From Candidatus Aminicenantota bacterium (GTDB lineage Bacteria; Acidobacteriota; Aminicenantia; Aminicenantales; Saccharicenantaceae): DNA of 64,000 bases. The notes beneath the pieces were generated by a model that saw only the letters and a list, made by a program, of their open reading frames with translations, was not told where the DNA came from and made no database searches. Numbering within the stretch: the stretch's first letter is position 1; every line of letters begins with the position of its first letter. Both the position numbers and the translations under genes were made by a program. This document shows, piece by piece, positions 1 through 64,000 of this stretch. The DNA lies in the NCBI GenBank assembly GCA_026393975.1, contig JAPKZD010000018.1, positions 62,001-126,000 of the forward strand, given 5' to 3'.

Positions 1-890
1 GCCCGAAGAACACGGATGAAACCGAAGGGGAGCAGGCGGCCCCTGGCCTTACGGATGCCCTCGGTCATGTCGGGCATGGCGATAATGAAGGCCACGACGT
101 CCCCGTCCTTCTTGATGGCCTTGACGAAGCGCGGGTCGACGACCGGAAGGTAGCGCTTGGCCAGGTCGTCCATCTCCTCCTCTCCGAGGGGGGCGAAGCC
201 GTAGATGTTGCCGGCCATGTAGCACTCGTTCATGAGCGACAGGATGGGGCGGATCCAGGGTTTGAGCTCCTTCCTCTTGCGGAACTCGATGATCTCGTAA
301 GTGCCGCGCTTCATGGCCCGTTCGTAGATCTTTTTATAGAATTCCGGCAGCTCCTTGGGGACGTCGAGCTTGTAGACGAACCAGTCGTTGTCCTTGGCGT
401 AGCCTTCGTCTTCGAGGAACTTCGGCATCCATTCGAAATTGTAGTAGGTGGCGATGGTCGCCCGGTGCTCGAAGCCCTCGATGAGGAAGCCCTCGGGGTC
501 CTGGTCGGAAAAGCCGTAGGGGCCGACCACCTTGGTCATCCCCTTGGCCCGGGCCCATTCTTCGATGAAACCGAGGATGGCGTGGATCGCTTCCTTGTCC
601 TCGTAGGTGTCCAGGTACCCGAACCGGGCCGTCTTTTCGTTCCGGTGTTCGTTGAAGCGGTGGTTGATGATGCCCATGGCCCGGCCCACGGGCCGTCCGT
701 CCTTCCAGGCCAGGAGGAGGATCGTGTCGCAGTAACCGAAGGCTTTGTTCTTTTTCTTGTCGAAGTACTTCCAGTCGTCCATGTAGATGGGGTGGACCCA
801 GTTCTCGTGCCCGGCGTGGATCTTCTCGGGCAGGTAGATGAACGTCTTCAGATCTTTTCTGGACAGGACCTCGCGGATCTCGATGGGCAT
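1..890 (-). CDS. GNAT-like N-acetyltransferase family protein (C-terminus truncated by window edge)
   Basis: Manual translation from ATG (revcomp at 888-890): MPIEIREVLSRKDLKTFIYLPEKIHAGHENWVHPIYMDDWKYFDKKKNKAFGYCDTILLLAWKDGRPVGRAMGIINHRFNEHR..., open to position 1. The listed ORF 334-900 is a different frame. Confidence 0.7.
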   Translation of the reverse strand, partial: MPIEIREVLSRKDLKTFIYLPEKIHAGHENWVHPIYMDDWKYFDKKKNKAFGYCDTILLLAWKDGRPVGRAMGIINHRFNEHRNEKTARFGYLDTYEDKEAIHAILGFIEEWARAKGMTKVVGPYGFSDQDPEGFLIEGFEHRATIATYYNFEWMPKFLEDEGYAKDNDWFVYKLDVPKELPEFYKKIYERAMKRGTYEIIEFRKRKELKPWIRPILSLMNECYMAGNIYGFAPLGEEEMDDLAKRYLPVVDPRFVKAIKKDGDVVAFIIAMPDMTEGIRKARGRLLPFGFIRVLR

Positions 891-1007
891 GTTTGTTCAC
901 TCTCCTCGGCGGATTCGTTCTTTTATCCTATATTCCAGTGGAAAAAGCAATCGGTTTTTATCTCTGAAAAAACCTGTTCAAAAGATGAGGAAGGCATGTG
1001 GAAATTC

Positions 1008-1036
1008 TTGACAACCCTCCGGCCCATCACTATACT
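1008..1036 (+). promoter_or_regulatory. Sigma70-like promoter for hydrogenase operon
   Basis: TTGACA (1008-1013), 17 nt spacer, TATACT (1031-1036); first ATG of operon at 1070. Confidence 0.7.
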
Positions 1037-1069
1037 TGGCCCTCAAAATAAGGAAGGCAACCTGTCCCA

Positions 1070-2500
1070 ATGAACGCCGAAACAATCGTCCTCCTAACGA
1101 TCCTTGTCCCCATCGTCGGCTCGTTCGCGACCCCCCTGGCCGGCCTGCTGTCCAGGCGCGCCCGGTCGGTCTGGGCCATCCTGGTGAGCGCCGTGACGGC
1201 CGTCTTGCCGCTGACCCTGATCCCCCTCGCTCTCCAAGGGGGGGAGGTTATCGTGCGCAAAAGCCTGGCCCTGGGCTTCGACTTCGTCCTGATCATCGAC
1301 CCGCTGTCGATCTTCATGGCCGGCGTGTCGTCGTTCGTCGGCTGTCTCATCGTCGTCTACTCCGTCGGCTACATCCATAAGGAAGAGAACCAGAACGAAT
1401 ACTACCTGATGGTCCTGCTCTTCATCGGGGCGATGATGGGCCTGGTCTTCTCCGGGAACCTCATCTTCCTCTACCTCTTCTGGGAGATCATCGCCATCAG
1501 CTGCTGGCGGCTCATCGGCTTCTACCGGGAGCCGGCTCACGTCCGCAAGGCCGACAAGGCCTTCCTGGTGACGTTCTTCGGCGCCGTAGTCATGCTCCTC
1601 GGTTTCATCCAGATCTACGGCATCACCAACACCTTCGACATCACGGCCATGCGGGGGACACTCGTCCCGGGGACGGCCGTCCTGCTCATCCTTTTCGGCC
1701 TGTTCTCGAAATCGGCCACGGTCCCGCTCCACACCTGGCTGCCGGACGCCGGCGTCGCGCCGACGACCGTCACGGCCCTGCTCCACGCCGCCGTCCTGGT
1801 CAAGATCGGCGTCTACGCTTTCGCCCGCCTCTTCCTCTATACTTTCCGGCTGCCCGAAGGTTGGCAGCAGGCCATCCCCATCATCGTCATGGTCTCCAGC
1901 CTCGTCGCAGCGGGCGCGGCCGCCGTGGAGAACGATATTAAAAGAATCCTGGCCTACTCGACGATCAGCCAGATCGGCTACATCTTCCTCGGCTTCAGCA
2001 TGGCCAACGCGGCCGGGATCTCCGGGTCGCTTCTCTTCATCCTGATGCACGGGCTGGCCAAGGCCGGGCTCTTTCTCTGCGCCGGGATCGTCATCCACGC
2101 CGTCCACACCAAGGACATCCGGGAGATGGGCGGCCTCGTCAAGACGATGCCGGTCACGGCGATCGCCTTCCTCGTCTGCTCCTTCTCGGTCATCGGCATC
2201 CCACCCTTCGGCGGCTTCTTCTCGAAATTCCTGGTCATCATGGGGACCGTGCAGGCCGGCCGGCCCTGGCTCGCCGCCGCGGCCCTCTTCACCGCCGTCC
2301 TGACGATGTACTACCTTTTCAGGGTTTTCAGCCTGGTGTTCCTGGGTGAGCTCAAGCGCCCGGCTCCCGAGAAAACGAAATCCATGGTCTTTGTCGTCGC
2401 CGTCCTGGCCGTTCTCAGCCTGGCGGCCGGCCTCTTCGTCGCCTACCCGATGAAGCTCGTCAACATCGCGACGACCGAGATGAGTTGGTGGCTCCGATGA
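1070..2500 (+). CDS. Complex I/Mrp antiporter-like membrane subunit (NuoL/M/N family) of group 4 hydrogenase
   Basis: 476 aa polytopic; GLFSKSATVPLHTWLPDAGVAPTTVTALLHAAVLVKIG is typical of proton_antipo_M proteins; first gene of operon. Confidence 0.88.
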   Translation: MNAETIVLLTILVPIVGSFATPLAGLLSRRARSVWAILVSAVTAVLPLTLIPLALQGGEVIVRKSLALGFDFVLIIDPLSIFMAGVSSFVGCLIVVYSVGYIHKEENQNEYYLMVLLFIGAMMGLVFSGNLIFLYLFWEIIAISCWRLIGFYREPAHVRKADKAFLVTFFGAVVMLLGFIQIYGITNTFDITAMRGTLVPGTAVLLILFGLFSKSATVPLHTWLPDAGVAPTTVTALLHAAVLVKIGVYAFARLFLYTFRLPEGWQQAIPIIVMVSSLVAAGAAAVENDIKRILAYSTISQIGYIFLGFSMANAAGISGSLLFILMHGLAKAGLFLCAGIVIHAVHTKDIREMGGLVKTMPVTAIAFLVCSFSVIGIPPFGGFFSKFLVIMGTVQAGRPWLAAAALFTAVLTMYYLFRVFSLVFLGELKRPAPEKTKSMVFVVAVLAVLSLAAGLFVAYPMKLVNIATTEMSWWLR

Positions 2501-4365
2501 CGCCCAAAATGCTTCTTCTCCCCATCCTCCTGCCCGCCGCCCTGGCCGTCGTCCTCCTCGTCATCCCGCGGACGCTCCGCCTCGTCCGGAACGCCCTGGC
2601 CCTGGCCGGCGCGGCCGTCCTTCTCTACTACGGCTTCGTCTTCTTCGCCCTGAAGGACCTCCGGTTCAACGTCCCCTGGCTCGGCATGGGCATCGACTTC
2701 GACCTCCGCCTCTACCACTTCTCGAGCTTCATCCTGCTCGCACTGGCCGGGTTCCTCATCCTGATCACGCTCTATTCGACGGTCAAGATGAAGGACGCGC
2801 CGCGGGCCCGGGAATTCTTCGCCTACGTCTTCCTAACCGCCGCCTTCGCCAACGGGGCGGTGCTGGCCAATAACTTCGTCCCCCTCGTCTTTTTCTGGGA
2901 AGGCTTGCTCGTCACCCTCTATGGCCTCATCACCATCGGCGGCCGGCCGACATCGGGCCGGACCGCGGTCAAGGCCCTTCTGATCAGCGGTTTCTGCGAC
3001 TTCTCGATGATTCTGGGTATCGGGCTCCTGTGGACCGTGAGCGGCACGCTGACCATGTCCCAGGTCTCCGTCGAGCCGACGGGGCTGGCCGCGGTCGCCT
3101 TCGTCCTGATGATGATCGGAGCCGCCGGCAAGGCCGGGGCCATGCCCTTCCACACCTGGATCCCCGACGCCGCCGTCGACGCACCCGTGACCTTCATGGC
3201 CTTCCTGCCGGCCGCCTTCGAGAAACTGCTGGGCATCTACCTCCTGGCCCGGATCTCCCTCGACTTCTTCAAGCTCCGGCCGGGGAGCGGCCTCTCCGTC
3301 CTGCTCATGGTCCTCGGGGCGGTGACCATCGTCCTGGCCGTTCTCATGGCCCTCGTCCAGAAGGACCTCAAGCGGCTCCTGTCCTATCACGCCGTCAGCC
3401 AGGTCGGCTACATGATCCTCGGCATCGGGACGGCCGTGCCGTTCGGCATCGCCGGCGGGCTCTTCCACATGATCAACCACGCCATGTATAAATGCGGCCT
3501 CTTCCTGAGCGCCGGCTCGGTCGAGCACCGGACCGGCACGACCGAGCTCAAGAAGCTCGGCGGCTTGCGGAAAGAGATGCCGCTGACGGCCTTCGGATTC
3601 ACCGTCTGCGCCCTGGCCATTTCCGGGGTCTGGCCGCTCAACGGTTTCGTTTCCAAAGAGATGGTCTTCCACGGCGCCCTCGAATCGGGCTACACGGTCT
3701 TCGCCATCGCGGCCTGGGTCGGGGCGATCTTCACCTTCGCCTCCTTCCTCAAGGCCGGGCATTCCGTATTCTTCGGCGAACGGACCCGCGAGATCCCAGC
3801 GGTCAAGGAGAGCCAACCGGCCATCGTCGTCCCCATCCTCGTCCTGGCGGCCCTCTGCATTCTCTTCGGCGTCTACAATAAGCTCCCCTTGACCCTCTTC
3901 ATCCAGCCCATCCTTGCGGGTCACGTGGAGGCCGGCGCCCATCTCGATTTTACCAGTCACGCCCTGGACATCTTTAACCCGGTGGCCCTTATCTCGATCG
4001 GCTGTCTCGTTCTGGCCTTCCTGCTCCATCGGCACGGCTTCCTGAAGTCCGGCCGCAAGCCCTACCTGGCCTCCGAACCCGTCCATAACCTCCCTGTGGT
4101 CCACAAGCTCTACGACCTGGCCGAGGCCCGGGTGTTCGACCCCTACGAGCAGGGTGTCAAGGTCCTCCACGGGCTGTCTCTCGTCCTGTACAAGGCCGTC
4201 GACCGGCCCATCGATTTCGTCTTCGAGAAGGTCGTCACCGTCGCCGGGGAGAAATTCACGGCCATCCTGAGGAAGGCCCACAACGGGCATTATGCGAACT
4301 ACCTCGCCTGGTGCCTGGCCGGCCTGATCATCGTGGCGGGCGCGATCAGCCTGCTCGCGAAATAG
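2485..4365 (+). CDS. NuoL-like antiporter subunit with long C-terminal extension
   Basis: 626 aa; GAAGKAGAMPFHTWIPDAAVDAPVTFMAFLPAAFEKLLG; extended C-terminus; overlaps upstream gene. Confidence 0.88.
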   Translation: MVAPMTPKMLLLPILLPAALAVVLLVIPRTLRLVRNALALAGAAVLLYYGFVFFALKDLRFNVPWLGMGIDFDLRLYHFSSFILLALAGFLILITLYSTVKMKDAPRAREFFAYVFLTAAFANGAVLANNFVPLVFFWEGLLVTLYGLITIGGRPTSGRTAVKALLISGFCDFSMILGIGLLWTVSGTLTMSQVSVEPTGLAAVAFVLMMIGAAGKAGAMPFHTWIPDAAVDAPVTFMAFLPAAFEKLLGIYLLARISLDFFKLRPGSGLSVLLMVLGAVTIVLAVLMALVQKDLKRLLSYHAVSQVGYMILGIGTAVPFGIAGGLFHMINHAMYKCGLFLSAGSVEHRTGTTELKKLGGLRKEMPLTAFGFTVCALAISGVWPLNGFVSKEMVFHGALESGYTVFAIAAWVGAIFTFASFLKAGHSVFFGERTREIPAVKESQPAIVVPILVLAALCILFGVYNKLPLTLFIQPILAGHVEAGAHLDFTSHALDIFNPVALISIGCLVLAFLLHRHGFLKSGRKPYLASEPVHNLPVVHKLYDLAEARVFDPYEQGVKVLHGLSLVLYKAVDRPIDFVFEKVVTVAGEKFTAILRKAHNGHYANYLAWCLAGLIIVAGAISLLAK

Positions 4366-4375
4366 AGGAGGAGCG

Positions 4376-5857
4376 TTGATCATACTTTTCGTTGCGCTGC
4401 CGCTCGTCGTGGCGGGGATTCTCCCTCTCGTCGGCAAGGTCTCCCGGCGGGTCGTGCCGGACCTGCTGGCCAACGCGGCCCTGCTCTTCCTGCTCGTCTA
4501 CGCCGCGATCACCGGGCGTCACCTCATCGCCGGCGGGCCCGTCCTCCAACAGCTCTCCTGGTTCGGTGAGCCCGTCGCCATCCGGCTGGCCCTGGACGGG
4601 TTCAGCCTGCTCATGCTCCTGGCCATCGCCCTCGTCGGGCTGGCGGCCTGCCTGTTCTCCATCGACTACATGGAGCACTACGGGGCCAAGGCCAATTATT
4701 ACGCCCTGTTCCTGGTCATGATCGCCGGGATGAACGGACTCGTCCTGGCCACGGACCTCTTCAACGTCTACCTCTTCATGGAGGTGGCGGCCGTCGCGTC
4801 CTACGCCCTCGTCGCCTTCGGGCTGGGGCGGGACGAGCTCGAGGCCGCCTTCAAATACCTCCTGCTCTCCGTCGTGGCCACGGCCTTCATCCTGATCAGC
4901 GTCGCCGTCATCTTCGGGATGACCGGGAGCCTGGATTTCGCGGCCGTGGCCAAGGCCCTCCAGGAGCTCAACGCCGGCGCCGCGGTCGGCGTCGCCTCCG
5001 CCTTCTTCCTCATGGGCTTCGGCCTGAAGGCGGCCCTTATCCCGTTCCACGCCTGGCTTCCAGACGCCCACCCTTCGGCCCCGGCGCCCATCTCGGCCGT
5101 CCTGTCCGGCCTCCTGATCAAGGTCTCCGGCGTCTACGCCATGACCCGGATCTTCCTCAACGTCTTCGGCCTGACGCCGGCCCTGTCCACGGTCCTGATG
5201 TCCCTGGGCGCGCTGTCCATGGTCGTCGCCGCCTTCCTCGCCCTGGGCCAGAAGGACATGAAGAGGATGCTGGCCTATTCCTCGATCAGCCAGGTCGGCT
5301 ACGTCGTCCTGGGGATCGGCATCGGGACGCCCCTCGGCATCGCCGGCGGGCTGTTCCACCTCTTCAACCACGCCCTGGCCAAAGGGCTCCTGTTCTTGAC
5401 CAGCGGCTCCGTCCAGCAAGCCACGGGCACGCGGGACCTCGACGAGATGGGCGGCCTGGCCAAGCGCATGCCGATCACGGCCGCAACGAACCTCGTCGGG
5501 GCCCTGTCGATCGCTGGCGTCCCGCCGCTCAACGGGTTCTGGTCGAAGCTGATCATCATCATCGCGCTCGTCCAGTCCGGGCACCCCGTATTCGCCGTGA
5601 TCGCCGTCCTGACCTCGGTCCTGACCCTCTGGTACTATCTCCTCATGCAGCGGAAGGCCTTCTTCGGCAAGCTCAACGAAAAATGGGCCGCCGTCAAGGA
5701 AGCGCCTTTCTGGATGACGGCCGCGACCGTCTTCCTGGCCCTCCTCTGCGTGGGGATCGGCATCCTCTTCTCGTCGACCGTCACGACCTGGATCCAGCCC
5801 GCCGCCGACGTGCTCGCGGACGGGGTCCACGCCGTGATCGGATCGTGGGGATTTTAA
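4376..5857 (+). CDS. MrpD/NuoN-like antiporter subunit
   Basis: 493 aa; GFGLKAALIPFHAWLPDAHPSAPAPISAVLSGLLIKVSGVYAMTRIF. Confidence 0.88.
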   Translation: MIILFVALPLVVAGILPLVGKVSRRVVPDLLANAALLFLLVYAAITGRHLIAGGPVLQQLSWFGEPVAIRLALDGFSLLMLLAIALVGLAACLFSIDYMEHYGAKANYYALFLVMIAGMNGLVLATDLFNVYLFMEVAAVASYALVAFGLGRDELEAAFKYLLLSVVATAFILISVAVIFGMTGSLDFAAVAKALQELNAGAAVGVASAFFLMGFGLKAALIPFHAWLPDAHPSAPAPISAVLSGLLIKVSGVYAMTRIFLNVFGLTPALSTVLMSLGALSMVVAAFLALGQKDMKRMLAYSSISQVGYVVLGIGIGTPLGIAGGLFHLFNHALAKGLLFLTSGSVQQATGTRDLDEMGGLAKRMPITAATNLVGALSIAGVPPLNGFWSKLIIIIALVQSGHPVFAVIAVLTSVLTLWYYLLMQRKAFFGKLNEKWAAVKEAPFWMTAATVFLALLCVGIGILFSSTVTTWIQPAADVLADGVHAVIGSWGF

Positions 5858-5860
5858 ACG

Positions 5861-6343
5861 ATGATCGTGCAAACAGCTCTCCTCATCGGTTTGGTCCTGT
5901 TCTCGGTCCTGGCCATCCTGCTCCGCGACCTGCTCAAGTCGGCCATCTCGCTCGCCGCCGCCAGCCTGTTCCTGGGGATCATCTTCTTCAGGATGAACGC
6001 CCCGTACGCCGGCGTCTTCGAGATCTCCGTCGTCGCCGGGTTGATCACGGTCCTCTTCATCCTGACCATCGCCCTGACCAAGGCCGGCGACGAGGTCCGG
6101 GAATCCCGGGTCGTGAACTGGGTCTTCCCCCTCTTCTTCATCGCCTTCATCATCATCGACGCCCTGGTCATGAAGGGCCTCCTCCGGAAGATCCCGGCCC
6201 TCGCCTCGGGAGCGGAGACGGGCACCTTCGGCGACGTCCTCTGGAAAGGGAGGACGTTCGACCTCGTCGGCCAGATCGCCGTCATCCTGGCCGGCGTGTT
6301 CGCCGTCCTGGCCCTGTTCCGCAAGGGGGACAAACATGACTAA
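5861..6343 (+). CDS. NuoJ-like membrane subunit
   Basis: 160 aa hydrophobic protein between antiporter subunits and NuoK-like gene; position and hydropathy. Confidence 0.7.
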   Translation: MIVQTALLIGLVLFSVLAILLRDLLKSAISLAAASLFLGIIFFRMNAPYAGVFEISVVAGLITVLFILTIALTKAGDEVRESRVVNWVFPLFFIAFIIIDALVMKGLLRKIPALASGAETGTFGDVLWKGRTFDLVGQIAVILAGVFAVLALFRKGDKHD

Positions 6344-6644
6344 CACCTGGTACTTCACCCTGTTTTTCGCGGCCGCCCTCATCTTCGCCGGGATCCTCGG
6401 CCTCCTTCTCCGGCGGAACCTCATCAAGCTCTTCATCGCCATCGAAGTCATCGCCAAGGGCATCAGCCTGCTCCTCCTGGGGACCGGGTTCGCCAAGGAC
6501 AACATCCTCGTCGCCCAGACCCTTGTCGTCACGTTTATCGTCGTCGAGGTCAGCCTCGTGGCCACGGCCCTGGCCCTCATCATCAACATCGCCCGGCAGA
6601 CGAAGAGCCTGGACATCCGCAAGCTGGCCAGGCTGAAAGGTTGA
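6336..6644 (+). CDS. NuoK/MrpC-like membrane subunit
   Basis: 102 aa; GILGLLLRRNLIKLFIAIEVIAKGISLLLLG...TFIVVEVSLVATALALIINI pattern of NuoK/MnhC. Confidence 0.85.
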   Translation: MTNTWYFTLFFAAALIFAGILGLLLRRNLIKLFIAIEVIAKGISLLLLGTGFAKDNILVAQTLVVTFIVVEVSLVATALALIINIARQTKSLDIRKLARLKG

Positions 6645-6647
6645 GCC

Positions 6648-6980
6648 ATGAAGGGAATCGGTTTCCTCCTCTCCCCGCCCGTCGCCTTCCTCTTTTTCCT
6701 GGGGACGGCCTTCGCCCTCTACGGCCTGGGATCGAAAATGGCACCCAAGCTGACCAAGGTCGGCGGCAAGCTCACGACCTACGCCTGCGGCGAGGACATC
6801 CCGGGCGTCAAGATCCAGTTCGGCTACCGCCTCTTCTTCTTCGTCGCCCTGTTCTTCACGATGATGCACGTGGCCGTCCTGGTCATCGCCACCGTTCCCT
6901 CGGGCAAGATCGTCTTTTTCGCCGTCTTCTACCTGCTCATGATCTTCCTGTCCGTCATGGCCCTGGTCACAAGGAGCTAA
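6648..6980 (+). CDS. NuoA-like membrane subunit
   Basis: 110 aa; TTYACGEDIPGVKIQFGYRLFFFVALFFTMMHVAVL corresponds to the NuoA YECG...F..FF..A.LF...D motif. Confidence 0.75.
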   Translation: MKGIGFLLSPPVAFLFFLGTAFALYGLGSKMAPKLTKVGGKLTTYACGEDIPGVKIQFGYRLFFFVALFFTMMHVAVLVIATVPSGKIVFFAVFYLLMIFLSVMALVTRS

Positions 6981-6981
6981 C

Positions 6982-7401
6982 ATGCTGAACAAGCTCACGC
7001 GTTGGTCCAGGATCAAGTCGCCCTGGATCCTCCACCTCAACTCCGGCGCCTGCAACGCCTGCGACATCGAGATCGTCGCCGCGCTGACCCCGCGGTTCGA
7101 CGTCGAGCGCTTCGGCATTCTCCTCAAGGCCACGCCACGCCACGCCGACGTCATCATCGCCAGCGGCCCGGTCACCCGCCAGATAAGGGACCGGATCATC
7201 CGCATCTACGACCAGGTCCCCGACCCCAAGTTCGTCATCGCCGTGGGCGCCTGCGCCATGTCCGGCTGTGTCTACCGCGGCGCGTACAACATCATGGGCG
7301 GCATCGACCAGGTCATCCCGGTGAACATGTACGTCCCGGGCTGCCCGGCCCGGCCCGACGCCATCATCGACGGCGTCGTCAAGCTTCTGGGTAAACTCTA
7401 A
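6982..7401 (+). CDS. [NiFe]-hydrogenase small subunit (NuoB-like)
   Basis: 139 aa; HLNSGACNACDIEIVAAL (CxxCD), GACAMSGCVYRGAYN and PGCPARPDAIIDGVV motifs for the proximal 4Fe-4S cluster. Confidence 0.9.
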   Translation: MLNKLTRWSRIKSPWILHLNSGACNACDIEIVAALTPRFDVERFGILLKATPRHADVIIASGPVTRQIRDRIIRIYDQVPDPKFVIAVGACAMSGCVYRGAYNIMGGIDQVIPVNMYVPGCPARPDAIIDGVVKLLGKL

Positions 7402-7417
7402 GCATCAAGGAACCGAC

Positions 7418-7891
7418 ATGTCCGACATCGAAATCGTCGAAAGCCTGAAGCGGGACCTCGGGGAGAAGGCCCTCGATCTAACGAATCCCGACGTCCGCCG
7501 CATTTTTGTCAAGATCGCGCCGCCGGAGCTCGTCCCGGTCGTGACGCTCCTCCGCGACAAGTACGACTGCGCCTACCTGGCCACGATCAGCGGGGTCGAC
7601 AAGGGCGACACGTTCGAGTTCCTGTACCATTTCGCGTCGCCCGTCGCCAACATCAACCTGCGGACCGAATTCCCGAAATCCGAACCCCGCATCGCGTCCA
7701 TCTGCGCCGTCATCCCGGGCGCCGTCCTCTACGAGCGGGAACTCCAGGAGATGTTCGGCGTGAAGGTCGAGGGCATCCCCGACCCCCGCCGCCTCGTCCT
7801 GCCAGACGACTGGCCCGAAGGCCAATACCCTTTGAGGAAAGACTGGAAGCACGTGCGGCCCCAGGAAGTCATCCCCGGAGGAAAGTCATGA
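7418..7891 (+). CDS. NuoC-like 30 kDa subunit
   Basis: 157 aa; YERELQEMFGVKVEGIPDPRRLVLPDDWPEGQYPLRKDW is the NuoC-family signature. Confidence 0.9.
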   Translation: MSDIEIVESLKRDLGEKALDLTNPDVRRIFVKIAPPELVPVVTLLRDKYDCAYLATISGVDKGDTFEFLYHFASPVANINLRTEFPKSEPRIASICAVIPGAVLYERELQEMFGVKVEGIPDPRRLVLPDDWPEGQYPLRKDWKHVRPQEVIPGGKS

Positions 7892-9090
7892 GTTTCCAGA
7901 TCCCCATCGGTCCCCAGCACCCGGCCCTCAAGGAGCCGATCAGCCTGCGCATGACCGTCGAGGGGGAGGTCATCACGGACGTCGACATGCGCCTCGGCTA
8001 CAATCACCGCGGCATGGAGAAGCTGGCCGAGGAGAAATCCTGGCTCCAGAACATCTACGTCACCGAGCGCATCTGCGGCATCTGCTCCCATTCCCACGCC
8101 ACCTGCTACGTTCAGGGCGTGGAGAAGCTCATGGAGCTCGCGCCGCCCCGGCGCGGCCTTTATATCCGCTACCTCGTCGCCGAGCTCGAGCGCGTCCACA
8201 GCCACCTCCTCTGGCTCGGCGTCGCCGGCCACGAGGCCGGTTTCGATTCGTTCTTCATGTACACCTGGCGCGACCGCGAGATCGTCATGGACCTCCTGGA
8301 GATGATCTCCGGCAACCGCGTCCACTACGCCATCAACACGCTCGGCGGCGTGCGCCGTGACATCGACGAGGGCCAGAAGGCCAAGATCCTGGAAGGCGTC
8401 GCCACGCTGAGAAAGCGGAGCGAATATTATTTCTACATCGGCGCCAACGAACCGAGCTTCGTCGCCAGGATCGCCGGCGTCGGTTATCTGTCCAAGGAAT
8501 CGGCCATCGCCCTCTGCGCCGTCGGCCCCGTCGCCCGGGCCTCGGGCGTCGCCCGCGACGTCCGCAAGGATGACCCGTGCGCCGTCTACGGGGAGCTCGA
8601 CTTCGAGGTGGCGACGGCCGACACTTGCGACGTCCTCGGGCGGGTCGTCGTCCGGGTCAAGGAGTTGCTCGAGTCCTACAAGCTCATCGAGCAGATGGTC
8701 AAGGGCCTGCCGGCCGGCGACATCGCCGTCAAGGCCCCGCGCAAGGCCAAGCCCGGCGAGGTCGTCAGCCGCTACGAGGCGCCCCGGGGCGAGAACATCC
8801 ATTACATCAAGGCCAACGGGACGGACAAGCCCGAGCGCCTGAAGGTCCGGGCCCCCACCCTGGCCAACTACCCGGCCACAGTGGAGATGCTCCGGAAGGG
8901 CTTCATCGCCGACATCCCGCTCATCTTCGCCGCCATCGACCCCTGCATCTGCTGCGCCGAACGGACCGTCACCCTGGTCGCCGCCGGAAGCGGTGAGGAG
9001 TCGGTCGTCCGGATGAGCGATCTGCGCCGGCAGGCGCTCGCCCGGCATCAAAACGCTCCCGTGAAAAGGAATGCGGTATGGCCGTTGTGA
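7888..9090 (+). CDS. Group 4 [NiFe]-hydrogenase large (catalytic) subunit (NuoD-like)
   Basis: 400 aa; both Ni-binding motifs: RICGICSHSH (L1) and DPCICCAER (L2), followed by a C-terminal extension. Confidence 0.93.
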   Translation: MSFQIPIGPQHPALKEPISLRMTVEGEVITDVDMRLGYNHRGMEKLAEEKSWLQNIYVTERICGICSHSHATCYVQGVEKLMELAPPRRGLYIRYLVAELERVHSHLLWLGVAGHEAGFDSFFMYTWRDREIVMDLLEMISGNRVHYAINTLGGVRRDIDEGQKAKILEGVATLRKRSEYYFYIGANEPSFVARIAGVGYLSKESAIALCAVGPVARASGVARDVRKDDPCAVYGELDFEVATADTCDVLGRVVVRVKELLESYKLIEQMVKGLPAGDIAVKAPRKAKPGEVVSRYEAPRGENIHYIKANGTDKPERLKVRAPTLANYPATVEMLRKGFIADIPLIFAAIDPCICCAERTVTLVAAGSGEESVVRMSDLRRQALARHQNAPVKRNAVWPL

Positions 9091-10049
9091 GAACACTCCT
9101 TTATCTCGTCGTCTACCCCGGACTTCTCTTCCTCTTCGTCTATTCGACCTTCTGCGAGTGGTTCGACCGCAAGGTCTACGCCAGGCTCCAGAACCGGATG
9201 GGCCCGACCCACACGGGCCGGTTCGGGCTCCTCCAGCCCATCGCCGACTTCTTCAAGCTCATGGCCAAGGAGGACATCGTCCCCGAGGCCGCGGACAAGC
9301 GTCTCTTCAGTATCCTGCCGGTCGTCGGCCTGGCCGTCGTCGCGACGGCGGGGCTGCTGCTCCCCGTCTGGAACTTCGACCTGGCCAACCCCGGCCTGAC
9401 GTCGTTTTCCGGCGACATCATCGTCGTCCTCTACCTCCTCAGCCTGCCGACGCTCATCCTCTTCCTGGCCGCCTGGGCCTCGACCAACCCCTTCGCCACG
9501 ATCGGCGGCGCCCGCGTCCTGACCATGTTCTTCGGCTACGAGGTCCCGCTCTTCCTGGCCGTCCTGAGCCCGGCCATCCTGGCCGACTCCTGGCGCCTGG
9601 CCGAGATCGCGGCCTTCTACCAGGCGAAGCCCCTCCTCCTCCTGACGAACCTGCTGGGCTTCATCGTCGCCGTCATCGCCGTCCAGGCCAAGCTCGAGCG
9701 GACCCCCTTCGACATCCCCCACGCCGAGACGGAGATCGTCGGCGGGACGTTCACCGAATATTCGGGGAAGAAACTGGCCCTCTTCCGCCTGACCTTCGAC
9801 ATCGAGCTCGTCGTCTCGAGCGGCCTCCTCGCGGCCGTCTTCCTGGGCGGTTTCCCCGGCGGCGCGGTCGTCGGGTTCCTCCATTTCGTGGTCAAGACGC
9901 TCTTCGTCATCTTCCTCCTATCCCTTCTCCGGGCACTGACTTCGCGGATACGCATCGACCAGGTCGTATCCTTCGCCTGGAAATACCTGGCCCCGCTGGC
10001 CGTCCTCCAGCTCCTTGTCACCATCCTCCTGAAGGGATTGCTGTCATGA
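9078..10049 (+). CDS. NuoH/HycD-like membrane subunit
   Basis: 323 aa; EWFDRKVYARLQNRMGPTHTGRFGLLQPIADFFKLMAKEDIVP and KLERTPFDIPHAETEIVGG signatures. Confidence 0.93.
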   Translation: MAVVRTLLYLVVYPGLLFLFVYSTFCEWFDRKVYARLQNRMGPTHTGRFGLLQPIADFFKLMAKEDIVPEAADKRLFSILPVVGLAVVATAGLLLPVWNFDLANPGLTSFSGDIIVVLYLLSLPTLILFLAAWASTNPFATIGGARVLTMFFGYEVPLFLAVLSPAILADSWRLAEIAAFYQAKPLLLLTNLLGFIVAVIAVQAKLERTPFDIPHAETEIVGGTFTEYSGKKLALFRLTFDIELVVSSGLLAAVFLGGFPGGAVVGFLHFVVKTLFVIFLLSLLRALTSRIRIDQVVSFAWKYLAPLAVLQLLVTILLKGLLS

Positions 10050-10477
10050 AACTAGCGGTCTTCCTCCCCGAGCTCCTCCGCCACCTTTTCAAGAAACCCG
10101 CTACGGTCGACTACCCCTTCAAGAAGCTCGCGGTCCCGGCGGATTTCCGCGGCACGCCCTACCTCAGCCCGGAGATGTGCATCGTCTGCCGGGCCTGCGA
10201 GCGGGACTGCCCGGCCGAGGCCATCGAGATCTCCTCGGTCAACGAGGCCGAGAAGCGCTTCAAGATGATCATCCACAACGACCGCTGTATTCACTGCGCC
10301 CAGTGCGTCGACTCCTGCCCGACGACCCCAAAGGCCATGAAGATGGACAGCCTGTTCGAGCTCGCCGACGACGACCGCCACAAGCTGAAGAAGGACTGGG
10401 TCTACGTCCGGGCCGTGCTCAAGCCCAAGGCGGCGGCGCCGGCGACCCCGCCGCCGGCGGCCGAGCCGAAGGCCTAA
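10046..10477 (+). CDS. NuoI/HycF-like 2x[4Fe-4S] ferredoxin subunit
   Basis: MCIVCRACERDCPAEAIE and DRCIHCAQCVDSCPTTPKA; the listed 9071-10477 ORF is a frame fusion, true start ATG 10046. Confidence 0.9.
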   Translation: MKLAVFLPELLRHLFKKPATVDYPFKKLAVPADFRGTPYLSPEMCIVCRACERDCPAEAIEISSVNEAEKRFKMIIHNDRCIHCAQCVDSCPTTPKAMKMDSLFELADDDRHKLKKDWVYVRAVLKPKAAAPATPPPAAEPKA

Positions 10478-10530
10478 ACCCCCCCGCGCCCCGGCCGGGA
10501 CGACCACGCCCTTCCCTGCAGGGCGCCGTC

Positions 10531-10559
10531 TTGCGGGCGGGCGCGGGAAGTCCTACAAT
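10531..10559 (+). promoter_or_regulatory. Sigma70-like promoter upstream of hydrogenase maturation protease
   Basis: TTGCGG (10531-10536), 17 nt, TACAAT (10554-10559); ATG at 10566. Confidence 0.5.
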
Positions 10560-10565
10560 CAAGCC

Positions 10566-11060
10566 ATGGAATCCTGGGAGCGAGTTCTCCGGCGGGAGAT
10601 CCGCCGGTCCGCCCGCGTCGCCGTCGTCGGTGTCGGGAACGTCGGCAGGGGCGATGACGCCGCCGGGGCCTTCGCCGCCCGGGCCCTCCTTGCCGGGCCC
10701 GGCATGTTGCCGGCGAAGGCCCTCGTCATTCCCGCAGAAGAAGCCCCCGAAAATTTCACGGGCGTCATCCGGGCGTTTTCGCCCGACCTCGCGGTCCTCG
10801 TCGACTCCGCCGCGGCCGGGCGGCCGCCGGGTGCGGTCTTTCTCGTCGACCCCGCCGAGGTCGCCGACGAGGACGTTTCCACCCACCGCGTTCCCCTGAC
10901 GCGTCTCGCCCGCTATATCCGAGAGACGATGGACTGCCGGGTCTTAATCCTGGGAATAGGGCCCTCCTCGTTCGCGGAGGGGGCGCCGGTCTCTCCGGTT
11001 GTCGGCCGGGCCGTCCGGAGGGTCGCCGCCGCCCTCAGGGGCGCCCTCGACGCTGACTAG
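10566..11060 (+). CDS. hycI: HycI-type hydrogenase maturation endopeptidase
   Basis: 164 aa; VAVVGVGNVGRGDDAAGAFAARAL...LVDSAAAGRPPG...ILGIGPSSFAEGAPVSPVV, M52 family motifs; follows hydrogenase genes. Confidence 0.85.
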   Translation: MESWERVLRREIRRSARVAVVGVGNVGRGDDAAGAFAARALLAGPGMLPAKALVIPAEEAPENFTGVIRAFSPDLAVLVDSAAAGRPPGAVFLVDPAEVADEDVSTHRVPLTRLARYIRETMDCRVLILGIGPSSFAEGAPVSPVVGRAVRRVAAALRGALDAD

Positions 11061-11079
11061 GGGATCGACAGCGGCCGGG

Positions 11080-12177
11080 TCAGATCTTCATCGGCATCAG
11101 GACGTAGATGTTGACGATGCCTTCCTCGCCCTCCGGCTTGAGCAGGACGGCGCTGTTCTCGTCCTTGATCTCGAAGACGACCCGTTCGGACGCGACCGAC
11201 GTGAGGAAGTCGAGCAGATACTGGGCGTTGAACCCGATCTCCAGGTCCTGGCCCTTGTATTCGACGGTCAGCCTGTCGCGCGCCTCTCCGATCTCGGGGT
11301 TGGAGGAAAATAACCTCATCCGATTCTTCTCGATGGTGAACTTGATCCCCTTCGACCGCTCGGCCGAGAGGAGGGACACGCGCCGGATGGCGTTGGCCAG
11401 CTCTTCGCGCGAAACGGCCAGCCGGCCGGGGTTATCCTTGGGGATGACCGCCTGATAGTTGGGGAACTTACTGTCGATGATCCGGGAGATGAGGGTCCTC
11501 CGGCCGACCTTGAAGAAAAGGTTGTGCTCGTCGAGGTCGAACTCGACGGTTTCGTCCTCGAATTTTCTGATCTCGTTGAGCGTCTTCTTGGCCACGATGA
11601 CGCTGATGTCCTGGTCGAGTTTCAGCCCGTCCTGGGCCTTTTTCGTGTAGGCCAGGCGGTGCCCGTCCGTACTGACGAGTTCGATCTGCCGGTTTTTGAG
11701 CGAAAGCTGGGCTCCGTTGAGATAATACCTCTGCTCCTGGGTAATCGCGTAGTAAACCCGGTCGATCATGTCGTTGACATCCTTCAACGCCAATTTGATG
11801 CCTTTCTCGAATTTCGGTTCCGGGACCTGGGGATAATCCTCTTTGGGTAGACACAGGATCTTGAACTCGCTGTCCCCCGCCTTGATCTCGATGTTGTCGC
11901 CAACCTTTTCCACCTGGACGGTCTGTCCTTCCGGCAGGGATTTGACGATCTCGAAGATCTTCTTGCCGTTGACCGTGATCGCCCCGGCTTTATCGATGGC
12001 CGCCTCGAGATGCGTCCTCAGCCCGACCTCAAGGTCGGTTCCCGTCAGTTCGATGTCCGACGCCGAGACGTTCATCAGGATGTTGGCCAGGATGGGCATG
12101 GTGTTCCGTTTTTCGACGATCCCCTGGAGGAGTTGCAGCTCTTCCAGAAACGCTTCTTTGGGGAGTGAGAATTTCAT
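11080..12177 (-). CDS. dnaN: DNA polymerase III beta sliding clamp
   Basis: 365 aa; MKFSLPKEAFLEELQLLQGIVEKRNTMPILANILMNVS...NIYVLMPMKI. Confidence 0.96.
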   Translation of the reverse strand: MKFSLPKEAFLEELQLLQGIVEKRNTMPILANILMNVSASDIELTGTDLEVGLRTHLEAAIDKAGAITVNGKKIFEIVKSLPEGQTVQVEKVGDNIEIKAGDSEFKILCLPKEDYPQVPEPKFEKGIKLALKDVNDMIDRVYYAITQEQRYYLNGAQLSLKNRQIELVSTDGHRLAYTKKAQDGLKLDQDISVIVAKKTLNEIRKFEDETVEFDLDEHNLFFKVGRRTLISRIIDSKFPNYQAVIPKDNPGRLAVSREELANAIRRVSLLSAERSKGIKFTIEKNRMRLFSSNPEIGEARDRLTVEYKGQDLEIGFNAQYLLDFLTSVASERVVFEIKDENSAVLLKPEGEEGIVNIYVLMPMKI

Positions 12178-12179
12178 TT

Positions 12180-12262
12180 TGCCACCTCTCGAACCGGATT
12201 CCTTATATTCTTATTATTTATTTCATAAAGATAACTAAAATCAAGAAGAGAAATAAGAAAGT
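12180..12262. other. AT-rich spacer between dnaA and dnaN (possible DUE-like region)
   Basis: ccttatattcttattatttatttcataaagataactaaaatcaagaagagaaataagaaag in a GC-rich background. Confidence 0.5.
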
Positions 12263-12304
12263 CCTCTGGAAATGTGCATATCTCCCCGAACACGTTGATA
12301 ATCC

Positions 12305-13636
12305 TCATTGGATGAAGGCCAAGAGACTGTTGATCTCTTTGTTGAATTCCGGATCGTCCGTCCGAAGCTTGTCTATCTTGCGGACGCTGTAGATGACCGT
12401 CGTGTGGTGTTTTCCACCGAATTTCTTGCCGATTTCGGGAAGGGACGACTTGGTCAATTCCTTGGCCAGGTACATGGCGATCTGGCGGGGAAAGGCTATC
12501 TTGGGGGAGTTGTTCTTCGACTTGAGCTGGGAAGGTTTTATTTTGAACTTGTGGCAGATGAGTTTCTGGATCTTTTCCACAGTGACGATCGTCGTCGACG
12601 AGTCGAGAAGGCCCTTGAGAGCTTCCTTGGTCAGGTCCAAATCGATCTTTTCGCCTTTGAGCGAGGCGAATGCGATGACCCGCCTCAGGTAGCCCTCGAG
12701 CTCCCGGATGTTGGACTGGACCTTGTCGGCGATGTAGAGGGCTACGCTCTCGGGAAGGGAGACCGCCTCGGCCTCCGCTTTTTTCTTGAGGATGGCGATG
12801 CGGGTCTCGATGTCCGGTGGCTTGATGTCGGCGATGAGGCCCCATTCGAACCGGGACCGGAAACGCTCCTCGAGATGGGGGATCTCCTTGGGCGGGCAGT
12901 CGCTCGAGATGACGATCTGCTTCTGGCTGTCATAAAGGTGGTTGAAGGTGTGGAAAAATTCCTCTTTCGTCCGCTCGCGGCCGGAGAGGTAGTGGATGTC
13001 GTCAATCAACAAAACGTCGACGCTCCGGTATTTCTCGCGGAACTCGAGGACCTTGCCGTACTGGAGGTGGTTGATGAGGTCGTTCATGAATTTTTCGGTG
13101 GTGACGTAGAGGATCTTGTTCCGCTCGTTCTGCTGGAGGCTGAAGTGGCCGATGGCGTTCATGAGATGGGTCTTGCCGAGGCCCGCCCCGCCGTAGATGT
13201 AGAGAGGGTTGTAGGACTTGGCCGGGTTCTTGGCCACGGCCAAGGCGGCCGCGTGGGCGAACTGGTTGCAGCTGCCGACGACGAAGTTCTCGAACGTGTA
13301 GTTGGGGTTGAGGTTCGGATTAATGGACTGGCCCTGCTTGGTCTTCCTCTCGTCCGGCGATCGCCTCATGAACGACGACGGCGTGTCGTCGTGGATGTAG
13401 CGGACGTCAAAGGTTTTGCCGAAGAGGTCCCGCGAACATTCGTTGATGATGTTCGAGTAATGGAAGGACAGCCAGTCGCGGAAATAGGAATTTGGGACCT
13501 TGATGTACAAACAATCCTGTTCCTGGCCGATGAAGGTTGTCGGGTCGAACCAGGTCTCGAACGAGTTGGGATCGACCTTGGTTTCGACGGCGCGGAGGAT
13601 TTGAATCCAAAGGTTTTGATTTTCTTTAGGTTCCAT
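12305..13636 (-). CDS. dnaA: Chromosomal replication initiator protein DnaA
   Basis: Start taken as MEPKENQNLWIQILRAVE; Walker A GGAGLGKTHLMNAIG; C-terminal GKKFGGKHHTTVIYSVRKI box-binding motif. Confidence 0.96.
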   Translation of the reverse strand: MEPKENQNLWIQILRAVETKVDPNSFETWFDPTTFIGQEQDCLYIKVPNSYFRDWLSFHYSNIINECSRDLFGKTFDVRYIHDDTPSSFMRRSPDERKTKQGQSINPNLNPNYTFENFVVGSCNQFAHAAALAVAKNPAKSYNPLYIYGGAGLGKTHLMNAIGHFSLQQNERNKILYVTTEKFMNDLINHLQYGKVLEFREKYRSVDVLLIDDIHYLSGRERTKEEFFHTFNHLYDSQKQIVISSDCPPKEIPHLEERFRSRFEWGLIADIKPPDIETRIAILKKKAEAEAVSLPESVALYIADKVQSNIRELEGYLRRVIAFASLKGEKIDLDLTKEALKGLLDSSTTIVTVEKIQKLICHKFKIKPSQLKSKNNSPKIAFPRQIAMYLAKELTKSSLPEIGKKFGGKHHTTVIYSVRKIDKLRTDDPEFNKEINSLLAFIQ

Positions 13637-13649
13637 AGGTGCTGCTATT

Positions 13650-13681
13650 TTTTCCACAGATTTTTCCACATCTGTGGAAAA
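13650..13681. promoter_or_regulatory. Cluster of three DnaA-box-like 9-mers upstream of dnaA
   Basis: TTTTCCACA at 13650-13658 and 13662-13670, and TGTGGAAAA at 13673-13681; each one mismatch from TTATCCACA. Confidence 0.7.
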
Positions 13682-14031
13682 TCCTCTCCCGGGAACAGGT
13701 TGGACCGGGGGAGGCCTGGCAATCATAGCACCACGGGGAGGTCATTTCAAGCTTTTTTTTAGGGGAAAACGGTATTTCGGGGCTGTCGCGGAAGGCCCCG
13801 GTCTGCGGCGCCTGAAAAGCGCTTCCGGAGGTCCCCGGCGGGCTCGAAAAACGGCCGAAAAGAGGCCTCGGGCGAGGCCCCCGCCGGACGGGGAAAACCG
13901 TTCGTTTTTACGCGCTTAGCCAAGGGACGAGCCTTCGCGGCGGAAGTGGACCCCCAGGCTTTGCAGTCCTCAGGCGCGAAGCGAATGAGGGCGGGCAAGG
14001 CCGGGGCCCGGGCCGCTGAGGACGGATCGGG

Positions 14032-14709
14032 TCAGCGCCGGAGGAGGGGCCTTGCCTCGATCGTCGGGGCGCCGAAAAGGACCGGGAAAAGGCGGGCCCG
14101 GATACGGTCGGCGAGCTCGGCAAAAGCGAACTCGGCCGGTTTATCGAGGTCGATGTACTCCCGTTCCTCGCGGAAGGTTGTTTTATAAAGGGCTTCGCCG
14201 GTCGCGGCGGAAACGACGGAGAGGTCGACCGAGAGGATCCAATGGCGCTGTTCGATGAGGCCGCGGTGGTCGACGTTGAACGGGCCGTCCACGGGAAGAT
14301 TTATTTTCTTCAGGGCCTTGAGGGTCCGGCCGACGAGCCCGGCCGAGCCGGTGAGGAAGACCGCCCGTTCGCGGCCGGCTGCCGCCTGTTTCCAGAACGC
14401 CGGGTCGTCCGCGGCGGCCTTGCCGTCCCGGGAGAGATCCATGCGGGAGACCGTGCCCTTGAAGGACCGGCCGAGTTCCGCCGCGAGATAACCCTGGAGT
14501 TCCCGGCCGAGCGCGAAATCCGGGGAAGGGGCGTCGTCGCGGAAATCTGTCACGATGATCTCGCTGAAGAGGCCGGCCGGAAGGACCGAAACGCCGGGGC
14601 GCTCCGCCGCGACGCCGTTCTCGAGGGTTTCCGAGGCGAGGGGCAGCCGGCATGCCGCGGCCAGGGGCAAAGAGAGAAAAACGAGAGCCAGAAAAATATT
14701 GGGTCTCAT
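14032..14709 (-). CDS. Putative lipoprotein of unknown function
   Basis: 225 aa; N-terminal MRPNIFLALVFLSLPLAAAC signal with lipobox-like LAAAC. Confidence 0.6.
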   Translation of the reverse strand: MRPNIFLALVFLSLPLAAACRLPLASETLENGVAAERPGVSVLPAGLFSEIIVTDFRDDAPSPDFALGRELQGYLAAELGRSFKGTVSRMDLSRDGKAAADDPAFWKQAAAGRERAVFLTGSAGLVGRTLKALKKINLPVDGPFNVDHRGLIEQRHWILSVDLSVVSAATGEALYKTTFREEREYIDLDKPAEFAFAELADRIRARLFPVLFGAPTIEARPLLRR

Positions 14710-14774
14710 GCCGGCCTCGAAGGAAAGTTACGCCTTTCGGACTTCCCGGTCAAGCGGAGACAAACGTTGCCAAC

Positions 14775-14803
14775 TTGCCTCGCGCCGGTTTTTATGGTAT
14801 AAA
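14775..14803 (+). promoter_or_regulatory. Sigma70-like promoter for rpmB
   Basis: TTGCCT, 17 nt, TATAAA (14798-14803); ATG at 14837. Confidence 0.5.
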
Positions 14804-14836
14804 TTCGGCTCATCCTGAGACGAGAGAGATACGACC

Positions 14837-15031
14837 ATGCCGAAAACCTGTCATATCTGTAAAAAAGGCCCGATTTTCGGGCATAACGTCAGCCATTCCC
14901 ACAAGTCGTCCCCGAAAAAATGGAAGCCCAACCTTCAGCACGTCAAGGCCCAGACCCCGGCGGGCGGCGTGCGCCAGATCTGGGTCTGCACGAGATGCCT
15001 GCGATCGGGGAAAGTGGTCAAAGCGGCCTAA
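14837..15031 (+). CDS. rpmB: 50S ribosomal protein L28
   Basis: MPKTCHICKKGPIFGHNVSHSHKSSPKKWKPNLQ. Confidence 0.95.
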   Translation: MPKTCHICKKGPIFGHNVSHSHKSSPKKWKPNLQHVKAQTPAGGVRQIWVCTRCLRSGKVVKAA

Positions 15032-15037
15032 CCTCGT

Positions 15038-17191
15038 CTACACTCTCTCGACAGACAAAACCTCTTTCAGCGCGGAGATGCGCTGCGTGATGTCCTCGAG
15101 ATGGCGGATGTCCCGGATCCTGATGTCCAGCCTGATCTTGGCCTTGCCCTCGGCGAGCATCGCCGCCTCGGCCTTGGAGATGTTCCCCTCGAGCCCCGCG
15201 ACCGCGGTGGCCACCTTGGCCAGGACCCCGGGCGAGTCCTCGGACTTGACCAGGAGACGGGCCTTGAACGTCCCGGAAAAGGCCGGGTCCCAAGACACCT
15301 CGACCAGCCGCTGACCGTCCAGGATTTCCTTTGTCACGAGCGGGCAACGGAGAGAATGGATGCTCAGCCCCTTCCCCGCCGTGATGTACCCGACGACGGG
15401 CTCGCCCTTGACCGGAGAGCAGCACTTCGCCAGCTTGATCATCTGTCCATCGATGTCTTTGATCCTGACCCCCGGCCCCGGGCCCGGAGCGAACCTGGCC
15501 GCCGCTTTCCCGAGCAGGCCCGGCCGGCGCGGCGTGACCCGGCCGGCGGGGAAGACGGCTTCGATGAGTTCGGGGTTGACGACGATCTTGCCGAGCCCCG
15601 CCTGCCTGTAAAACTCCTCCATGGACGCGGCCCTCGGGCCGAGGGTGGCGGCCAACTGCCGGGCGAGATCCTCCTCCCTCCGGAATTCGGCGGGGAGGAT
15701 GTACTTGCGGATCTCCCGTTCCCAGAGCTTCCGTCCCAGGGCGACGCTCGTCGTCCGGCTCTTGAGGTTGAGCCAGCGCTTGAGTTGCTGGCGCGCGCCG
15801 GCGGTCGCGGCCGAGGCGAGCAGGCCCCGCGTCGGCGTCCTCTCGTCCGACGTCAGGATCTCCACGATGTCCCCCGTCTTGAGAACGGTCTTGAGCGGGG
15901 ACGCGGAGCCGTTGACCCGAGCCCCGGACGCGTGGAGCCCGATCTCCGAGTGGATCTTGAAGGCGAAGTCGAGGGCCGTGGCGCCGGGCGGGAGGTCGAT
16001 GACTTTTCCCTTGGGAGTGAAGACGTAGACCTCCTCCGGGATGAGGTTTGTTTTCAGGCTGCGAAGGAACTCCCGCGGGTTCTTCTGCTCCTCGAAGAGG
16101 GCGGCCATTTCGCGGAGCCAGTGGAGCCGGCGGTCCTCTTTCATCGGGCCGGGCGGCGAGTCGTCCTTGTACAGCCAATGGGCGGCGATGCCGTTCTCGG
16201 CGAGGTCGTGCATCTCCCGGGTCCGGATCTGGATCTCGAACATTTTCCGTCCCTCGGTGATGAGCGTCGTGTGCAGGGCCTGGTAGAGATTGGGCTTGGG
16301 CATGGCGATGAAATCGCGGAACCGCTGGGGCAGGTGGGGCCAGCGCTGGTGGATGATGCCGAGGAGGGCGTAGCAATTCTTGACGGAGTCGGTGATGACC
16401 CGCAGGGCCAGGAAATCGAAGACTTGGTCGAAGGCGATGTCCCGCCGCTTCATCTTGCTCCAGACGCTGTAAGGGCGCTTGATCCGGGAGAAGACCTCGG
16501 CCGGGATGCCGTTCTCCCGGACGAGCTCCTCGAGCGTCTTCTTCATGGCCTTGAGGTCCGCCTCGGCCGTCCTTCTCCCGGGCTCCACGGACGCGGCGAT
16601 CTTGGCGAACTCCTCGGGGGCCACGTAGCGGAAAGACAGGTCCTCGAGCTCGGCCCGGATGCGCCCCATGCCGAGCCGGTTGGCGATCGGGGCGTAGATG
16701 TCGAGCGTCTCGCGGGCGATCTGCCGCTGCCTCTCCTCGTCGAGGTGCCGGAGGGTCTTGAGGTTGTGGATCCGGTCGGCCAGCTTGATGAAGATGACCC
16801 GGATGTCGTCGGTCATGGCCAGGATGATCTTCCGGATGGTCTCGGCCCGGCGGACTTCGGGCGACACCTCCTGGACCCGGCTGATCTTGGTCACGCCCTC
16901 GACCAGGTCGGCGACCGCCTTGCCGAAATTCTCGCGGATGTCCGCGGCCGTCGCGTCCGTATCCTCGAGGACGTCGTGGAGGAGGGCGGCGACGAGCGTC
17001 GTCTTGTCGAGCTTCATGTCGGCGAGGTAGTCGGCCACTTCGAGCGGATGGCTGAGATAGGGTTCCCCGGAACGGCGGACCTGCCCCTTGTGGGCCTTGC
17101 CGGCGAACACGTAGGCCTTCTGGAGGACGAGGAGCTCTTTTTCGCTGATGTAAGAGGAGGCCTTTTCGAGGATGTCGTCAAACCGGATCAT
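15038..17191 (-). CDS. rel: Bifunctional (p)ppGpp synthetase/hydrolase RelA/SpoT
   Basis: MIRFDDILEKASSYISEKELLVLQKAYVFAGKAHKGQVRRSGEPYLSHPLEVADYLADM...HD, synthetase, TGS and ACT regions; upstream part of listed ORF (to 17611) is out-of-gene. Confidence 0.95.
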   Translation of the reverse strand: MIRFDDILEKASSYISEKELLVLQKAYVFAGKAHKGQVRRSGEPYLSHPLEVADYLADMKLDKTTLVAALLHDVLEDTDATAADIRENFGKAVADLVEGVTKISRVQEVSPEVRRAETIRKIILAMTDDIRVIFIKLADRIHNLKTLRHLDEERQRQIARETLDIYAPIANRLGMGRIRAELEDLSFRYVAPEEFAKIAASVEPGRRTAEADLKAMKKTLEELVRENGIPAEVFSRIKRPYSVWSKMKRRDIAFDQVFDFLALRVITDSVKNCYALLGIIHQRWPHLPQRFRDFIAMPKPNLYQALHTTLITEGRKMFEIQIRTREMHDLAENGIAAHWLYKDDSPPGPMKEDRRLHWLREMAALFEEQKNPREFLRSLKTNLIPEEVYVFTPKGKVIDLPPGATALDFAFKIHSEIGLHASGARVNGSASPLKTVLKTGDIVEILTSDERTPTRGLLASAATAGARQQLKRWLNLKSRTTSVALGRKLWEREIRKYILPAEFRREEDLARQLAATLGPRAASMEEFYRQAGLGKIVVNPELIEAVFPAGRVTPRRPGLLGKAAARFAPGPGPGVRIKDIDGQMIKLAKCCSPVKGEPVVGYITAGKGLSIHSLRCPLVTKEILDGQRLVEVSWDPAFSGTFKARLLVKSEDSPGVLAKVATAVAGLEGNISKAEAAMLAEGKAKIRLDIRIRDIRHLEDITQRISALKEVLSVERV

Positions 17192-17331
17192 GGACGGACG
17201 CCCCCCTTGTCCAAGGATCGCGGCGGCGGCTTCGAGGGCGTTGGCGGCCGAACACGTCTCGGTCGAGAAAAACGGCCCAGCGTATCGGCATGACAAACGT
17301 TCGCCGGTGGCGAAGACCTCCGATATGACGG

Positions 17332-17631
17332 CTAAGAAGAAGTTTTTTCGGGCTTGGGCTTGGCGGCCTCGGCGGGGGCGGTTTTTGCCGCGGCCTTGGT
17401 CTCGGCGGGAGCAGTCTTCGCCGCGGCCTTGGCCTCGGCGGACGCCGAGCCTTTCTTGGGGTGGTCGGTAATGTACCAGCCGCTCCCCTTGAACTGGATG
17501 GCCGGGGAGGAGATGAGCTTGACGACGGAGCCGCCGCACTTGGGGCACTTCTCGGGCGGCTTGTCCTTGGCTTTCTGGAGCACCTCGCAGACCTCGCGGC
17601 ACTTGGTGCACTGATATTCGTAAATCGGCAT
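17332..17631 (-). CDS. FmdB-family zinc ribbon protein with Ala/Lys-rich tail
   Basis: MPIYEYQCTKCREVCEVLQKAKDKPPEKCPKCGGSVVKLISSPAIQFKGSGWYITD; tail AEAKAAAKTAPAETKAAAKTAPAEAAKPKPEKTSS. Confidence 0.88.
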   Translation of the reverse strand: MPIYEYQCTKCREVCEVLQKAKDKPPEKCPKCGGSVVKLISSPAIQFKGSGWYITDHPKKGSASAEAKAAAKTAPAETKAAAKTAPAEAAKPKPEKTSS

Positions 17632-17700
17632 CGCGGCGCTCTCCTGGTCCAACTTGCGATAAAGAAAATATATTATATCAGAATTCCGTCCGCCTGAGTT

Positions 17701-18029
17701 AGTGACGGCAATCCCGGGATCATCTTGCAGAGAATCCTAAGTGCCGCGAACGCGGCGACCGCTAAACCTGAGGCCGAGGGGATCGTCTGAGTAAACATAA
17801 GCGATGATTTAGTCGGTCGGCGTGACGGACGAGGGCAGTTTCAGGGGAAACCGCCAAAACGTGTTTGAGCTCGGCGTAGCGCACGCCAAGCGAGTTGTTT
17901 TGGCGCCGAGTCCGGTGCGATGACCGGCGTGAAGAATTAAACCCATTCGACTCCCCGGCCTTAAGCCCGGGGATATGCGCAGGGTTAATACTGAGCGTCA
18001 CCAACCCAGTTTTAAAAAGGGGGTTGGTG
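17701..18029 (+). mobile_element. Candidate orphan IS200/IS605-type right end / omegaRNA-like structured RNA with possible TnpB C-terminal remnant
   Basis: Frame at 17701 reads SDGNPGIILQRILSAANAATAKPEAEGIV* (TnpB-tail-like); followed by nested inverted repeats GCCAAAAC/GTTTTGGC (17853-17860/17897-17904), GGCGTAGCGCACGCC, CCGGTGCGATGACCGG, CCCCGGCCTTAAGCCCGGGG and CACCAACCC...GGGTTGGTG (17999-18029). Confidence 0.4.
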
Positions 18030-18073
18030 GCAGCGAACGTATCACCGCGCGGACGTCGATGATACCCCGAGGC

Positions 18074-19531
18074 CTACTCGTGGAAGACAATGGCCTCGAA
18101 GACATAGAGTTTGGCGCCCTGCCGCCAGGCGTCCGGCGGCAGGCCGGCCTTGAGAGAGGCCTGCTCGAGGAAGGTCTCCCGGTCCCATTTGTTCTCGACC
18201 GGGACCTGGGGCAAGAGGACGCCCTTCAACCCGCCCCGGGCGACGATCAGGCCGTGCCGGCCGACGGTGACCTGCCGCGGGTCGGTGATCTTCCGGACCG
18301 GCGTCAAAACGGAGATCTCGAACTTGAGGTCCTTGAGCTCGGCGGGCCTGACGGGAGGGAAACGTGGATCCTCGGTCGCCGCGTAGACCGCCGCCCGGAT
18401 GACGGCCTGGCCCAGCGGGGCGACGGACTCGATGAATCCGATGCAGCCGCGCAGGTCCCCGCTCTTCGTGAGCGTCACGAACACGCCTCGCGGCTCCAGG
18501 AACTTCGCCTTTCCGGAGGCATCCTCGATCGCCGCGCGCCTCTCGACGACTTCGGTCACGGCCGCCCGGGCCATGCGGAGGAGCTCGGTTTTTTCTTCGG
18601 GCGTGAGCGAGTACTCGTCGCCCTCTTCGGGGCCGGGCCCGAGGACAACGGGGCCGGCGCCGGAGAGGATGGCTGCGGCCAGATAACCGACGACCGGGCC
18701 GCCGAAGCCGGACGAATCGGTCCGGGCTAGGATCTCGACTCTGGGGTGGCCCGCTTTCTCGGCCAGGAGCAGGACGGCGGCGACGGGACCGCCGCCGCAC
18801 ATGATGTTCTCCCCGGCCTCGGTTTTGCGGATGAGACCTTCCGTGTTCACGGCCCGGATGAGCGCGGCGGTCGCGGCGTCGGTCGCCTGCGCTTCGGCCT
18901 TCGGCAGGAAATGGGACAGGTCCGTCGAGGCCACGACGAGGACGTTTTTCGCGAGACAGGTTTTCTCGAGCGCCGCGGCCAGGGTGCGGATGGTCGGGCG
19001 GGTCTGGTGGCCCATGACGATGGGGACGATGGCCGCCCCGGGCAGGACTTTCTGGATGAAAGGGACCTGGACCTCGACCGAGTGTTCTTCGGCGAAAGCT
19101 TCGGGCCGGAACCGGAAACCCGAGGCCTTGGCGATTTCCTTGGCCAGGGCGGCATCGACGCGGGCGACTCCGAGCGGGGTTTCAAAGCCGCCGTCGGGCC
19201 AGATGGAACAGCCCTCGAACGCGACGCGGTGGGACGGGCCGATGATGACAACCGTGTCGATCGCCCGGTCCCGGACCAGGGCATAGGCCGCGGCGGCCGT
19301 CCGGCCCGAATACACGTACCCGGCGTGCGGAACGATGAGGGCCAAGATCTTGCCGGAGGGGGCGGCGGCCGGGGCGGCGGCCGCGAGATAACCTTCGATA
19401 TCGGCCGCCAGCTTGGCCGGTTCGGCCGGGTAGAACTGGCCGGCGAAGGCCGCCGGCCTGAGGCCCTGGCCTGCCGCCTGGGCCAGAGCCACGACCGTCA
19501 TCCCGGCCAGAAACCACAGGTTTTTTCTCAT
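18074..19531 (-). CDS. Signal-peptide-bearing Memo (AmmeMemoRadiSam B) - AMMECR1 (A) fusion protein
   Basis: 485 aa; N-term MRKNLWFLAGMTVVALAQAAG; Memo part RPAAFAGQFYPAEPAKLA...IVPHAGYVYSGRTAAAAY...IGPSHRVAFEGCSIW; AMMECR1 part GVFVTLTKSGDLRGCIGFIESVAPLGQAVIRAAVYAATEDPRFPPV. Confidence 0.9.
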   Translation of the reverse strand: MRKNLWFLAGMTVVALAQAAGQGLRPAAFAGQFYPAEPAKLAADIEGYLAAAAPAAAPSGKILALIVPHAGYVYSGRTAAAAYALVRDRAIDTVVIIGPSHRVAFEGCSIWPDGGFETPLGVARVDAALAKEIAKASGFRFRPEAFAEEHSVEVQVPFIQKVLPGAAIVPIVMGHQTRPTIRTLAAALEKTCLAKNVLVVASTDLSHFLPKAEAQATDAATAALIRAVNTEGLIRKTEAGENIMCGGGPVAAVLLLAEKAGHPRVEILARTDSSGFGGPVVGYLAAAILSGAGPVVLGPGPEEGDEYSLTPEEKTELLRMARAAVTEVVERRAAIEDASGKAKFLEPRGVFVTLTKSGDLRGCIGFIESVAPLGQAVIRAAVYAATEDPRFPPVRPAELKDLKFEISVLTPVRKITDPRQVTVGRHGLIVARGGLKGVLLPQVPVENKWDRETFLEQASLKAGLPPDAWRQGAKLYVFEAIVFHE

Positions 19532-19602
19532 GGACCTTCTCCCCGGCGCGCTCCGCGCGCGCCCCGACTTTCAATATATCGGCGGCGGAACTAAAAAGCA
19601 AA

Positions 19603-19630
19603 TTGACTTTTTCCAGGATTCAAATAAAAT
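19603..19630 (+). promoter_or_regulatory. Sigma70-like promoter
   Basis: TTGACT, 16 nt, TAAAAT (19625-19630), upstream of small ORF at 19648. Confidence 0.5.
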
Positions 19631-19647
19631 GAAAGGGGAAGGTTACG

Positions 19648-19782
19648 ATGAAAGGCTTCTTCAAGTTTCTGCTGGCCGTGCTGACGGTGGGTTCTGCGTT
19701 TTTCCTTGGTCTTTACCTCGGGGGAGAGAAGGAAAAGTCCAAGATCCCGATATTCCAGGAAGAGCCCGAAAGCCACGACTGA
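19648..19782 (+). CDS. Small single-TM protein (44 aa)
   Basis: MKGFFKFLLAVLTVGSAFFLGLYLGGEKEKSKIPIFQEEPESHD*, preceded by a GGGGAAGG RBS-like sequence and promoter; absent from the supplied ORF list because of length. Confidence 0.55.
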   Translation: MKGFFKFLLAVLTVGSAFFLGLYLGGEKEKSKIPIFQEEPESHD

Positions 19783-19854
19783 GCGGTCCGCGGTCCGTCC
19801 GGTATAGAAGGAAATCCTTTTTCCCCGCCCGGGGAAGAAGAAGAGGGTCGAACG

Positions 19855-20070
19855 ATGAGTTGGAGTACCTACGCCATCCTGATCGTCTTTGCGGCGTTCG
19901 TCCTACTGCTCATCCTCAACCCCAACATGTCCTGTTTCGGAAAACGCATCACGTCTCCGTTCTATCCGCTCCTCCGGAAAAAGCGGCTGAAGGGTAAGCC
20001 CGGCGCGGCGACGGGCGACGGGGCCGGGGAGAAGACGGCGAAGAAAACCGAAGATTATGGCTTTCGTTAG
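19855..20070 (+). CDS. Small membrane protein of unknown function
   Basis: MSWSTYAILIVFAAFVLLLILNPNMSCFGKRITSPFYPLLRKKRLKGKPG..., overlapping start of next gene. Confidence 0.55.
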   Translation: MSWSTYAILIVFAAFVLLLILNPNMSCFGKRITSPFYPLLRKKRLKGKPGAATGDGAGEKTAKKTEDYGFR

Positions 20071-20740
20071 CCCTTCGCCCCGGCGTCTCGGCCTGCCCGG
20101 GCTCCTGGGCCTTCTCGCGGTACTCGCCGCGTGCGTCGGGCGCGCTCCCGTTCTCGTTCCCCCGTCCCGCGGCGTCGAAGCCATCGAAGGGTTCGGCTCG
20201 GCATCCATGCGAGGAGAGGACGCGGCGGTCAAGGGAAAATTCGCCTTCCTCTTCCGCCGGCCGGGCCTCGGCCGGGTCGAAGCCGTCGACCCGATCGGCA
20301 GGACGGCGTTCCTCATGATCTTCCGCGAGGACAGGGCCTACTTCGTCGTGCCGAGAAAAAAGGTCTACGCCGAAGAAGTGCCGGAGGTCCTGATGAAGCG
20401 GTTCCTGGGGATCTCCCTTCTGCCCGACGAGGCCCTCCGCCTCCTCAGCGGGACATGGGCGGACGCCGGCGCCGGGAGCGGCTGGAACGTGGAACAGGAC
20501 GAACGGGGACGGGTCGCCCGCGGCCGGCGGGACGGCTTCGCGTTCACGGTCCTGGGGTTCTTCCCGGGGGCGGGAATCCCGAGGGATATCGGACTTTCGG
20601 GGCCGGGGACGTCCGGGCGGATGAAGGTCCTCAAGCTCGGCTTCAACCCGCCGCCGCGGGAAGCGGCCTTCGACGTGTCCTTTCTCCGCGGCTATGTCCT
20701 GAAAACGTGGGAGGAGATCCTGGAGCTCCTGGACAGATGA
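20057..20740 (+). CDS. LolB/DUF4292-like outer-membrane lipoprotein
   Basis: Lipobox GLLAVLAAC; small-beta-barrel-like IEGFGSASMRGEDAAVKGKFAFLFRRPGLGRVEAVDPIGRTAFLMIF; located directly upstream of ispE as lolB is in many proteobacteria. Confidence 0.6.
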   Translation: MAFVSPSPRRLGLPGLLGLLAVLAACVGRAPVLVPPSRGVEAIEGFGSASMRGEDAAVKGKFAFLFRRPGLGRVEAVDPIGRTAFLMIFREDRAYFVVPRKKVYAEEVPEVLMKRFLGISLLPDEALRLLSGTWADAGAGSGWNVEQDERGRVARGRRDGFAFTVLGFFPGAGIPRDIGLSGPGTSGRMKVLKLGFNPPPREAAFDVSFLRGYVLKTWEEILELLDR

Positions 20741-21603
20741 CCGTCAAGTCCTTCGCCAAAATCAACCTCGGTCTGGAGATCGTCGGCAAGAGGCCGGACG
20801 GCTACCACGACATCCGAACCCTTTTCCAGACGATTTCCCTCGCGGACGAACTCGTCTTCGAACCCGCCCCGGCCGGCACCATCCATCTCGCCGGGGACGA
20901 CCCTTCCGTGGCTTGGGACGAGACGAACCTTGTCCATCGGGCGGCCCATCTCCTCCGGGAAAAAGCGGGGACGGACCAGGGCGCCCGGATCCTGGTCAAA
21001 AAGAGCGTCCCCGCCGGCCGGGGGCTCGGCGGCGGCAGTTCCAACGCGGCGGCGGCGCTCCTGGGCCTCAACCGGATGTGGGGACTCGACCTCGACGCGC
21101 CCGGACTGGCCGGGCTGGCCCGGCGCCTGGGAGCCGATGTCCCCTTTTTCCTGCACGGGGGGCTTTGCCTGGGAGAGGACATTGGGGATCGCCTGACCCG
21201 CCTCCCCGACTTCGCCCCCCTCCCCTGCCTCCTCGTCTTCCCGCCGTTCCCCATCCCGACGGCGTCGATCTACGCCGGCATCGCGCCGCCCTTGACTTCT
21301 GCGGGCAAAGTCAGTAAAATTATGCGTTTTCTGGAGTCCGGCGACTTCGGTCTTTTAGAAAACGACCTGGAACACGTCATTTTCCGGGCTCATCCCGAGC
21401 TCGAAAGCTGGAAAAGGTTTTTCCGGGAGCAGGGGGCTATCCTGTCCCAGGTCAGCGGGTCGGGCTCGGCGGTTTATGGGCTTTTCGCCGACGCGGAGAG
21501 CGCTATGGAGGCGCAGAAGAGGCTCCCCGGAACGCCTGCCGCCCGGCTCGCGGCGACCTTGCCGCGGGAGGGCTATTGGGCACAGCTCGGTGCTGGGGCG
21601 TAG
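20737..21603 (+). CDS. ispE: 4-diphosphocytidyl-2-C-methyl-D-erythritol kinase
   Basis: MTVKSFAKINLGLEIVGKRPDGYHDIRTLFQTISLAD...KSVPAGRGLGGGSSNAAAALLGLN; GHMP kinase. The start is within 1 nt of 20737. Confidence 0.94.
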   Translation: MTVKSFAKINLGLEIVGKRPDGYHDIRTLFQTISLADELVFEPAPAGTIHLAGDDPSVAWDETNLVHRAAHLLREKAGTDQGARILVKKSVPAGRGLGGGSSNAAAALLGLNRMWGLDLDAPGLAGLARRLGADVPFFLHGGLCLGEDIGDRLTRLPDFAPLPCLLVFPPFPIPTASIYAGIAPPLTSAGKVSKIMRFLESGDFGLLENDLEHVIFRAHPELESWKRFFREQGAILSQVSGSGSAVYGLFADAESAMEAQKRLPGTPAARLAATLPREGYWAQLGAGA

Positions 21604-21665
21604 CCAAGCGGTAAGGCAACGGACTTTGGCTCCGTCATTCGGAGGTTCGAATCCTCCCGCCCCAG
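21594..21665 (+). tRNA. tRNA-Gln (anticodon TTG)
   Basis: TGGGGCG...CGCCCCA acceptor, ACGGACTTTGGCTCCGT anticodon arm, GGAGGTTCGAATCCTCC T arm; G73. Confidence 0.97.
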
Positions 21666-21694
21666 TTCGGACGATATAAGGCGAGGAAAAGACG

Positions 21695-22624
21695 ATGAAG
21701 GTATTCACGGGATCATCGAACACGGCCCTGGCCCGGGAGATCGTCGATTACCTGAAGATCGACCTCGGGCGGTGCGTCCTCAACCGGTTCAGCGACGGCG
21801 AGATCCACTTCTATATCGACGAGAACGTCCGCGGCGAGGACGTGTTCATCATCCAATCGGGGTCGTCCGACGCGAACAGTCACCTCATGGAGCTGTTCAT
21901 CATGATCGACGCCTTCAAGAGATCGTCCGCGGGCCGGATCACCGCCGTCATCCCTTACTTCCCCTATGCCCGGCAGGACTGGAAAGACCGGCCCCGGGTC
22001 CCGATCTCGGCCCGCCTCGTCTCGGACCTGATCGAAAAAGCGGGGGCCAACCGCATTCTGACCATGGACCTCCATTCGCCGCAGATCCAGGGTTTCTTCT
22101 CGATCCCCGTTGACAACCTCATGGCTGCGCCCGTCCTGGCCAACCACATCAAGACGCTGAAGCTCGAGGACCTGACCATCGTTTCCCCCGACGCCGGGGG
22201 GGTCGGCCGGGCCCGCGTGTTCGCCCAGCGGCTGAACGCCAAGCTGGCCATCATCGACAAGAGACGGCCCGCGCCCAACGTGGCCAAGGTCCTGCACGTC
22301 ATCGGCGAGGTCGCCGATCAGAACGTCGTCATCTTCGACGACATCGTCGACACGGCCGGGACCCTGACCCTCAGCGCGGACGCCCTGGTCAAGGAGGGCG
22401 CCAAGAGGATCTTCAGCGCCTGCACGCATCCCGTCCTGACGGGGCCGGCCCTCGACAGGATCGACAAATCGAAACTGGAACGCGTCTTCGTGACCAATAC
22501 GATACCGTTGACGGAAAGGGCCGCCGCCTCCGGAAAATTAGCCGTCCTTTCCGTCGCCGAACTCTTCGGAGAGGCAATCCGGAGGATCAACGAGGGGAGC
22601 TCGGTGAGCTCTCTCTTCGCTTAA
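21695..22624 (+). CDS. prs: Ribose-phosphate pyrophosphokinase
   Basis: MKVFTGSSNTALAREIVDYLKIDLGRCVLNRFSDGEIHFYIDENVRGEDVFIIQSG. Confidence 0.96.
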   Translation: MKVFTGSSNTALAREIVDYLKIDLGRCVLNRFSDGEIHFYIDENVRGEDVFIIQSGSSDANSHLMELFIMIDAFKRSSAGRITAVIPYFPYARQDWKDRPRVPISARLVSDLIEKAGANRILTMDLHSPQIQGFFSIPVDNLMAAPVLANHIKTLKLEDLTIVSPDAGGVGRARVFAQRLNAKLAIIDKRRPAPNVAKVLHVIGEVADQNVVIFDDIVDTAGTLTLSADALVKEGAKRIFSACTHPVLTGPALDRIDKSKLERVFVTNTIPLTERAAASGKLAVLSVAELFGEAIRRINEGSSVSSLFA

Positions 22625-22634
22625 GGAGAACAAG

Positions 22635-23297
22635 ATGAACATCGTCGTCAAGAGCGAGAAACGCCAGGGGCTGGGGTCCAACGCCGCGCGCCGCCTGCGG
22701 GCGCAGGGCTTCGTCCCGGTCGTCCTGTACGGGGAATCGATGGAGAACCAGCCCCTCGTCGTGAGCAAGAAGGACATCGTCCAGATCCTGAGGCTCGAGT
22801 CGGGGGAGAACACGATCTTCAAGGTCGCCGTCGACGCCGACATATACGACGCCATGATCAAGGACCTGCAGATCGACCCGGTCACCGACGAGCTCCTCCA
22901 CGCCGACCTCATCCGGATCTCCATGGACAAGCCGGTGCGGGTCACGGTCCCCATCGTCCATCACGGCGAGCCCGTGGGCGTCAAGACCGAGGGCGGCTTC
23001 GTCGACTTCATCACCCGCGAAATCGAGGTCGAGTGCCTGCCGCGGGACATCCCGGAGAGCCTGTCGATCGACATCTCCGAGCTCCATGTCCACCAGTCGT
23101 TCAAGGCCGAGGGCATGGCCATCCCGGCCGGTATCCGGCTCATCACCGAGCCCGCGACCGTCCTTGTCCTCGTGTCCCTTCCCCACAAGGAAGAGGAATT
23201 CCCCGGCGAAAAGCCGGAAGAAGCCGTGGCCGAGGAGCCCAAGGAGCCCGAGGTCATCAAGAAGGAGCGGGCCGAGAAGGAAGAGCCGGAGAAATAA
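22635..23297 (+). CDS. rplY: 50S ribosomal protein L25/general stress protein Ctc
   Basis: MNIVVKSEKRQGLGSNAARRLRAQGFVPVVLYGE...; C-terminal TL5 domain and Glu/Lys-rich tail. Confidence 0.94.
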   Translation: MNIVVKSEKRQGLGSNAARRLRAQGFVPVVLYGESMENQPLVVSKKDIVQILRLESGENTIFKVAVDADIYDAMIKDLQIDPVTDELLHADLIRISMDKPVRVTVPIVHHGEPVGVKTEGGFVDFITREIEVECLPRDIPESLSIDISELHVHQSFKAEGMAIPAGIRLITEPATVLVLVSLPHKEEEFPGEKPEEAVAEEPKEPEVIKKERAEKEEPEK

Positions 23298-23300
23298 TCC

Positions 23301-23879
23301 TTGTGGCTGGTTTTGGGGCTGGGCAACCCCGGTGACGAGTACGCGGCCACGCGCCACAACGCCGGTTTCATGCTGGTCGAGCGGATGGCTCGCGCTTGGG
23401 GCGTCCCGCTCCGGGGCCGGTTGTTCCGGGCCAGGACCGGCGTCGTCCGCCGCGGCGAGGAGGACGTCCTGCTGGTCCTCCCCAAGACGTACATGAACCG
23501 GAGCGGCCTGGCGGCGCGGGCGGCCATGGCCGGCAAGGGCATCCCGCCCGAACGGCTTGTCGTGGTCTACGACGACCTCGACATCCCGCTCGGCGAGATC
23601 CGGGTCCGGAAGAAAGGCCGGCCCGGCACGCACAAGGGCATGATCTCGGTCGCGGGCGAAACCCGGACCGACGAGTTCCCGCGCATCCGGGTCGGCATTG
23701 GGCCGCTCCCCGGCGGCCGGGACGCGGCCGATTTCGTCCTCGAGCCCTTCAAGCGGGACGAGCGTCCGTTTCTCGAGAAGAGCCTCGAAGCGGCCGGCGA
23801 AGCCCTGGAGATGATTCTCGACGGGGCGATCGACCGGGCCATGACCCGTTTTAACCGTCACCGGGCCATGGCCCGGTGA
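23301..23879 (+). CDS. pth: Peptidyl-tRNA hydrolase
   Basis: TTG start; (M)WLVLGLGNPGDEYAATRHNAGFMLVERMA...PKTYMNRSGLAARAAMA...VVYDDLDIPLGEIRVRKKGRPGTHKGM. Confidence 0.93.
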   Translation: MWLVLGLGNPGDEYAATRHNAGFMLVERMARAWGVPLRGRLFRARTGVVRRGEEDVLLVLPKTYMNRSGLAARAAMAGKGIPPERLVVVYDDLDIPLGEIRVRKKGRPGTHKGMISVAGETRTDEFPRIRVGIGPLPGGRDAADFVLEPFKRDERPFLEKSLEAAGEALEMILDGAIDRAMTRFNRHRAMAR

Positions 23880-23915
23880 CGACGGGGAATCTAGGGACAT
23901 AGATTCCCCGTCGTC
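23878..23915. repeat. Perfect 16-bp inverted repeat (intergenic hairpin)
   Basis: GACGACGGGGAATCTA-gggaca-TAGATTCCCCGTCGTC immediately after pth stop. Confidence 0.85.
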
Positions 23916-23928
23916 GCAAGGCCGAACT

Positions 23929-23956
23929 TTGAATTTTCCGGAGAATCGGCTAGAAT
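23929..23956 (+). promoter_or_regulatory. Sigma70-like promoter for rpsF operon
   Basis: TTGAAT, 16 nt, TAGAAT (23951-23956). Confidence 0.5.
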
Positions 23957-24018
23957 AGTCGGTGCACTCCTTGTTCCTCCCCGAGGGGAGGAGCTGTTAA
24001 ATCCATAAGGAGGTCTCA

Positions 24019-24468
24019 GTGAGACAATACGAAACGGGGTTCGTTCTCTCCCCCACGCTCTCGGAAGAAGAGACGGCGCAGTTTGTCCAGCAGATGGCCG
24101 AGATCGTCGCCCAAAAAAAGGGCCGCATGGTCAAGCAGGACATCTGGGGCAAGCGCAGGATGGCCTTCCCGATCAAGAGGTTCCAGGAAGGCATTTACGT
24201 TTTTTTCACCTATGAAGGCGCGGGCGACGTTTCCGCGGAGTTGGAGCGCCGGTTCAAGCAGACCGAAGCCGTCATCCGGTTCATGACCGTCCTCCGGGAC
24301 CCGCGGGACCTCACCCGGCGGAAGAAGAAGAGGCGCGCCGAGGATGCCGCCCGGGCCGCCGCCGAACAGACGGATGCCGCCCGGGCCGCCGTCGAACAGA
24401 CGGCCGCCGCCGAACCCGCCGTCGAACAGACAGCCGCCGCGCCCGCCGAAGTGAAAGAGGAGAAGTGA
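24019..24468 (+). CDS. rpsF: 30S ribosomal protein S6 with repetitive C-terminal tail
   Basis: GTG start, AGGAGG upstream; [62 protein letters not shown]. Confidence 0.93.
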
Positions 24469-24469
24469 G

Positions 24470-24745
24470 ATGCCGAGAGACGAAAGACCCGAAAGGGGCG
24501 AACGGAGCGAGCGGGGCGGCTACCGGAAGTATTTCACTCCCAAGAGGAAATTCTGCCGGTTCTGCCAGCGGGACGTCCGGGGCATCGATTACAAGGCCGT
24601 CGAGATCCTGAAGAAGTACATCCCCGACCGGGGCAGGATCACTCCCCGTCGGATCACCGGGACGTGCTCGTTCCACCAGAGGAAGCTCGCCCTGGCCATC
24701 AAGCGGGCCCGGCTCATGGCCCTTCTCCCTTACGTCGAGGATTGA
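24470..24745 (+). CDS. rpsR: 30S ribosomal protein S18
   Basis: [69 protein letters not shown]. Confidence 0.96.
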
Positions 24746-24746
24746 T

Positions 24747-25256
24747 ATGAAAGTCATTCTGAAACAGGACGTGGAAAAGCTGGGCCGGCGGGGCGACGTT
24801 ATCAACGTCGCCCCGGGGTTCGGGCGGAACTATCTCATTCCCCGGAAGATGGCCCTCGCCGTCACTCCGACGAACATCAAGATGGTTGAGATCGAGCGCC
24901 AGGCCCTGAAGAAAAAAGTCGAGGTCGAGCGGAAGTCCTTCCAGTCGCTCACGCAGAAGCTCAACCAGGTCTCCCTGACGTTCACCCGCCGGGCCGGCGA
25001 GAAGGACATCATCTTCGGCTCCGTGTCGTCCGGTGACGTCAAGGAAGCCCTTGACGGGCTGGGGTACGACATCGACAAGAAGAAGATCCTGCTCGACGAG
25101 CCGATCAAGCGACTCGGCAATTTTTCGGTCCCCATCAAGATCAGCCACGATGACCGGGCGGAGATTAAGGTCGTCGTGGCCCGCGAAGAGGCCGAGGGAA
25201 CGGACGTCAGCGCAACCGACGGAAAGACCGAAGACCAGACGACCGGAAAGACCTGA
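24747..25256 (+). CDS. rplI: 50S ribosomal protein L9
   Basis: MKVILKQDVEKLGRRGDVINVAPGFGRNYLIPRKMALAVT. Confidence 0.96.
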   Translation: MKVILKQDVEKLGRRGDVINVAPGFGRNYLIPRKMALAVTPTNIKMVEIERQALKKKVEVERKSFQSLTQKLNQVSLTFTRRAGEKDIIFGSVSSGDVKEALDGLGYDIDKKKILLDEPIKRLGNFSVPIKISHDDRAEIKVVVAREEAEGTDVSATDGKTEDQTTGKT

Positions 25257-25288
25257 ACGTCCCCCGGATCGGCCCTGGCCGGAGCGAG

Positions 25289-26650
25289 GTGGCCATGGAA
25301 CTCGACACGATGTTCCTGAAAAAGACGCCGCCGCAAAGCCTCGAGGCCGAACGGACGGTCCTCGGCGGCATCCTCGTCCAGAACGAGAGCTTGAACGTCG
25401 TCCTGTCCACGATCTCCCCCGACGACCTCTATAAGGACGCCCACCGGAAGATCCTGGAGAGGATCATTGCGCTCGTTGACAAGGGGCTCCCCGTGGACCT
25501 CCTCAGCCTGTCCGAGGATGCCCAGCGGGCGGGCATCCTGGAAGAGATCGGCGGCGCCTCCTATCTCTCGTCCCTTCTCGACGGGGTCCCCCGCAACATT
25601 AATATCGAGTACTACGCCAAGATCATCAAGGAGAAGGCGCTCCTCCGCCGGCTGATCCTCTCTTCCACCCGGATCATCCAGGAGAGCTACGAACAGAAGG
25701 AGGACGCCGACGAACTGCTCAACGCCGCCCAGGCGGCCATCATCGAAGTCGCCGAGCAGCGCATCAAACCCGGCTTCCAGCCCATGAACGTCCTGACCGG
25801 GCCGACCCTGGAGATGATCCGCGTGCTGGCCGAGCGCAAGGAGGCCGTCACCGGGGTCCCCTCCGGGTTCCGCTACCTCGACGGCCTGACCGCGGGCTTC
25901 CACCCCTCGGAGCTCATTATCCTGGCGGCCCGGCCGTCCATGGGCAAGACCGCCCTGGCCCTGAACATCTCCCACCACGTCGGGCTCAAGACGGACAAGG
26001 CCGTCGGCTTCTTTTCCATGGAGATGGCCCAAGAGCAGATCGTCGTCCGGCTCCTCTGCGCCGAGTCCCAGATCGACATCAAGAAGGCCCGGACCGGGTT
26101 CATCAGCGACCGCGAGTTCGAGAAGCTCAAGCTCGCCGGGGAGGCGCTCTCCCGGGCCCGGATCTTCATCGACGAATCGCCGGCCCTGACGGTCATGGAG
26201 ATGAAGGCCAAGTGCCGGCGGCTGAAGATGGAGCAACGCCTCGACATCGTCTTCGTCGATTACATCCAGCTCATGCGGACGGGCGGGCGGTTCGAGAACC
26301 GCAACCAGGAGATGTCCTTCGTCTCCCGGTCCCTCAAGGAGCTGGCCAAGGAGCTGCGTATCCCGGTCGTCGGGATCTCCCAGCTTAGCCGGGCCCCCGA
26401 GAAGGGGCGGCGCGAGCCCAAGCCCATGCTCTCGGACCTCCGCGAGTCGGGGGCCCTCGAGCAGGACGCCGACGTCGTCATCTTCATCTACCGGCCCGAG
26501 TTCTACCACCCCGACGACGAATCGCTCAAGGGCGTCGCCGAGGTCCACATCGCCAAGCAGAGGAACGGGCCGATCGGCAACCTCCAGCTCGCCTTCATCC
26601 GCGAGTACGCCCGTTTCGCCGACATGGAGCAGTTCGCCCCGGAGTACTGA
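25289..26650 (+). CDS. dnaB: Replicative DNA helicase
   Basis: PPQSLEAERTVLGGILVQNESL...LIILAARPSMGKTALALNI...VFVDYIQLM. Confidence 0.96.
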   Translation: MAMELDTMFLKKTPPQSLEAERTVLGGILVQNESLNVVLSTISPDDLYKDAHRKILERIIALVDKGLPVDLLSLSEDAQRAGILEEIGGASYLSSLLDGVPRNINIEYYAKIIKEKALLRRLILSSTRIIQESYEQKEDADELLNAAQAAIIEVAEQRIKPGFQPMNVLTGPTLEMIRVLAERKEAVTGVPSGFRYLDGLTAGFHPSELIILAARPSMGKTALALNISHHVGLKTDKAVGFFSMEMAQEQIVVRLLCAESQIDIKKARTGFISDREFEKLKLAGEALSRARIFIDESPALTVMEMKAKCRRLKMEQRLDIVFVDYIQLMRTGGRFENRNQEMSFVSRSLKELAKELRIPVVGISQLSRAPEKGRREPKPMLSDLRESGALEQDADVVIFIYRPEFYHPDDESLKGVAEVHIAKQRNGPIGNLQLAFIREYARFADMEQFAPEY

Positions 26651-26664
26651 ACGATGGGGCGGCG

Positions 26665-28023
26665 ATGAAGGACAAGACGGTTTTCATCTGTCAGAGTTGC
26701 GGCGCCCACTCGCCGAAATGGATGGGCCGGTGCCACGCCTGCGGCGAGTGGAACACGCTCGTCGAGGAGGTCGAGGACGAGGCCCCGTCCGGCGGCATCA
26801 GCTACGCGCCGACCGAACCGGTCCTCTATAAGGACATCCAGGACATCCCCCGCCAGAGGCTCACCGTCGGCATCGAAGACTTCAACAAGGTCCTCGGCGG
26901 CGGCCTGGTCTCCGGCTCTCTTGTCCTCGTCGGCGGCGAGCCCGGCATCGGCAAGTCGACGCTCCTCCTCCAGGTGGCCCGGGACATGGCCGCCGGGGAG
27001 GCCACGGTCCTCTACGTTTCGGGAGAGGAATCCCTGGAGCAGATCAAGCTCAGGGGGGACCGGCTGGGCGTCCGGGACGGCCGTCTCTTCCTTTTGGCGG
27101 AGACCAACCTCGAGCGCATCCTGGCCCAGGCCGAGCGCCTCGCGCCCAATATCCTCATCGTGGACTCCATCCAGACCGTTTTCTCGGCCAAGATGACCTC
27201 GGGGCCGGGGACGATCAGCCAGGTCCGGGAGGCGGCCAACCAGATCTTCCGCTATGCCAAGAACAGGCAGGTCCCGACCTTCCTGGTCGGCCACATCACC
27301 AAGGACGGGACGCTGGCCGGGCCGAAGTCCCTCGAGCACATCGTCGATGTCGTCCTCCTTTTCGAGGGCGAGCGGGACCACAGCCACCGCGTCCTCCGAG
27401 CCATGAAGAACAGGTTCGGGCCCGTGTCGGAGCTGGCGGTTTTCGAGATGACGGCCGCGGGGCTCCAGCCCATCCTCAACCCGTCGGCCTTCTTTCTCCG
27501 CGAACGGCCGCGCGAGGAGGTTGGCAGCGCCGTCGTCTGTACGGTCAAGGGGACCCGTCCCCTCCTCGCCGAGATCCAGGCCCTCGTCTCCTCGACGCTC
27601 TTCACGGGGAATCCCAGGCGCATGACCATCGGCCTCGACCATTACCGGACGGCCATGCTCCTCGCCCTGGTCGAGAAGAAGGCCGGATACAGCTTCGCCG
27701 GGGAGGACATCTACCTCAACGTGGCCGGGGGGATATCGATCGACGAGCCCGCCGTCGACCTGGGCGTCGTCATGGCCGTTGTCTCCTCCCTCAAGAACGT
27801 GCCCCTGCCTCAGGACATGGCCTTCTTCGGGGAGGTCGGCCTCAGCGGCGAGATCCGCTCCGTCAACCAGCCGCTGGTCCGGATCAAGGAGGCCCATTCC
27901 CTGGGTTTCGGGACCGTCCTCCTCCCGGCCGGCAACCTGGCCGCGCTGGATAAAAATGACCTGCCGGCGATCCAGTGCGTGGGCGCGAAGACCGTCCGCC
28001 AGGCCCTCGACCACATTTTCTGA
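26665..28023 (+). CDS. radA: DNA repair protein RadA (Sms)
   Basis: FICQSCGAHSPKWMGRCHACGEWNTL zinc finger; GGEPGIGKSTLLLQ; Lon-like C-terminal domain. Confidence 0.96.
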   Translation: MKDKTVFICQSCGAHSPKWMGRCHACGEWNTLVEEVEDEAPSGGISYAPTEPVLYKDIQDIPRQRLTVGIEDFNKVLGGGLVSGSLVLVGGEPGIGKSTLLLQVARDMAAGEATVLYVSGEESLEQIKLRGDRLGVRDGRLFLLAETNLERILAQAERLAPNILIVDSIQTVFSAKMTSGPGTISQVREAANQIFRYAKNRQVPTFLVGHITKDGTLAGPKSLEHIVDVVLLFEGERDHSHRVLRAMKNRFGPVSELAVFEMTAAGLQPILNPSAFFLRERPREEVGSAVVCTVKGTRPLLAEIQALVSSTLFTGNPRRMTIGLDHYRTAMLLALVEKKAGYSFAGEDIYLNVAGGISIDEPAVDLGVVMAVVSSLKNVPLPQDMAFFGEVGLSGEIRSVNQPLVRIKEAHSLGFGTVLLPAGNLAALDKNDLPAIQCVGAKTVRQALDHIF

Positions 28024-28051
28024 TCACATTTAATATAGAAGGAAAGAATCG

Positions 28052-29041
28052 ATGGGCCTTTTCATCTTCCGCTTCTTCATCATCGGCCTGATCACGGTCG
28101 GCGGCTACTTCTATCCGCCCTTCAAGCTCAACGGCGCCTACGGGGCCGCCGCGGCCTTCGTGCTGGGTGCCCTGATGATGTTCCTGGAGACCCGGATCCG
28201 GAAGGCCCAGTTCCGGGTCATCTGGAGCGCGGGCATGGGCCTGCTCGTCGGCATCCTCCTCGGCTGGATGCTCGGCGCGATCTACCAGTCCGTCGTCCAC
28301 ACGGTGGAGATGGCCACCTTCATCCGCATCTTCTTCCTGGCCATCATGCCCTACATCGGGCTCCTCGTCGGGACGCGGAAGCCGGAGTGGCTCGACCCGG
28401 CCCACCTCATCGGGCTGTTCAAGGAGAAACGGGTCGACCGCAGTTTCAAGATCCTCGACACGAGCGTCATCATCGACGGCCGCATCGCCGACCTCTGCGA
28501 CACCGGGTTCGTCGAGGGCGCGCTCGTCGTCCCCCAGTTCGTCCTCAAGGAGCTCCAGTTCGTAGCCGACTCCTCCGACGGGCTGAAGCGGCAACGGGGC
28601 CGGCGCGGCCTCGACGTCCTCGACCGCCTCCAGAAATCCTCCCAGGTGGAGGTGGTCATCTCCGACCTGGACTTCCCCGAGACCCCCGACGTCGACTCCA
28701 AGCTCATCGAATGCGCCAAGTTCATGGGCGGCAAGATCGTCACCAACGACTACAACCTGAACAAGGTCGCCCGCATCCAGGGCATCAAGGTCCTCAACAT
28801 CAACGAGGTCGTCAACTCGCTCCGGCCGGTGGCTCTGCCGGGCGAGACCATGAGCGTGTTCATCCTCAAGGAGGGCAAGGAAAAGGAGCAGGGCGTCGCC
28901 TACCTCGACGACGGCACCATGGTCGTGGTCGACAACTCGCGGCGGATGCTCGGCCAGACGGTTGACATCACCGTCACGTCCGTCCTCCAGACGACGGTCG
29001 GGAAGATGATCTTCGGCCGCTTCAACGGGGAGGCCAAGTGA
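28052..29041 (+). CDS. PIN/TRAM-domain membrane protein (YacL family)
   Basis: Four N-terminal TM segments, then [40 protein letters not shown] domain and C-terminal TRAM. Confidence 0.9.
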
Positions 29042-29703
29042 GCCGGGCGTCGGCCATCGTCGTCGCGGCCGGGGCCGGCAAGCGCTTCGGCGAGATGAAG
29101 CAGTTCGCCTACCTGCGGGGCAAACCCGTCCTCGAATGGACGCTCGAAAAATTCCAAGGGCACGGGGAGGTCGACGCCGTCGTCCTTGTTCTCCCCGATG
29201 AACAGGACCTGAAGCACTACCGCATGCGCTACCCCAAGATCGTCGACATCGTGCGCGGCGGCGAGAGACGCCAGGACTCGGTCTGGCAGGGCTTCCGCCT
29301 TCTCGACGCCGCGACGGCGGAGGTCGTTCTGGTCCACGACGGGGCCAGGCCGCTCGTGAGCGCCGACCTCATCAGCCGGGTCATCGCCGCGGCCCGCGCC
29401 GCCGGGGCGGCCGTGCCCATCCTGCCGGTCGAAGAAACCGTTAAGGAGGTCCGGGACGGGCGCATCGTCGGGACGGTCGACAGGACCTTCCTCGCCCGGG
29501 CGCAGACCCCCCAAGGGTTCCTTTACGCCGTGCTGAAGAAAGCCCTGGACCAGGCCCGCCGGGACAGGTTCTACGGTACGGACGAGGTGATGCTCGCCGA
29601 GCGGGCGGGCATCCCGGTGAGCACGGTCGAGGGCGATCCGCGCAATATCAAGATCACCACCCCGGTCGACCTGAAAATCGCGGAGGGACTTCTCGATGCA
29701 TAA
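29038..29703 (+). CDS. ispD: 2-C-methyl-D-erythritol 4-phosphate cytidylyltransferase
   Basis: [13 protein letters not shown]...[12 protein letters not shown]...RAQTPQGF...TDEVMLAE. Confidence 0.95.
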
Positions 29704-30175
29704 GATAGGTTTCGGCTACGACATCCATCGGCTGGAAGCCGGGCGCAAGCTCGTCCTCGGCGGCGTCGACATCCCCTTCCGGGCGGGCCTCGCCGGGCAC
29801 TCCGACGGCGACGCCCTCGCCCACGCCGTCATCGACGCTCTCCTCGGGGCCCTCGGAGAGGGCGACATCGGCAGCCGTTTCCCGGACACCGACCCCCTTT
29901 TCAAGGGGGCGCGGAGCGTGGGCCTCCTTGGGGACGTCGTCGGGCTCCTGCGGGAACGCGGCGCCGAGATCGTCAACGTGGATTCGGTCATCGTGGCCGA
30001 AGAGCCGAAAATGGGCCCGCATATCCCGGCGATGAAGGCGGTCCTTTGTCCCGTCCTCGGGATCTCCGCGACTAACCTGGGCATCAAGGCCAAGACCAAC
30101 GAAGGGCTGGGGCCGGTCGGCGAGAAGCGGGCCATCGCCTGCTATGCCGTCGCCCTCATTCGCCTCCCGGATTGA
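29696..30175 (+). CDS. ispF: 2-C-methyl-D-erythritol 2,4-cyclodiphosphate synthase
   Basis: [64 protein letters not shown]. Confidence 0.96.
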   Translation: MHKIGFGYDIHRLEAGRKLVLGGVDIPFRAGLAGHSDGDALAHAVIDALLGALGEGDIGSRFPDTDPLFKGARSVGLLGDVVGLLRERGAEIVNVDSVIVAEEPKMGPHIPAMKAVLCPVLGISATNLGIKAKTNEGLGPVGEKRAIACYAVALIRLPD

Positions 30176-30188
30176 TCAATCCCGGCTG

Positions 30189-30217
30189 TTGACTTGCCCG
30201 CATATTCCGAATATCCT
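30189..30217 (+). promoter_or_regulatory. Sigma70-like promoter for M14 peptidase
   Basis: TTGACT, 17 nt, TATCCT (30212-30217). Confidence 0.45.
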
Positions 30218-30245
30218 CCGGCCTAATCCGTCGTCAGGAGGTCTC

Positions 30246-32132
30246 ATGAGAAAGCACGTGTTCAAGCTTGGGCTGGTCGTCCTGCTCGCGGCCTTCGGAA
30301 TCATCGCCGCCGTCGCTCAGGAATCGAAGCCTTCGAAAATGTACACGGTCGGCGGTATCCGTCATGGGATCAGCTACTTCCCGAGGGTCGATTATCCCTT
30401 CACCCGACCTAAGGCCGCCGGCGAGATGGACTTTGCCCACTACCACACCTACGACGAGGTCAATGCCTTCCTCCGGAAATGGGCGTCCGAATACGCGAAC
30501 CTGGTCGACCTTTATTCCGTGGGCAAGAGCTTCGAGGGGCGCGACATCTGGCAGATCACGATCACCAATAAGTCCACCGGCAAGGACACCGACAAACCGG
30601 CCATGTTCATCGAGGGGAACCGGCATTCCGGAGAAGTGACGGCGGCCGAGTCGGCGCTCTGGTTCGCCTGGCACATCCTCGCCAACTACGGGAAGGACGC
30701 CGCGGTCACGAAGCTCGTCGACACGAAAGCCCTCTACGTCAGGGTCAAGAACAACCCTGACGGCTCGGAGCTCTACCTCAACACGGCCCAGTCGAATCGC
30801 AGCACGGTCCGCCCGTACGACGACGATAGGGACGGCCTCCTCGATGAAGACCCGCCCGAGGACCTCGACGGCGACGGCTTCATCCTCCAGATGCGGAAAA
30901 AGGTCGAGTCCGGCAAGGGCCCGATGATCCTCGACCCCGCCGACCCGTCGGGCCGGCTGATGAAACGGGCCACCGACGGCAAGGGCGACTACATCGTCAT
31001 GCCCGAGGGGATCGACAACGACGGGGACGGCCGGATGAACGAAGATGGGATTGGCGGGCTGGACCTCCACCGCAACTACCCGGAGAACTGGCGTCCGATG
31101 CCCGGCCTGGATCTGACCGGCCGCGGCTGGACACAGGGCGGGGCGGGCGAGTATCCGCTCTCCGAGACCGAGACGCGCGCCGTCTTTCTCTTCCTCTTGG
31201 AGCACCCCAACGTCAGCGTCGTCCAGACCATGGACACGACCGTGCCCATGCTGCTCCACGGTCCGTCGACGAGCCGCATGAGCGAGTCCATGTTCCCTGA
31301 GGACATGAAGATCTACCAGTACTTCGACGAGCAGGGGAAAAAGATCACCGGCTACCCGAACGCCGGCGATACGTACTGGGACTACGCCAATCAGGGCCGG
31401 GACGACCGCGACAGGCGGGCCAGGACCGCCGAGATGGGCTTCGAGATGCCGCCCGAGCCCCAAGGTTCGCCGCTCTTCGGCCATTCGCCGGACTTCGGCT
31501 ATCTCTATTACGGCGCCGTCTGGTACGGCGACGAGCTGTGGAACGGCGGCCGGGTCAAGGATTACGACGGCGACGGGCGCGTGACCGACCTCGAGAGCCT
31601 CCGCTATATCGACGAGGAGCTCGGCGGCCGATATTTCAAGCCTTGGACGAAATTCGTCCACCCGACTCTCGGCGAGGTCGAGATCGGGGGTTTCAACCCC
31701 AAGTTCTGGCGCCAGAACCCGCCCGTCGAGATCCTCGAGGAGTGGATCAAGAAAGAGGCCATGTTCAACCTCTTCCTGGCCAACTCCCTGCCGCAGGTGA
31801 AGATCCTGTCCGCCGAGATCAAGCCGGTCAAGAAAGAGGCCGACACGTTCGAGGTCGTCGCCATCTTCATCAACGAGGGTTTCCTGCCCACCGCCCTCAA
31901 GATGGCCGACCGGGTCAAGATCGTCCGGCCCGACACGGCGGAGGTCCGGCTGCCCGGGGGAGCCGAGTTCGTGGGCGTCCGGAGCCGCCAGGACATCGGC
32001 TTCATCAAGCAAAACGAGAAAAAAGAGGTCCGCTGGAAGATCAAGGTTAAGCCGGGCACGTCCGGCGAGGCCGAGGTCTCCATCCTCTCGACCCGAGGGG
32101 GCGTCGCCCGGACGAAAGTGAAGATCGGCTAG
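30246..32132 (+). CDS. Secreted M14-family zinc carboxypeptidase with Ca-binding-like acidic repeats
   Basis: Signal peptide; YHTYDEVNAFLRKWASEYANLVDLYSVGKSFEGRDIW; FIEGNRHSGEVTAAES (HxxE); DDDRDGLLDEDPPEDLDGDGF; LDLHRNYPENW. Confidence 0.88.
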   Translation: MRKHVFKLGLVVLLAAFGIIAAVAQESKPSKMYTVGGIRHGISYFPRVDYPFTRPKAAGEMDFAHYHTYDEVNAFLRKWASEYANLVDLYSVGKSFEGRDIWQITITNKSTGKDTDKPAMFIEGNRHSGEVTAAESALWFAWHILANYGKDAAVTKLVDTKALYVRVKNNPDGSELYLNTAQSNRSTVRPYDDDRDGLLDEDPPEDLDGDGFILQMRKKVESGKGPMILDPADPSGRLMKRATDGKGDYIVMPEGIDNDGDGRMNEDGIGGLDLHRNYPENWRPMPGLDLTGRGWTQGGAGEYPLSETETRAVFLFLLEHPNVSVVQTMDTTVPMLLHGPSTSRMSESMFPEDMKIYQYFDEQGKKITGYPNAGDTYWDYANQGRDDRDRRARTAEMGFEMPPEPQGSPLFGHSPDFGYLYYGAVWYGDELWNGGRVKDYDGDGRVTDLESLRYIDEELGGRYFKPWTKFVHPTLGEVEIGGFNPKFWRQNPPVEILEEWIKKEAMFNLFLANSLPQVKILSAEIKPVKKEADTFEVVAIFINEGFLPTALKMADRVKIVRPDTAEVRLPGGAEFVGVRSRQDIGFIKQNEKKEVRWKIKVKPGTSGEAEVSILSTRGGVARTKVKIG

Positions 32133-32168
32133 TCCCGCCCGGGCCCGCGGCCCCGACCGGGGGGAGCC

Positions 32169-32196
32169 TTTACAGGCGCACAACATCCTGTATAAT
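32169..32196 (+). promoter_or_regulatory. Promoter-like site upstream of ECF sigma operon
   Basis: TTTACA, 16 nt, TATAAT (32191-32196). Confidence 0.45.
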
Positions 32197-32391
32197 ATAT
32201 AATTACTGGAGAGGGATGGCCGAAAGGCGCCGGCCCTGATCCCGGGCCTCCGGCAAAGAGGTCAGCGGCCTTGTTTATCCCTGTTGAAACCGGATCCGAA
32301 GGGCCGGCGTTTCAGAAACTGACCTGGCTCCGGGAAGAATTTGCCCCTCCCCCCGTCTAACAGGGTGCGGAGGACAAGTGAGCATCTCTGA

Positions 32392-32967
32392 ATGGAAGAA
32401 CGACAACTTGTCCGGCTGGCTCAGGAAGGAAGCCCGGCGGCCTTCGAAGAGCTGGTCACAAAATACCAGTCCAAGGTGTACAGCATGGCTTTGAGTTTCA
32501 CCCGGAACCGGGAGGCGGCCGACGACTTGGCCCAGGAGGTTTTCCTGAAGGCCTACCTGGCCCTGCCCCGGTTCCACGGAAGATCGGAGTTCGGGACCTG
32601 GCTGTACCGGATCTCCATCAACCATATCAAGGACTATCTCCGGAAAAAGGGCCGGGCCAAGGAAGTGTCGCTGGAGGATGTCCACGAGGTCTCCTTCTCG
32701 GACAAGGAGCAGACGGAAAAGGCCGAACAAGAACGGGAAGCCGAAAACCGACGGCACCTCGTCCAGGAATTCGTCCAGGGCCTGCCGGAAAAATACCGGG
32801 TGATCCTGACGCTCCGGGATATCCAGGGCCTGGCCTACGAGCAGATCTCCCAGGTCCTCCACCTTTCACCGGGGACCGTGGACTCCCGGCTCCACCGGGC
32901 GCGGCGGATGCTCCGCAAGAAGCTGGCTCCCCATCTGATCGGGGAAAGAGGGGCAAATGAACTGTAA
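32392..32967 (+). CDS. ECF-family RNA polymerase sigma factor
   Basis: LVTKYQSKVYSMALSFTRNREAADDLAQEVFLKAYLALPRFHGRSEFGTWLYRISINHIKDYLRKK...LRDIQGLAYEQISQVLHLSPGTVDSRLHRARRMLRKKL. Confidence 0.95.
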   Translation: MEERQLVRLAQEGSPAAFEELVTKYQSKVYSMALSFTRNREAADDLAQEVFLKAYLALPRFHGRSEFGTWLYRISINHIKDYLRKKGRAKEVSLEDVHEVSFSDKEQTEKAEQEREAENRRHLVQEFVQGLPEKYRVILTLRDIQGLAYEQISQVLHLSPGTVDSRLHRARRMLRKKLAPHLIGERGANEL

Positions 32968-33445
32968 GAAGGCTGAAAAATGGGTCCTGAGATCCCTCGA
33001 CGGGCGTCTCGACGGGCGTTCGGGGGGCCTCCTCAGGAAACACCTCGAGGCCTGCCCGTCCTGCCGGAAAGCGGAGGCGGAGTACCGGTCCATGCTCGCC
33101 CTGCTGCGCGACGGCGGGGAGGCCGCTCCTCTGCCCCGTTTCTGGGAGCGACTCGCGCCCCGGCTGCGTGAGGAGATGGAGATCGCGCCCCTCGTCTTCT
33201 GGGAAAGATGGTGCCTGCGGGCCATCCCCGTCTTCCTGGTCCTCGTGGTCATTGCCGCGGTGGCTCTCTTTTTCACGCCCCAGGCCGCCGAGCTGAGCCA
33301 ATCCGAGGCCCTTCTCCTCGAGAACGTCGACCCGCTCTCCGGAACCGGCCAGATTTTCTCGGCGGACAAAGCGGACACGAGGAACATGATGCTCCTCTTC
33401 GCCTCCCTAGAGGAGAAAACGCCGGTGAGGAGGCCGATGCCATGA
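32957..33445 (+). CDS. Zinc-finger (ZAS-type) membrane anti-sigma factor
   Basis: LLRKHLEACPSCRKAEAEY (HxxxCxxC) plus one TM; overlaps sigma gene. Confidence 0.82.
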   Translation: MNCKKAEKWVLRSLDGRLDGRSGGLLRKHLEACPSCRKAEAEYRSMLALLRDGGEAAPLPRFWERLAPRLREEMEIAPLVFWERWCLRAIPVFLVLVVIAAVALFFTPQAAELSQSEALLLENVDPLSGTGQIFSADKADTRNMMLLFASLEEKTPVRRPMP

Positions 33446-33882
33446 AAACGAAACACAAGATCCTTGCCGCCCTGCTGATTCTCGTTGTTTTCGGCCTCGG
33501 CGTCGCCGCCGGGGTCCTGGGCGAGAGATACATCGTGCACAAGAGGTCCGGCCGGGCCTCCGGGGAACGACAGCACCCCCCTTCCCTCGAGAGCTGGGCC
33601 AAGGACCTCGGGCTGACGCCGGAGCAGAAGGAGAAGATCCGCGAGATCTTCAAGAAGAACGAAGTACGGATGAAGGCTTACCGGACCGAAGCCCATGGCC
33701 GGCTGGAAGGGATCCGCAAGATGCTCAAGGACGAGATCGACGCCGTCCTCACGCCCGAGCAGAAAAAGAAGAACGAAGAGATGATCCGCCGCTTTGAAGA
33801 GCGCCGGAAAAATGAATCCGACAAGAACCAACCGCGCGACCGGAGGGAGCAGAACCCGCCTCCTTCGGACAGCGAGAGATAA
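33442..33882 (+). CDS. Spy/CpxP-like (LTxxQ) periplasmic protein, membrane anchored
   Basis: TM followed by LGLTPEQKEKIREIFKKN and LTPEQKKKNEEMIRRFEERRK. Confidence 0.72.
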   Translation: MKTKHKILAALLILVVFGLGVAAGVLGERYIVHKRSGRASGERQHPPSLESWAKDLGLTPEQKEKIREIFKKNEVRMKAYRTEAHGRLEGIRKMLKDEIDAVLTPEQKKKNEEMIRRFEERRKNESDKNQPRDRREQNPPPSDSER

Positions 33883-33894
33883 AGGAGACATGTC

Positions 33895-35334
33895 ATGAAG
33901 AAGAAAGTCATCTGGATCATCGTCGCCCTGGTCATTGTGACCGGGGCCATCCTCGGCTTGACGGTCTTCCGCAACGGGAAGAACAACGAGATCAAGTACA
34001 GGACTGAGACGCTCGCCCGCGGCGACGTCGAGGCCCTCGTCGTCACGTCGGGGACCCTGAACCCGATCGAAACCGTCGACGTCGGAGCCCAGGTCTCGGG
34101 CAAGATCGAAAAGCTCTATGCCGACTTCAACTCGATCGTCACCAAGGGCCAGGTCGTGGCCGAGCTCGACCAGGAACCCCTGAAGATGAAGATCACACAG
34201 AACGAGGCGAACTACAAGAGCCGGGTAGCCGCGCTCGACCGGTCCAAAGTCAACCTGGTCCAGGCAGAGAAAGCCTACGAACGGGCCAAGTCCCTTTTCG
34301 CCAAGGAGCTCATCTCGATCGAAGAGATGGACGCCGCCGAAGCGACCTACCTCGGCACCAAGACTGATCTCGTCTCGTCCGAGGCCACCCTGGCCCAGGC
34401 CAAGAGCACGCTCGACCTGAGCAAGGTCGACCTGTCCTACGCGGTTATCCGGGCCCCGGTCGACGGTGTCGTCATCGTCCGGAAAGTCAATGTCGGCCAG
34501 ACCCTCCAGTCGAGCTACACGGCCCCCCTCCTGTTCCAGGTGGCCACCGACATGACCAAGATGAAGGTCGAGTGCAGCGTCGACGAGTCCGACATCGGCA
34601 AGGTCAAGGAAGGGCAAAAGGTTCGGTTCACGGTCGAGGCCTACCCGAACGAGACCTTCAATGGCGTCGTCCAGCAGGTCCGGTTCTCGCCCGAGACGGT
34701 CCAGAATGTCGTCACCTACACGACCATCGTCAATGTCGAGAACCCCGAGAAGAAGCTTCTCCCCGGCATGACGGCGACCGTGTCCATCATCGTCGGCGAG
34801 GCCAAAGGCGTCCTGCGGGTTTCGAACGCGGCCCTTCGCTTCACTCCCAATCTGAGCCCCGAGGAACTCGCCAAGATGGCCCAGGAGATGAAGGACCGGA
34901 TGATGGCCCAGCGCCAGGCGCAGGGCGGTCAACCGGGCGCGGCCGCCGCACCGGGCGCAGCCACGCCCGGTGCCGGCACCCAGACGGCCGGCCAGGGCGG
35001 GCAGGCCAGGCCCACGGGAGCAGGCCAGGGCGGTCAGGCGATGGCCTTCCGGCAGAGCGGGACTCCGGGCGGCGCCGAAGGCCAGGCCGGCCGGACGCGC
35101 GTGCAGGCGCCGCGCGTGTGGCTCCTGGACAAAGCTGGGAAGCTGAGCATGGTCTTCCTCCGGACGGGTGTTTCGGATACGAGTTACTCGGAAATCCTCC
35201 GGGGTGAGCTCAAGGAAGGCGACGTCGTCATCACGGGGATGGAAACGCCGGCCACACGGGCCGCTGCCGCAAACCAGCCCCAGATGAACCAGATGATGTT
35301 CCTGGGCGGGCCTCCGGGAGGAGGCCGCCGCTGA
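33895..35334 (+). CDS. MacA/HlyD-family efflux periplasmic adaptor with Gly/Ala/Gln-rich insert
   Basis: KGQVVAELDQEPLKMKITQNEANYKSRVAALDRSKVNL...APVDGVVIVRKVNVGQTL; low-complexity insert near residue 345-395. Confidence 0.9.
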   Translation: MKKKVIWIIVALVIVTGAILGLTVFRNGKNNEIKYRTETLARGDVEALVVTSGTLNPIETVDVGAQVSGKIEKLYADFNSIVTKGQVVAELDQEPLKMKITQNEANYKSRVAALDRSKVNLVQAEKAYERAKSLFAKELISIEEMDAAEATYLGTKTDLVSSEATLAQAKSTLDLSKVDLSYAVIRAPVDGVVIVRKVNVGQTLQSSYTAPLLFQVATDMTKMKVECSVDESDIGKVKEGQKVRFTVEAYPNETFNGVVQQVRFSPETVQNVVTYTTIVNVENPEKKLLPGMTATVSIIVGEAKGVLRVSNAALRFTPNLSPEELAKMAQEMKDRMMAQRQAQGGQPGAAAAPGAATPGAGTQTAGQGGQARPTGAGQGGQAMAFRQSGTPGGAEGQAGRTRVQAPRVWLLDKAGKLSMVFLRTGVSDTSYSEILRGELKEGDVVITGMETPATRAAAANQPQMNQMMFLGGPPGGGRR

Positions 35335-35358
35335 GCGGCCTCTCTGGGAGTGAATGAA

Positions 35359-36048
<690 letters not shown>

Positions 36049-36082
36049 CCCGAGAGTAAAGGCCCGCCAAGGAGAATTCATC

Positions 36083-37327
36083 ATGATAAAACGAGCCCTC
36101 ATGCACGGCGTCAGAACGTGCCGGGTGGCCTTCCGGGCCCTGGCCCGCAACAAGATGAGGTCCTTCCTCACGGCCTTGGGGATCATCATCGGCGTCGGCG
36201 CCGTGATCGCCATGGTCAGCATCGGCGAGGGGGCCAAGCGCGGCATCGAAAGCCGGTTCGCCGCCATGGGAACGAATCTTCTCTTCGTCTCGCCCGGCAG
36301 CCAGAACCAGAGGGGCGTCAATTCCGGCTGGGGCAGTAGGACGACGCTCAAGGAGGCTGACGCTATCGCCATTGGGCAGGAATGCCCGGCCGTCATGTAC
36401 ATTTCGCCCTCCGTCAGCGCCCGGGCCCAGACCGTCTACGGCAACAAGAACTGGAACACCTCGATCTCAGGCACTGGGGCCCGCTACCCGGAGGTCCGCA
36501 ACTGGGACGTCGAGCTCGGCGCCTATTTCGACGATACCATGGTCAAGTCCGCGGCCAAGGTCTGCGTCCTCGGGGCCGACGTCAAGACGAACCTGTTCGA
36601 GGACGAGGACCCGATCGGCAAGGTCATCCGCGTCAAGAAGATCCCTTTTAAGGTCCTGGGCGTCCTGAAGAAGCGGGGCGAGTCGGGCGGGTTCGGCAGC
36701 CGCGACGACATGATCGCGATCCCCTACACGACGGCCATGCGCCGCCTGCAGGGCATCGACTACATCCAGTCCTGCGATGTCCGGGCGGTTTCGGCGGACC
36801 AAATGCCGCAGGCCCAGGCCCAGATCGAGGAACTCCTCCGGGTCCGGCACAGGATCGCCCCGGGCGCGGAGGATGATTTCACCGTCCGCAACATGTCCGA
36901 GATCGCCGAGACGGCCGCCCAAGCGACCCAGATGATGACCGTGCTGCTCGGCAGCATCGCCTCGATCTCGCTCCTCGTCGGCGGCATCGGGATCATGAAC
37001 ATCATGCTGGTCTCGGTGACGGAGAGGATCCGCGAGATCGGCCTGCGCATGGCCGTCGGTGCCCGCGAACGGGACATCCTGCTCCAGTTCCTGACCGAGG
37101 CGATCGTCCTCAGCCTAATGGGCGGGCTCATCGGCATCGGCTTCGGCATAGGGGCGTCCAAGCTCATCAAGAATATCAAGATGTTCTCATCTTTCAACAC
37201 CGTCGTCTCCATCCAGTCGGTCCTGATGGCCTTCTTCTTCGCCGCCACGATCGGCATATTTTTCGGGTTCTACCCGGCCCGCAAGGCCTCCCGGCTCGAC
37301 CCGATCGAAGCCCTGAGGTATGAATAA
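36083..37327 (+). CDS. MacB-type ABC transporter permease (FtsX-like)
   Basis: ALARNKMRSFLTALGIIIGVGAVIAMVSIGEGAKRGIESRF...IGIMNIMLVSVTERIREIGLRMAVGAR. Confidence 0.94.
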   Translation: MIKRALMHGVRTCRVAFRALARNKMRSFLTALGIIIGVGAVIAMVSIGEGAKRGIESRFAAMGTNLLFVSPGSQNQRGVNSGWGSRTTLKEADAIAIGQECPAVMYISPSVSARAQTVYGNKNWNTSISGTGARYPEVRNWDVELGAYFDDTMVKSAAKVCVLGADVKTNLFEDEDPIGKVIRVKKIPFKVLGVLKKRGESGGFGSRDDMIAIPYTTAMRRLQGIDYIQSCDVRAVSADQMPQAQAQIEELLRVRHRIAPGAEDDFTVRNMSEIAETAAQATQMMTVLLGSIASISLLVGGIGIMNIMLVSVTERIREIGLRMAVGARERDILLQFLTEAIVLSLMGGLIGIGFGIGASKLIKNIKMFSSFNTVVSIQSVLMAFFFAATIGIFFGFYPARKASRLDPIEALRYE

Positions 37328-37377
37328 ACCCCGACGGCCTCAGCTAAGGCCGGCGGTCCAAGACAAGGAGACTGATC

Positions 37378-38952
37378 ATGAGAAATAAAGCTTATCTGCC
37401 CCTGTTGATTATCGCTCTCGCCCTGGCCGCCCCCGGCTTCGGCCAGGACGCCCAGGGCACGCTGTCGATGTCCCTTGACGAATGCATCGTCAGAGCCCTG
37501 AAAGAAAACCTGGGCGTCGCCATCCAGGTCCTCGGACCCGAGATCGCGAGCGAGGGCGTCAACCAGGCCCGGGAAAAATTCATCCCGACCTTGAGCTTGA
37601 GCGCCCGGAGCTCGAACACGCAAAACGCGTCCTACTCCTACCTCGACGCGTCCGGAAGCCTGACCGACAAGACCCAGAACTTCAACTTTCTTAGCGCCAG
37701 CCAGAACCTGCCGACGGGGGGGACGTTCGGCCTCAACTTCACCGGGTACCGGACAGCGACCAACCGGACCGGACAGACGATCAACCCCCGCTACGGGACG
37801 ACGCTGACATTCAACTTCTCCCAGCCCCTGCTCAGGAACTTCGGCCTCAAGATGGGCCGCCGAGAGATCCTGGTGGCCAGGAACAGCTTGGGCGTCTCCG
37901 AAGAAAACCTCAAGAACACGTTGATGACCACCGTCTACAACGTCGAGAGCGCCTACTGGAACCTGGTTTACAGCATCGAGAACCTCGACGTCCGCCGCCA
38001 GTCTCTCCAGCTGGCCAAGGACCTCCTCGAGAAGAACCAGCGCTCGGTCGAGGTCGGCACGCTGGCCCCCATGGAGGTCCTCAGCGCCAGGGCCGAAGTA
38101 GCCACCCGCGAGGCCGACCTCATCCAGGCCGAGACCCAGATCAAAAGCAACGAGGACCAGCTGAAGCTCCTGCTCAACATCGTCGGGGACGAGGACAAGC
38201 AGGTCACGGCCCTTGTGCCCAAGGACAAGCCGACCTACGTCGCCAGAGAGGTCAACTTGGAGGAGGCCCTGGCCGCGGCCATCGAGAACCGCACGGACCT
38301 GAAGATCGCCCGGATCGGGATCGAGTCCGATCAGCTCAACCTCAGCTACGCCAAGAACCAGACCCTGCCCGACCTCAGCCTCTCGGCGTCCTTCTACAGC
38401 CCGGGCATCGATGGGACCCGTCTCATCTATTCGGACAACGACCCGATCTATGGCACGCTCATCGGTACCATCCCGGGGGGAATCAGCGGCGCCCTGAGGC
38501 AGACGGGCGCCTTCAAGTATCCGAACTGGAACCTGGGGCTGACGCTGAGCCTTCCCTTGGCCAACTTCTTCTCGAGGGCCGGCTTGGCCCAGGCCAAACT
38601 GAATATGCGGCAGTCCATGCTCGACCTCGAGAATCAGAAGGACCAGGTCTATGTCGAGATCAAGAACGCCGTCCGTTCGGTGGAGGCGAACTACAAGAGG
38701 ATCCTCGCCTACACCACGGCCCGCGAGCTGGCTGAACAGAAGCTCGCGGCCGAGGAGGAGAAGCGGCGGGTCGGGATGAGCACCAATTACTTGGTTCTCC
38801 AGATGCAGCGGGACCTGGCCACCGCCCGGATCTCCGAGCTCAACGCCATCGTGTCCTATAACATCTCTATCGCCGCGCTGGAGAAGTCGATGGGCACGAA
38901 CCTGAAGTCGAAGAACATCAAGTTCTCGGACATCTCCCCCGGCCTGGATTGA
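37378..38952 (+). CDS. TolC-family outer membrane efflux protein
   Basis: Signal peptide; SLDECIVRALKENLGVAIQ...; two repeated helical halves. Confidence 0.92.
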   Translation: MRNKAYLPLLIIALALAAPGFGQDAQGTLSMSLDECIVRALKENLGVAIQVLGPEIASEGVNQAREKFIPTLSLSARSSNTQNASYSYLDASGSLTDKTQNFNFLSASQNLPTGGTFGLNFTGYRTATNRTGQTINPRYGTTLTFNFSQPLLRNFGLKMGRREILVARNSLGVSEENLKNTLMTTVYNVESAYWNLVYSIENLDVRRQSLQLAKDLLEKNQRSVEVGTLAPMEVLSARAEVATREADLIQAETQIKSNEDQLKLLLNIVGDEDKQVTALVPKDKPTYVAREVNLEEALAAAIENRTDLKIARIGIESDQLNLSYAKNQTLPDLSLSASFYSPGIDGTRLIYSDNDPIYGTLIGTIPGGISGALRQTGAFKYPNWNLGLTLSLPLANFFSRAGLAQAKLNMRQSMLDLENQKDQVYVEIKNAVRSVEANYKRILAYTTARELAEQKLAAEEEKRRVGMSTNYLVLQMQRDLATARISELNAIVSYNISIAALEKSMGTNLKSKNIKFSDISPGLD

Positions 38953-39014
38953 GCCGGCCGGCCTTTCCCGGCCCGCGGGCCTTCTCGTTTCCTGTTGGCT
39001 TTCAGCGGTTTATG

Positions 39015-39043
39015 TTGCACTGGCCGGGATCCCGTGCTATAAT
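39015..39043 (+). promoter_or_regulatory. Sigma70-like promoter for Hfq-like gene
   Basis: TTGCAC, 17 nt, TATAAT (39038-39043). Confidence 0.6.
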
Positions 39044-39096
39044 CCTAATTAAAGGATATTCTCTCCTAATCCAACCCTTCGTTGGGAGAAGCTTCT

Positions 39097-39441
39097 ATGA
39101 ACAGAAAGCTGATCCGGCCCAATCTTACCGAGATCAAGGAACGCATGAGCCAGGACAAGGAACGGGAAAAGGAAGCGGTCCACAAGAGAATGCACCCGCC
39201 GACCGACACCTTCGCTGAGAGCTACTACTACCTCAAGCAGATGAACAAGAAAACCCCCATGGCCGTCGTCTACACGGACGGCGAGATCGTCGAGGGGTAC
39301 GTCGAGTGGTACGACCGCAACTGCATCAAGCTCAACCGCGACAACGCCCCGAACCTCCTCATCTACAAATCGAGCATCCGCTGTATCTACAAAGTGGGCG
39401 AGGCCTCCGAGGCCGAGGGAAAAGAGCCCGGCAAGAAATGA
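39097..39441 (+). CDS. Hfq/Sm-like RNA-binding protein with N-terminal extension
   Basis: PTDTFAESYYYLKQMNKKTPMAVVYTDGEIVEGYVEWYDRNCIKLNRDNAPNLLIYKSSIRCIYKV matches the Hfq Sm1 (G...G.I..fD...I.L) and Sm2 (lIYK.aI) layout. Confidence 0.72.
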   Translation: MNRKLIRPNLTEIKERMSQDKEREKEAVHKRMHPPTDTFAESYYYLKQMNKKTPMAVVYTDGEIVEGYVEWYDRNCIKLNRDNAPNLLIYKSSIRCIYKVGEASEAEGKEPGKK

Positions 39442-40445
39442 CCGTTCCCAGGATCGGGGTGACCCCCGGCGACCCGGGCGGCATCGGTCCCGAGATCGTC
39501 GTCAAAACGTTGTCGCGCCCGTGCGTCCTGCCGCCGGCCGCTTATGTCCTTTTCGCCGACTCCCGGATCGTAGCGGCCGAGGAAAAGCGGCTCGGTCTCC
39601 GACTTGCCGCCCGGGAGTGGCGTCCCGAAGGCCCCCGCGAAGCGGGTGTGTTCCTAGCCCACATCCCCGGTCGGGCCGCAGCTCCGGACCGACCTGGGAC
39701 GCGGTCCGGAGCTGTGGCCCCGAGCCGGGTTTCGGCGGAAAACGGGGAGTCGTCCTTCCGGTTTTTCGAGGCGGCCGTGGCCGAGGCCCGCGGCGGCCGG
39801 CTCGAGGCCGTGGTGACCGCCCCGATATCGAAGGCCGCCTGGGGCATGGCCGGGTTTCCCTGGCGAGGACACACGGATTACCTGGCCCAATTCTACCCGG
39901 GGGCGATCATGTCCTTCTGGTCGGAACGGCTCAAGGTCGCCCTGTTCAGCCATCACCAGCCCCTTCGCGAAGCCGTCGCCGCCGTCCGGAAAGACGCCTT
40001 AGTCGATTTCCTAAAGTCCCTCCACCGGGCCCTCGGGAAGCTCCCCGGCGGACCGTACGAGCTTCTCGTGGCTGGCTTGAACCCCCATGCCGGCGAGGAG
40101 GGGTGTCTCGGCCTCGAGGAGGAGGACGAGATCAGGCCGGCGGTCGATGCGGCCAGGGCCGAAGGCGTGCCCGCGAGCGGGCCCTTCCCCCCGGACACCG
40201 TCTTTCTTCGGGCCCTGGGGAAGAAGGAGGCCGTCGTCGTCGCCCTCTACCATGATCAGGGGCTCATTGCCTTCAAGCTCGATGCGTTTGCCACGGGTGT
40301 CAACGCGACGCTCGGCCTGCCCTTCGTTCGGACTTCCCCCGACCATGGAACGGCCTTCGACATCGCCGGCAAGGGTGTGGCCGATTCCCGCAGCATGGAG
40401 GAAGCGATCCGGCTCGCCGCGGTCTTCAGCGCGAACGGTTCTTGA
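39438..40445 (+). CDS. pdxA: 4-hydroxythreonine-4-phosphate dehydrogenase
   Basis: MTVPRIGVTPGDPGGIGPEIVVKTL...ALYHDQGLIAFKLDAFATGVNATLGLPFVRTSPDHGTAFDIAGKG. Confidence 0.93.
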   Translation: MTVPRIGVTPGDPGGIGPEIVVKTLSRPCVLPPAAYVLFADSRIVAAEEKRLGLRLAAREWRPEGPREAGVFLAHIPGRAAAPDRPGTRSGAVAPSRVSAENGESSFRFFEAAVAEARGGRLEAVVTAPISKAAWGMAGFPWRGHTDYLAQFYPGAIMSFWSERLKVALFSHHQPLREAVAAVRKDALVDFLKSLHRALGKLPGGPYELLVAGLNPHAGEEGCLGLEEEDEIRPAVDAARAEGVPASGPFPPDTVFLRALGKKEAVVVALYHDQGLIAFKLDAFATGVNATLGLPFVRTSPDHGTAFDIAGKGVADSRSMEEAIRLAAVFSANGS

Positions 40446-40878
40446 GCGCGGCCCGGATCTCCCGGTCCGCGTCCCTCTTCTTGATGGTCTCGCGCTTTTC
40501 GTGTTCCCTTTTCCCCCGGACCAAGGCCAGTTCGAGCTTGATCTTTCCTTTATTGTTGATCAGGACCTTGGTCGGGACCATGGTCAGGCCCCTTTCCTGG
40601 GTCTTCCCGGCCAGGCGCTTGATCTCCCGGCGGTGGAGCAGGAGCTTGCGCTGCCTGAGGGGGTCGTGGTTGAAAATATTCGCGGCCTCGTAGGGGCTGA
40701 TGTGGCACTTGACGAGAAAAACCTCGCCGTTCCTGACCTCGGCGTAGCTCTCCTTGAGACTGACATGGCCGGCGCGGACGGACTTCACCTCGCTCCCGAC
40801 GAGAGCCAGGCCCGCTTCGAAGGTCTCAAGGATGAGATAGTCGTGGGAGACGGTCTTGTTGACGGCGACGCTCTTCAT
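40426..40878 (-). CDS. smpB: SsrA-binding protein
   Basis: VNKTVSHDYLILETFEAGLALVGSEVKSVRAGHVSLKESYAEVRNGEVFLVKCHISPYE; overlaps pdxA 3' end. Confidence 0.95.
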   Translation of the reverse strand: MKSVAVNKTVSHDYLILETFEAGLALVGSEVKSVRAGHVSLKESYAEVRNGEVFLVKCHISPYEAANIFNHDPLRQRKLLLHRREIKRLAGKTQERGLTMVPTKVLINNKGKIKLELALVRGKREHEKRETIKKRDADREIRAALKNRSR

Positions 40879-42143
40879 GGCTGAGGCGGGAGGGCCGCGC
40901 CCGACGGGGCGACCTCGACCAGGCTGATGTGGCGCTTGTTCATCTTTTCGACGGTCAGCCGGTGGCCGCCGAATTCGAACGAATCCTTTTCGCGCGGCAG
41001 GCGGCCGAACTCTGACAGGAAGAAGCCGGCGAGCGTCGTGTAGCCCCCTTTCTCCGGGATGCCCAGGGCGACGAGCGCGTTGACATTCTTGACCGGAGCG
41101 GCCCCCGTGATGAGATAACGCCCGCCGTCGCGTCGAGAAAACCACTCCTCGGTCTGTCCATCGTGTTCGTCCTGGATCTCGCCGACGATCTCCTCGATGA
41201 TGTCCTCGAGGGTCACCAGACCGTCGACGTTGCCGAATTCGTCGACGACGAGGGCCATGTGGACGGCTTTCTCCTGCATCTGGAGGAGGACTTTTTCGAG
41301 GGAGGCGAGTTCCGGGACAAAGAACGGCTTGCGCAGGACGTCCTTGATTATAATATCTTTATTATCAATAAGATAACCAATCATGTCCTTGCTGTGGAGG
41401 ATGCCCTCGATGTTGTCGAGCCGGCCCCTGTAGACCGGGTAGCGAGAATAGCCGGCCGAGCGGACTGTGTCCAGGACTTGGGCGAGCGTGGACTCGACTT
41501 CGATGGCCTTGACCTCGGGCCGGGGGACCATGACTTCCTTCACGGGGCGGGAGCCCATGTCGAGGGCGCCGGCGACGATCTTTCGGCGGAGCGCGGACAG
41601 GCCGCGCGCGCCGGCGTGGAGGGCGATCTTGAGCTCCTCTTCGTTGAGAGGCCGGAAAGAGCCGGCCGGCTTGGGCCTTGACGAGGGCATGATCAGCCCG
41701 GTCATGATCGAGAAGAGCTTGACGAGAGGGGCGAAGAGGATCATGACTCCCCTGATCGGGTAGCTGACGAGGGTCACTGTCCGAAGGGAGTTGTGGGCGG
41801 CGAAGGTCTTGGGGTTGACCTCCCCGAAAATGAGGAGGAAGATGGTCGTGGCGATCGTCGCGTAAAGGATGGCCCGGTTGCGGTCCGGCAGGATGCCGAC
41901 GAAAAGGGACGTCGCGATGGAGGCCGCGGCCGCGTTGACCAGGGTGTTCCCGATCAGGATCGTGGCTAGGAGATCGTTCGTACGGCCGAGGATCTTCCGG
42001 GCCAGGCCGGCCCGCTTCGAGCCTTTCTTCTCGTGATATTCGAGGGAGAAAGGGTTGACCGCGATGAAGGCCGTTTCCGACGAAGAAAAAAAGGCGCTGA
42101 GCAGGAGGCACAAGAGGAACAGCAGGATCCCGGCGAGGAGCAT
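40875..42143 (-). CDS. CNNM/CBS-domain (CorC/HlyC-type) transporter protein
   Basis: DUF21 N-terminus, then EVMVPRPEVKAIEVESTLAQVLDTVRSAGYSRYPVYRGRLDNIEGILHSKDM (CBS) and CorC_HlyC C-terminus. Confidence 0.93.
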   Translation of the reverse strand: MLLAGILLFLLCLLLSAFFSSSETAFIAVNPFSLEYHEKKGSKRAGLARKILGRTNDLLATILIGNTLVNAAAASIATSLFVGILPDRNRAILYATIATTIFLLIFGEVNPKTFAAHNSLRTVTLVSYPIRGVMILFAPLVKLFSIMTGLIMPSSRPKPAGSFRPLNEEELKIALHAGARGLSALRRKIVAGALDMGSRPVKEVMVPRPEVKAIEVESTLAQVLDTVRSAGYSRYPVYRGRLDNIEGILHSKDMIGYLIDNKDIIIKDVLRKPFFVPELASLEKVLLQMQEKAVHMALVVDEFGNVDGLVTLEDIIEEIVGEIQDEHDGQTEEWFSRRDGGRYLITGAAPVKNVNALVALGIPEKGGYTTLAGFFLSEFGRLPREKDSFEFGGHRLTVEKMNKRHISLVEVAPSGAALPPQP

Positions 42144-42153
42144 GGGCCTCCGT

Positions 42154-42672
42154 TCAGGCGGCGATACGGGACTTGGCGGTCTTGAAGCAGCGGGACAGGG
42201 TACCGAGGAGCTTCTCTTCCACCTTGGACGATGGCGAGGCGACCGCTTCGGAGATCTCGGAAACCATGAGCTCCGTGGCCTTCTCCATCATCTTTTTCTC
42301 GCGGAAAGAGAGCGGCTTGTGGAGACTGAGGTAGTAGAGGCTCTTCAGGACGGTGGCCATGTCGGAAAGCGTCCCCGACTTCATCAGGTTGAGGTGCTCC
42401 TTGTAGCGCCCCTTCCAGTCCGTGGTGACATCCACGTCCCCGTTCCCCATGAAGTGGTAGATCTTCTTGATGGACCCCTCGGTCACCGGCCGGCGGATCC
42501 CGATCTCCAGGGCGGTCGTGCTCGGGACCGTGACCAAGGTGTTGTTGCAGATGATCCTCAGGTGGAAGACCGTGAACCGTTCCCCGTCGTAGGAATCCTC
42601 GCCGATGGCTTCGACGATGCCAAGGCCTTGATTGGGATAAATGACTTTATCGCCAATTTTAAGTGATTTCAT
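42154..42672 (-). CDS. CarD/CdnL-family transcriptional regulator
   Basis: MKSLKIGDKVIYPNQGLGIVEAIGEDSYDGERFTVFHLRIICNNTLVTVPSTTALEIGIRRP. Confidence 0.9.
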   Translation of the reverse strand: MKSLKIGDKVIYPNQGLGIVEAIGEDSYDGERFTVFHLRIICNNTLVTVPSTTALEIGIRRPVTEGSIKKIYHFMGNGDVDVTTDWKGRYKEHLNLMKSGTLSDMATVLKSLYYLSLHKPLSFREKKMMEKATELMVSEISEAVASPSSKVEEKLLGTLSRCFKTAKSRIAA

Positions 42673-42750
42673 GCCCCCGTATTATACCGGAACAGGGGAA
42701 AAGAGTCAACGCGCTTCTCCTGGGGAGCGGCCTTGACCCGTTCGCTGACG

Positions 42751-42840
42751 CTAAGCCCCTCCTTTCAAGGCGGGGATGAGAAGCGAGGCTCAGGGTTAAC
42801 CCCGAACAAGCCCCGGCATTTATGCCGGGGAGTCCAGGGG
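42751..42840. repeat. Tandem palindromic element resembling IS200/IS605 right end (no ORF)
   Basis: AAGCCCCTCCTTTCAAGGCGGGGATGAG and CCCCGGCATTTATGCCGGGG (42811-42830, perfect palindromic arms) between carD and rpmH. Confidence 0.5.
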
Positions 42841-42869
42841 TTGACAGGCTGGCGGCCTTCGGGTAACAT
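42841..42869 (+). promoter_or_regulatory. Sigma70-like promoter for rpmH
   Basis: TTGACA (42841-42846), 17 nt, TAACAT (42864-42869). Confidence 0.55.
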
Positions 42870-42895
42870 ACACCCTTCAAAGGTGTTGGACAAGC

Positions 42896-43033
42896 ATGAA
42901 GAGAACGTTTCAACCGAACAACAGAAGACGCAAGAAAACGCACGGTTTCCGAGTCCGCATGAAGACCAAAGGCGGCCAGGAAGTCATCAAGAGCAGAAGG
43001 CGCAAGGGTCGAAAGCGCGTTTCTGTCGGATGA
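42896..43033 (+). CDS. rpmH: 50S ribosomal protein L34
   Basis: [45 protein letters not shown]; missed by ORF track because short. Confidence 0.97.
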
Positions 43034-43386
43034 ATGAGCGCCTGACGCCTCTCGAGAGAATCCGCAGGAAAAGCGATTTCGCGAGCCTCTATCGAGACGG
43101 CGGCCGCTTTCGGGGACGATATTTTCACCTGGTCTTCCGCAGGAATGAGTTCGGCCATTCCCGGCTGGCGGTCGTCGCCAGCCGGAAAGTCGGCTCCGCG
43201 GTCGTCAGGAACAGGGTCAAAAGGCGCCTCCGGGAGCTTTTTCGCCGGCACAAGGAACTCCTGAGAGAGCCGACGGACCTTATTGTCATAGCCCGGCCGG
43301 AATCGGGAGACGCCCCTTGGGCCGAGTTCCGGGAAGCTTATTTCTCGGCGTTGACAACGATTTATCGAAAACGGATATCATCGTGA
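43030..43386 (+). CDS. rnpA: Ribonuclease P protein component
   Basis: [76 protein letters not shown]-type overlap with rpmH. Confidence 0.95.
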
Positions 43387-43592
43387 AAGCCGTTGCGCTC
43401 TTCTTGATCAGGCTGTACCAGCTGACCCTGTCCCCGCTCCTCGGCACTCGTTGCCGGTACCACCCGACCTGCTCCGCCTATACCCAGGAGGCCATCACGA
43501 AGCATGGCTTCATTAGGGGTGCCTGTTTGGGCCTCCGGAGGCTTTTCCGGTGCCATCCTTTTCACGAGGGCGGAATCGATCCCGTGCCCTGA
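43383..43592 (+). CDS. yidD: Membrane protein insertion efficiency factor YidD
   Basis: [72 protein letters not shown] start overlapping rnpA stop. Confidence 0.95.
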   Translation: MKAVALFLIRLYQLTLSPLLGTRCRYHPTCSAYTQEAITKHGFIRGACLGLRRLFRCHPFHEGGIDPVP

Positions 43593-43604
43593 GAGTGAGT
43601 CCGC

Positions 43605-45248
43605 ATGGAAAAACGACTGATCTTGGCTATCGTCCTGTCCTTCCTGGTGCTGATGGGCTACCAGTACTTTGTCGTCAAGCCGAACAAGCCGAACGTGGCT
43701 CCCCCGGTCACCCCGTCGGCGACATCGACCGCACCCGCCGTGCCGGGGACGGCCGGAGCGGCCCAGGAAAACAGGCATGAAGCGCCGGCTGAGGCCAAGC
43801 CGGCCCCGGCCGAGGCCGTTCCCGCCCCCGCCCTCGGCGCCGTGGCCGGACACGCCGAGACGGACGTCGTTGTCGAGACGTCGCTCTACAAGGCCGTCTG
43901 GACGAACAAGGGCGGTGTTCTTAAGAGCTGGAAGCTCAAAAATCACAAAAACAGCCTGAAGGAAGACCTCGACCTCGTCCCCGCCATGGCCGGTGAAATC
44001 GGCCGCTACCCCTTCTCCCTGGGCCTCGACGACGCGGCCTTCGCTAGCCTCCTCAACTCCTCGCTCTTCGAGGCCTCGCAGACCGCTCTCGACCTCCGTG
44101 ACGGAGCGAGCGGCGAGCTTCGTTTCGTATTCTCCGACGGGGCCTCGGTCAAGGCGGAGAAAGTCTTCCGCTTCACCGGCGGCAGCTACGCTCTGGACAT
44201 GGAGATCCGGGTCTGGAAGAACGATCAGCCGGTTTCCCCCTCCGTCCTATGGGGGCCGGGAATAGGCAACCCCACCCCCGCCGAGCTGAAGCAGAGCTAC
44301 AACTTCAGCACGGGGTCGGCCGTTTACACCGGGGGCAAGGTCATCCGGATGATCGAGAGGAAGTACAAGGCCGAGCAGGGCGCCTACAATTTCGTGGACT
44401 GGGCCGCCTACGAAGATAACTATTTCGTCGCCCTGTTCGTCCTCCCGTCCCAGAAGGGACAGGCGGTCTTCCGCAAGGAAACGGCCGGCCAGGCCCCGGC
44501 CTTCTTCATCTACGTGACGGGACCCCGACGGGCCTACATCGGGCCCAAGGACGCCGAGGCGCTCAAGGCCTTCGGGAACGATGCCAAGAAGGTCATCAGC
44601 TTCGGGATGTTCGGCAGCATCGCCGAGATCCTTCTTGTCGTCGTCCGCTTCTTCCACAAGCTCATCCCCAACTGGGGGATCGACATCATCCTGCTGACCA
44701 TCGTCATCAAGATCATCTTCTTCCCGCTGACTTACAGCTCGACGAAATCGATGGTCAAGATGGCCGACCTGCAGCCCAAGGTCAAGGCCTTGCGGGCCAA
44801 GTACAAGAAGTCCAAGTCCGACATCGCCCAGCGGCGGCTGATGAACGAAGAAATGATGAAGCTCTACAAGGAGCACGGCGTCAACCCGGCCGGCGGTTGC
44901 CTGCCCATGCTCATCCAGCTCCCGGTCTTCTGGGGAGTTTTCCGGATGCTCGTCGTCTCCATCGAGTTCCGCCACGCGCCTTTCGCGCTCTGGATCACCG
45001 ACCTCTCCGTGCGGGATCCCTATTACGTGACGCCCGTCCTCATGGGCATCACCCAGTTCATCTCGCAGAAGATGACCCCGACCTCGGCCGACCCCTCCCA
45101 AGCCAAGATGATGCTCATCATGCCCTTCGTAATGACCATATTTTTCATGAACTTCCAGAGCGGACTGGTCCTCTACTGGCTGACGACCAACGTCCTTCAG
45201 ATCGGCCAGCAGGCCCTTATTAACCGCATGATGCACCGCAAGAAGTGA
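43605..45248 (+). CDS. yidC: Membrane protein insertase YidC
   Basis: 547 aa with periplasmic domain; GIDIILLTIVIKIIFFPLTYSSTKSMVKMADLQPKVKALRAKYKKSKSD. Confidence 0.96.
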   Translation: MEKRLILAIVLSFLVLMGYQYFVVKPNKPNVAPPVTPSATSTAPAVPGTAGAAQENRHEAPAEAKPAPAEAVPAPALGAVAGHAETDVVVETSLYKAVWTNKGGVLKSWKLKNHKNSLKEDLDLVPAMAGEIGRYPFSLGLDDAAFASLLNSSLFEASQTALDLRDGASGELRFVFSDGASVKAEKVFRFTGGSYALDMEIRVWKNDQPVSPSVLWGPGIGNPTPAELKQSYNFSTGSAVYTGGKVIRMIERKYKAEQGAYNFVDWAAYEDNYFVALFVLPSQKGQAVFRKETAGQAPAFFIYVTGPRRAYIGPKDAEALKAFGNDAKKVISFGMFGSIAEILLVVVRFFHKLIPNWGIDIILLTIVIKIIFFPLTYSSTKSMVKMADLQPKVKALRAKYKKSKSDIAQRRLMNEEMMKLYKEHGVNPAGGCLPMLIQLPVFWGVFRMLVVSIEFRHAPFALWITDLSVRDPYYVTPVLMGITQFISQKMTPTSADPSQAKMMLIMPFVMTIFFMNFQSGLVLYWLTTNVLQIGQQALINRMMHRKK

Positions 45249-45254
45249 GATGCC

Positions 45255-45896
45255 ATGGAAAACGAAATCAAGCCAGAAAACGGAAAACCGGCCGACGAGA
45301 GGCCGGAATACAATGGCCAGAACCTCGAAGAGGCCATCAGCCTGGCCGAGCACCGGCTCAAGCTTCCCCGGGAAAAATTCAACTACGAGATCGTCACCGA
45401 GAAGACCCGGCTCTTCGGCCTGAAGTGCAAGGAGATCGTCATCCGCGCTTGGGCCAAGGACGATGATGCGGACAACGCGGCCGAGCGTTTTCTCGCTCGG
45501 TTCATGGACCATTTTCCCTTGGAGCTGAGCTACCAGGTCCAGAAGCGCCCGGACATCATCTTCGTCGTCTTCGACGGCCCGGACAAGACGATCCTTCTCA
45601 GGAACGACGGATCGCTCCTCCTCGCGATCCAGCACGTCCTGAACAAGGTCTCGCCGATCAAGGTCCAGGTCGACTGCGAGTTTTACAGACGGCGGAAAGA
45701 AAAGAAACTCAAGGAATACGCCCAGCGCGTCGCCCAGCAGGTATCGGAAACGGGGCGGGAAGAAATCCTCGACCTGATGAACCCCTATGAGCGGCGGATC
45801 ATCCACATCGTCGCCAACGAGGTTCCCGGCGTCACCAGCGAGAGCATCGGTGACGGTTTCCTAAAAAAAGTCAAAGTTTTCCGCGCGCCCCGCTGA
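45255..45896 (+). CDS. jag: Jag/KhpB-type KH-R3H RNA-binding protein
   Basis: Jag-N-like start, KH region, R3H MNPYERRIIHIVANEVPGVTSESIGDG. Confidence 0.9.
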   Translation: MENEIKPENGKPADERPEYNGQNLEEAISLAEHRLKLPREKFNYEIVTEKTRLFGLKCKEIVIRAWAKDDDADNAAERFLARFMDHFPLELSYQVQKRPDIIFVVFDGPDKTILLRNDGSLLLAIQHVLNKVSPIKVQVDCEFYRRRKEKKLKEYAQRVAQQVSETGREEILDLMNPYERRIIHIVANEVPGVTSESIGDGFLKKVKVFRAPR

Positions 45897-45979
45897 CGCG
45901 AGGGCGTCCGGCCAGTCATTCCCTTTTCTTCGCTCGGGGTATTCCCGCCGGCAGGGAGCGGACTCTGGGAAGCGACCGA

Positions 45980-46015
45980 TAGAAGTGCGGTGGAGTACCC
46001 GGAGCCGCACTTCTA
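45980..46015. repeat. Perfect 11-bp inverted repeat (intergenic hairpin)
   Basis: TAGAAGTGCGG-tggagtacccggag-CCGCACTTCTA between jag and mnmE. Confidence 0.8.
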
Positions 46016-46127
46016 GGAAACATCTTAAGCAAGTCCAGGAAAGAAATTTCTTTGCCGCTCCCGGCCTCCGTTCGTCGGACGCTGCCAAAACGGGCGGCGG
46101 CTGGAGGAGCGGCACGCCCCGAAGGCC

Positions 46128-46156
46128 TTGTTATTAGCGGGCGCCTCCCTTAGAAT
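46128..46156 (+). promoter_or_regulatory. Sigma70-like promoter for mnmE
   Basis: TTGTTA, 17 nt, TAGAAT (46151-46156). Confidence 0.45.
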
Positions 46157-46180
46157 GATGAACCGGATAGAAACAGATCC

Positions 46181-47551
46181 ATGCTCGAAGACACCATCAT
46201 CGCGATCTCGACGCCGCCGGGGTTCGGCGGGCTGGGGATCGTCCGGATAAGCGGCAAAAAGGCTCTCGCGGTGGCTGGGCATATTTTCCAGCCGAAGAAA
46301 AGATCGAAGAAATCGTTCCCGGCGCGGCGCCCGGTTTTTGGGACGATCCGCGATCCGGAACGGGAAACGGCGCTCGACGAGGCCTTCCTGACCTATTTCA
46401 AGGCCCCCCGATCCTACACGAGGGAGGATGTCGTCGAGCTGAGCTCGCACGGCAGTCCGGCTGTTTTAGAGGGCATTCTCAGGCTTGGCACCGGGGCGGG
46501 GGCGCGCCTGGCTCAGCCCGGGGAGTTCACCCTCCGCGCCTATCTGAACGGCCGCCTGGACATGCTCCAGGCCGAGGCCGTCAACGACCTGATCAGGTCC
46601 GTCTCGCTGACCCAGGCGCGGATTTCCTCCCGTCAGCTCGGGGGGAGCTTATCCCGGAGGATTTTTCGGTTGCGCGGCAAGCTCATCGCCCTGCTCTCCA
46701 GGGTCGAAGCCGGTCTGGAATTCCCGGAGGAGAAGCTTAGGACCGGAGCCCCGGCAGACCGCCGGACCATCGATTCCCTGGCCGCCGAGGTCGAGAGGCT
46801 CGTCGCGGGCTACGAAGCCGGCCGGGCTCTCCGGGATGGCCTCACCCTGGCGATCACGGGCAGGACGAACGTCGGAAAATCGACCCTGTTCAACGCTCTT
46901 CTCGAGGAAGACAGGGCCATCGTCACGCCCTACCCGGGGACGACCCGGGATTTCCTCAGGGAGAAGCTGGTCATCGACGACCTCGTTTTCCACCTCGTGG
47001 ACATGGCCGGACTGGGGAAACCCGCCCATCCGGTTGAAAAGACAGGGATTGCCAGGGGGCAGAAGATCGCCCGGGATGCGGACGGCCTGCTCGTCGTCCT
47101 CGACGCGTCCCGGAAGGAAAGCGGCGAGGATGAACGGCTGGTCCGGAAATACCGGGCAAAAAAAATGCTCCTCGTTTTCAACAAATCCGACCTCCCCGGG
47201 AAAATCGATAGGCGGATGGTCCGGGAGCTGGCCGGCGGATCCCCGTCAATCGATGTCTCGGCCCTGAAAGGCAGGAACATCGACAAGTTGAGGGAAGCTA
47301 TCCGCGGGCATTTCGCCCCGGGACCGGCAAAAGAGGAGGACGTCATCCTCCACGCCCGGCAAAAAGACCTCCTCCAGGCCATTCTCGAAGCCCTCGGGCG
47401 GGCGGCGGGCCTCCTGGCGAAAGGGCATTCTGTCGAGCTCTATGCCGAGGAGATCCGTAGTTGCTTGCCCCTCGTCGGCGAGCTGACGGGGCAAGTGCGC
47501 ATCGGCGAGGTCATCGACGACATCTTCGGGCGGTTCTGCGTGGGGAAATAG
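46181..47551 (+). CDS. mnmE: tRNA modification GTPase MnmE
   Basis: DTIIAISTPPGFGGLGIVRISG...GRTNVGKSTLFNALLEEDRAIVTPYPGTTRDFLREKL...C-terminal IFGRFCVGK. Confidence 0.96.
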   Translation: MLEDTIIAISTPPGFGGLGIVRISGKKALAVAGHIFQPKKRSKKSFPARRPVFGTIRDPERETALDEAFLTYFKAPRSYTREDVVELSSHGSPAVLEGILRLGTGAGARLAQPGEFTLRAYLNGRLDMLQAEAVNDLIRSVSLTQARISSRQLGGSLSRRIFRLRGKLIALLSRVEAGLEFPEEKLRTGAPADRRTIDSLAAEVERLVAGYEAGRALRDGLTLAITGRTNVGKSTLFNALLEEDRAIVTPYPGTTRDFLREKLVIDDLVFHLVDMAGLGKPAHPVEKTGIARGQKIARDADGLLVVLDASRKESGEDERLVRKYRAKKMLLVFNKSDLPGKIDRRMVRELAGGSPSIDVSALKGRNIDKLREAIRGHFAPGPAKEEDVILHARQKDLLQAILEALGRAAGLLAKGHSVELYAEEIRSCLPLVGELTGQVRIGEVIDDIFGRFCVGK

Positions 47552-47560
47552 GGACTCCGG

Positions 47561-49423
47561 ATGAAGGCGGCAGACGGGTTCGACGTCATCGTCGTTGGGG
47601 CAGGGCACGCCGGCTGCGAGGCCGCCGCGGCGGCGAGCGCCATGGGCCTCCGGACCTGCCTGGTGACCATCCATCTCGAGACCATAGCCCAGATGTCTTG
47701 CAACCCGGCTGTCGGCGGCTTGGCCAAGGGGCACCTCGTCCGGGAAATCGACGCGCTCGGCGGCCTGATGGGCCTCCTGGCGGACGAGACAGGCATCCAG
47801 TTTAGGCTCCTCAACCGGAGCCGGGGAGGGGCGGTCCAGGCCCCACGGGCCCAGTGCGACAAGGCGGCCTATCGGCTGGCCATGAAATACAAGCTCGAAC
47901 GGATGCCCAACCTGACGGTCTTCCAGGGCATCGTCGCCAAAGTCCTGGTCACGCGGGGCGCCGCTCGAGGGGTGGAAACCCTGGACGGGACGCGCATCGA
48001 GGGAAAAGCGGTCATCCTGACGCCGGGGACCTTCCTCAACGGGACGATCCATATCGGGCTCCGCAATTATCCGGCCGGACGGGCGAACGAGCCGCCGTCG
48101 GTGGACCTTGCGGAGCAGTTGAAAAAGCTGGGCATGAGGGTTTTTCGCCTGAAGACGGGCACGCCCATGCGCCTGGACAGGGACACCATCGACTGGAGCT
48201 CTTTCACGCCGCAACCGGGAGACGCGGAGCCGGTGCCTTTTTCCTACAGGACGAGCGGGCATCTCCAAAACAAAGTCATCTGCTATCTGGGCTACACTAA
48301 CGCGGCCACCCATGCGGTCGTGCGCCGCAACCTCGATAAATCCCCCCTATATGGCGGAAAGATCAAGGGTATCGGACCGCGTTACTGCCCCTCGATAGAG
48401 GACAAGGTGGTCAAATTCCCCCAACGCACCCGCCACCAGTTCTTTCTCGAACCGGAAGGGCTCGAAACGACGGAAATCTACATCAACGGCATGTCCTCGA
48501 GTTTGCCTTACGATGTCCAGCGGGAGATCTTAGGCACGATCCCCGGCCTGGATAAGGCGAAAATCATGAGGCCGGCCTACGGTATCGAATACGACGCCGT
48601 CTCCCCCACCGAACTCCTGGCCACTCTCGAAACGAAAAAGATCAGGCGCCTCTACCTGGCCGGGCAGATCAACGGGACATCGGGATATGAAGAGGCGGCC
48701 GCCCAAGGCCTCATGGCCGGGATCAACGCGGCCCTATCCATCCGAAAAAAGGCGCCGTTCGTCCTGAGGCGGGACGAGGCCTATATCGGCGTGCTTATCG
48801 ACGACTTGGTCACGACCGGCGTCGAAGAACCCTATCGCCTGTTCACGTCCCGGGCCGAATATCGGCTCCTGTTGAGAATCGATAACGCCGACCGCAGGCT
48901 GATGGAATATGGCTGGGAGCTGGGTCTCGTTCCGAAAAACACCTGGAAGGAATACCAGGAAAAACGGGATCGTGTGGAGAGCGCGTTTTCGTTTTTAAGG
49001 AAGAACAGGCTGAAATCGGCGGCCGGGGATAGCGTGACCCTCTTCGAGCATCTGAAAAAACCTGAAATCGGCCTGAGAAGTGTGCTAGAATATGGGAAAT
49101 TCCCAGGAGCGTTGAGCGACGAGGAGTGCAGGCACATCGAGTCCGAGACAAAATATGAAGGCTACATCAAGAAGCAGGAGAGGGAGATCGCCAAGTCCGT
49201 GCGGTCGGATTCGATGAAAATACCCGTGAACGTTGATTTCAGTAAGGTTTCGGGATTAACCAGGGAGGCCATCGAGAAATTCGAAGAAAAGAGACCTGCG
49301 ACCTTGGGTGAGGCCAGGAAGATACCCGGCATGACTCCGGCTGCAGTCCAGAATCTCAGCCTCTATCTCGAGATCCAGGCGAAAAGAGAGGTCTCGAGGG
49401 CCCGTGTTTCACGTGGAACTTGA
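47561..49423 (+). CDS. mnmG: tRNA uridine-5-carboxymethylaminomethyl modification enzyme MnmG
   Basis: FDVIVVGAGHAGCEAAAAASAMGLRTCLVTIHLETIAQMSCNPAVGGLAKGHLVREIDALGG. Confidence 0.96.
   Translation: MKAADGFDVIVVGAGHAGCEAAAAASAMGLRTCLVTIHLETIAQMSCNPAVGGLAKGHLVREIDALGGLMGLLADETGIQFRLLNRSRGGAVQAPRAQCDKAAYRLAMKYKLERMPNLTVFQGIVAKVLVTRGAARGVETLDGTRIEGKAVILTPGTFLNGTIHIGLRNYPAGRANEPPSVDLAEQLKKLGMRVFRLKTGTPMRLDRDTIDWSSFTPQPGDAEPVPFSYRTSGHLQNKVICYLGYTNAATHAVVRRNLDKSPLYGGKIKGIGPRYCPSIEDKVVKFPQRTRHQFFLEPEGLETTEIYINGMSSSLPYDVQREILGTIPGLDKAKIMRPAYGIEYDAVSPTELLATLETKKIRRLYLAGQINGTSGYEEAAAQGLMAGINAALSIRKKAPFVLRRDEAYIGVLIDDLVTTGVEEPYRLFTSRAEYRLLLRIDNADRRLMEYGWELGLVPKNTWKEYQEKRDRVESAFSFLRKNRLKSAAGDSVTLFEHLKKPEIGLRSVLEYGKFPGALSDEECRHIESETKYEGYIKKQEREIAKSVRSDSMKIPVNVDFSKVSGLTREAIEKFEEKRPATLGEARKIPGMTPAAVQNLSLYLEIQAKREVSRARVSRGT
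49405..49420. promoter_or_regulatory. parS-like centromere site
   Basis: TGTTTCACGTGGAACT; 14/16 match to TGTTTCACGTGAAACA, located in the last codons of mnmG, just upstream of parA. Confidence 0.88.
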
Positions 49424-49430
49424 CCGTACG

Positions 49431-50186
49431 ATGAATAAGATCATTGCCGTAGCAAACCAGAAGGGCGGGGTCGGCAAGACCACGACTGCCATCAATCTTT
49501 CGTCCTGCCTTGCTCTCAAGAACAGAAGGACGCTCCTCATCGACCTCGACCCCCAGGGCATGTCGACGCTGGGATTGGCCAAACCGAAAGGATCCGGGCA
49601 GGGAATATATCAGGCGATGATGAAAGACCGGGACCTCATGGATTGCATCCTGGGGACGGATCTCGAGAATTTCTATCTCTGTCCGTGCTCTCCCGAGCTC
49701 TCGGGCATCGAAGCCGAGCTGTACGCGGTCGAGCGAAGAGAAAGACGGCTTCTCGACGCAGTCGAAAAAGCGAGACGGTTCTTCAACTTCATCATCATCG
49801 ATTGCCCTCCTTCCCTGGGATTCCTGACGATCAACGCGCTGACAGCGGCGGACTCGCTGCTCATTCCCGTCCAAACGGAATTCTTCTGCATGGAAGGGAT
49901 CCCGGACCTCTTCCATGCGCTGGAGACGGTGCGGACCTACTTCAACCCCAAGTTAGCCATCGAGGGGATCCTTCTAACCATGTTCGACGAGCGGACCAAC
50001 CTTTCCAAGCAGGTTGCGGAAGAGATTCGCAAGTCGTTGAAACATATCATGTTCGAAGCCGTCATTCCCCGCAGTGTCCGCCTGGCCGAAGCGCCGAGCT
50101 TCGGCAAACCTATCGTCCTCTACGATATAAAATCCAAAGGGGCCGAGGCTTATCTCAACCTCGCCGAGGAGATCATTCGCAAATGA
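49431..50186 (+). CDS. parA: Chromosome partitioning ATPase ParA/Soj
   Basis: MNKIIAVANQKGGVGKTTTAINLSSCLAL...LLIDLDPQG. Confidence 0.96.
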   Translation: MNKIIAVANQKGGVGKTTTAINLSSCLALKNRRTLLIDLDPQGMSTLGLAKPKGSGQGIYQAMMKDRDLMDCILGTDLENFYLCPCSPELSGIEAELYAVERRERRLLDAVEKARRFFNFIIIDCPPSLGFLTINALTAADSLLIPVQTEFFCMEGIPDLFHALETVRTYFNPKLAIEGILLTMFDERTNLSKQVAEEIRKSLKHIMFEAVIPRSVRLAEAPSFGKPIVLYDIKSKGAEAYLNLAEEIIRK

Positions 50187-51031
50187 ACAAGAAAGCCTTG
50201 GGTAAAGGATTGGGAGCGTTCATCCCGGACGAGTTCAGCATCCTGAAAGACGAGAGGTTCGCCGAGCTGGACCTCGAGGACGTCAAGCCGAACCCCTTTC
50301 AACCGCGGACGAGGTTCGACGACCAAACGATTGACGAGTTGGCCCAATCGATCAGGGAGACGGGTATCGTGCAGCCGGTGATCGTGGTCCCGGAAGACGA
50401 TCATTACATGATCATCGTTGGGGAACGGCGGTGGAGAGCCGCCCAGCGGGCGGGTTTGCGTAAAATCCCCGTCCTCATCCGGAACATTCCCAAGGACAAA
50501 CAGCTCGAGGTCTCGCTCATCGAAAATATCCACCGCGAGGAGTTGAATGCCCTGGAGATCGCCCGGGCCTACCAGAGGCTCATCGACGACCATGGCTATG
50601 CCCAGCACGAGCTCGCCGACAAGGTCGGGAAGGACAGGTCCTCGGTCACAAACTATCTCCGTCTGCTCAAGCTCCCCCAGGAGATCCAGGACCGTCTCGC
50701 CGACGGGACGATCTCCATGGGGCATGCCCGGGCCATGCTGGCTCTCGAGGATGCGGCCACCCAGCTTTACGCCTGCCGCCAGGTCATCGACAGGAACTTA
50801 TCGGTCCGCAACACCGAAGCCCTGGTCAACCGTCTGAAAAAAAAGGCGCCGCGCGCCCAGAGGAGCCTGGCCGATCCCGACCTCTATGCCCTTCAGGAAG
50901 AAATGCTCAAGATCCTGGGGACGAAGGTCCTCGTCGCCGGAGGCCGGAACAAGGGCGTGGTGAAAATCTATTATTTCTCTCTAGACGACCTGAATCGGAT
51001 CTACGACAGGATCAAAGGAGCAAGTTCATGA
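50183..51031 (+). CDS. parB: Chromosome partitioning protein ParB/Spo0J
   Basis: KALGKGLGAFIPDE...NPFQPRTRFDDQTIDELAQSIRETGIVQPVIV...GERRWRAAQRAGL...LIENIHREELNALEIA. Confidence 0.96.
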   Translation: MNKKALGKGLGAFIPDEFSILKDERFAELDLEDVKPNPFQPRTRFDDQTIDELAQSIRETGIVQPVIVVPEDDHYMIIVGERRWRAAQRAGLRKIPVLIRNIPKDKQLEVSLIENIHREELNALEIARAYQRLIDDHGYAQHELADKVGKDRSSVTNYLRLLKLPQEIQDRLADGTISMGHARAMLALEDAATQLYACRQVIDRNLSVRNTEALVNRLKKKAPRAQRSLADPDLYALQEEMLKILGTKVLVAGGRNKGVVKIYYFSLDDLNRIYDRIKGASS

Positions 51032-51420
51032 AAGACAAGCCGCGCGAACTGAACGAAAACAAGCTGGCGGGTTTGATCGACATGGATTCGGAGTTCAATG
51101 GCGACCTCACGTTCAAGGGGTCATTCCGGATCGAAGGCCATTTCAAGGGCACGATCAAATCGGACTCCCTTCTCGTCATCGGAGAGCGGGGCAAGGTCGA
51201 AGCCGACGTCAATGTGGGACAGCTCATCATCAACGGCGAGATCCGAGGCACCCTCCAGGCGACCGAGAAGGTCGAGATCCACAACAAGGGCCGCGTGTTC
51301 GGGACTATCCTGTCGCCCACCCTGCTCGTCGAGGAGGGAGCGTATCTCGAAGCGACCTGCCAGACGAAGGGCGCTGCCAAGACGGTCCCCGCCGCGGCCA
51401 AAGAGCCGGCCGGCGCCTGA
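51028..51420 (+). CDS. Bactofilin (polymer-forming cytoskeletal protein)
   Basis: IDMDSEFNGDLTFKGSFRIEGHFKGTIKSDSLLVIGERGKVEADVNVGQLIINGEIRGTLQATEKVEIHNKGRVFG beta-helical repeats; ATGA overlap with parB stop. Confidence 0.93.
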   Translation: MKDKPRELNENKLAGLIDMDSEFNGDLTFKGSFRIEGHFKGTIKSDSLLVIGERGKVEADVNVGQLIINGEIRGTLQATEKVEIHNKGRVFGTILSPTLLVEEGAYLEATCQTKGAAKTVPAAAKEPAGA

Positions 51421-51464
51421 CCGCGAACGGGCGCGGCGGAATCGCCCGCGCCGTGTTTCTCCGC

Positions 51465-51493
51465 TTGAGTGCGGAGCGTCCGAAGGATATAAT
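51465..51493 (+). promoter_or_regulatory. Sigma70-like promoter for pyrG
   Basis: TTGAGT, 17 nt, TATAAT (51488-51493). Confidence 0.55.
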
Positions 51494-51523
51494 CGGGGGG
51501 TCAATTTCTAGGAAGGCGTGATC

Positions 51524-53158
<1,635 letters not shown>

Positions 53159-53223
53159 ATCTTATAAGTAATAGATAATAAATAATATATAGAGATCTAT
53201 TGGTCCCCGTCAAGGAGGGCGAT

Positions 53224-54591
53224 ATGGACATCAACCCGAAGATCTTCAGGGAATACGACATCCGCGGCATCGTCGGCCAGGACCTGGACGAGACGGTCGT
53301 CGAAATCTTAGGCCGGGCGATGGGCACATTTTTCCTCGGGCGCGGCCAGAAGGACGTTGCCGTCGGGCGGGATTGCCGGCTGAGCTCGCCGGGCTTCGGC
53401 GCCGCTCTCATCCGGGGCCTTCTGGCCACGGGCTGCGACGTCGCCGACCTGGGCGTGGTTCCGACTCCGCTCCTCTACTTCTCCGTGTTCTTCAAGAAGA
53501 AAGAGGCCGGCGTCATGATCACCGGCTCGCACAACCCGCCCGAGCACAACGGCTTCAAGATGATGTCCGGCGAGGACACGCTTTACGGCAAGACGATCCA
53601 AGCCCTCTACGAGATCGTCCGCAAGGGCGTCTTCCCCCGCGGCGAAGGCCGCGTCACCTCCCTCGACGTCGTGTCCGAATACCAGGACTACGTCGCGCGG
53701 AACGTCCGCTTCTCCCGGCCCGTCAAGGTCGTCATCGACGCCGGGAACGGCACAGGTGGCGTGGTGGCCGTCCCCCTCTTTCGGAGGATGGGCGCAGAGG
53801 TCGTGGACATGTTCTGCGAGCCGGACGGCCACTTTCCCAACCACCACCCCGACCCGACGCTTCCGGAGGCCATGGAAAAGCTCATCGCCAAGGTCCGCGA
53901 GAGCGGCGCCGAGCTCGGCATCGGCTACGACGGCGACGCCGACAGGATCGGCGTCGTCGACGACGAAGGGCGGATCCTCTGGGGCGACCAGCTCCTCATC
54001 CTTTTCGCCCGCGACATCCTCCCGTCCCGGCCGGGGGCGGCCGTCATCTCCGAAGTCAAGGCCTCGAAGGTTCTCTACGAGGAAATCGAGAGGCTCGGCG
54101 GCCGGCCGATCATGTGGCGGACGGGCCACTCGCTGATCAAACAAAAGATCAAAGAAGAAAAGGCGCCCCTCGCCGGCGAGATGAGCGGCCACATCTTTTT
54201 CGGCGACCGCTGGTTCGGCTTCGACGATGCGATCTACGCCTCGGCCCGACTCCTCGAGATCCTGTCGCGGGCGAAGACGAAGCTATCGGCGATGATGTCC
54301 GATCTGCCCAAGACGTATTCGACGCCGGAGATCCGCATCTACGCTTCCGACGAGGTCAAGTTCAAGATCGTCGAGGAGGTCCGCCGCGAGCTCGCCGCGC
54401 GCTATCCGGTCATCGACATCGACGGCGTCCGGGCCATCTTCCCCAAGGGCTGGGGTCTCGTCCGGGCCTCCAATACCCAGGCCGTGATCGTGCTCCGCTT
54501 CGAGGCGGACACGGAGGCGGACCTGGCCGCCATCCAGAAGGAGATTCGCGGCGTCCTCCAGAAGGTCATCAACACGCTCGGGGCATCATGA
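53224..54591 (+). CDS. Phosphomannomutase/phosphoglucomutase
   Basis: INPKIFREYDIRGIVGQDLDE...MITGSHNPPEHNGFKMM...GYDGDADRIGVVDDEG. Confidence 0.94.
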   Translation: MDINPKIFREYDIRGIVGQDLDETVVEILGRAMGTFFLGRGQKDVAVGRDCRLSSPGFGAALIRGLLATGCDVADLGVVPTPLLYFSVFFKKKEAGVMITGSHNPPEHNGFKMMSGEDTLYGKTIQALYEIVRKGVFPRGEGRVTSLDVVSEYQDYVARNVRFSRPVKVVIDAGNGTGGVVAVPLFRRMGAEVVDMFCEPDGHFPNHHPDPTLPEAMEKLIAKVRESGAELGIGYDGDADRIGVVDDEGRILWGDQLLILFARDILPSRPGAAVISEVKASKVLYEEIERLGGRPIMWRTGHSLIKQKIKEEKAPLAGEMSGHIFFGDRWFGFDDAIYASARLLEILSRAKTKLSAMMSDLPKTYSTPEIRIYASDEVKFKIVEEVRRELAARYPVIDIDGVRAIFPKGWGLVRASNTQAVIVLRFEADTEADLAAIQKEIRGVLQKVINTLGAS

Positions 54592-55709
54592 GGGAACGAA
54601 TCGGCCGGGGCGGGGCGAAAAAAACCGGCCGGGACGTCCGTGCCGTCATCCTGGCGGGTGGCCGGGGCACCCGGTTCTGGCCTCTCGGCCGGGCCGCCAA
54701 GCCGAAGCAATTCCTCCGCATCACCGGCCGGGAGCCCATGCTCCTCGAAACGGTCCGCCGTGTCCGGCCGCTCGTCCCCGCGCGCCGGGTCACCCTGGTC
54801 GCCGATGCCGCTTCGACGCGACTGGCCCGAAAGCTCCTGCCGCGCCTGCCCAAGGAGAGCTTCCTCGTCGAGCCCCTGGCCCGGAACACGGCCCCGGCGC
54901 TCATGCTGGCGACGGCGCGCGTCTGGCTGGACAATCCCGAAGCTGTCGTGGCGGTCCTGCCCGCCGACCACCTCATCCGCGACGAAGCTCGGTTCCTCTG
55001 GACGCTCCGGGCCGGCGTCGAAGCCGCCGCCCGTGAGCGCGCCTTGGTGACCTTCGGTATCCCGCCGGCCTATCCCGCCACCGGGTACGGCTACATCCGT
55101 CACGACAGGGAGAGCGGCCGGAAGATCGCCGGCGCCGTCTTCTATCCTGTCCAAGGGTTCAAGGAAAAACCGAACCTGGCCCAGGCCGACGAGTACCTAG
55201 CCTCCGGGGACTACGCCTGGAATTCGGGGATGTTCCTCTGGAGGGCGGACGTTTTCGTCGAGAAGCTCGAGATCTTCACCCCCGAGCTCATGCCCGCCTG
55301 GACCGGGATGGTCGAGGCGCTGAGGTCGGGGAATCGGAAAAAACTCCGGGCCGCTTTCGCCCTGGCCCCGGCGCTCTCGATCGATTACGCCCTGATGGAA
55401 AAAGTCGACGGGGTCCTCGTCACCGACGGGGATTTCGGCTGGTCGGACGTCGGCGCCTGGTCGACGCTCTTCGAGATCTGGCCGCGCGACGGCAACGGCA
55501 ACGCCTGCCGCGGCGAAGTGTTGGCCCTGAACGCCAAGGATTGCCTTGTCTGGAACCCGGGCCGGCTGACCGCCCTGGTCGGCGTCCGGGACATCGTCGT
55601 CGTCGAGGCCGGGGATGCGCTGCTCATCTGCGACGCGGCCCTCGACCAGAAGGTCAAGGATATCGTCGACGCGCTGAAGAAAACGAAAAAGCACAAAAAA
55701 TATATTTGA
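54588..55709 (+). CDS. Mannose-1-phosphate guanylyltransferase
   Basis: RAVILAGGRGTRFWPLGRAAKPKQFLRITGREPMLLETVRRVRPL; start overlaps upstream stop. Confidence 0.92.
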   Translation: MRERIGRGGAKKTGRDVRAVILAGGRGTRFWPLGRAAKPKQFLRITGREPMLLETVRRVRPLVPARRVTLVADAASTRLARKLLPRLPKESFLVEPLARNTAPALMLATARVWLDNPEAVVAVLPADHLIRDEARFLWTLRAGVEAAARERALVTFGIPPAYPATGYGYIRHDRESGRKIAGAVFYPVQGFKEKPNLAQADEYLASGDYAWNSGMFLWRADVFVEKLEIFTPELMPAWTGMVEALRSGNRKKLRAAFALAPALSIDYALMEKVDGVLVTDGDFGWSDVGAWSTLFEIWPRDGNGNACRGEVLALNAKDCLVWNPGRLTALVGVRDIVVVEAGDALLICDAALDQKVKDIVDALKKTKKHKKYI

Positions 55710-55737
55710 AAGCCAAATCTCCAAGGAGGTGTCGAAA

Positions 55738-57255
55738 GTGAGAAAGCGGATTCTGGTACTCGTCGCGGCGGCGTTCGTCCTTGCGGCGTTCGCTCAAGCC
55801 GCCGGGGTCACGCTGAACGTTAAGGAGCACGTCCTCCAGAACGGCATGAAGATCCTGATGATCCCCAAGCCGGGCGTCCCGCGCGTCGTCTGCCACATAT
55901 ATTTCCAGGTCGGCTCGATCAACGAGCGCCCGGGCATCACCGGCAGCGCCCACGTCCACGAGCATCTGATGTTCAAGGGCACCGAGGTCATGGGCGTCAC
56001 CGACTACGCCAAGGACTCCGAGATCGATCGGAAGGTCGACGCGCTCATGGATAGGATCTACCGGGAGAAATACTGGAAGACCGACGGCGACGCCGCCAAG
56101 ATCGCCGGCTGGCAGAAGGAGGTCGGCGAACTGGCCGCGGCGGAAAAAGCCTTTATCATCAAGGACGACCTTTGGACCCAGTACATGAAGAACGGCGGCA
56201 CCGGGCTCAACGCCTCGACCAGCCAGGAGACGACCGGTTATTACGTCACACTGCCCTCGAACAAGGTCGAGTTGCAGATGTTCCTCGAGTCCGACCGGCT
56301 GATGAACGCCCGCTTCCGCGAGTTCTACTCCGAGAAGGACGTCATCATGGAGGAGCGGCGGCTCAGCGAGAACCAGCCGGGCTACTTCTTCGGCGAACAG
56401 GTCAACGCCGCCTTCTACACGGCCTCGCCCTATCACTGGGACGTCATCGGCTGGATGGACGACCTGAAGAAGATGACGAAACAGGACCTCATCGACTTCC
56501 ACAACCGCTACTACGTCCCCAACAACGCGGTGGCCATCTACGTCGGGGACTTCGACCCGGCCGCCATCATCGCCATGGCCGAAAAATACTTCGGCCGTAT
56601 CCCCAAGGGGCCGGACCTCGAGCCCATCCGCACGGGCGAACCGCCGCAGTATAGCGAGAAGAGGCTCTATGGGGAAGGCCCGGCGCCGACGAGCCTGCAG
56701 ATGATGTTCCACACGCCTCCCGACGGGCATCCCGACACGCCGGCCCTGTCCATCCTGGCCAGCACGCTGGGTTCGGGCGGCGGCGGCAGGGGCGGCGGCA
56801 GGGGCGGCGGCGGCGGGACCGGACGGCTCTACAAGCTTCTTGTCCGCGATAAGCAGATGGCCGTCAGCGCCTCGGCGTCGAGCCGGCCCCAGTGGTATGC
56901 CGGGGCCTTCCAGTTCGGCGCGACGCCGCGCGTCGACAAGGGCATCCAGCCGGAGGACCTGGAGAAAGAGATCTGGGCCGAAGTCGAGAAGGTCAAGAAA
57001 GAGGGTCTGACGGAGGAGGAGCTCCAGAAAGCCAAGAACAAGGGTGAGGCGGCCTTCATCCGCGGCCTGGCGAGCACCTCCGGGCTGGCCAGCCGGGTCG
57101 GCCGGGCCGACCTCAAGCGCGGCTGGAAGTCCATTCTCACCGACCTTGACGACCTCAAGAAGGTGACCAACGACGACATCAAGCGGGTCGCCGCCGCGTA
57201 CTTTGTCAAGGACAACAGCCTCACGGCCATCTACCGCCGGAAATCGGGGCGGTAA
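55738..57255 (+). CDS. Secreted M16-family zinc peptidase (catalytic, HxxEH)
   Basis: GTG start, signal peptide; GITGSAHVHEHLMFKGTEVMG; Gly-rich run GSGGGGRGGGRGGGGGTGRLYKLL. Confidence 0.9.
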   Translation: MRKRILVLVAAAFVLAAFAQAAGVTLNVKEHVLQNGMKILMIPKPGVPRVVCHIYFQVGSINERPGITGSAHVHEHLMFKGTEVMGVTDYAKDSEIDRKVDALMDRIYREKYWKTDGDAAKIAGWQKEVGELAAAEKAFIIKDDLWTQYMKNGGTGLNASTSQETTGYYVTLPSNKVELQMFLESDRLMNARFREFYSEKDVIMEERRLSENQPGYFFGEQVNAAFYTASPYHWDVIGWMDDLKKMTKQDLIDFHNRYYVPNNAVAIYVGDFDPAAIIAMAEKYFGRIPKGPDLEPIRTGEPPQYSEKRLYGEGPAPTSLQMMFHTPPDGHPDTPALSILASTLGSGGGGRGGGRGGGGGTGRLYKLLVRDKQMAVSASASSRPQWYAGAFQFGATPRVDKGIQPEDLEKEIWAEVEKVKKEGLTEEELQKAKNKGEAAFIRGLASTSGLASRVGRADLKRGWKSILTDLDDLKKVTNDDIKRVAAAYFVKDNSLTAIYRRKSGR

Positions 57256-57265
57256 GGAGGACGAT

Positions 57266-58732
57266 ATGAAAAAAACAGTCATAGCCATCCTGGCGATCGC
57301 ATTCATCTGCGTCGGTCTGGGGCTAGGCCAGGCCAAACATCCTTCGGAGCTGAAATACCCGTCCCTCAAGTTCGAGCCGCCCGACCCCAAGGCGTTCCGC
57401 GTTGTCTATGCGGGCGGCCTCCGCGCTTACGTCCAGGAAGACCGCAGCCTGCCCCTTTTCAACATCACCGCCCTCGTCAACTGCGGCGGTCTTTACGCGC
57501 CCAAGGAGAAGGCCGGCCTGGACACCGTCCTCGGCGACCAGCTCATCAAAGGCGGGACCAAAACCCGCGAAGGCACGGCCATCGAGGAGCGCATCGACTT
57601 CCTCGGCGGCAGCCTGAATTTCAACGTTGGTGAGAGGATCTCGACGCTAACCCTGTCGGTCCTGACCAAGGACCTCGACGAGGGCCTGGCCCTATTCTTC
57701 GATGTCCTCATGAACCCGGTCTTCCGCGAAGAGCCCCTCAAGCTGGCCAAGGCCCGTTTCGTCGAACAGCTCCGCCAAGCCAACGACCAACCGAACGGTG
57801 TTCTCAGCCGGGAATACGAAAAGCTCCTCTACGGCGACAACGCCCTGACCTGGCAGCCGACGAAGGCTTCTTATGAGGGAATCACGGCGGCCGACCTCAA
57901 GGCCTTCCACGCGAAATATTTCTCGCCGAAGAACGCCATTCTGGCCGTTTCCGGGGACTTCGCCAAGGCCGACCTCAAGGCCAAGATCGACAAGTTCGCC
58001 GCCGGCTGGAAGGGCCAGACCGTCGCGTTCCCGGCTCTTCCGAAGGGCTTCCCGGCCGCCGAGCCGGGCGTTTACTTCATCCAGAAGGCCATCAACCAGG
58101 GCTACATCAACCTCGGCCATCTCGGCATCGAGGACACCAACCCGGACTTCTTCGCCGTCCAGGTCATGAACTTCATCCTCGGCGGCGGCAGCTTCACCTC
58201 GAGGATCACGACCAAGGTCCGCTCCGACGAGGGACTGTCCTACAACCAGGGCAGCCGGTTCACCACCCGCTGGGGTTTTCCGGGCACGTTCTCGGGTTAT
58301 GTCCAGACCAAGTCGTCGACCGTCGGCTACGCCATTTCGCTCATCCTGGCCGAGTTCAACCGCATCCGGACCGAACCGGTGAGCGACGCCGAGATGGAGA
58401 CCGCCATCAACTATTTCCTGGAGAGCTTCGCCGACGCCTTCCAGTCCGCGCAAGCGACGATGTCGAGCTTCGCCAACCTGGAGATGACCGGTAAGCCCAT
58501 GGACTACTACAAAACGTTCCGGACGAAAATCCAGGCCGTCACCAAGGCCCGCGTCCAGGAAGTTGCGACGAAGTATGTCCATCCGGGCCAGGCCGCCATC
58601 ATGATCGTCGGCGACTTCGAGCCCTGTAACAAGGGCGGCGACAAGTGGCCCGGCCCGCTCGATAAGCTGGGTAAAGTCCACAGGATCAACTTGATCGACC
58701 CGATGACGGGAGAGGAGATCAAGAACCCGTAA
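57266..58732 (+). CDS. Secreted M16-family protein lacking HxxEH (non-catalytic partner)
   Basis: Signal peptide; KAGLDTVLGDQLIKGGTKTREG in place of HxxEH; NFILGGGSFTSRITTKVRSDEGLSY. Confidence 0.88.
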   Translation: MKKTVIAILAIAFICVGLGLGQAKHPSELKYPSLKFEPPDPKAFRVVYAGGLRAYVQEDRSLPLFNITALVNCGGLYAPKEKAGLDTVLGDQLIKGGTKTREGTAIEERIDFLGGSLNFNVGERISTLTLSVLTKDLDEGLALFFDVLMNPVFREEPLKLAKARFVEQLRQANDQPNGVLSREYEKLLYGDNALTWQPTKASYEGITAADLKAFHAKYFSPKNAILAVSGDFAKADLKAKIDKFAAGWKGQTVAFPALPKGFPAAEPGVYFIQKAINQGYINLGHLGIEDTNPDFFAVQVMNFILGGGSFTSRITTKVRSDEGLSYNQGSRFTTRWGFPGTFSGYVQTKSSTVGYAISLILAEFNRIRTEPVSDAEMETAINYFLESFADAFQSAQATMSSFANLEMTGKPMDYYKTFRTKIQAVTKARVQEVATKYVHPGQAAIMIVGDFEPCNKGGDKWPGPLDKLGKVHRINLIDPMTGEEIKNP

Positions 58733-58891
58733 CGGCCAAAGAAAAGCCGGGCAGGTTCCGTGGGGCGGACGCCGGCATCGCGACCGTCAGGCCTTTAATC
58801 GGCGGACTTGCGTTGGGCGTTCTCCGGAAGGTGTCTATTTTCGCGCTTCTCGGGATCCCCGGCGCACTTCTCGCTGAGACGCGTTCGCTAG

Positions 58892-60625
58892 CTACTTGAG
58901 CTTGAGCCCGAGATCGTCGAGCTGGCGGTCGGAAACGGCCGAGGGCGAGCCGGTCATCAGGTCGAGAGCGCTCGTCGTCTTGGGGAAAGGGATGACCTCG
59001 CGGATGGATTCCTCGCCGGCGAGGAGCATGACCAGGCGGTCGAAGCCGAAGGCGATGCCGCCGTGCGGCGGGGCGCCGAAGCTCAAGGCCTCGAGGAAGT
59101 AGCCGAACTTCTCCTCGGTCTCGCTGTCCGTCAATCCCAGCGACCGGAAAACGCGGCGCTGGAGGTCCATGTCGTGGATACGGATCGAGCCTCCGCCCAC
59201 CTCTACGCCATTGAGGATGAGGTCGTAGGCCTTGGCCCGGACCTTACCGGGAGACGTCTCGAGGAGGCCCATGTCGTCCTCGTGGGGGGACGTGAACGGG
59301 TGGTGCATGGAGACGAAGCGCTTCTCCTCTTCGCTCCACTCGAAGAGCGGAAAGTCGGTGACCCAACAGAATTCGAGGCGCCCCCGGCGCGCCGATTCTT
59401 CCATCGGCCAGGTCCGGCGGATCTCGCCGAGAGCCTTGAGGGCCGTCGCCTTCTTGTCCGCGACGAGGAGGGCCAGGTCGGCGTCGGCGCCCCCCAAGGC
59501 GGCCCAGATCTTCTCGAAGTCCGCGTCGGCCAGCTTGAGCGACGACTTCCATCCGTCCTGCTTCTTGATCCAGACGAGGCCCTTGGCGCCGAGCGCCTTG
59601 GCCTTGTCGCCGAGCTTGTCGAGCTGTCCCCGCGAGAGCGTCCCGGCCCCGGGGACGAGGAGGCCCTTGAGCTCCCCGCCCGCGGCGATCGCGGCCTTGA
59701 GGACGTCCGACGAGCCGTCCCGGCCGATGGCCGTGAGGTCGCGTATCTCGAGCGGTACGCGCAGGTCGGGCTTGTCCGAGCCGTATTTTTCCATGGCCTC
59801 GGCGTAGGGCAGGCGCGGGAATGGCCGTGCGAGCTTCCGGCCGGTCAGGGCGAAGACGGCCTCCATCAGCCCCTCGTTGAGGGCGAAGAATTCCTCGCGT
59901 TCGATGAAGCTCATTTCGATGTCGATCTGGGTGAATTCGGGCTGGCGGTCGGCCCGGAGGTCCTCGTCCCGGAAACAGCGGACGATCTGGAAGTAGCGGT
60001 CGAAACCGGAGATCATCAGGGTCTGCTTGAACTGCTGGGGCGACTGCGGCAGGGCGTAGAAGCGGCCCTTGTAGATCCGGCTGGGGACGAGGTAGTCGCG
60101 CGCCCCTTCGGGTGTGGGGTTGGCCATGATGGGCGTTTCGATCTCGAGGAAACCATTGCGGCTCATGTAGTTGCGCACGGCCAGGGAGGCCTCGTGCCGG
60201 AGGCGGATGTGGCGCTGCATTTTGGGACGGCGCAGGTCGAGATAGCGGTACTTCAGGCGCAGCTCCTCGGAGGCCTGGGGCGGGTCGGCGATGACGAACG
60301 GCGGGACCTTGGAGGCCGCGAAAATGCGGAGCTCGAACGCCTCGACCTCGACCTCGCCCGTGGGGATGTCCTTGTTCGCGGCCGACCGGCGTCGGACGCG
60401 GCCGCGGACCCCGACGACGAACTCGTTGCGGAGCCTCTTGGCCTCTTCCACAAGCTCGGGTCGGTCGGACTGGAAGACGATCTGGGCCAGGCCCTCGCGG
60501 TCGCGGAGGTCGACGAAGACGAGATGTCCCATGTCGCGGGTCTTGTGGACCCAGCCGCAGAGCACGACCTCCCGGCCCTCGTGCGCCGCACGTAATTCGC
60601 CGCAGTACACGGTTCTTTTCAACAT
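58892..60625 (-). CDS. aspS: Aspartyl-tRNA synthetase (bacterial type)
   Basis: MLKRTVYCGELRAAHEGREVVLCGWVHKTRDMGHLVFVDLRDREGLAQIVF...GIAFGFDRLVMLLAGEESIREVIPFPKT. Confidence 0.96.
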   Translation of the reverse strand: MLKRTVYCGELRAAHEGREVVLCGWVHKTRDMGHLVFVDLRDREGLAQIVFQSDRPELVEEAKRLRNEFVVGVRGRVRRRSAANKDIPTGEVEVEAFELRIFAASKVPPFVIADPPQASEELRLKYRYLDLRRPKMQRHIRLRHEASLAVRNYMSRNGFLEIETPIMANPTPEGARDYLVPSRIYKGRFYALPQSPQQFKQTLMISGFDRYFQIVRCFRDEDLRADRQPEFTQIDIEMSFIEREEFFALNEGLMEAVFALTGRKLARPFPRLPYAEAMEKYGSDKPDLRVPLEIRDLTAIGRDGSSDVLKAAIAAGGELKGLLVPGAGTLSRGQLDKLGDKAKALGAKGLVWIKKQDGWKSSLKLADADFEKIWAALGGADADLALLVADKKATALKALGEIRRTWPMEESARRGRLEFCWVTDFPLFEWSEEEKRFVSMHHPFTSPHEDDMGLLETSPGKVRAKAYDLILNGVEVGGGSIRIHDMDLQRRVFRSLGLTDSETEEKFGYFLEALSFGAPPHGGIAFGFDRLVMLLAGEESIREVIPFPKTTSALDLMTGSPSAVSDRQLDDLGLKLK

Positions 60626-61908
60626 GGCGCCTCTATTCCGCGCACCTTGTCTCGGAGGAGCGCTAAGAGCTCCTCCCGTGTTCCTTCGACTTGGCGGCCG
60701 GTCGCCATTTCTTTGAGCCCGAACCGGCTTTTCTTCATCTCGTCCTCGCCGACGACGAGGACCCAGGCCGCCTGGAGCTTGTTGGCCCGTCCGAAATGGG
60801 CTTTCATCCCCCGGTCCTTGAACTCGACCAGGCATTCGACCCCGTTGGCCCGGAAATATCGGGCCAGTTCCAGGCCCGATTTCTTGGCCTCGTCGCCGAG
60901 GTAGGCGAGGTAAAGGGACTTTCTCTTCGGGACGGCGAGCTCGGCGACGGCGAGGACCCTCTCCATGCCCATGGCGAAGCCGATACCGCAGACGTCGGGC
61001 CCGCCGAAATCCTTCATCATGTCGTCGTAGCGGCCCCCGCCGAGCAGGGCGTTCTGGGCCCCGAGATGAGAGGAGACGATCTCGAAGGTCGTCTTGGTGT
61101 AATAGTCGAGGCCGCGGACGAGCCGGGGCTCCACCCGATAAGGGATCCTATATTGGTTGAGGAAGACAAGGAGCGTGTTGAAGTGGCTCAGGCATTCGCC
61201 GCAGAGAAAGTCTTGGATCACGGGGAACGAGCGGGCGGCGGCCTGGCAGGATTCCACCTTGCAGTCGAAGATGCGCAGGGGATTGGTCTCCGCTTTTCTC
61301 TGGCAGTCGGGGCAGAGGTCGGACTTGCGTTTCCCGGCGGCTTCGCGCAGAGCCTGGCTGTAGGCCGGCCGGCACTCCCGGCAGCCGACCGAGTTGACCA
61401 GGGTCTCCGTCCCGGAGACGCCGAGCTTGCGGAGGAGGGAGTCGGCCATCTCGATGATCTCGGCGTCGACGGCCGCGTCCTTCTCGCCGAAGACCTCGAT
61501 ATCGACCTGGTGGAACTGGCGGTAGCGTCCCTTCTGGGGCTTGTCGTAACGGAACATGGGGCCCATGTAATAGTAGCGCATGGGCTCGACCTCCAGGTCG
61601 AGCCGGTGCTCGATGATGGCCCGGACGACCGAAGGGGTGTATTCGGGCCTCAGGGTCAGCGAGCGGCCGCCCTTGTCGGTGAATGTGTACATTTCCTTGG
61701 TGACGATGTCGGAGGTCGCGCCGGTGCCCTTTTCGAAAAGCTCCGTGGTCTCGAAAACCGGAGCCCTCAGCTCCCGGTAGCCGTAGAGCTCGAAGGTCTC
61801 CCGGGCCAGCCGCTCGAGGGCCCGCCAGCTCTCGACCTCTTTGGGGAGGATGTCCTTCGTGCCCTTGACGGCGGCGAGATCTTTTTTGGCGGAGGCGTCT
61901 TCGGTCAC
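60619..61908 (-). CDS. hisS: Histidyl-tRNA synthetase
   Basis: AVKGTKDILPKEVESWRALERLARETFELYGYRELRAPVFETTELF...RGLDYYTKTTFEIVS...GGGRYDDMM. Confidence 0.96.
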   Translation of the reverse strand: MTEDASAKKDLAAVKGTKDILPKEVESWRALERLARETFELYGYRELRAPVFETTELFEKGTGATSDIVTKEMYTFTDKGGRSLTLRPEYTPSVVRAIIEHRLDLEVEPMRYYYMGPMFRYDKPQKGRYRQFHQVDIEVFGEKDAAVDAEIIEMADSLLRKLGVSGTETLVNSVGCRECRPAYSQALREAAGKRKSDLCPDCQRKAETNPLRIFDCKVESCQAAARSFPVIQDFLCGECLSHFNTLLVFLNQYRIPYRVEPRLVRGLDYYTKTTFEIVSSHLGAQNALLGGGRYDDMMKDFGGPDVCGIGFAMGMERVLAVAELAVPKRKSLYLAYLGDEAKKSGLELARYFRANGVECLVEFKDRGMKAHFGRANKLQAAWVLVVGEDEMKKSRFGLKEMATGRQVEGTREELLALLRDKVRGIEAPC

Positions 61909-62876
61909 CGTTCTTCGAAGACCCCCAGCTTGCGGATTTTCTTGTATCTTTCGTCGAGGAGCTCGTCGACGGGCTTGCCCTCGAACTTCTTCAGCGCCTG
62001 GTAGAGGTGCTTGTCGACGTTCTTGAAGGTTTGCTCGGGGTCGATGTGGGCCCCGCCGGGCGGTTCGGGGATGATCTTGTCGACGATCCCGAATCCGAGG
62101 AGGGTCGCCGCCCGGATGCCCAGGTTCTCGGCCGCCTGCTCAAAGGCGTTCTGGTCCTTCCAGAGGATGGCGGCGCAGCCTTCCGGCGAGATGACGGAGT
62201 AGAAGGAATGCTCGAGCATGAGTGTCTGGTCGCCGAAGCCGATGCCGAGGCCCCCGCCGCTCCCCCCTTCGCCGATGACGACGTTGATGATGGGAGTCTT
62301 CAGGATGGAGATCGTCTTCAGGTTGAAGGCGATGGCTTCGGCCTGACCGCGTTCCTCGGCGCCGATGCCGGGATAGGCGCCGGGCGTGTCAATCAGGGTG
62401 ATCACGGGAAAGCCGAATTTTTCGGCTTCGAGCATGACCCGGAGGGCCTTGCGGTAGCCCTCGGGGTTGGCCTGGCCGAAGTTCCGGTCGATGCGGGCCC
62501 GGGTCGTCCGGCCCTTCTGGTGGCCGATGACGGCCACGGTCCGGCCCTTGTAGAAGGCCAATCCGGCGACGATGGCCGGGTCGTCGGCGAAGCGGCGGTC
62601 GCCGTGCATCTCCATAAAATCCTGGAAGAGGAAGGCGATGTAGTCCAAGGTGTAGGGGCGCTTGGGGTGGCGGGCGATCTGGACGATGTTGACGGTCGTC
62701 AGCTGGGGGACGATCCTAGCCCATTCCTTTTCGATCTCCGAGCGGAGAGCGGCGATCCGGTCCTTCTTGTCGAGGTCGTCGGTCTCGGCCAGGGCGTCGA
62801 TCTGGTCCTTGAGGGCCAGAATGCCCTTTTCGAGCGTATAAAACTCCGCCGCTTTTTCCATGCTCAACTCTTTCAA
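61905..62876 (-). CDS. accA: Acetyl-CoA carboxylase carboxyltransferase subunit alpha
   Basis: IARHPKRPYTLDYIAFLFQDFMEMHGDRRFADDPAIVAGLAFYKGRTVAVIGHQKGRTT...IDTPGAYPGIGAEERGQAEAIA. Confidence 0.96.
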   Translation of the reverse strand: MKELSMEKAAEFYTLEKGILALKDQIDALAETDDLDKKDRIAALRSEIEKEWARIVPQLTTVNIVQIARHPKRPYTLDYIAFLFQDFMEMHGDRRFADDPAIVAGLAFYKGRTVAVIGHQKGRTTRARIDRNFGQANPEGYRKALRVMLEAEKFGFPVITLIDTPGAYPGIGAEERGQAEAIAFNLKTISILKTPIINVVIGEGGSGGGLGIGFGDQTLMLEHSFYSVISPEGCAAILWKDQNAFEQAAENLGIRAATLLGFGIVDKIIPEPPGGAHIDPEQTFKNVDKHLYQALKKFEGKPVDELLDERYKKIRKLGVFEER

Positions 62877-62920
62877 GGGGTTACGGTATGGGCCTATTCT
62901 AAGGGCCGGGGGGCGTCAAG

Positions 62921-63643
62921 TCAAGCCGCGCTCCGACGCTGGCGGACGACCTCGAAGAAGAAGACGGCTGCGGCGGCGGCGACGTTAAGGGAGCCGACCT
63001 TGCCGGCCAGGGGGATGGCCAGGACCTTGTCGCAGGTTTTGCGGACAAGGGGCCTGAGTCCTTTTCCTTCCGAGCCGAGGACGATGCCGATGGGGCCGGT
63101 AAAGTCGAACGAATACCAGGGCTCGTCCCCGGAGCCTTCGGCGCCGACGAGCCAGAGGCCCTTGTCCTTGAGCTCTTCCATGGCCCGGACGAGGTTCGTG
63201 ACCCTGGCGACGAGGAGATGCTCGAGGGCCCCGGCCGAGACCGTGTCGACGGTCTCCGTCAGGCCGGCCGAGCGCCGCTCGGGCAGGATGAGACCGTCGG
63301 CTCCCGCCCCCTCGGCGCTGCGGACGATGGCGCCGAGGTTCTGGGGGTCCTCGACCTCGTCGAGGATGACGACGAAGGGTTTGGGGGAGCGGGCCAGGAT
63401 CTCTTCGAGAGAGGCATAGCCCTTGGGAGAAACTTCGGCCATGACTCCCTGGTGGCCGGGCGCGACCTGGTCGAGACGGCGGGCCGGGACGAAGACGCAG
63501 GGAACGCCCCGGGCCTTGGCCTCGCGGATGACTTCTCCGATCCGGGCGTGGCCCTTCTCCTCCTGGATGAAGACCTTGTTGACTCTTCCGGACGCGGACT
63601 TGAGGGCCTCGAGGAGGGGGTTGATCCGGATGATCCTGTCCAT
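62921..63643 (-). CDS. rlmB: 23S rRNA 2'-O-methyltransferase (RlmB/TrmH family)
   Basis: FVVILDEVEDPQNLGAIVRSAEGAGADGLILPERRSAGLTETVDTVSAGALEHLLVARVTNLVRAMEELK...GIVLGSEGKGLRPLVRKTCDKVLAIPLAGKVGSLNVAAAAAVFFFEVVRQR. Confidence 0.94.
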   Translation of the reverse strand: MDRIIRINPLLEALKSASGRVNKVFIQEEKGHARIGEVIREAKARGVPCVFVPARRLDQVAPGHQGVMAEVSPKGYASLEEILARSPKPFVVILDEVEDPQNLGAIVRSAEGAGADGLILPERRSAGLTETVDTVSAGALEHLLVARVTNLVRAMEELKDKGLWLVGAEGSGDEPWYSFDFTGPIGIVLGSEGKGLRPLVRKTCDKVLAIPLAGKVGSLNVAAAAAVFFFEVVRQRRSAA

Positions 63644-63753
63644 GGCCGATTCCCCGGTCATTATAAGGCAATCGGGCGGCGCCTACCAGACCTGTTGTTT
63701 CATCCCGGCGCATCAGGTAAAATGGCCACCATGAAACAGGACGGAGGCTGACC

Positions 63754-64000
63754 ATGCCGGATAGCATCAAGACCACCAGAATTTGTCTCATCGTTGCCGC
63801 GGGGCTGGAGATCGCGACCGCGGCGCTCTTCCTCTTCATCTTCCTCTCCGGGGCCGTCCTCATTGGCTGGGGCACGGAGCGCGCCGGGCTCCTCGGCAGC
63901 GCCCTGCTCGGGGCGACCGGGATCCTTCTGACTGTTTTTTTCGCTGCCTTCGGCGTCGCCGACCTCCTCATCGCCGTAGGGATCGCCAAGGGCAGGCCGT
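63754..64000 (+). CDS. Putative integral membrane protein (3' truncated)
   Basis: Manual translation MPDSIKTTRICLIVAAGLEIATAALFLFIFLSGAVLIGWGTERAGLLGSALLGATGILLTVFFAAFGVADLLIAVGIAKGRP... Confidence 0.55.
   Translation, partial: MPDSIKTTRICLIVAAGLEIATAALFLFIFLSGAVLIGWGTERAGLLGSALLGATGILLTVFFAAFGVADLLIAVGIAKGRP

Follow-up and report, generated by a model that had tools for sequence, protein, structure and literature searches.

The window, a stretch of 64,000 nucleotides from an uncultured Candidatus Aminicenantes-like bacterium (Acidobacteriota), carries an operon for a group 4 [NiFe]-hydrogenase. Judging from the predicted proteins, the catalytic arm of the encoded complex is hydrogenase-like, while its membrane arm is the complete complex I set. 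We consider it likely, with a probability of roughly 0.8, that this complex would act as a ferredoxin-oxidising, H2-evolving ion pump, possibly a reversible one; the electron donor, the direction, the ion (H+ or Na+) and the stoichiometry are what we infer here.

Gene content and genomic context of the operon

Gene calls combined with Pfam and NCBIfam searches delimited 12 co-directional genes on the + strand between positions 1070 and 11060, with short gaps or overlaps between neighbours (Table 1). Their order is L-L-L-J-K-A-B-C-D-H-I, and the gene for the HycI protease comes last. The gene set named in the first-pass annotation, namely three antiporter-like subunits, NuoJ/K/A/B/C/D/H/I-like subunits and a HycI-type protease, was borne out by matches to the expected families, but its count of 11 genes was not, as the list itself sums to 12 (3 + 8 + 1). 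The second antiporter-like subunit probably starts at the ATG at 2497 and not at the TTG at 2485, and the NuoI-like gene starts at the ATG at 10046, in an ATGA overlap with the H gene. The same gene order was repeated in related loci wherever the contig was long enough, with locus L021 as the single exception, and the arrangement is therefore not a matter of chance. Furthermore, the operon is kept across several phyla.

Table 1. Genes of the hydrogenase operon, with window positions and principal profile matches
Product	Positions	Strand	Match
Antiporter-like subunit 1, 476 aa, NuoL/HyfD-like, no HL extension	1070..2500	+	Proton_antipo_M 248.8 bits
Antiporter-like subunit 2, 622 aa, NuoL-like, long C-terminal extension	2497..4365	+	NuoL model
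Antiporter-like subunit 3, 493 aa, MrpD/NuoM-like	4376..5857	+	Proton_antipo_M 246 bits
NuoJ-like subunit, 160 aa, N-terminus also MbhD-like	5861..6343	+	Oxidored_q3 1.5e-9, MbhD 2.1e-7
NuoK-like subunit, 102 aa	6336..6644	+	Oxidored_q2 2.4e-16
NuoA/ND3-like subunit, 110 aa, three predicted TM helices	6648..6980	+	Oxidored_q4 E 0.0056
NuoB / small hydrogenase-like subunit, 139 aa	6982..7401	+	Oxidored_q6 7.7e-30
NuoC-like subunit, 157 aa	7418..7891	+	Complex1_30kDa 1e-30
[NiFe]-hydrogenase large subunit (NuoD-like), 400 aa	7888..9090	+	Complex1_49kDa 1.9e-65, NiFeSe_Hases 3.3e-13
NuoH-like membrane anchor, 323 aa	9078..10049	+	NADHdh 4.4e-86
NuoI-like 2x[4Fe-4S] ferredoxin subunit, 143 aa	10046..10477	+	Fer4 families up to 1.2e-11
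HycI-type hydrogenase maturation protease, 164 aa	10566..11060	+	PF01750 HycI 1.8e-8, over cut-off

As previously annotated, none of NuoE, NuoF and NuoG is encoded within the operon. Elsewhere in the genome, on a separate contig (G000:C18, locus L117), there is a true complex I operon with NuoE/F/G. The hydrogenase operon likewise contains no NADH, F420 or formate module and no Mrp E/F/G/B-like gene. The genome also encodes HypD and three 2-oxoacid:ferredoxin oxidoreductases; RnfC was not found in it, but this is a draft, 95% complete, and the absence of Rnf is thus no proof. With three such oxidoreductase genes and no RnfC found, the host, which is probably a fermenter, would need an outlet for ferredoxin.

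The catalytic arm and its place among group 4 enzymes

The large subunit had been annotated as keeping both Ni-Fe ligand motifs, unlike true NuoD. Indeed, both RICGICSHSH and DPCICCAER are present, with C63, C66, C353 and C356 as the ligand cysteines, and all four are invariant among the relatives in its clade (29/29). The equivalent of MbhL Glu21 is kept in 28/28 members (one gap). The quinone-site His and Tyr, by contrast, occur in 23/23 NuoD sequences, whereas the clade has Lys/Glu/His and Gly instead, here Lys15 and Gly64. When compared with the PDB, the large subunit matched MbhL best (281 bits), then HycE (269 bits), with NuoD at 195 bits or less. The B subunit carries the motif GACNACDIE, that is CxxC as in hydrogenases, as opposed to the CC (ACC) of complex I NuoB, and two CxxCxxCxxxC motifs can be read in the NuoI-like subunit. 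A putatively cleavable tail of 41 residues follows the ...CCAER site of the large subunit; such a tail, together with a maturation protease, is not universal in group 4. The HycI gene in the operon and the HypD gene in the genome are in favour of a ferredoxin/H2 pump.

These features bear directly on the idea that the complex is a ferredoxin:quinone oxidoreductase, in other words a complex I without NuoEFG. Such an enzyme would have the same 11 subunits, and bacterial complex I clusters that lack NuoEFG have been described (PMC7509429). However, the intact Ni-Fe ligands, the clade-wide absence of the quinone-site His/Tyr, the CxxC for CC in B, the HycI gene, the trees and the presence of a separate complex I in the genome make this reading very improbable. 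A true complex I was rejected because the operon lacks NuoEFG and the large subunit lacks the NuoD quinone-site His/Tyr.

Phylogenetic analysis of the large subunit separated NuoD from the rest with support of 100/100 and placed the window protein with the hydrogenases, as had been anticipated, and not with NuoD or with the Ehr-like proteins. The latter stood beside Hyc/Hyf, far from the clade of the window protein. An Ehr-type complex that has lost its hydrogenase activity would share the membrane arm, and Ehr is known from other uncultured bacterial phyla (PMC6349859). Yet the sampled Ehr-like proteins lack the ligands that are intact here, so this alternative is already contradicted on sequence and is hardly conceivable.

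All NuoA-bearing members fell into one clade (100/99), and the presence of NuoA matched the D-subunit clade exactly. In a tree of B+C+D+H+I, this clade was placed between complex I and all other sampled group 4 hydrogenases (96/95), the same position between Mbh/Hyf and complex I that had been proposed on architectural grounds. The trees of H and of B each reproduced the three-way split of the combined set. Of the five subunits compared, B, C, D and I are nearer to hydrogenases, and only H resembles complex I more than other group 4 enzymes. A tree with complex I next to L215, an Mbh-like locus, was not rejected (AU p 0.06). HydDB subgroup 4g, to which the first-pass annotation tentatively linked the complex, is reported to be polyphyletic (PMC11291895). 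No account of this bacterial clade turned up in the literature covered; an Aminicenantes genome paper (Kadnikov et al. 2019) lay outside that set.

The membrane arm and its counterparts in known systems

The key Glu and Lys residues are conserved in all three antiporter-like subunits. The first has NuoL and HyfD as its top NCBIfam models, and its Glu139, Lys214 and Lys386 align with NuoL E144/K229/K399; the top models of the third are of the MrpD/NuoM type. Residues 9-622 of the second match the NuoL model nearly over its full length (4-610/615). Its C-terminal third was modelled, at low confidence (mean pLDDT 60.5), as a 47-residue helix followed by a TM-length helix, and the extension is, as modelled, helix HL plus the last TM helix. 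A profile of this C-terminal part had the C-terminal end of MbhI as its sole PDB match under E=1 (E 0.27). In the NuoJ-like subunit the Oxidored_q3 and MbhD matches are both over the cut-off, and the NuoK-like subunit has counterparts of both membrane glutamates of NuoK.

By itself, the 110-aa protein stayed under the Pfam cut-off for Oxidored_q4. This family was, however, matched by 19/19 relatives scanned (best 5.1e-7), and a profile of the protein family found 23 PDB matches, all NuoA/ND3 chains (best 2.7e-5). The predicted NuoA likeness is thereby upheld, and the protein is, by homology search, a NuoA homologue. A structure model placed its helices at 10-31, 58-82 and 88-109. The Y-x-C-G loop of the NuoA family is present, with Cys47 in 70/72 sequences, while the acidic pair FDxE of the second NuoA helix is replaced by MHVA, with His74 in 70/72 and Glu in 2/72. 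The FDxE pair is typical of NuoA but does not define the family. Because of this replacement, coupling cannot follow exactly the same path as in complex I. A fold search with the NuoA model returned one match, chain j of a complex I entry, which carries no weight since it is non-significant (E 7.8).

Among known systems, the Fpo-like [NiFe]-hydrogenase Hfo of Bathyarchaeia comes closest in architecture. Compared by description, Hfo has 11 Fpo/Nuo subunits, no input module and intact Ni-Fe motifs (PMC7886697), all of which are also found here; an 11-subunit hydrogenase thus has an archaeal precedent. Hfo differs in being archaeal with an Fpo-like gene order, whereas here the antiporter genes come first and the HycI gene last. 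The excerpted text on an Asgard group 4 complex-I-like hydrogenase likewise describes a Ni-Fe large subunit and several NuoL/M/N-like subunits, the L-like one bearing helix HL at full length; that system is archaeal and adjoins Hdr and ATP synthase genes, and the excerpt makes no mention of NuoA (PMC11291895).

Mbh of Pyrococcus furiosus (4d) shares, besides its best-matching large subunit and Glu21, the elements of three-loop coupling. It has one antiporter-like subunit and an Mrp-type Na+ module, as opposed to three antiporters and no Mrp module here. Mbh proper was rejected on the missing Mrp module and on the HL-like extension of antiporter subunit 2. The earlier statement that no NuoA homologue exists in Mbh is right only in part: it holds for detection by sequence, but in structural work MbhI counts as the equivalent of ND3 (PMC10396290, PMC7684303). 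MbhI, in which ND3 likeness went undetected by sequence, also bears helix HL, while here a separate three-helix NuoA exists and HL is on the NuoL-like subunit. The E. coli Hyc and Hyf complexes (4a) have neither NuoA nor NuoJ. Both resemble the present system in their cleavable-tail large subunit and HycI protease, and Hyf also in its three antiporter-like subunits; a formate hydrogenlyase was nevertheless rejected, since the formate module is absent here and the clades are separate. With complex I (Nuo), the operon shares the full core of 11 subunits that make up the P and Q modules, the ABCD-HI gene order and HL on a NuoL-like subunit, but it has a Ni-Fe site where complex I has the quinone site.

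Proposed mechanism and evolutionary origin

In the proposed mechanism, the NuoI-like subunit would take up electrons from reduced ferredoxin on its two [4Fe-4S] clusters. From there they would travel via the NuoB-like cluster to the NuoD-like subunit, whose Ni-Fe site would convert protons to H2. The energy released would drive an outward ion flow through the NuoH site and the three antiporter-like subunits. Coupling may proceed via a three-loop relay of the NuoA TM1-2, large-subunit beta1-beta2 and NuoH TM5-6 loops, and the J/K channel would also lie in the coupling path, as in Mbh and complex I. Loop coupling by MbhI/MbhL has been described for Mbh (PMC11228991, PMC7684303).

Group 4 enzymes are generally reversible, which is compatible with a complex that runs mainly in reverse, with an ion gradient driving H2-dependent ferredoxin reduction. 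The same was proposed for the closest architectural relative, the Bathyarchaeia Hfo (PMC7886697), and three antiporter-like subunits suit a high ion-to-electron ratio. We regard this alternative as unlikely, since Aminicenantes have been described as fermentative H2 producers (PMC5459899, PMC10766756) and the genome encodes the three ferredoxin-reducing oxidoreductases. For a pump driven by ferredoxin oxidation, three antiporter-like subunits do seem many, given the small ferredoxin-to-H2 voltage drop. As such a pump, the complex would give uncultured fermenters among the Aminicenantes, Omnitrophota and Elusimicrobia a specific enzyme for energy conservation.

Arguments on how complex I originated from hydrogenases have so far drawn on Mbh, Ehr and the archaeal Hfo. 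A clade in several bacterial phyla that combines the 11-subunit core with a Ni-Fe site provides a second, bacterial test case. Two elements considered important for coupling, NuoA and HL, are here found in a hydrogenase, while most such hydrogenases lack NuoA, and the fixed change of FDxE to MHVA marks a difference between handing electrons to protons and handing them to a quinone. Conceivably, no other living hydrogenases are as closely related to complex I as those of this clade, and the ancestor of both already had all 11 subunits, with NuoA and three antiporters, around a Ni-Fe site, complex I having arisen by active-site replacement. We put this forward tentatively, as a rather unlikely scenario; if true, complex I came from a complete membrane machine and not from the piecemeal addition of membrane subunits.

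A different history, with no bearing on function, is that recombination at a later stage attached a complex-I-like membrane arm, NuoA included, to a hydrogenase, in which case the intermediate tree position would not be ancestral. This is possible, if somewhat doubtful. The opposite leanings of H and of B, C, D and I would fit it, as would the unrejected L215 placement, but the H and B trees share the three-way split of the whole set, and NuoA follows the D clade exactly.

Gene content and the NuoA-like subunit

Twelve co-directional genes lie in the first 11 kb of the window. All subunits listed by the first-pass annotation were present, while its count of 11 genes was wrong, as its own list holds 12.

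Genes of the operon (+ strand; window coordinates)
Gene	Position
Antiporter-like subunit 1	1070-2500
Antiporter-like subunit 2	2497-4365
Antiporter-like subunit 3	4376-5857
J	5861-6343
K	6336-6644
A	6648-6980
B	6982-7401
C	7418-7891
D	7888-9090
H	9078-10049
I	10046-10477
HycI-type protease	10566-11060

On its own, the 110-aa A protein scored 17.3 bits against Oxidored_q4, under the curated cut-off of 23.3. From an A-family alignment built with relatives at 71 loci, all 19 members scanned matched Oxidored_q4 (best 5.1e-7), and the 23 PDB matches of the family profile were every one a NuoA/ND3 chain (best 2.7e-5). This upheld the earlier claim of NuoA similarity. The AlphaFold model of A, of moderate confidence (mean pLDDT 74), has three helices in the NuoA pattern. 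The ND3 loop cysteine is retained within the motif YxCGE in 70 of 72 sequences, and the acidic FDxE pair of NuoA helix 2 is replaced by MHVA, with His74 in 70/72. At two loci, L056 and L064 (the latter from Omnitrophota), the loop reads GGE, not CGE, and a helix 2 Glu replaces the otherwise fixed His. A search of 17 further loci, group 4 or related, yielded no NuoA-like frame (best E 0.7).

According to its description, the archaeal Hfo of Bathyarchaeia was the first [NiFe] hydrogenase found to share all 11 subunits of Fpo/Nuo (PMC7886697). Earlier papers mention group 4 hydrogenases in Aminicenantes (PMC5459899; PMC10766756) and group 4g in Omnitrophota (PMC8542988), without subunit detail in the portions consulted. 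For a bacterial NuoA-bearing clade, no prior description was found in the literature searched, which did not cover Kadnikov et al. 2019.

Catalytic subunits and phylogenetic position

As first annotated, the Ni-Fe ligands of D are intact: the four cysteines are invariant in 29/29 clade members, and the counterpart of MbhL Glu21 is Glu in 28/28 (one gap). In place of NuoD's quinone-site His and Tyr (23/23 NuoD sequences), the clade has Lys/Glu/His and Gly. Among solved structures, MbhL (281 bits) and HycE (269) came closest, and NuoD scored no more than 195. The B subunit carries CxxC at the position of CC in most complex I NuoB. After the CCAER site, D continues with a 41-residue tail that aligns with that of HycE, which in E. 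coli is cut off by HycI; a HypD gene is present in the host genome.

In a large-subunit tree of 73 rows, all 29 NuoA-bearing rows formed a single clade (100/99), which clustered neither with NuoD (a separate clade, 100/100) nor with the Ehr-like proteins, which adjoin Hyc/Hyf. A tree built from concatenated B, C, D, H and I (40 rows, 1097 columns) agreed with the suggested position between hydrogenases and complex I, in that a branch with 96/95 support set apart the other group 4 hydrogenases and the NuoA-bearing clade then adjoined complex I. H alone and B alone gave the identical split, and a quick 58-row tree placed the clade next to complex I with an SH-aLRT of 93. Placing complex I beside L211 was rejected (AU p 0.004); placing it beside the Mbh-like locus L215 was not (AU p 0.06). 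By mean similarity, B, C, D and I are nearer hydrogenases and H nearer complex I. Because the concatenated tree has no root and includes no archaeal Hfo or Fpo, these sequences favour, rather than show, that the clade is the closest relative of complex I.

Membrane arm and proposed coupling

The NuoL/M/N Glu/Lys residues are retained in each antiporter-like subunit, as are both membrane glutamates in K. Only subunit 2 matched the NuoL model through to its end, and its C-terminal third was modelled, with low confidence, as a 47-residue helix followed by one of TM length. The sole PDB match of its C-terminal profile under E=1 was the C-terminal end of MbhI, which was not significant (E 0.27). 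MbhI bears the ND3-like loop and helix HL together (PMC7684303; PMC10396290). These elements would thus be split here over two proteins, as in complex I. HL was also reported in Asgard group 4 hydrogenases (PMC11291895).

Electrons would pass from ferredoxin via I and B to D, where H2 would be formed; coupling to the three antiporter-like pumps would run through loops of A, D and H and through the J/K channel. The presumed electron donor, direction and ion are based on Mbh (PMC11228991) and on the genome. Three such subunits for a small drop in voltage point either to low-H2 operation or to reverse running, the latter already proposed for Hfo (PMC7886697).

Genome context and distribution

The 2.95 Mb draft host genome holds a separate complex I operon that includes NuoE, F and G, which rules out that the 12-gene operon is the organism's own complex I. 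It also encodes a second, soluble-type [NiFe] hydrogenase (G000:C14:40352-41608; L138, L139) with the motifs CGICPVSH and DPCLSC, probably of group 3; NuoF/NuoG-like genes adjoin it. Because three 2-oxoacid:ferredoxin oxidoreductases are present and no RnfC_N match was found in this draft genome, the operon is plausibly the main outlet for reduced ferredoxin.

The operon is convergent with dnaN and dnaA (11080-13726, - strand), near which the GC skew changes sign. Of 80 related loci, 35 have dnaN and 32 have dnaA downstream of the operon and on the other strand; the hydrogenase has thus kept its place next to the dnaA-dnaN region throughout Aminicenantales.

The large subunit is 99% identical at a locus from an Acidobacteria MAG, followed by Candidatus Aminicenantes loci, and the NuoA gene occurs in 52/120 genomes of the window's own class. 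By their labels, operon-bearing loci come from Aminicenantes, other Acidobacteriota, Omnitrophota, Elusimicrobia, TA06, Edwardsbacteria/UBP2, one Bacillota MAG and a few others. The order L-L-L-J-K-A-B-C-D-H-I is common to those of the 80 genome loci with enough contig, usually with HycI. One exception, L021 from an Acidobacteria MAG (9074-12286), comprises solely B-C-D-I-HycI with intact Ni-Fe motifs, and membrane subunit genes are absent over 21 kb without gaps; it is either a soluble derivative of the clade enzyme or an assembly artefact. Sampling the phylum to which the Bacillota MAG belongs yielded further loci (L205-L210), three with a variant order; L205-L207 have NuoA and begin with split J genes (J-J-K-L-L-L-A-B-C-D-H-I-HycI). 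At L064, the NuoA-bearing operon is followed within a few kb by a second, distinct group 4 hydrogenase cluster (15001-19061), made up of HycB-like, H, B, C, D and ferredoxin genes.
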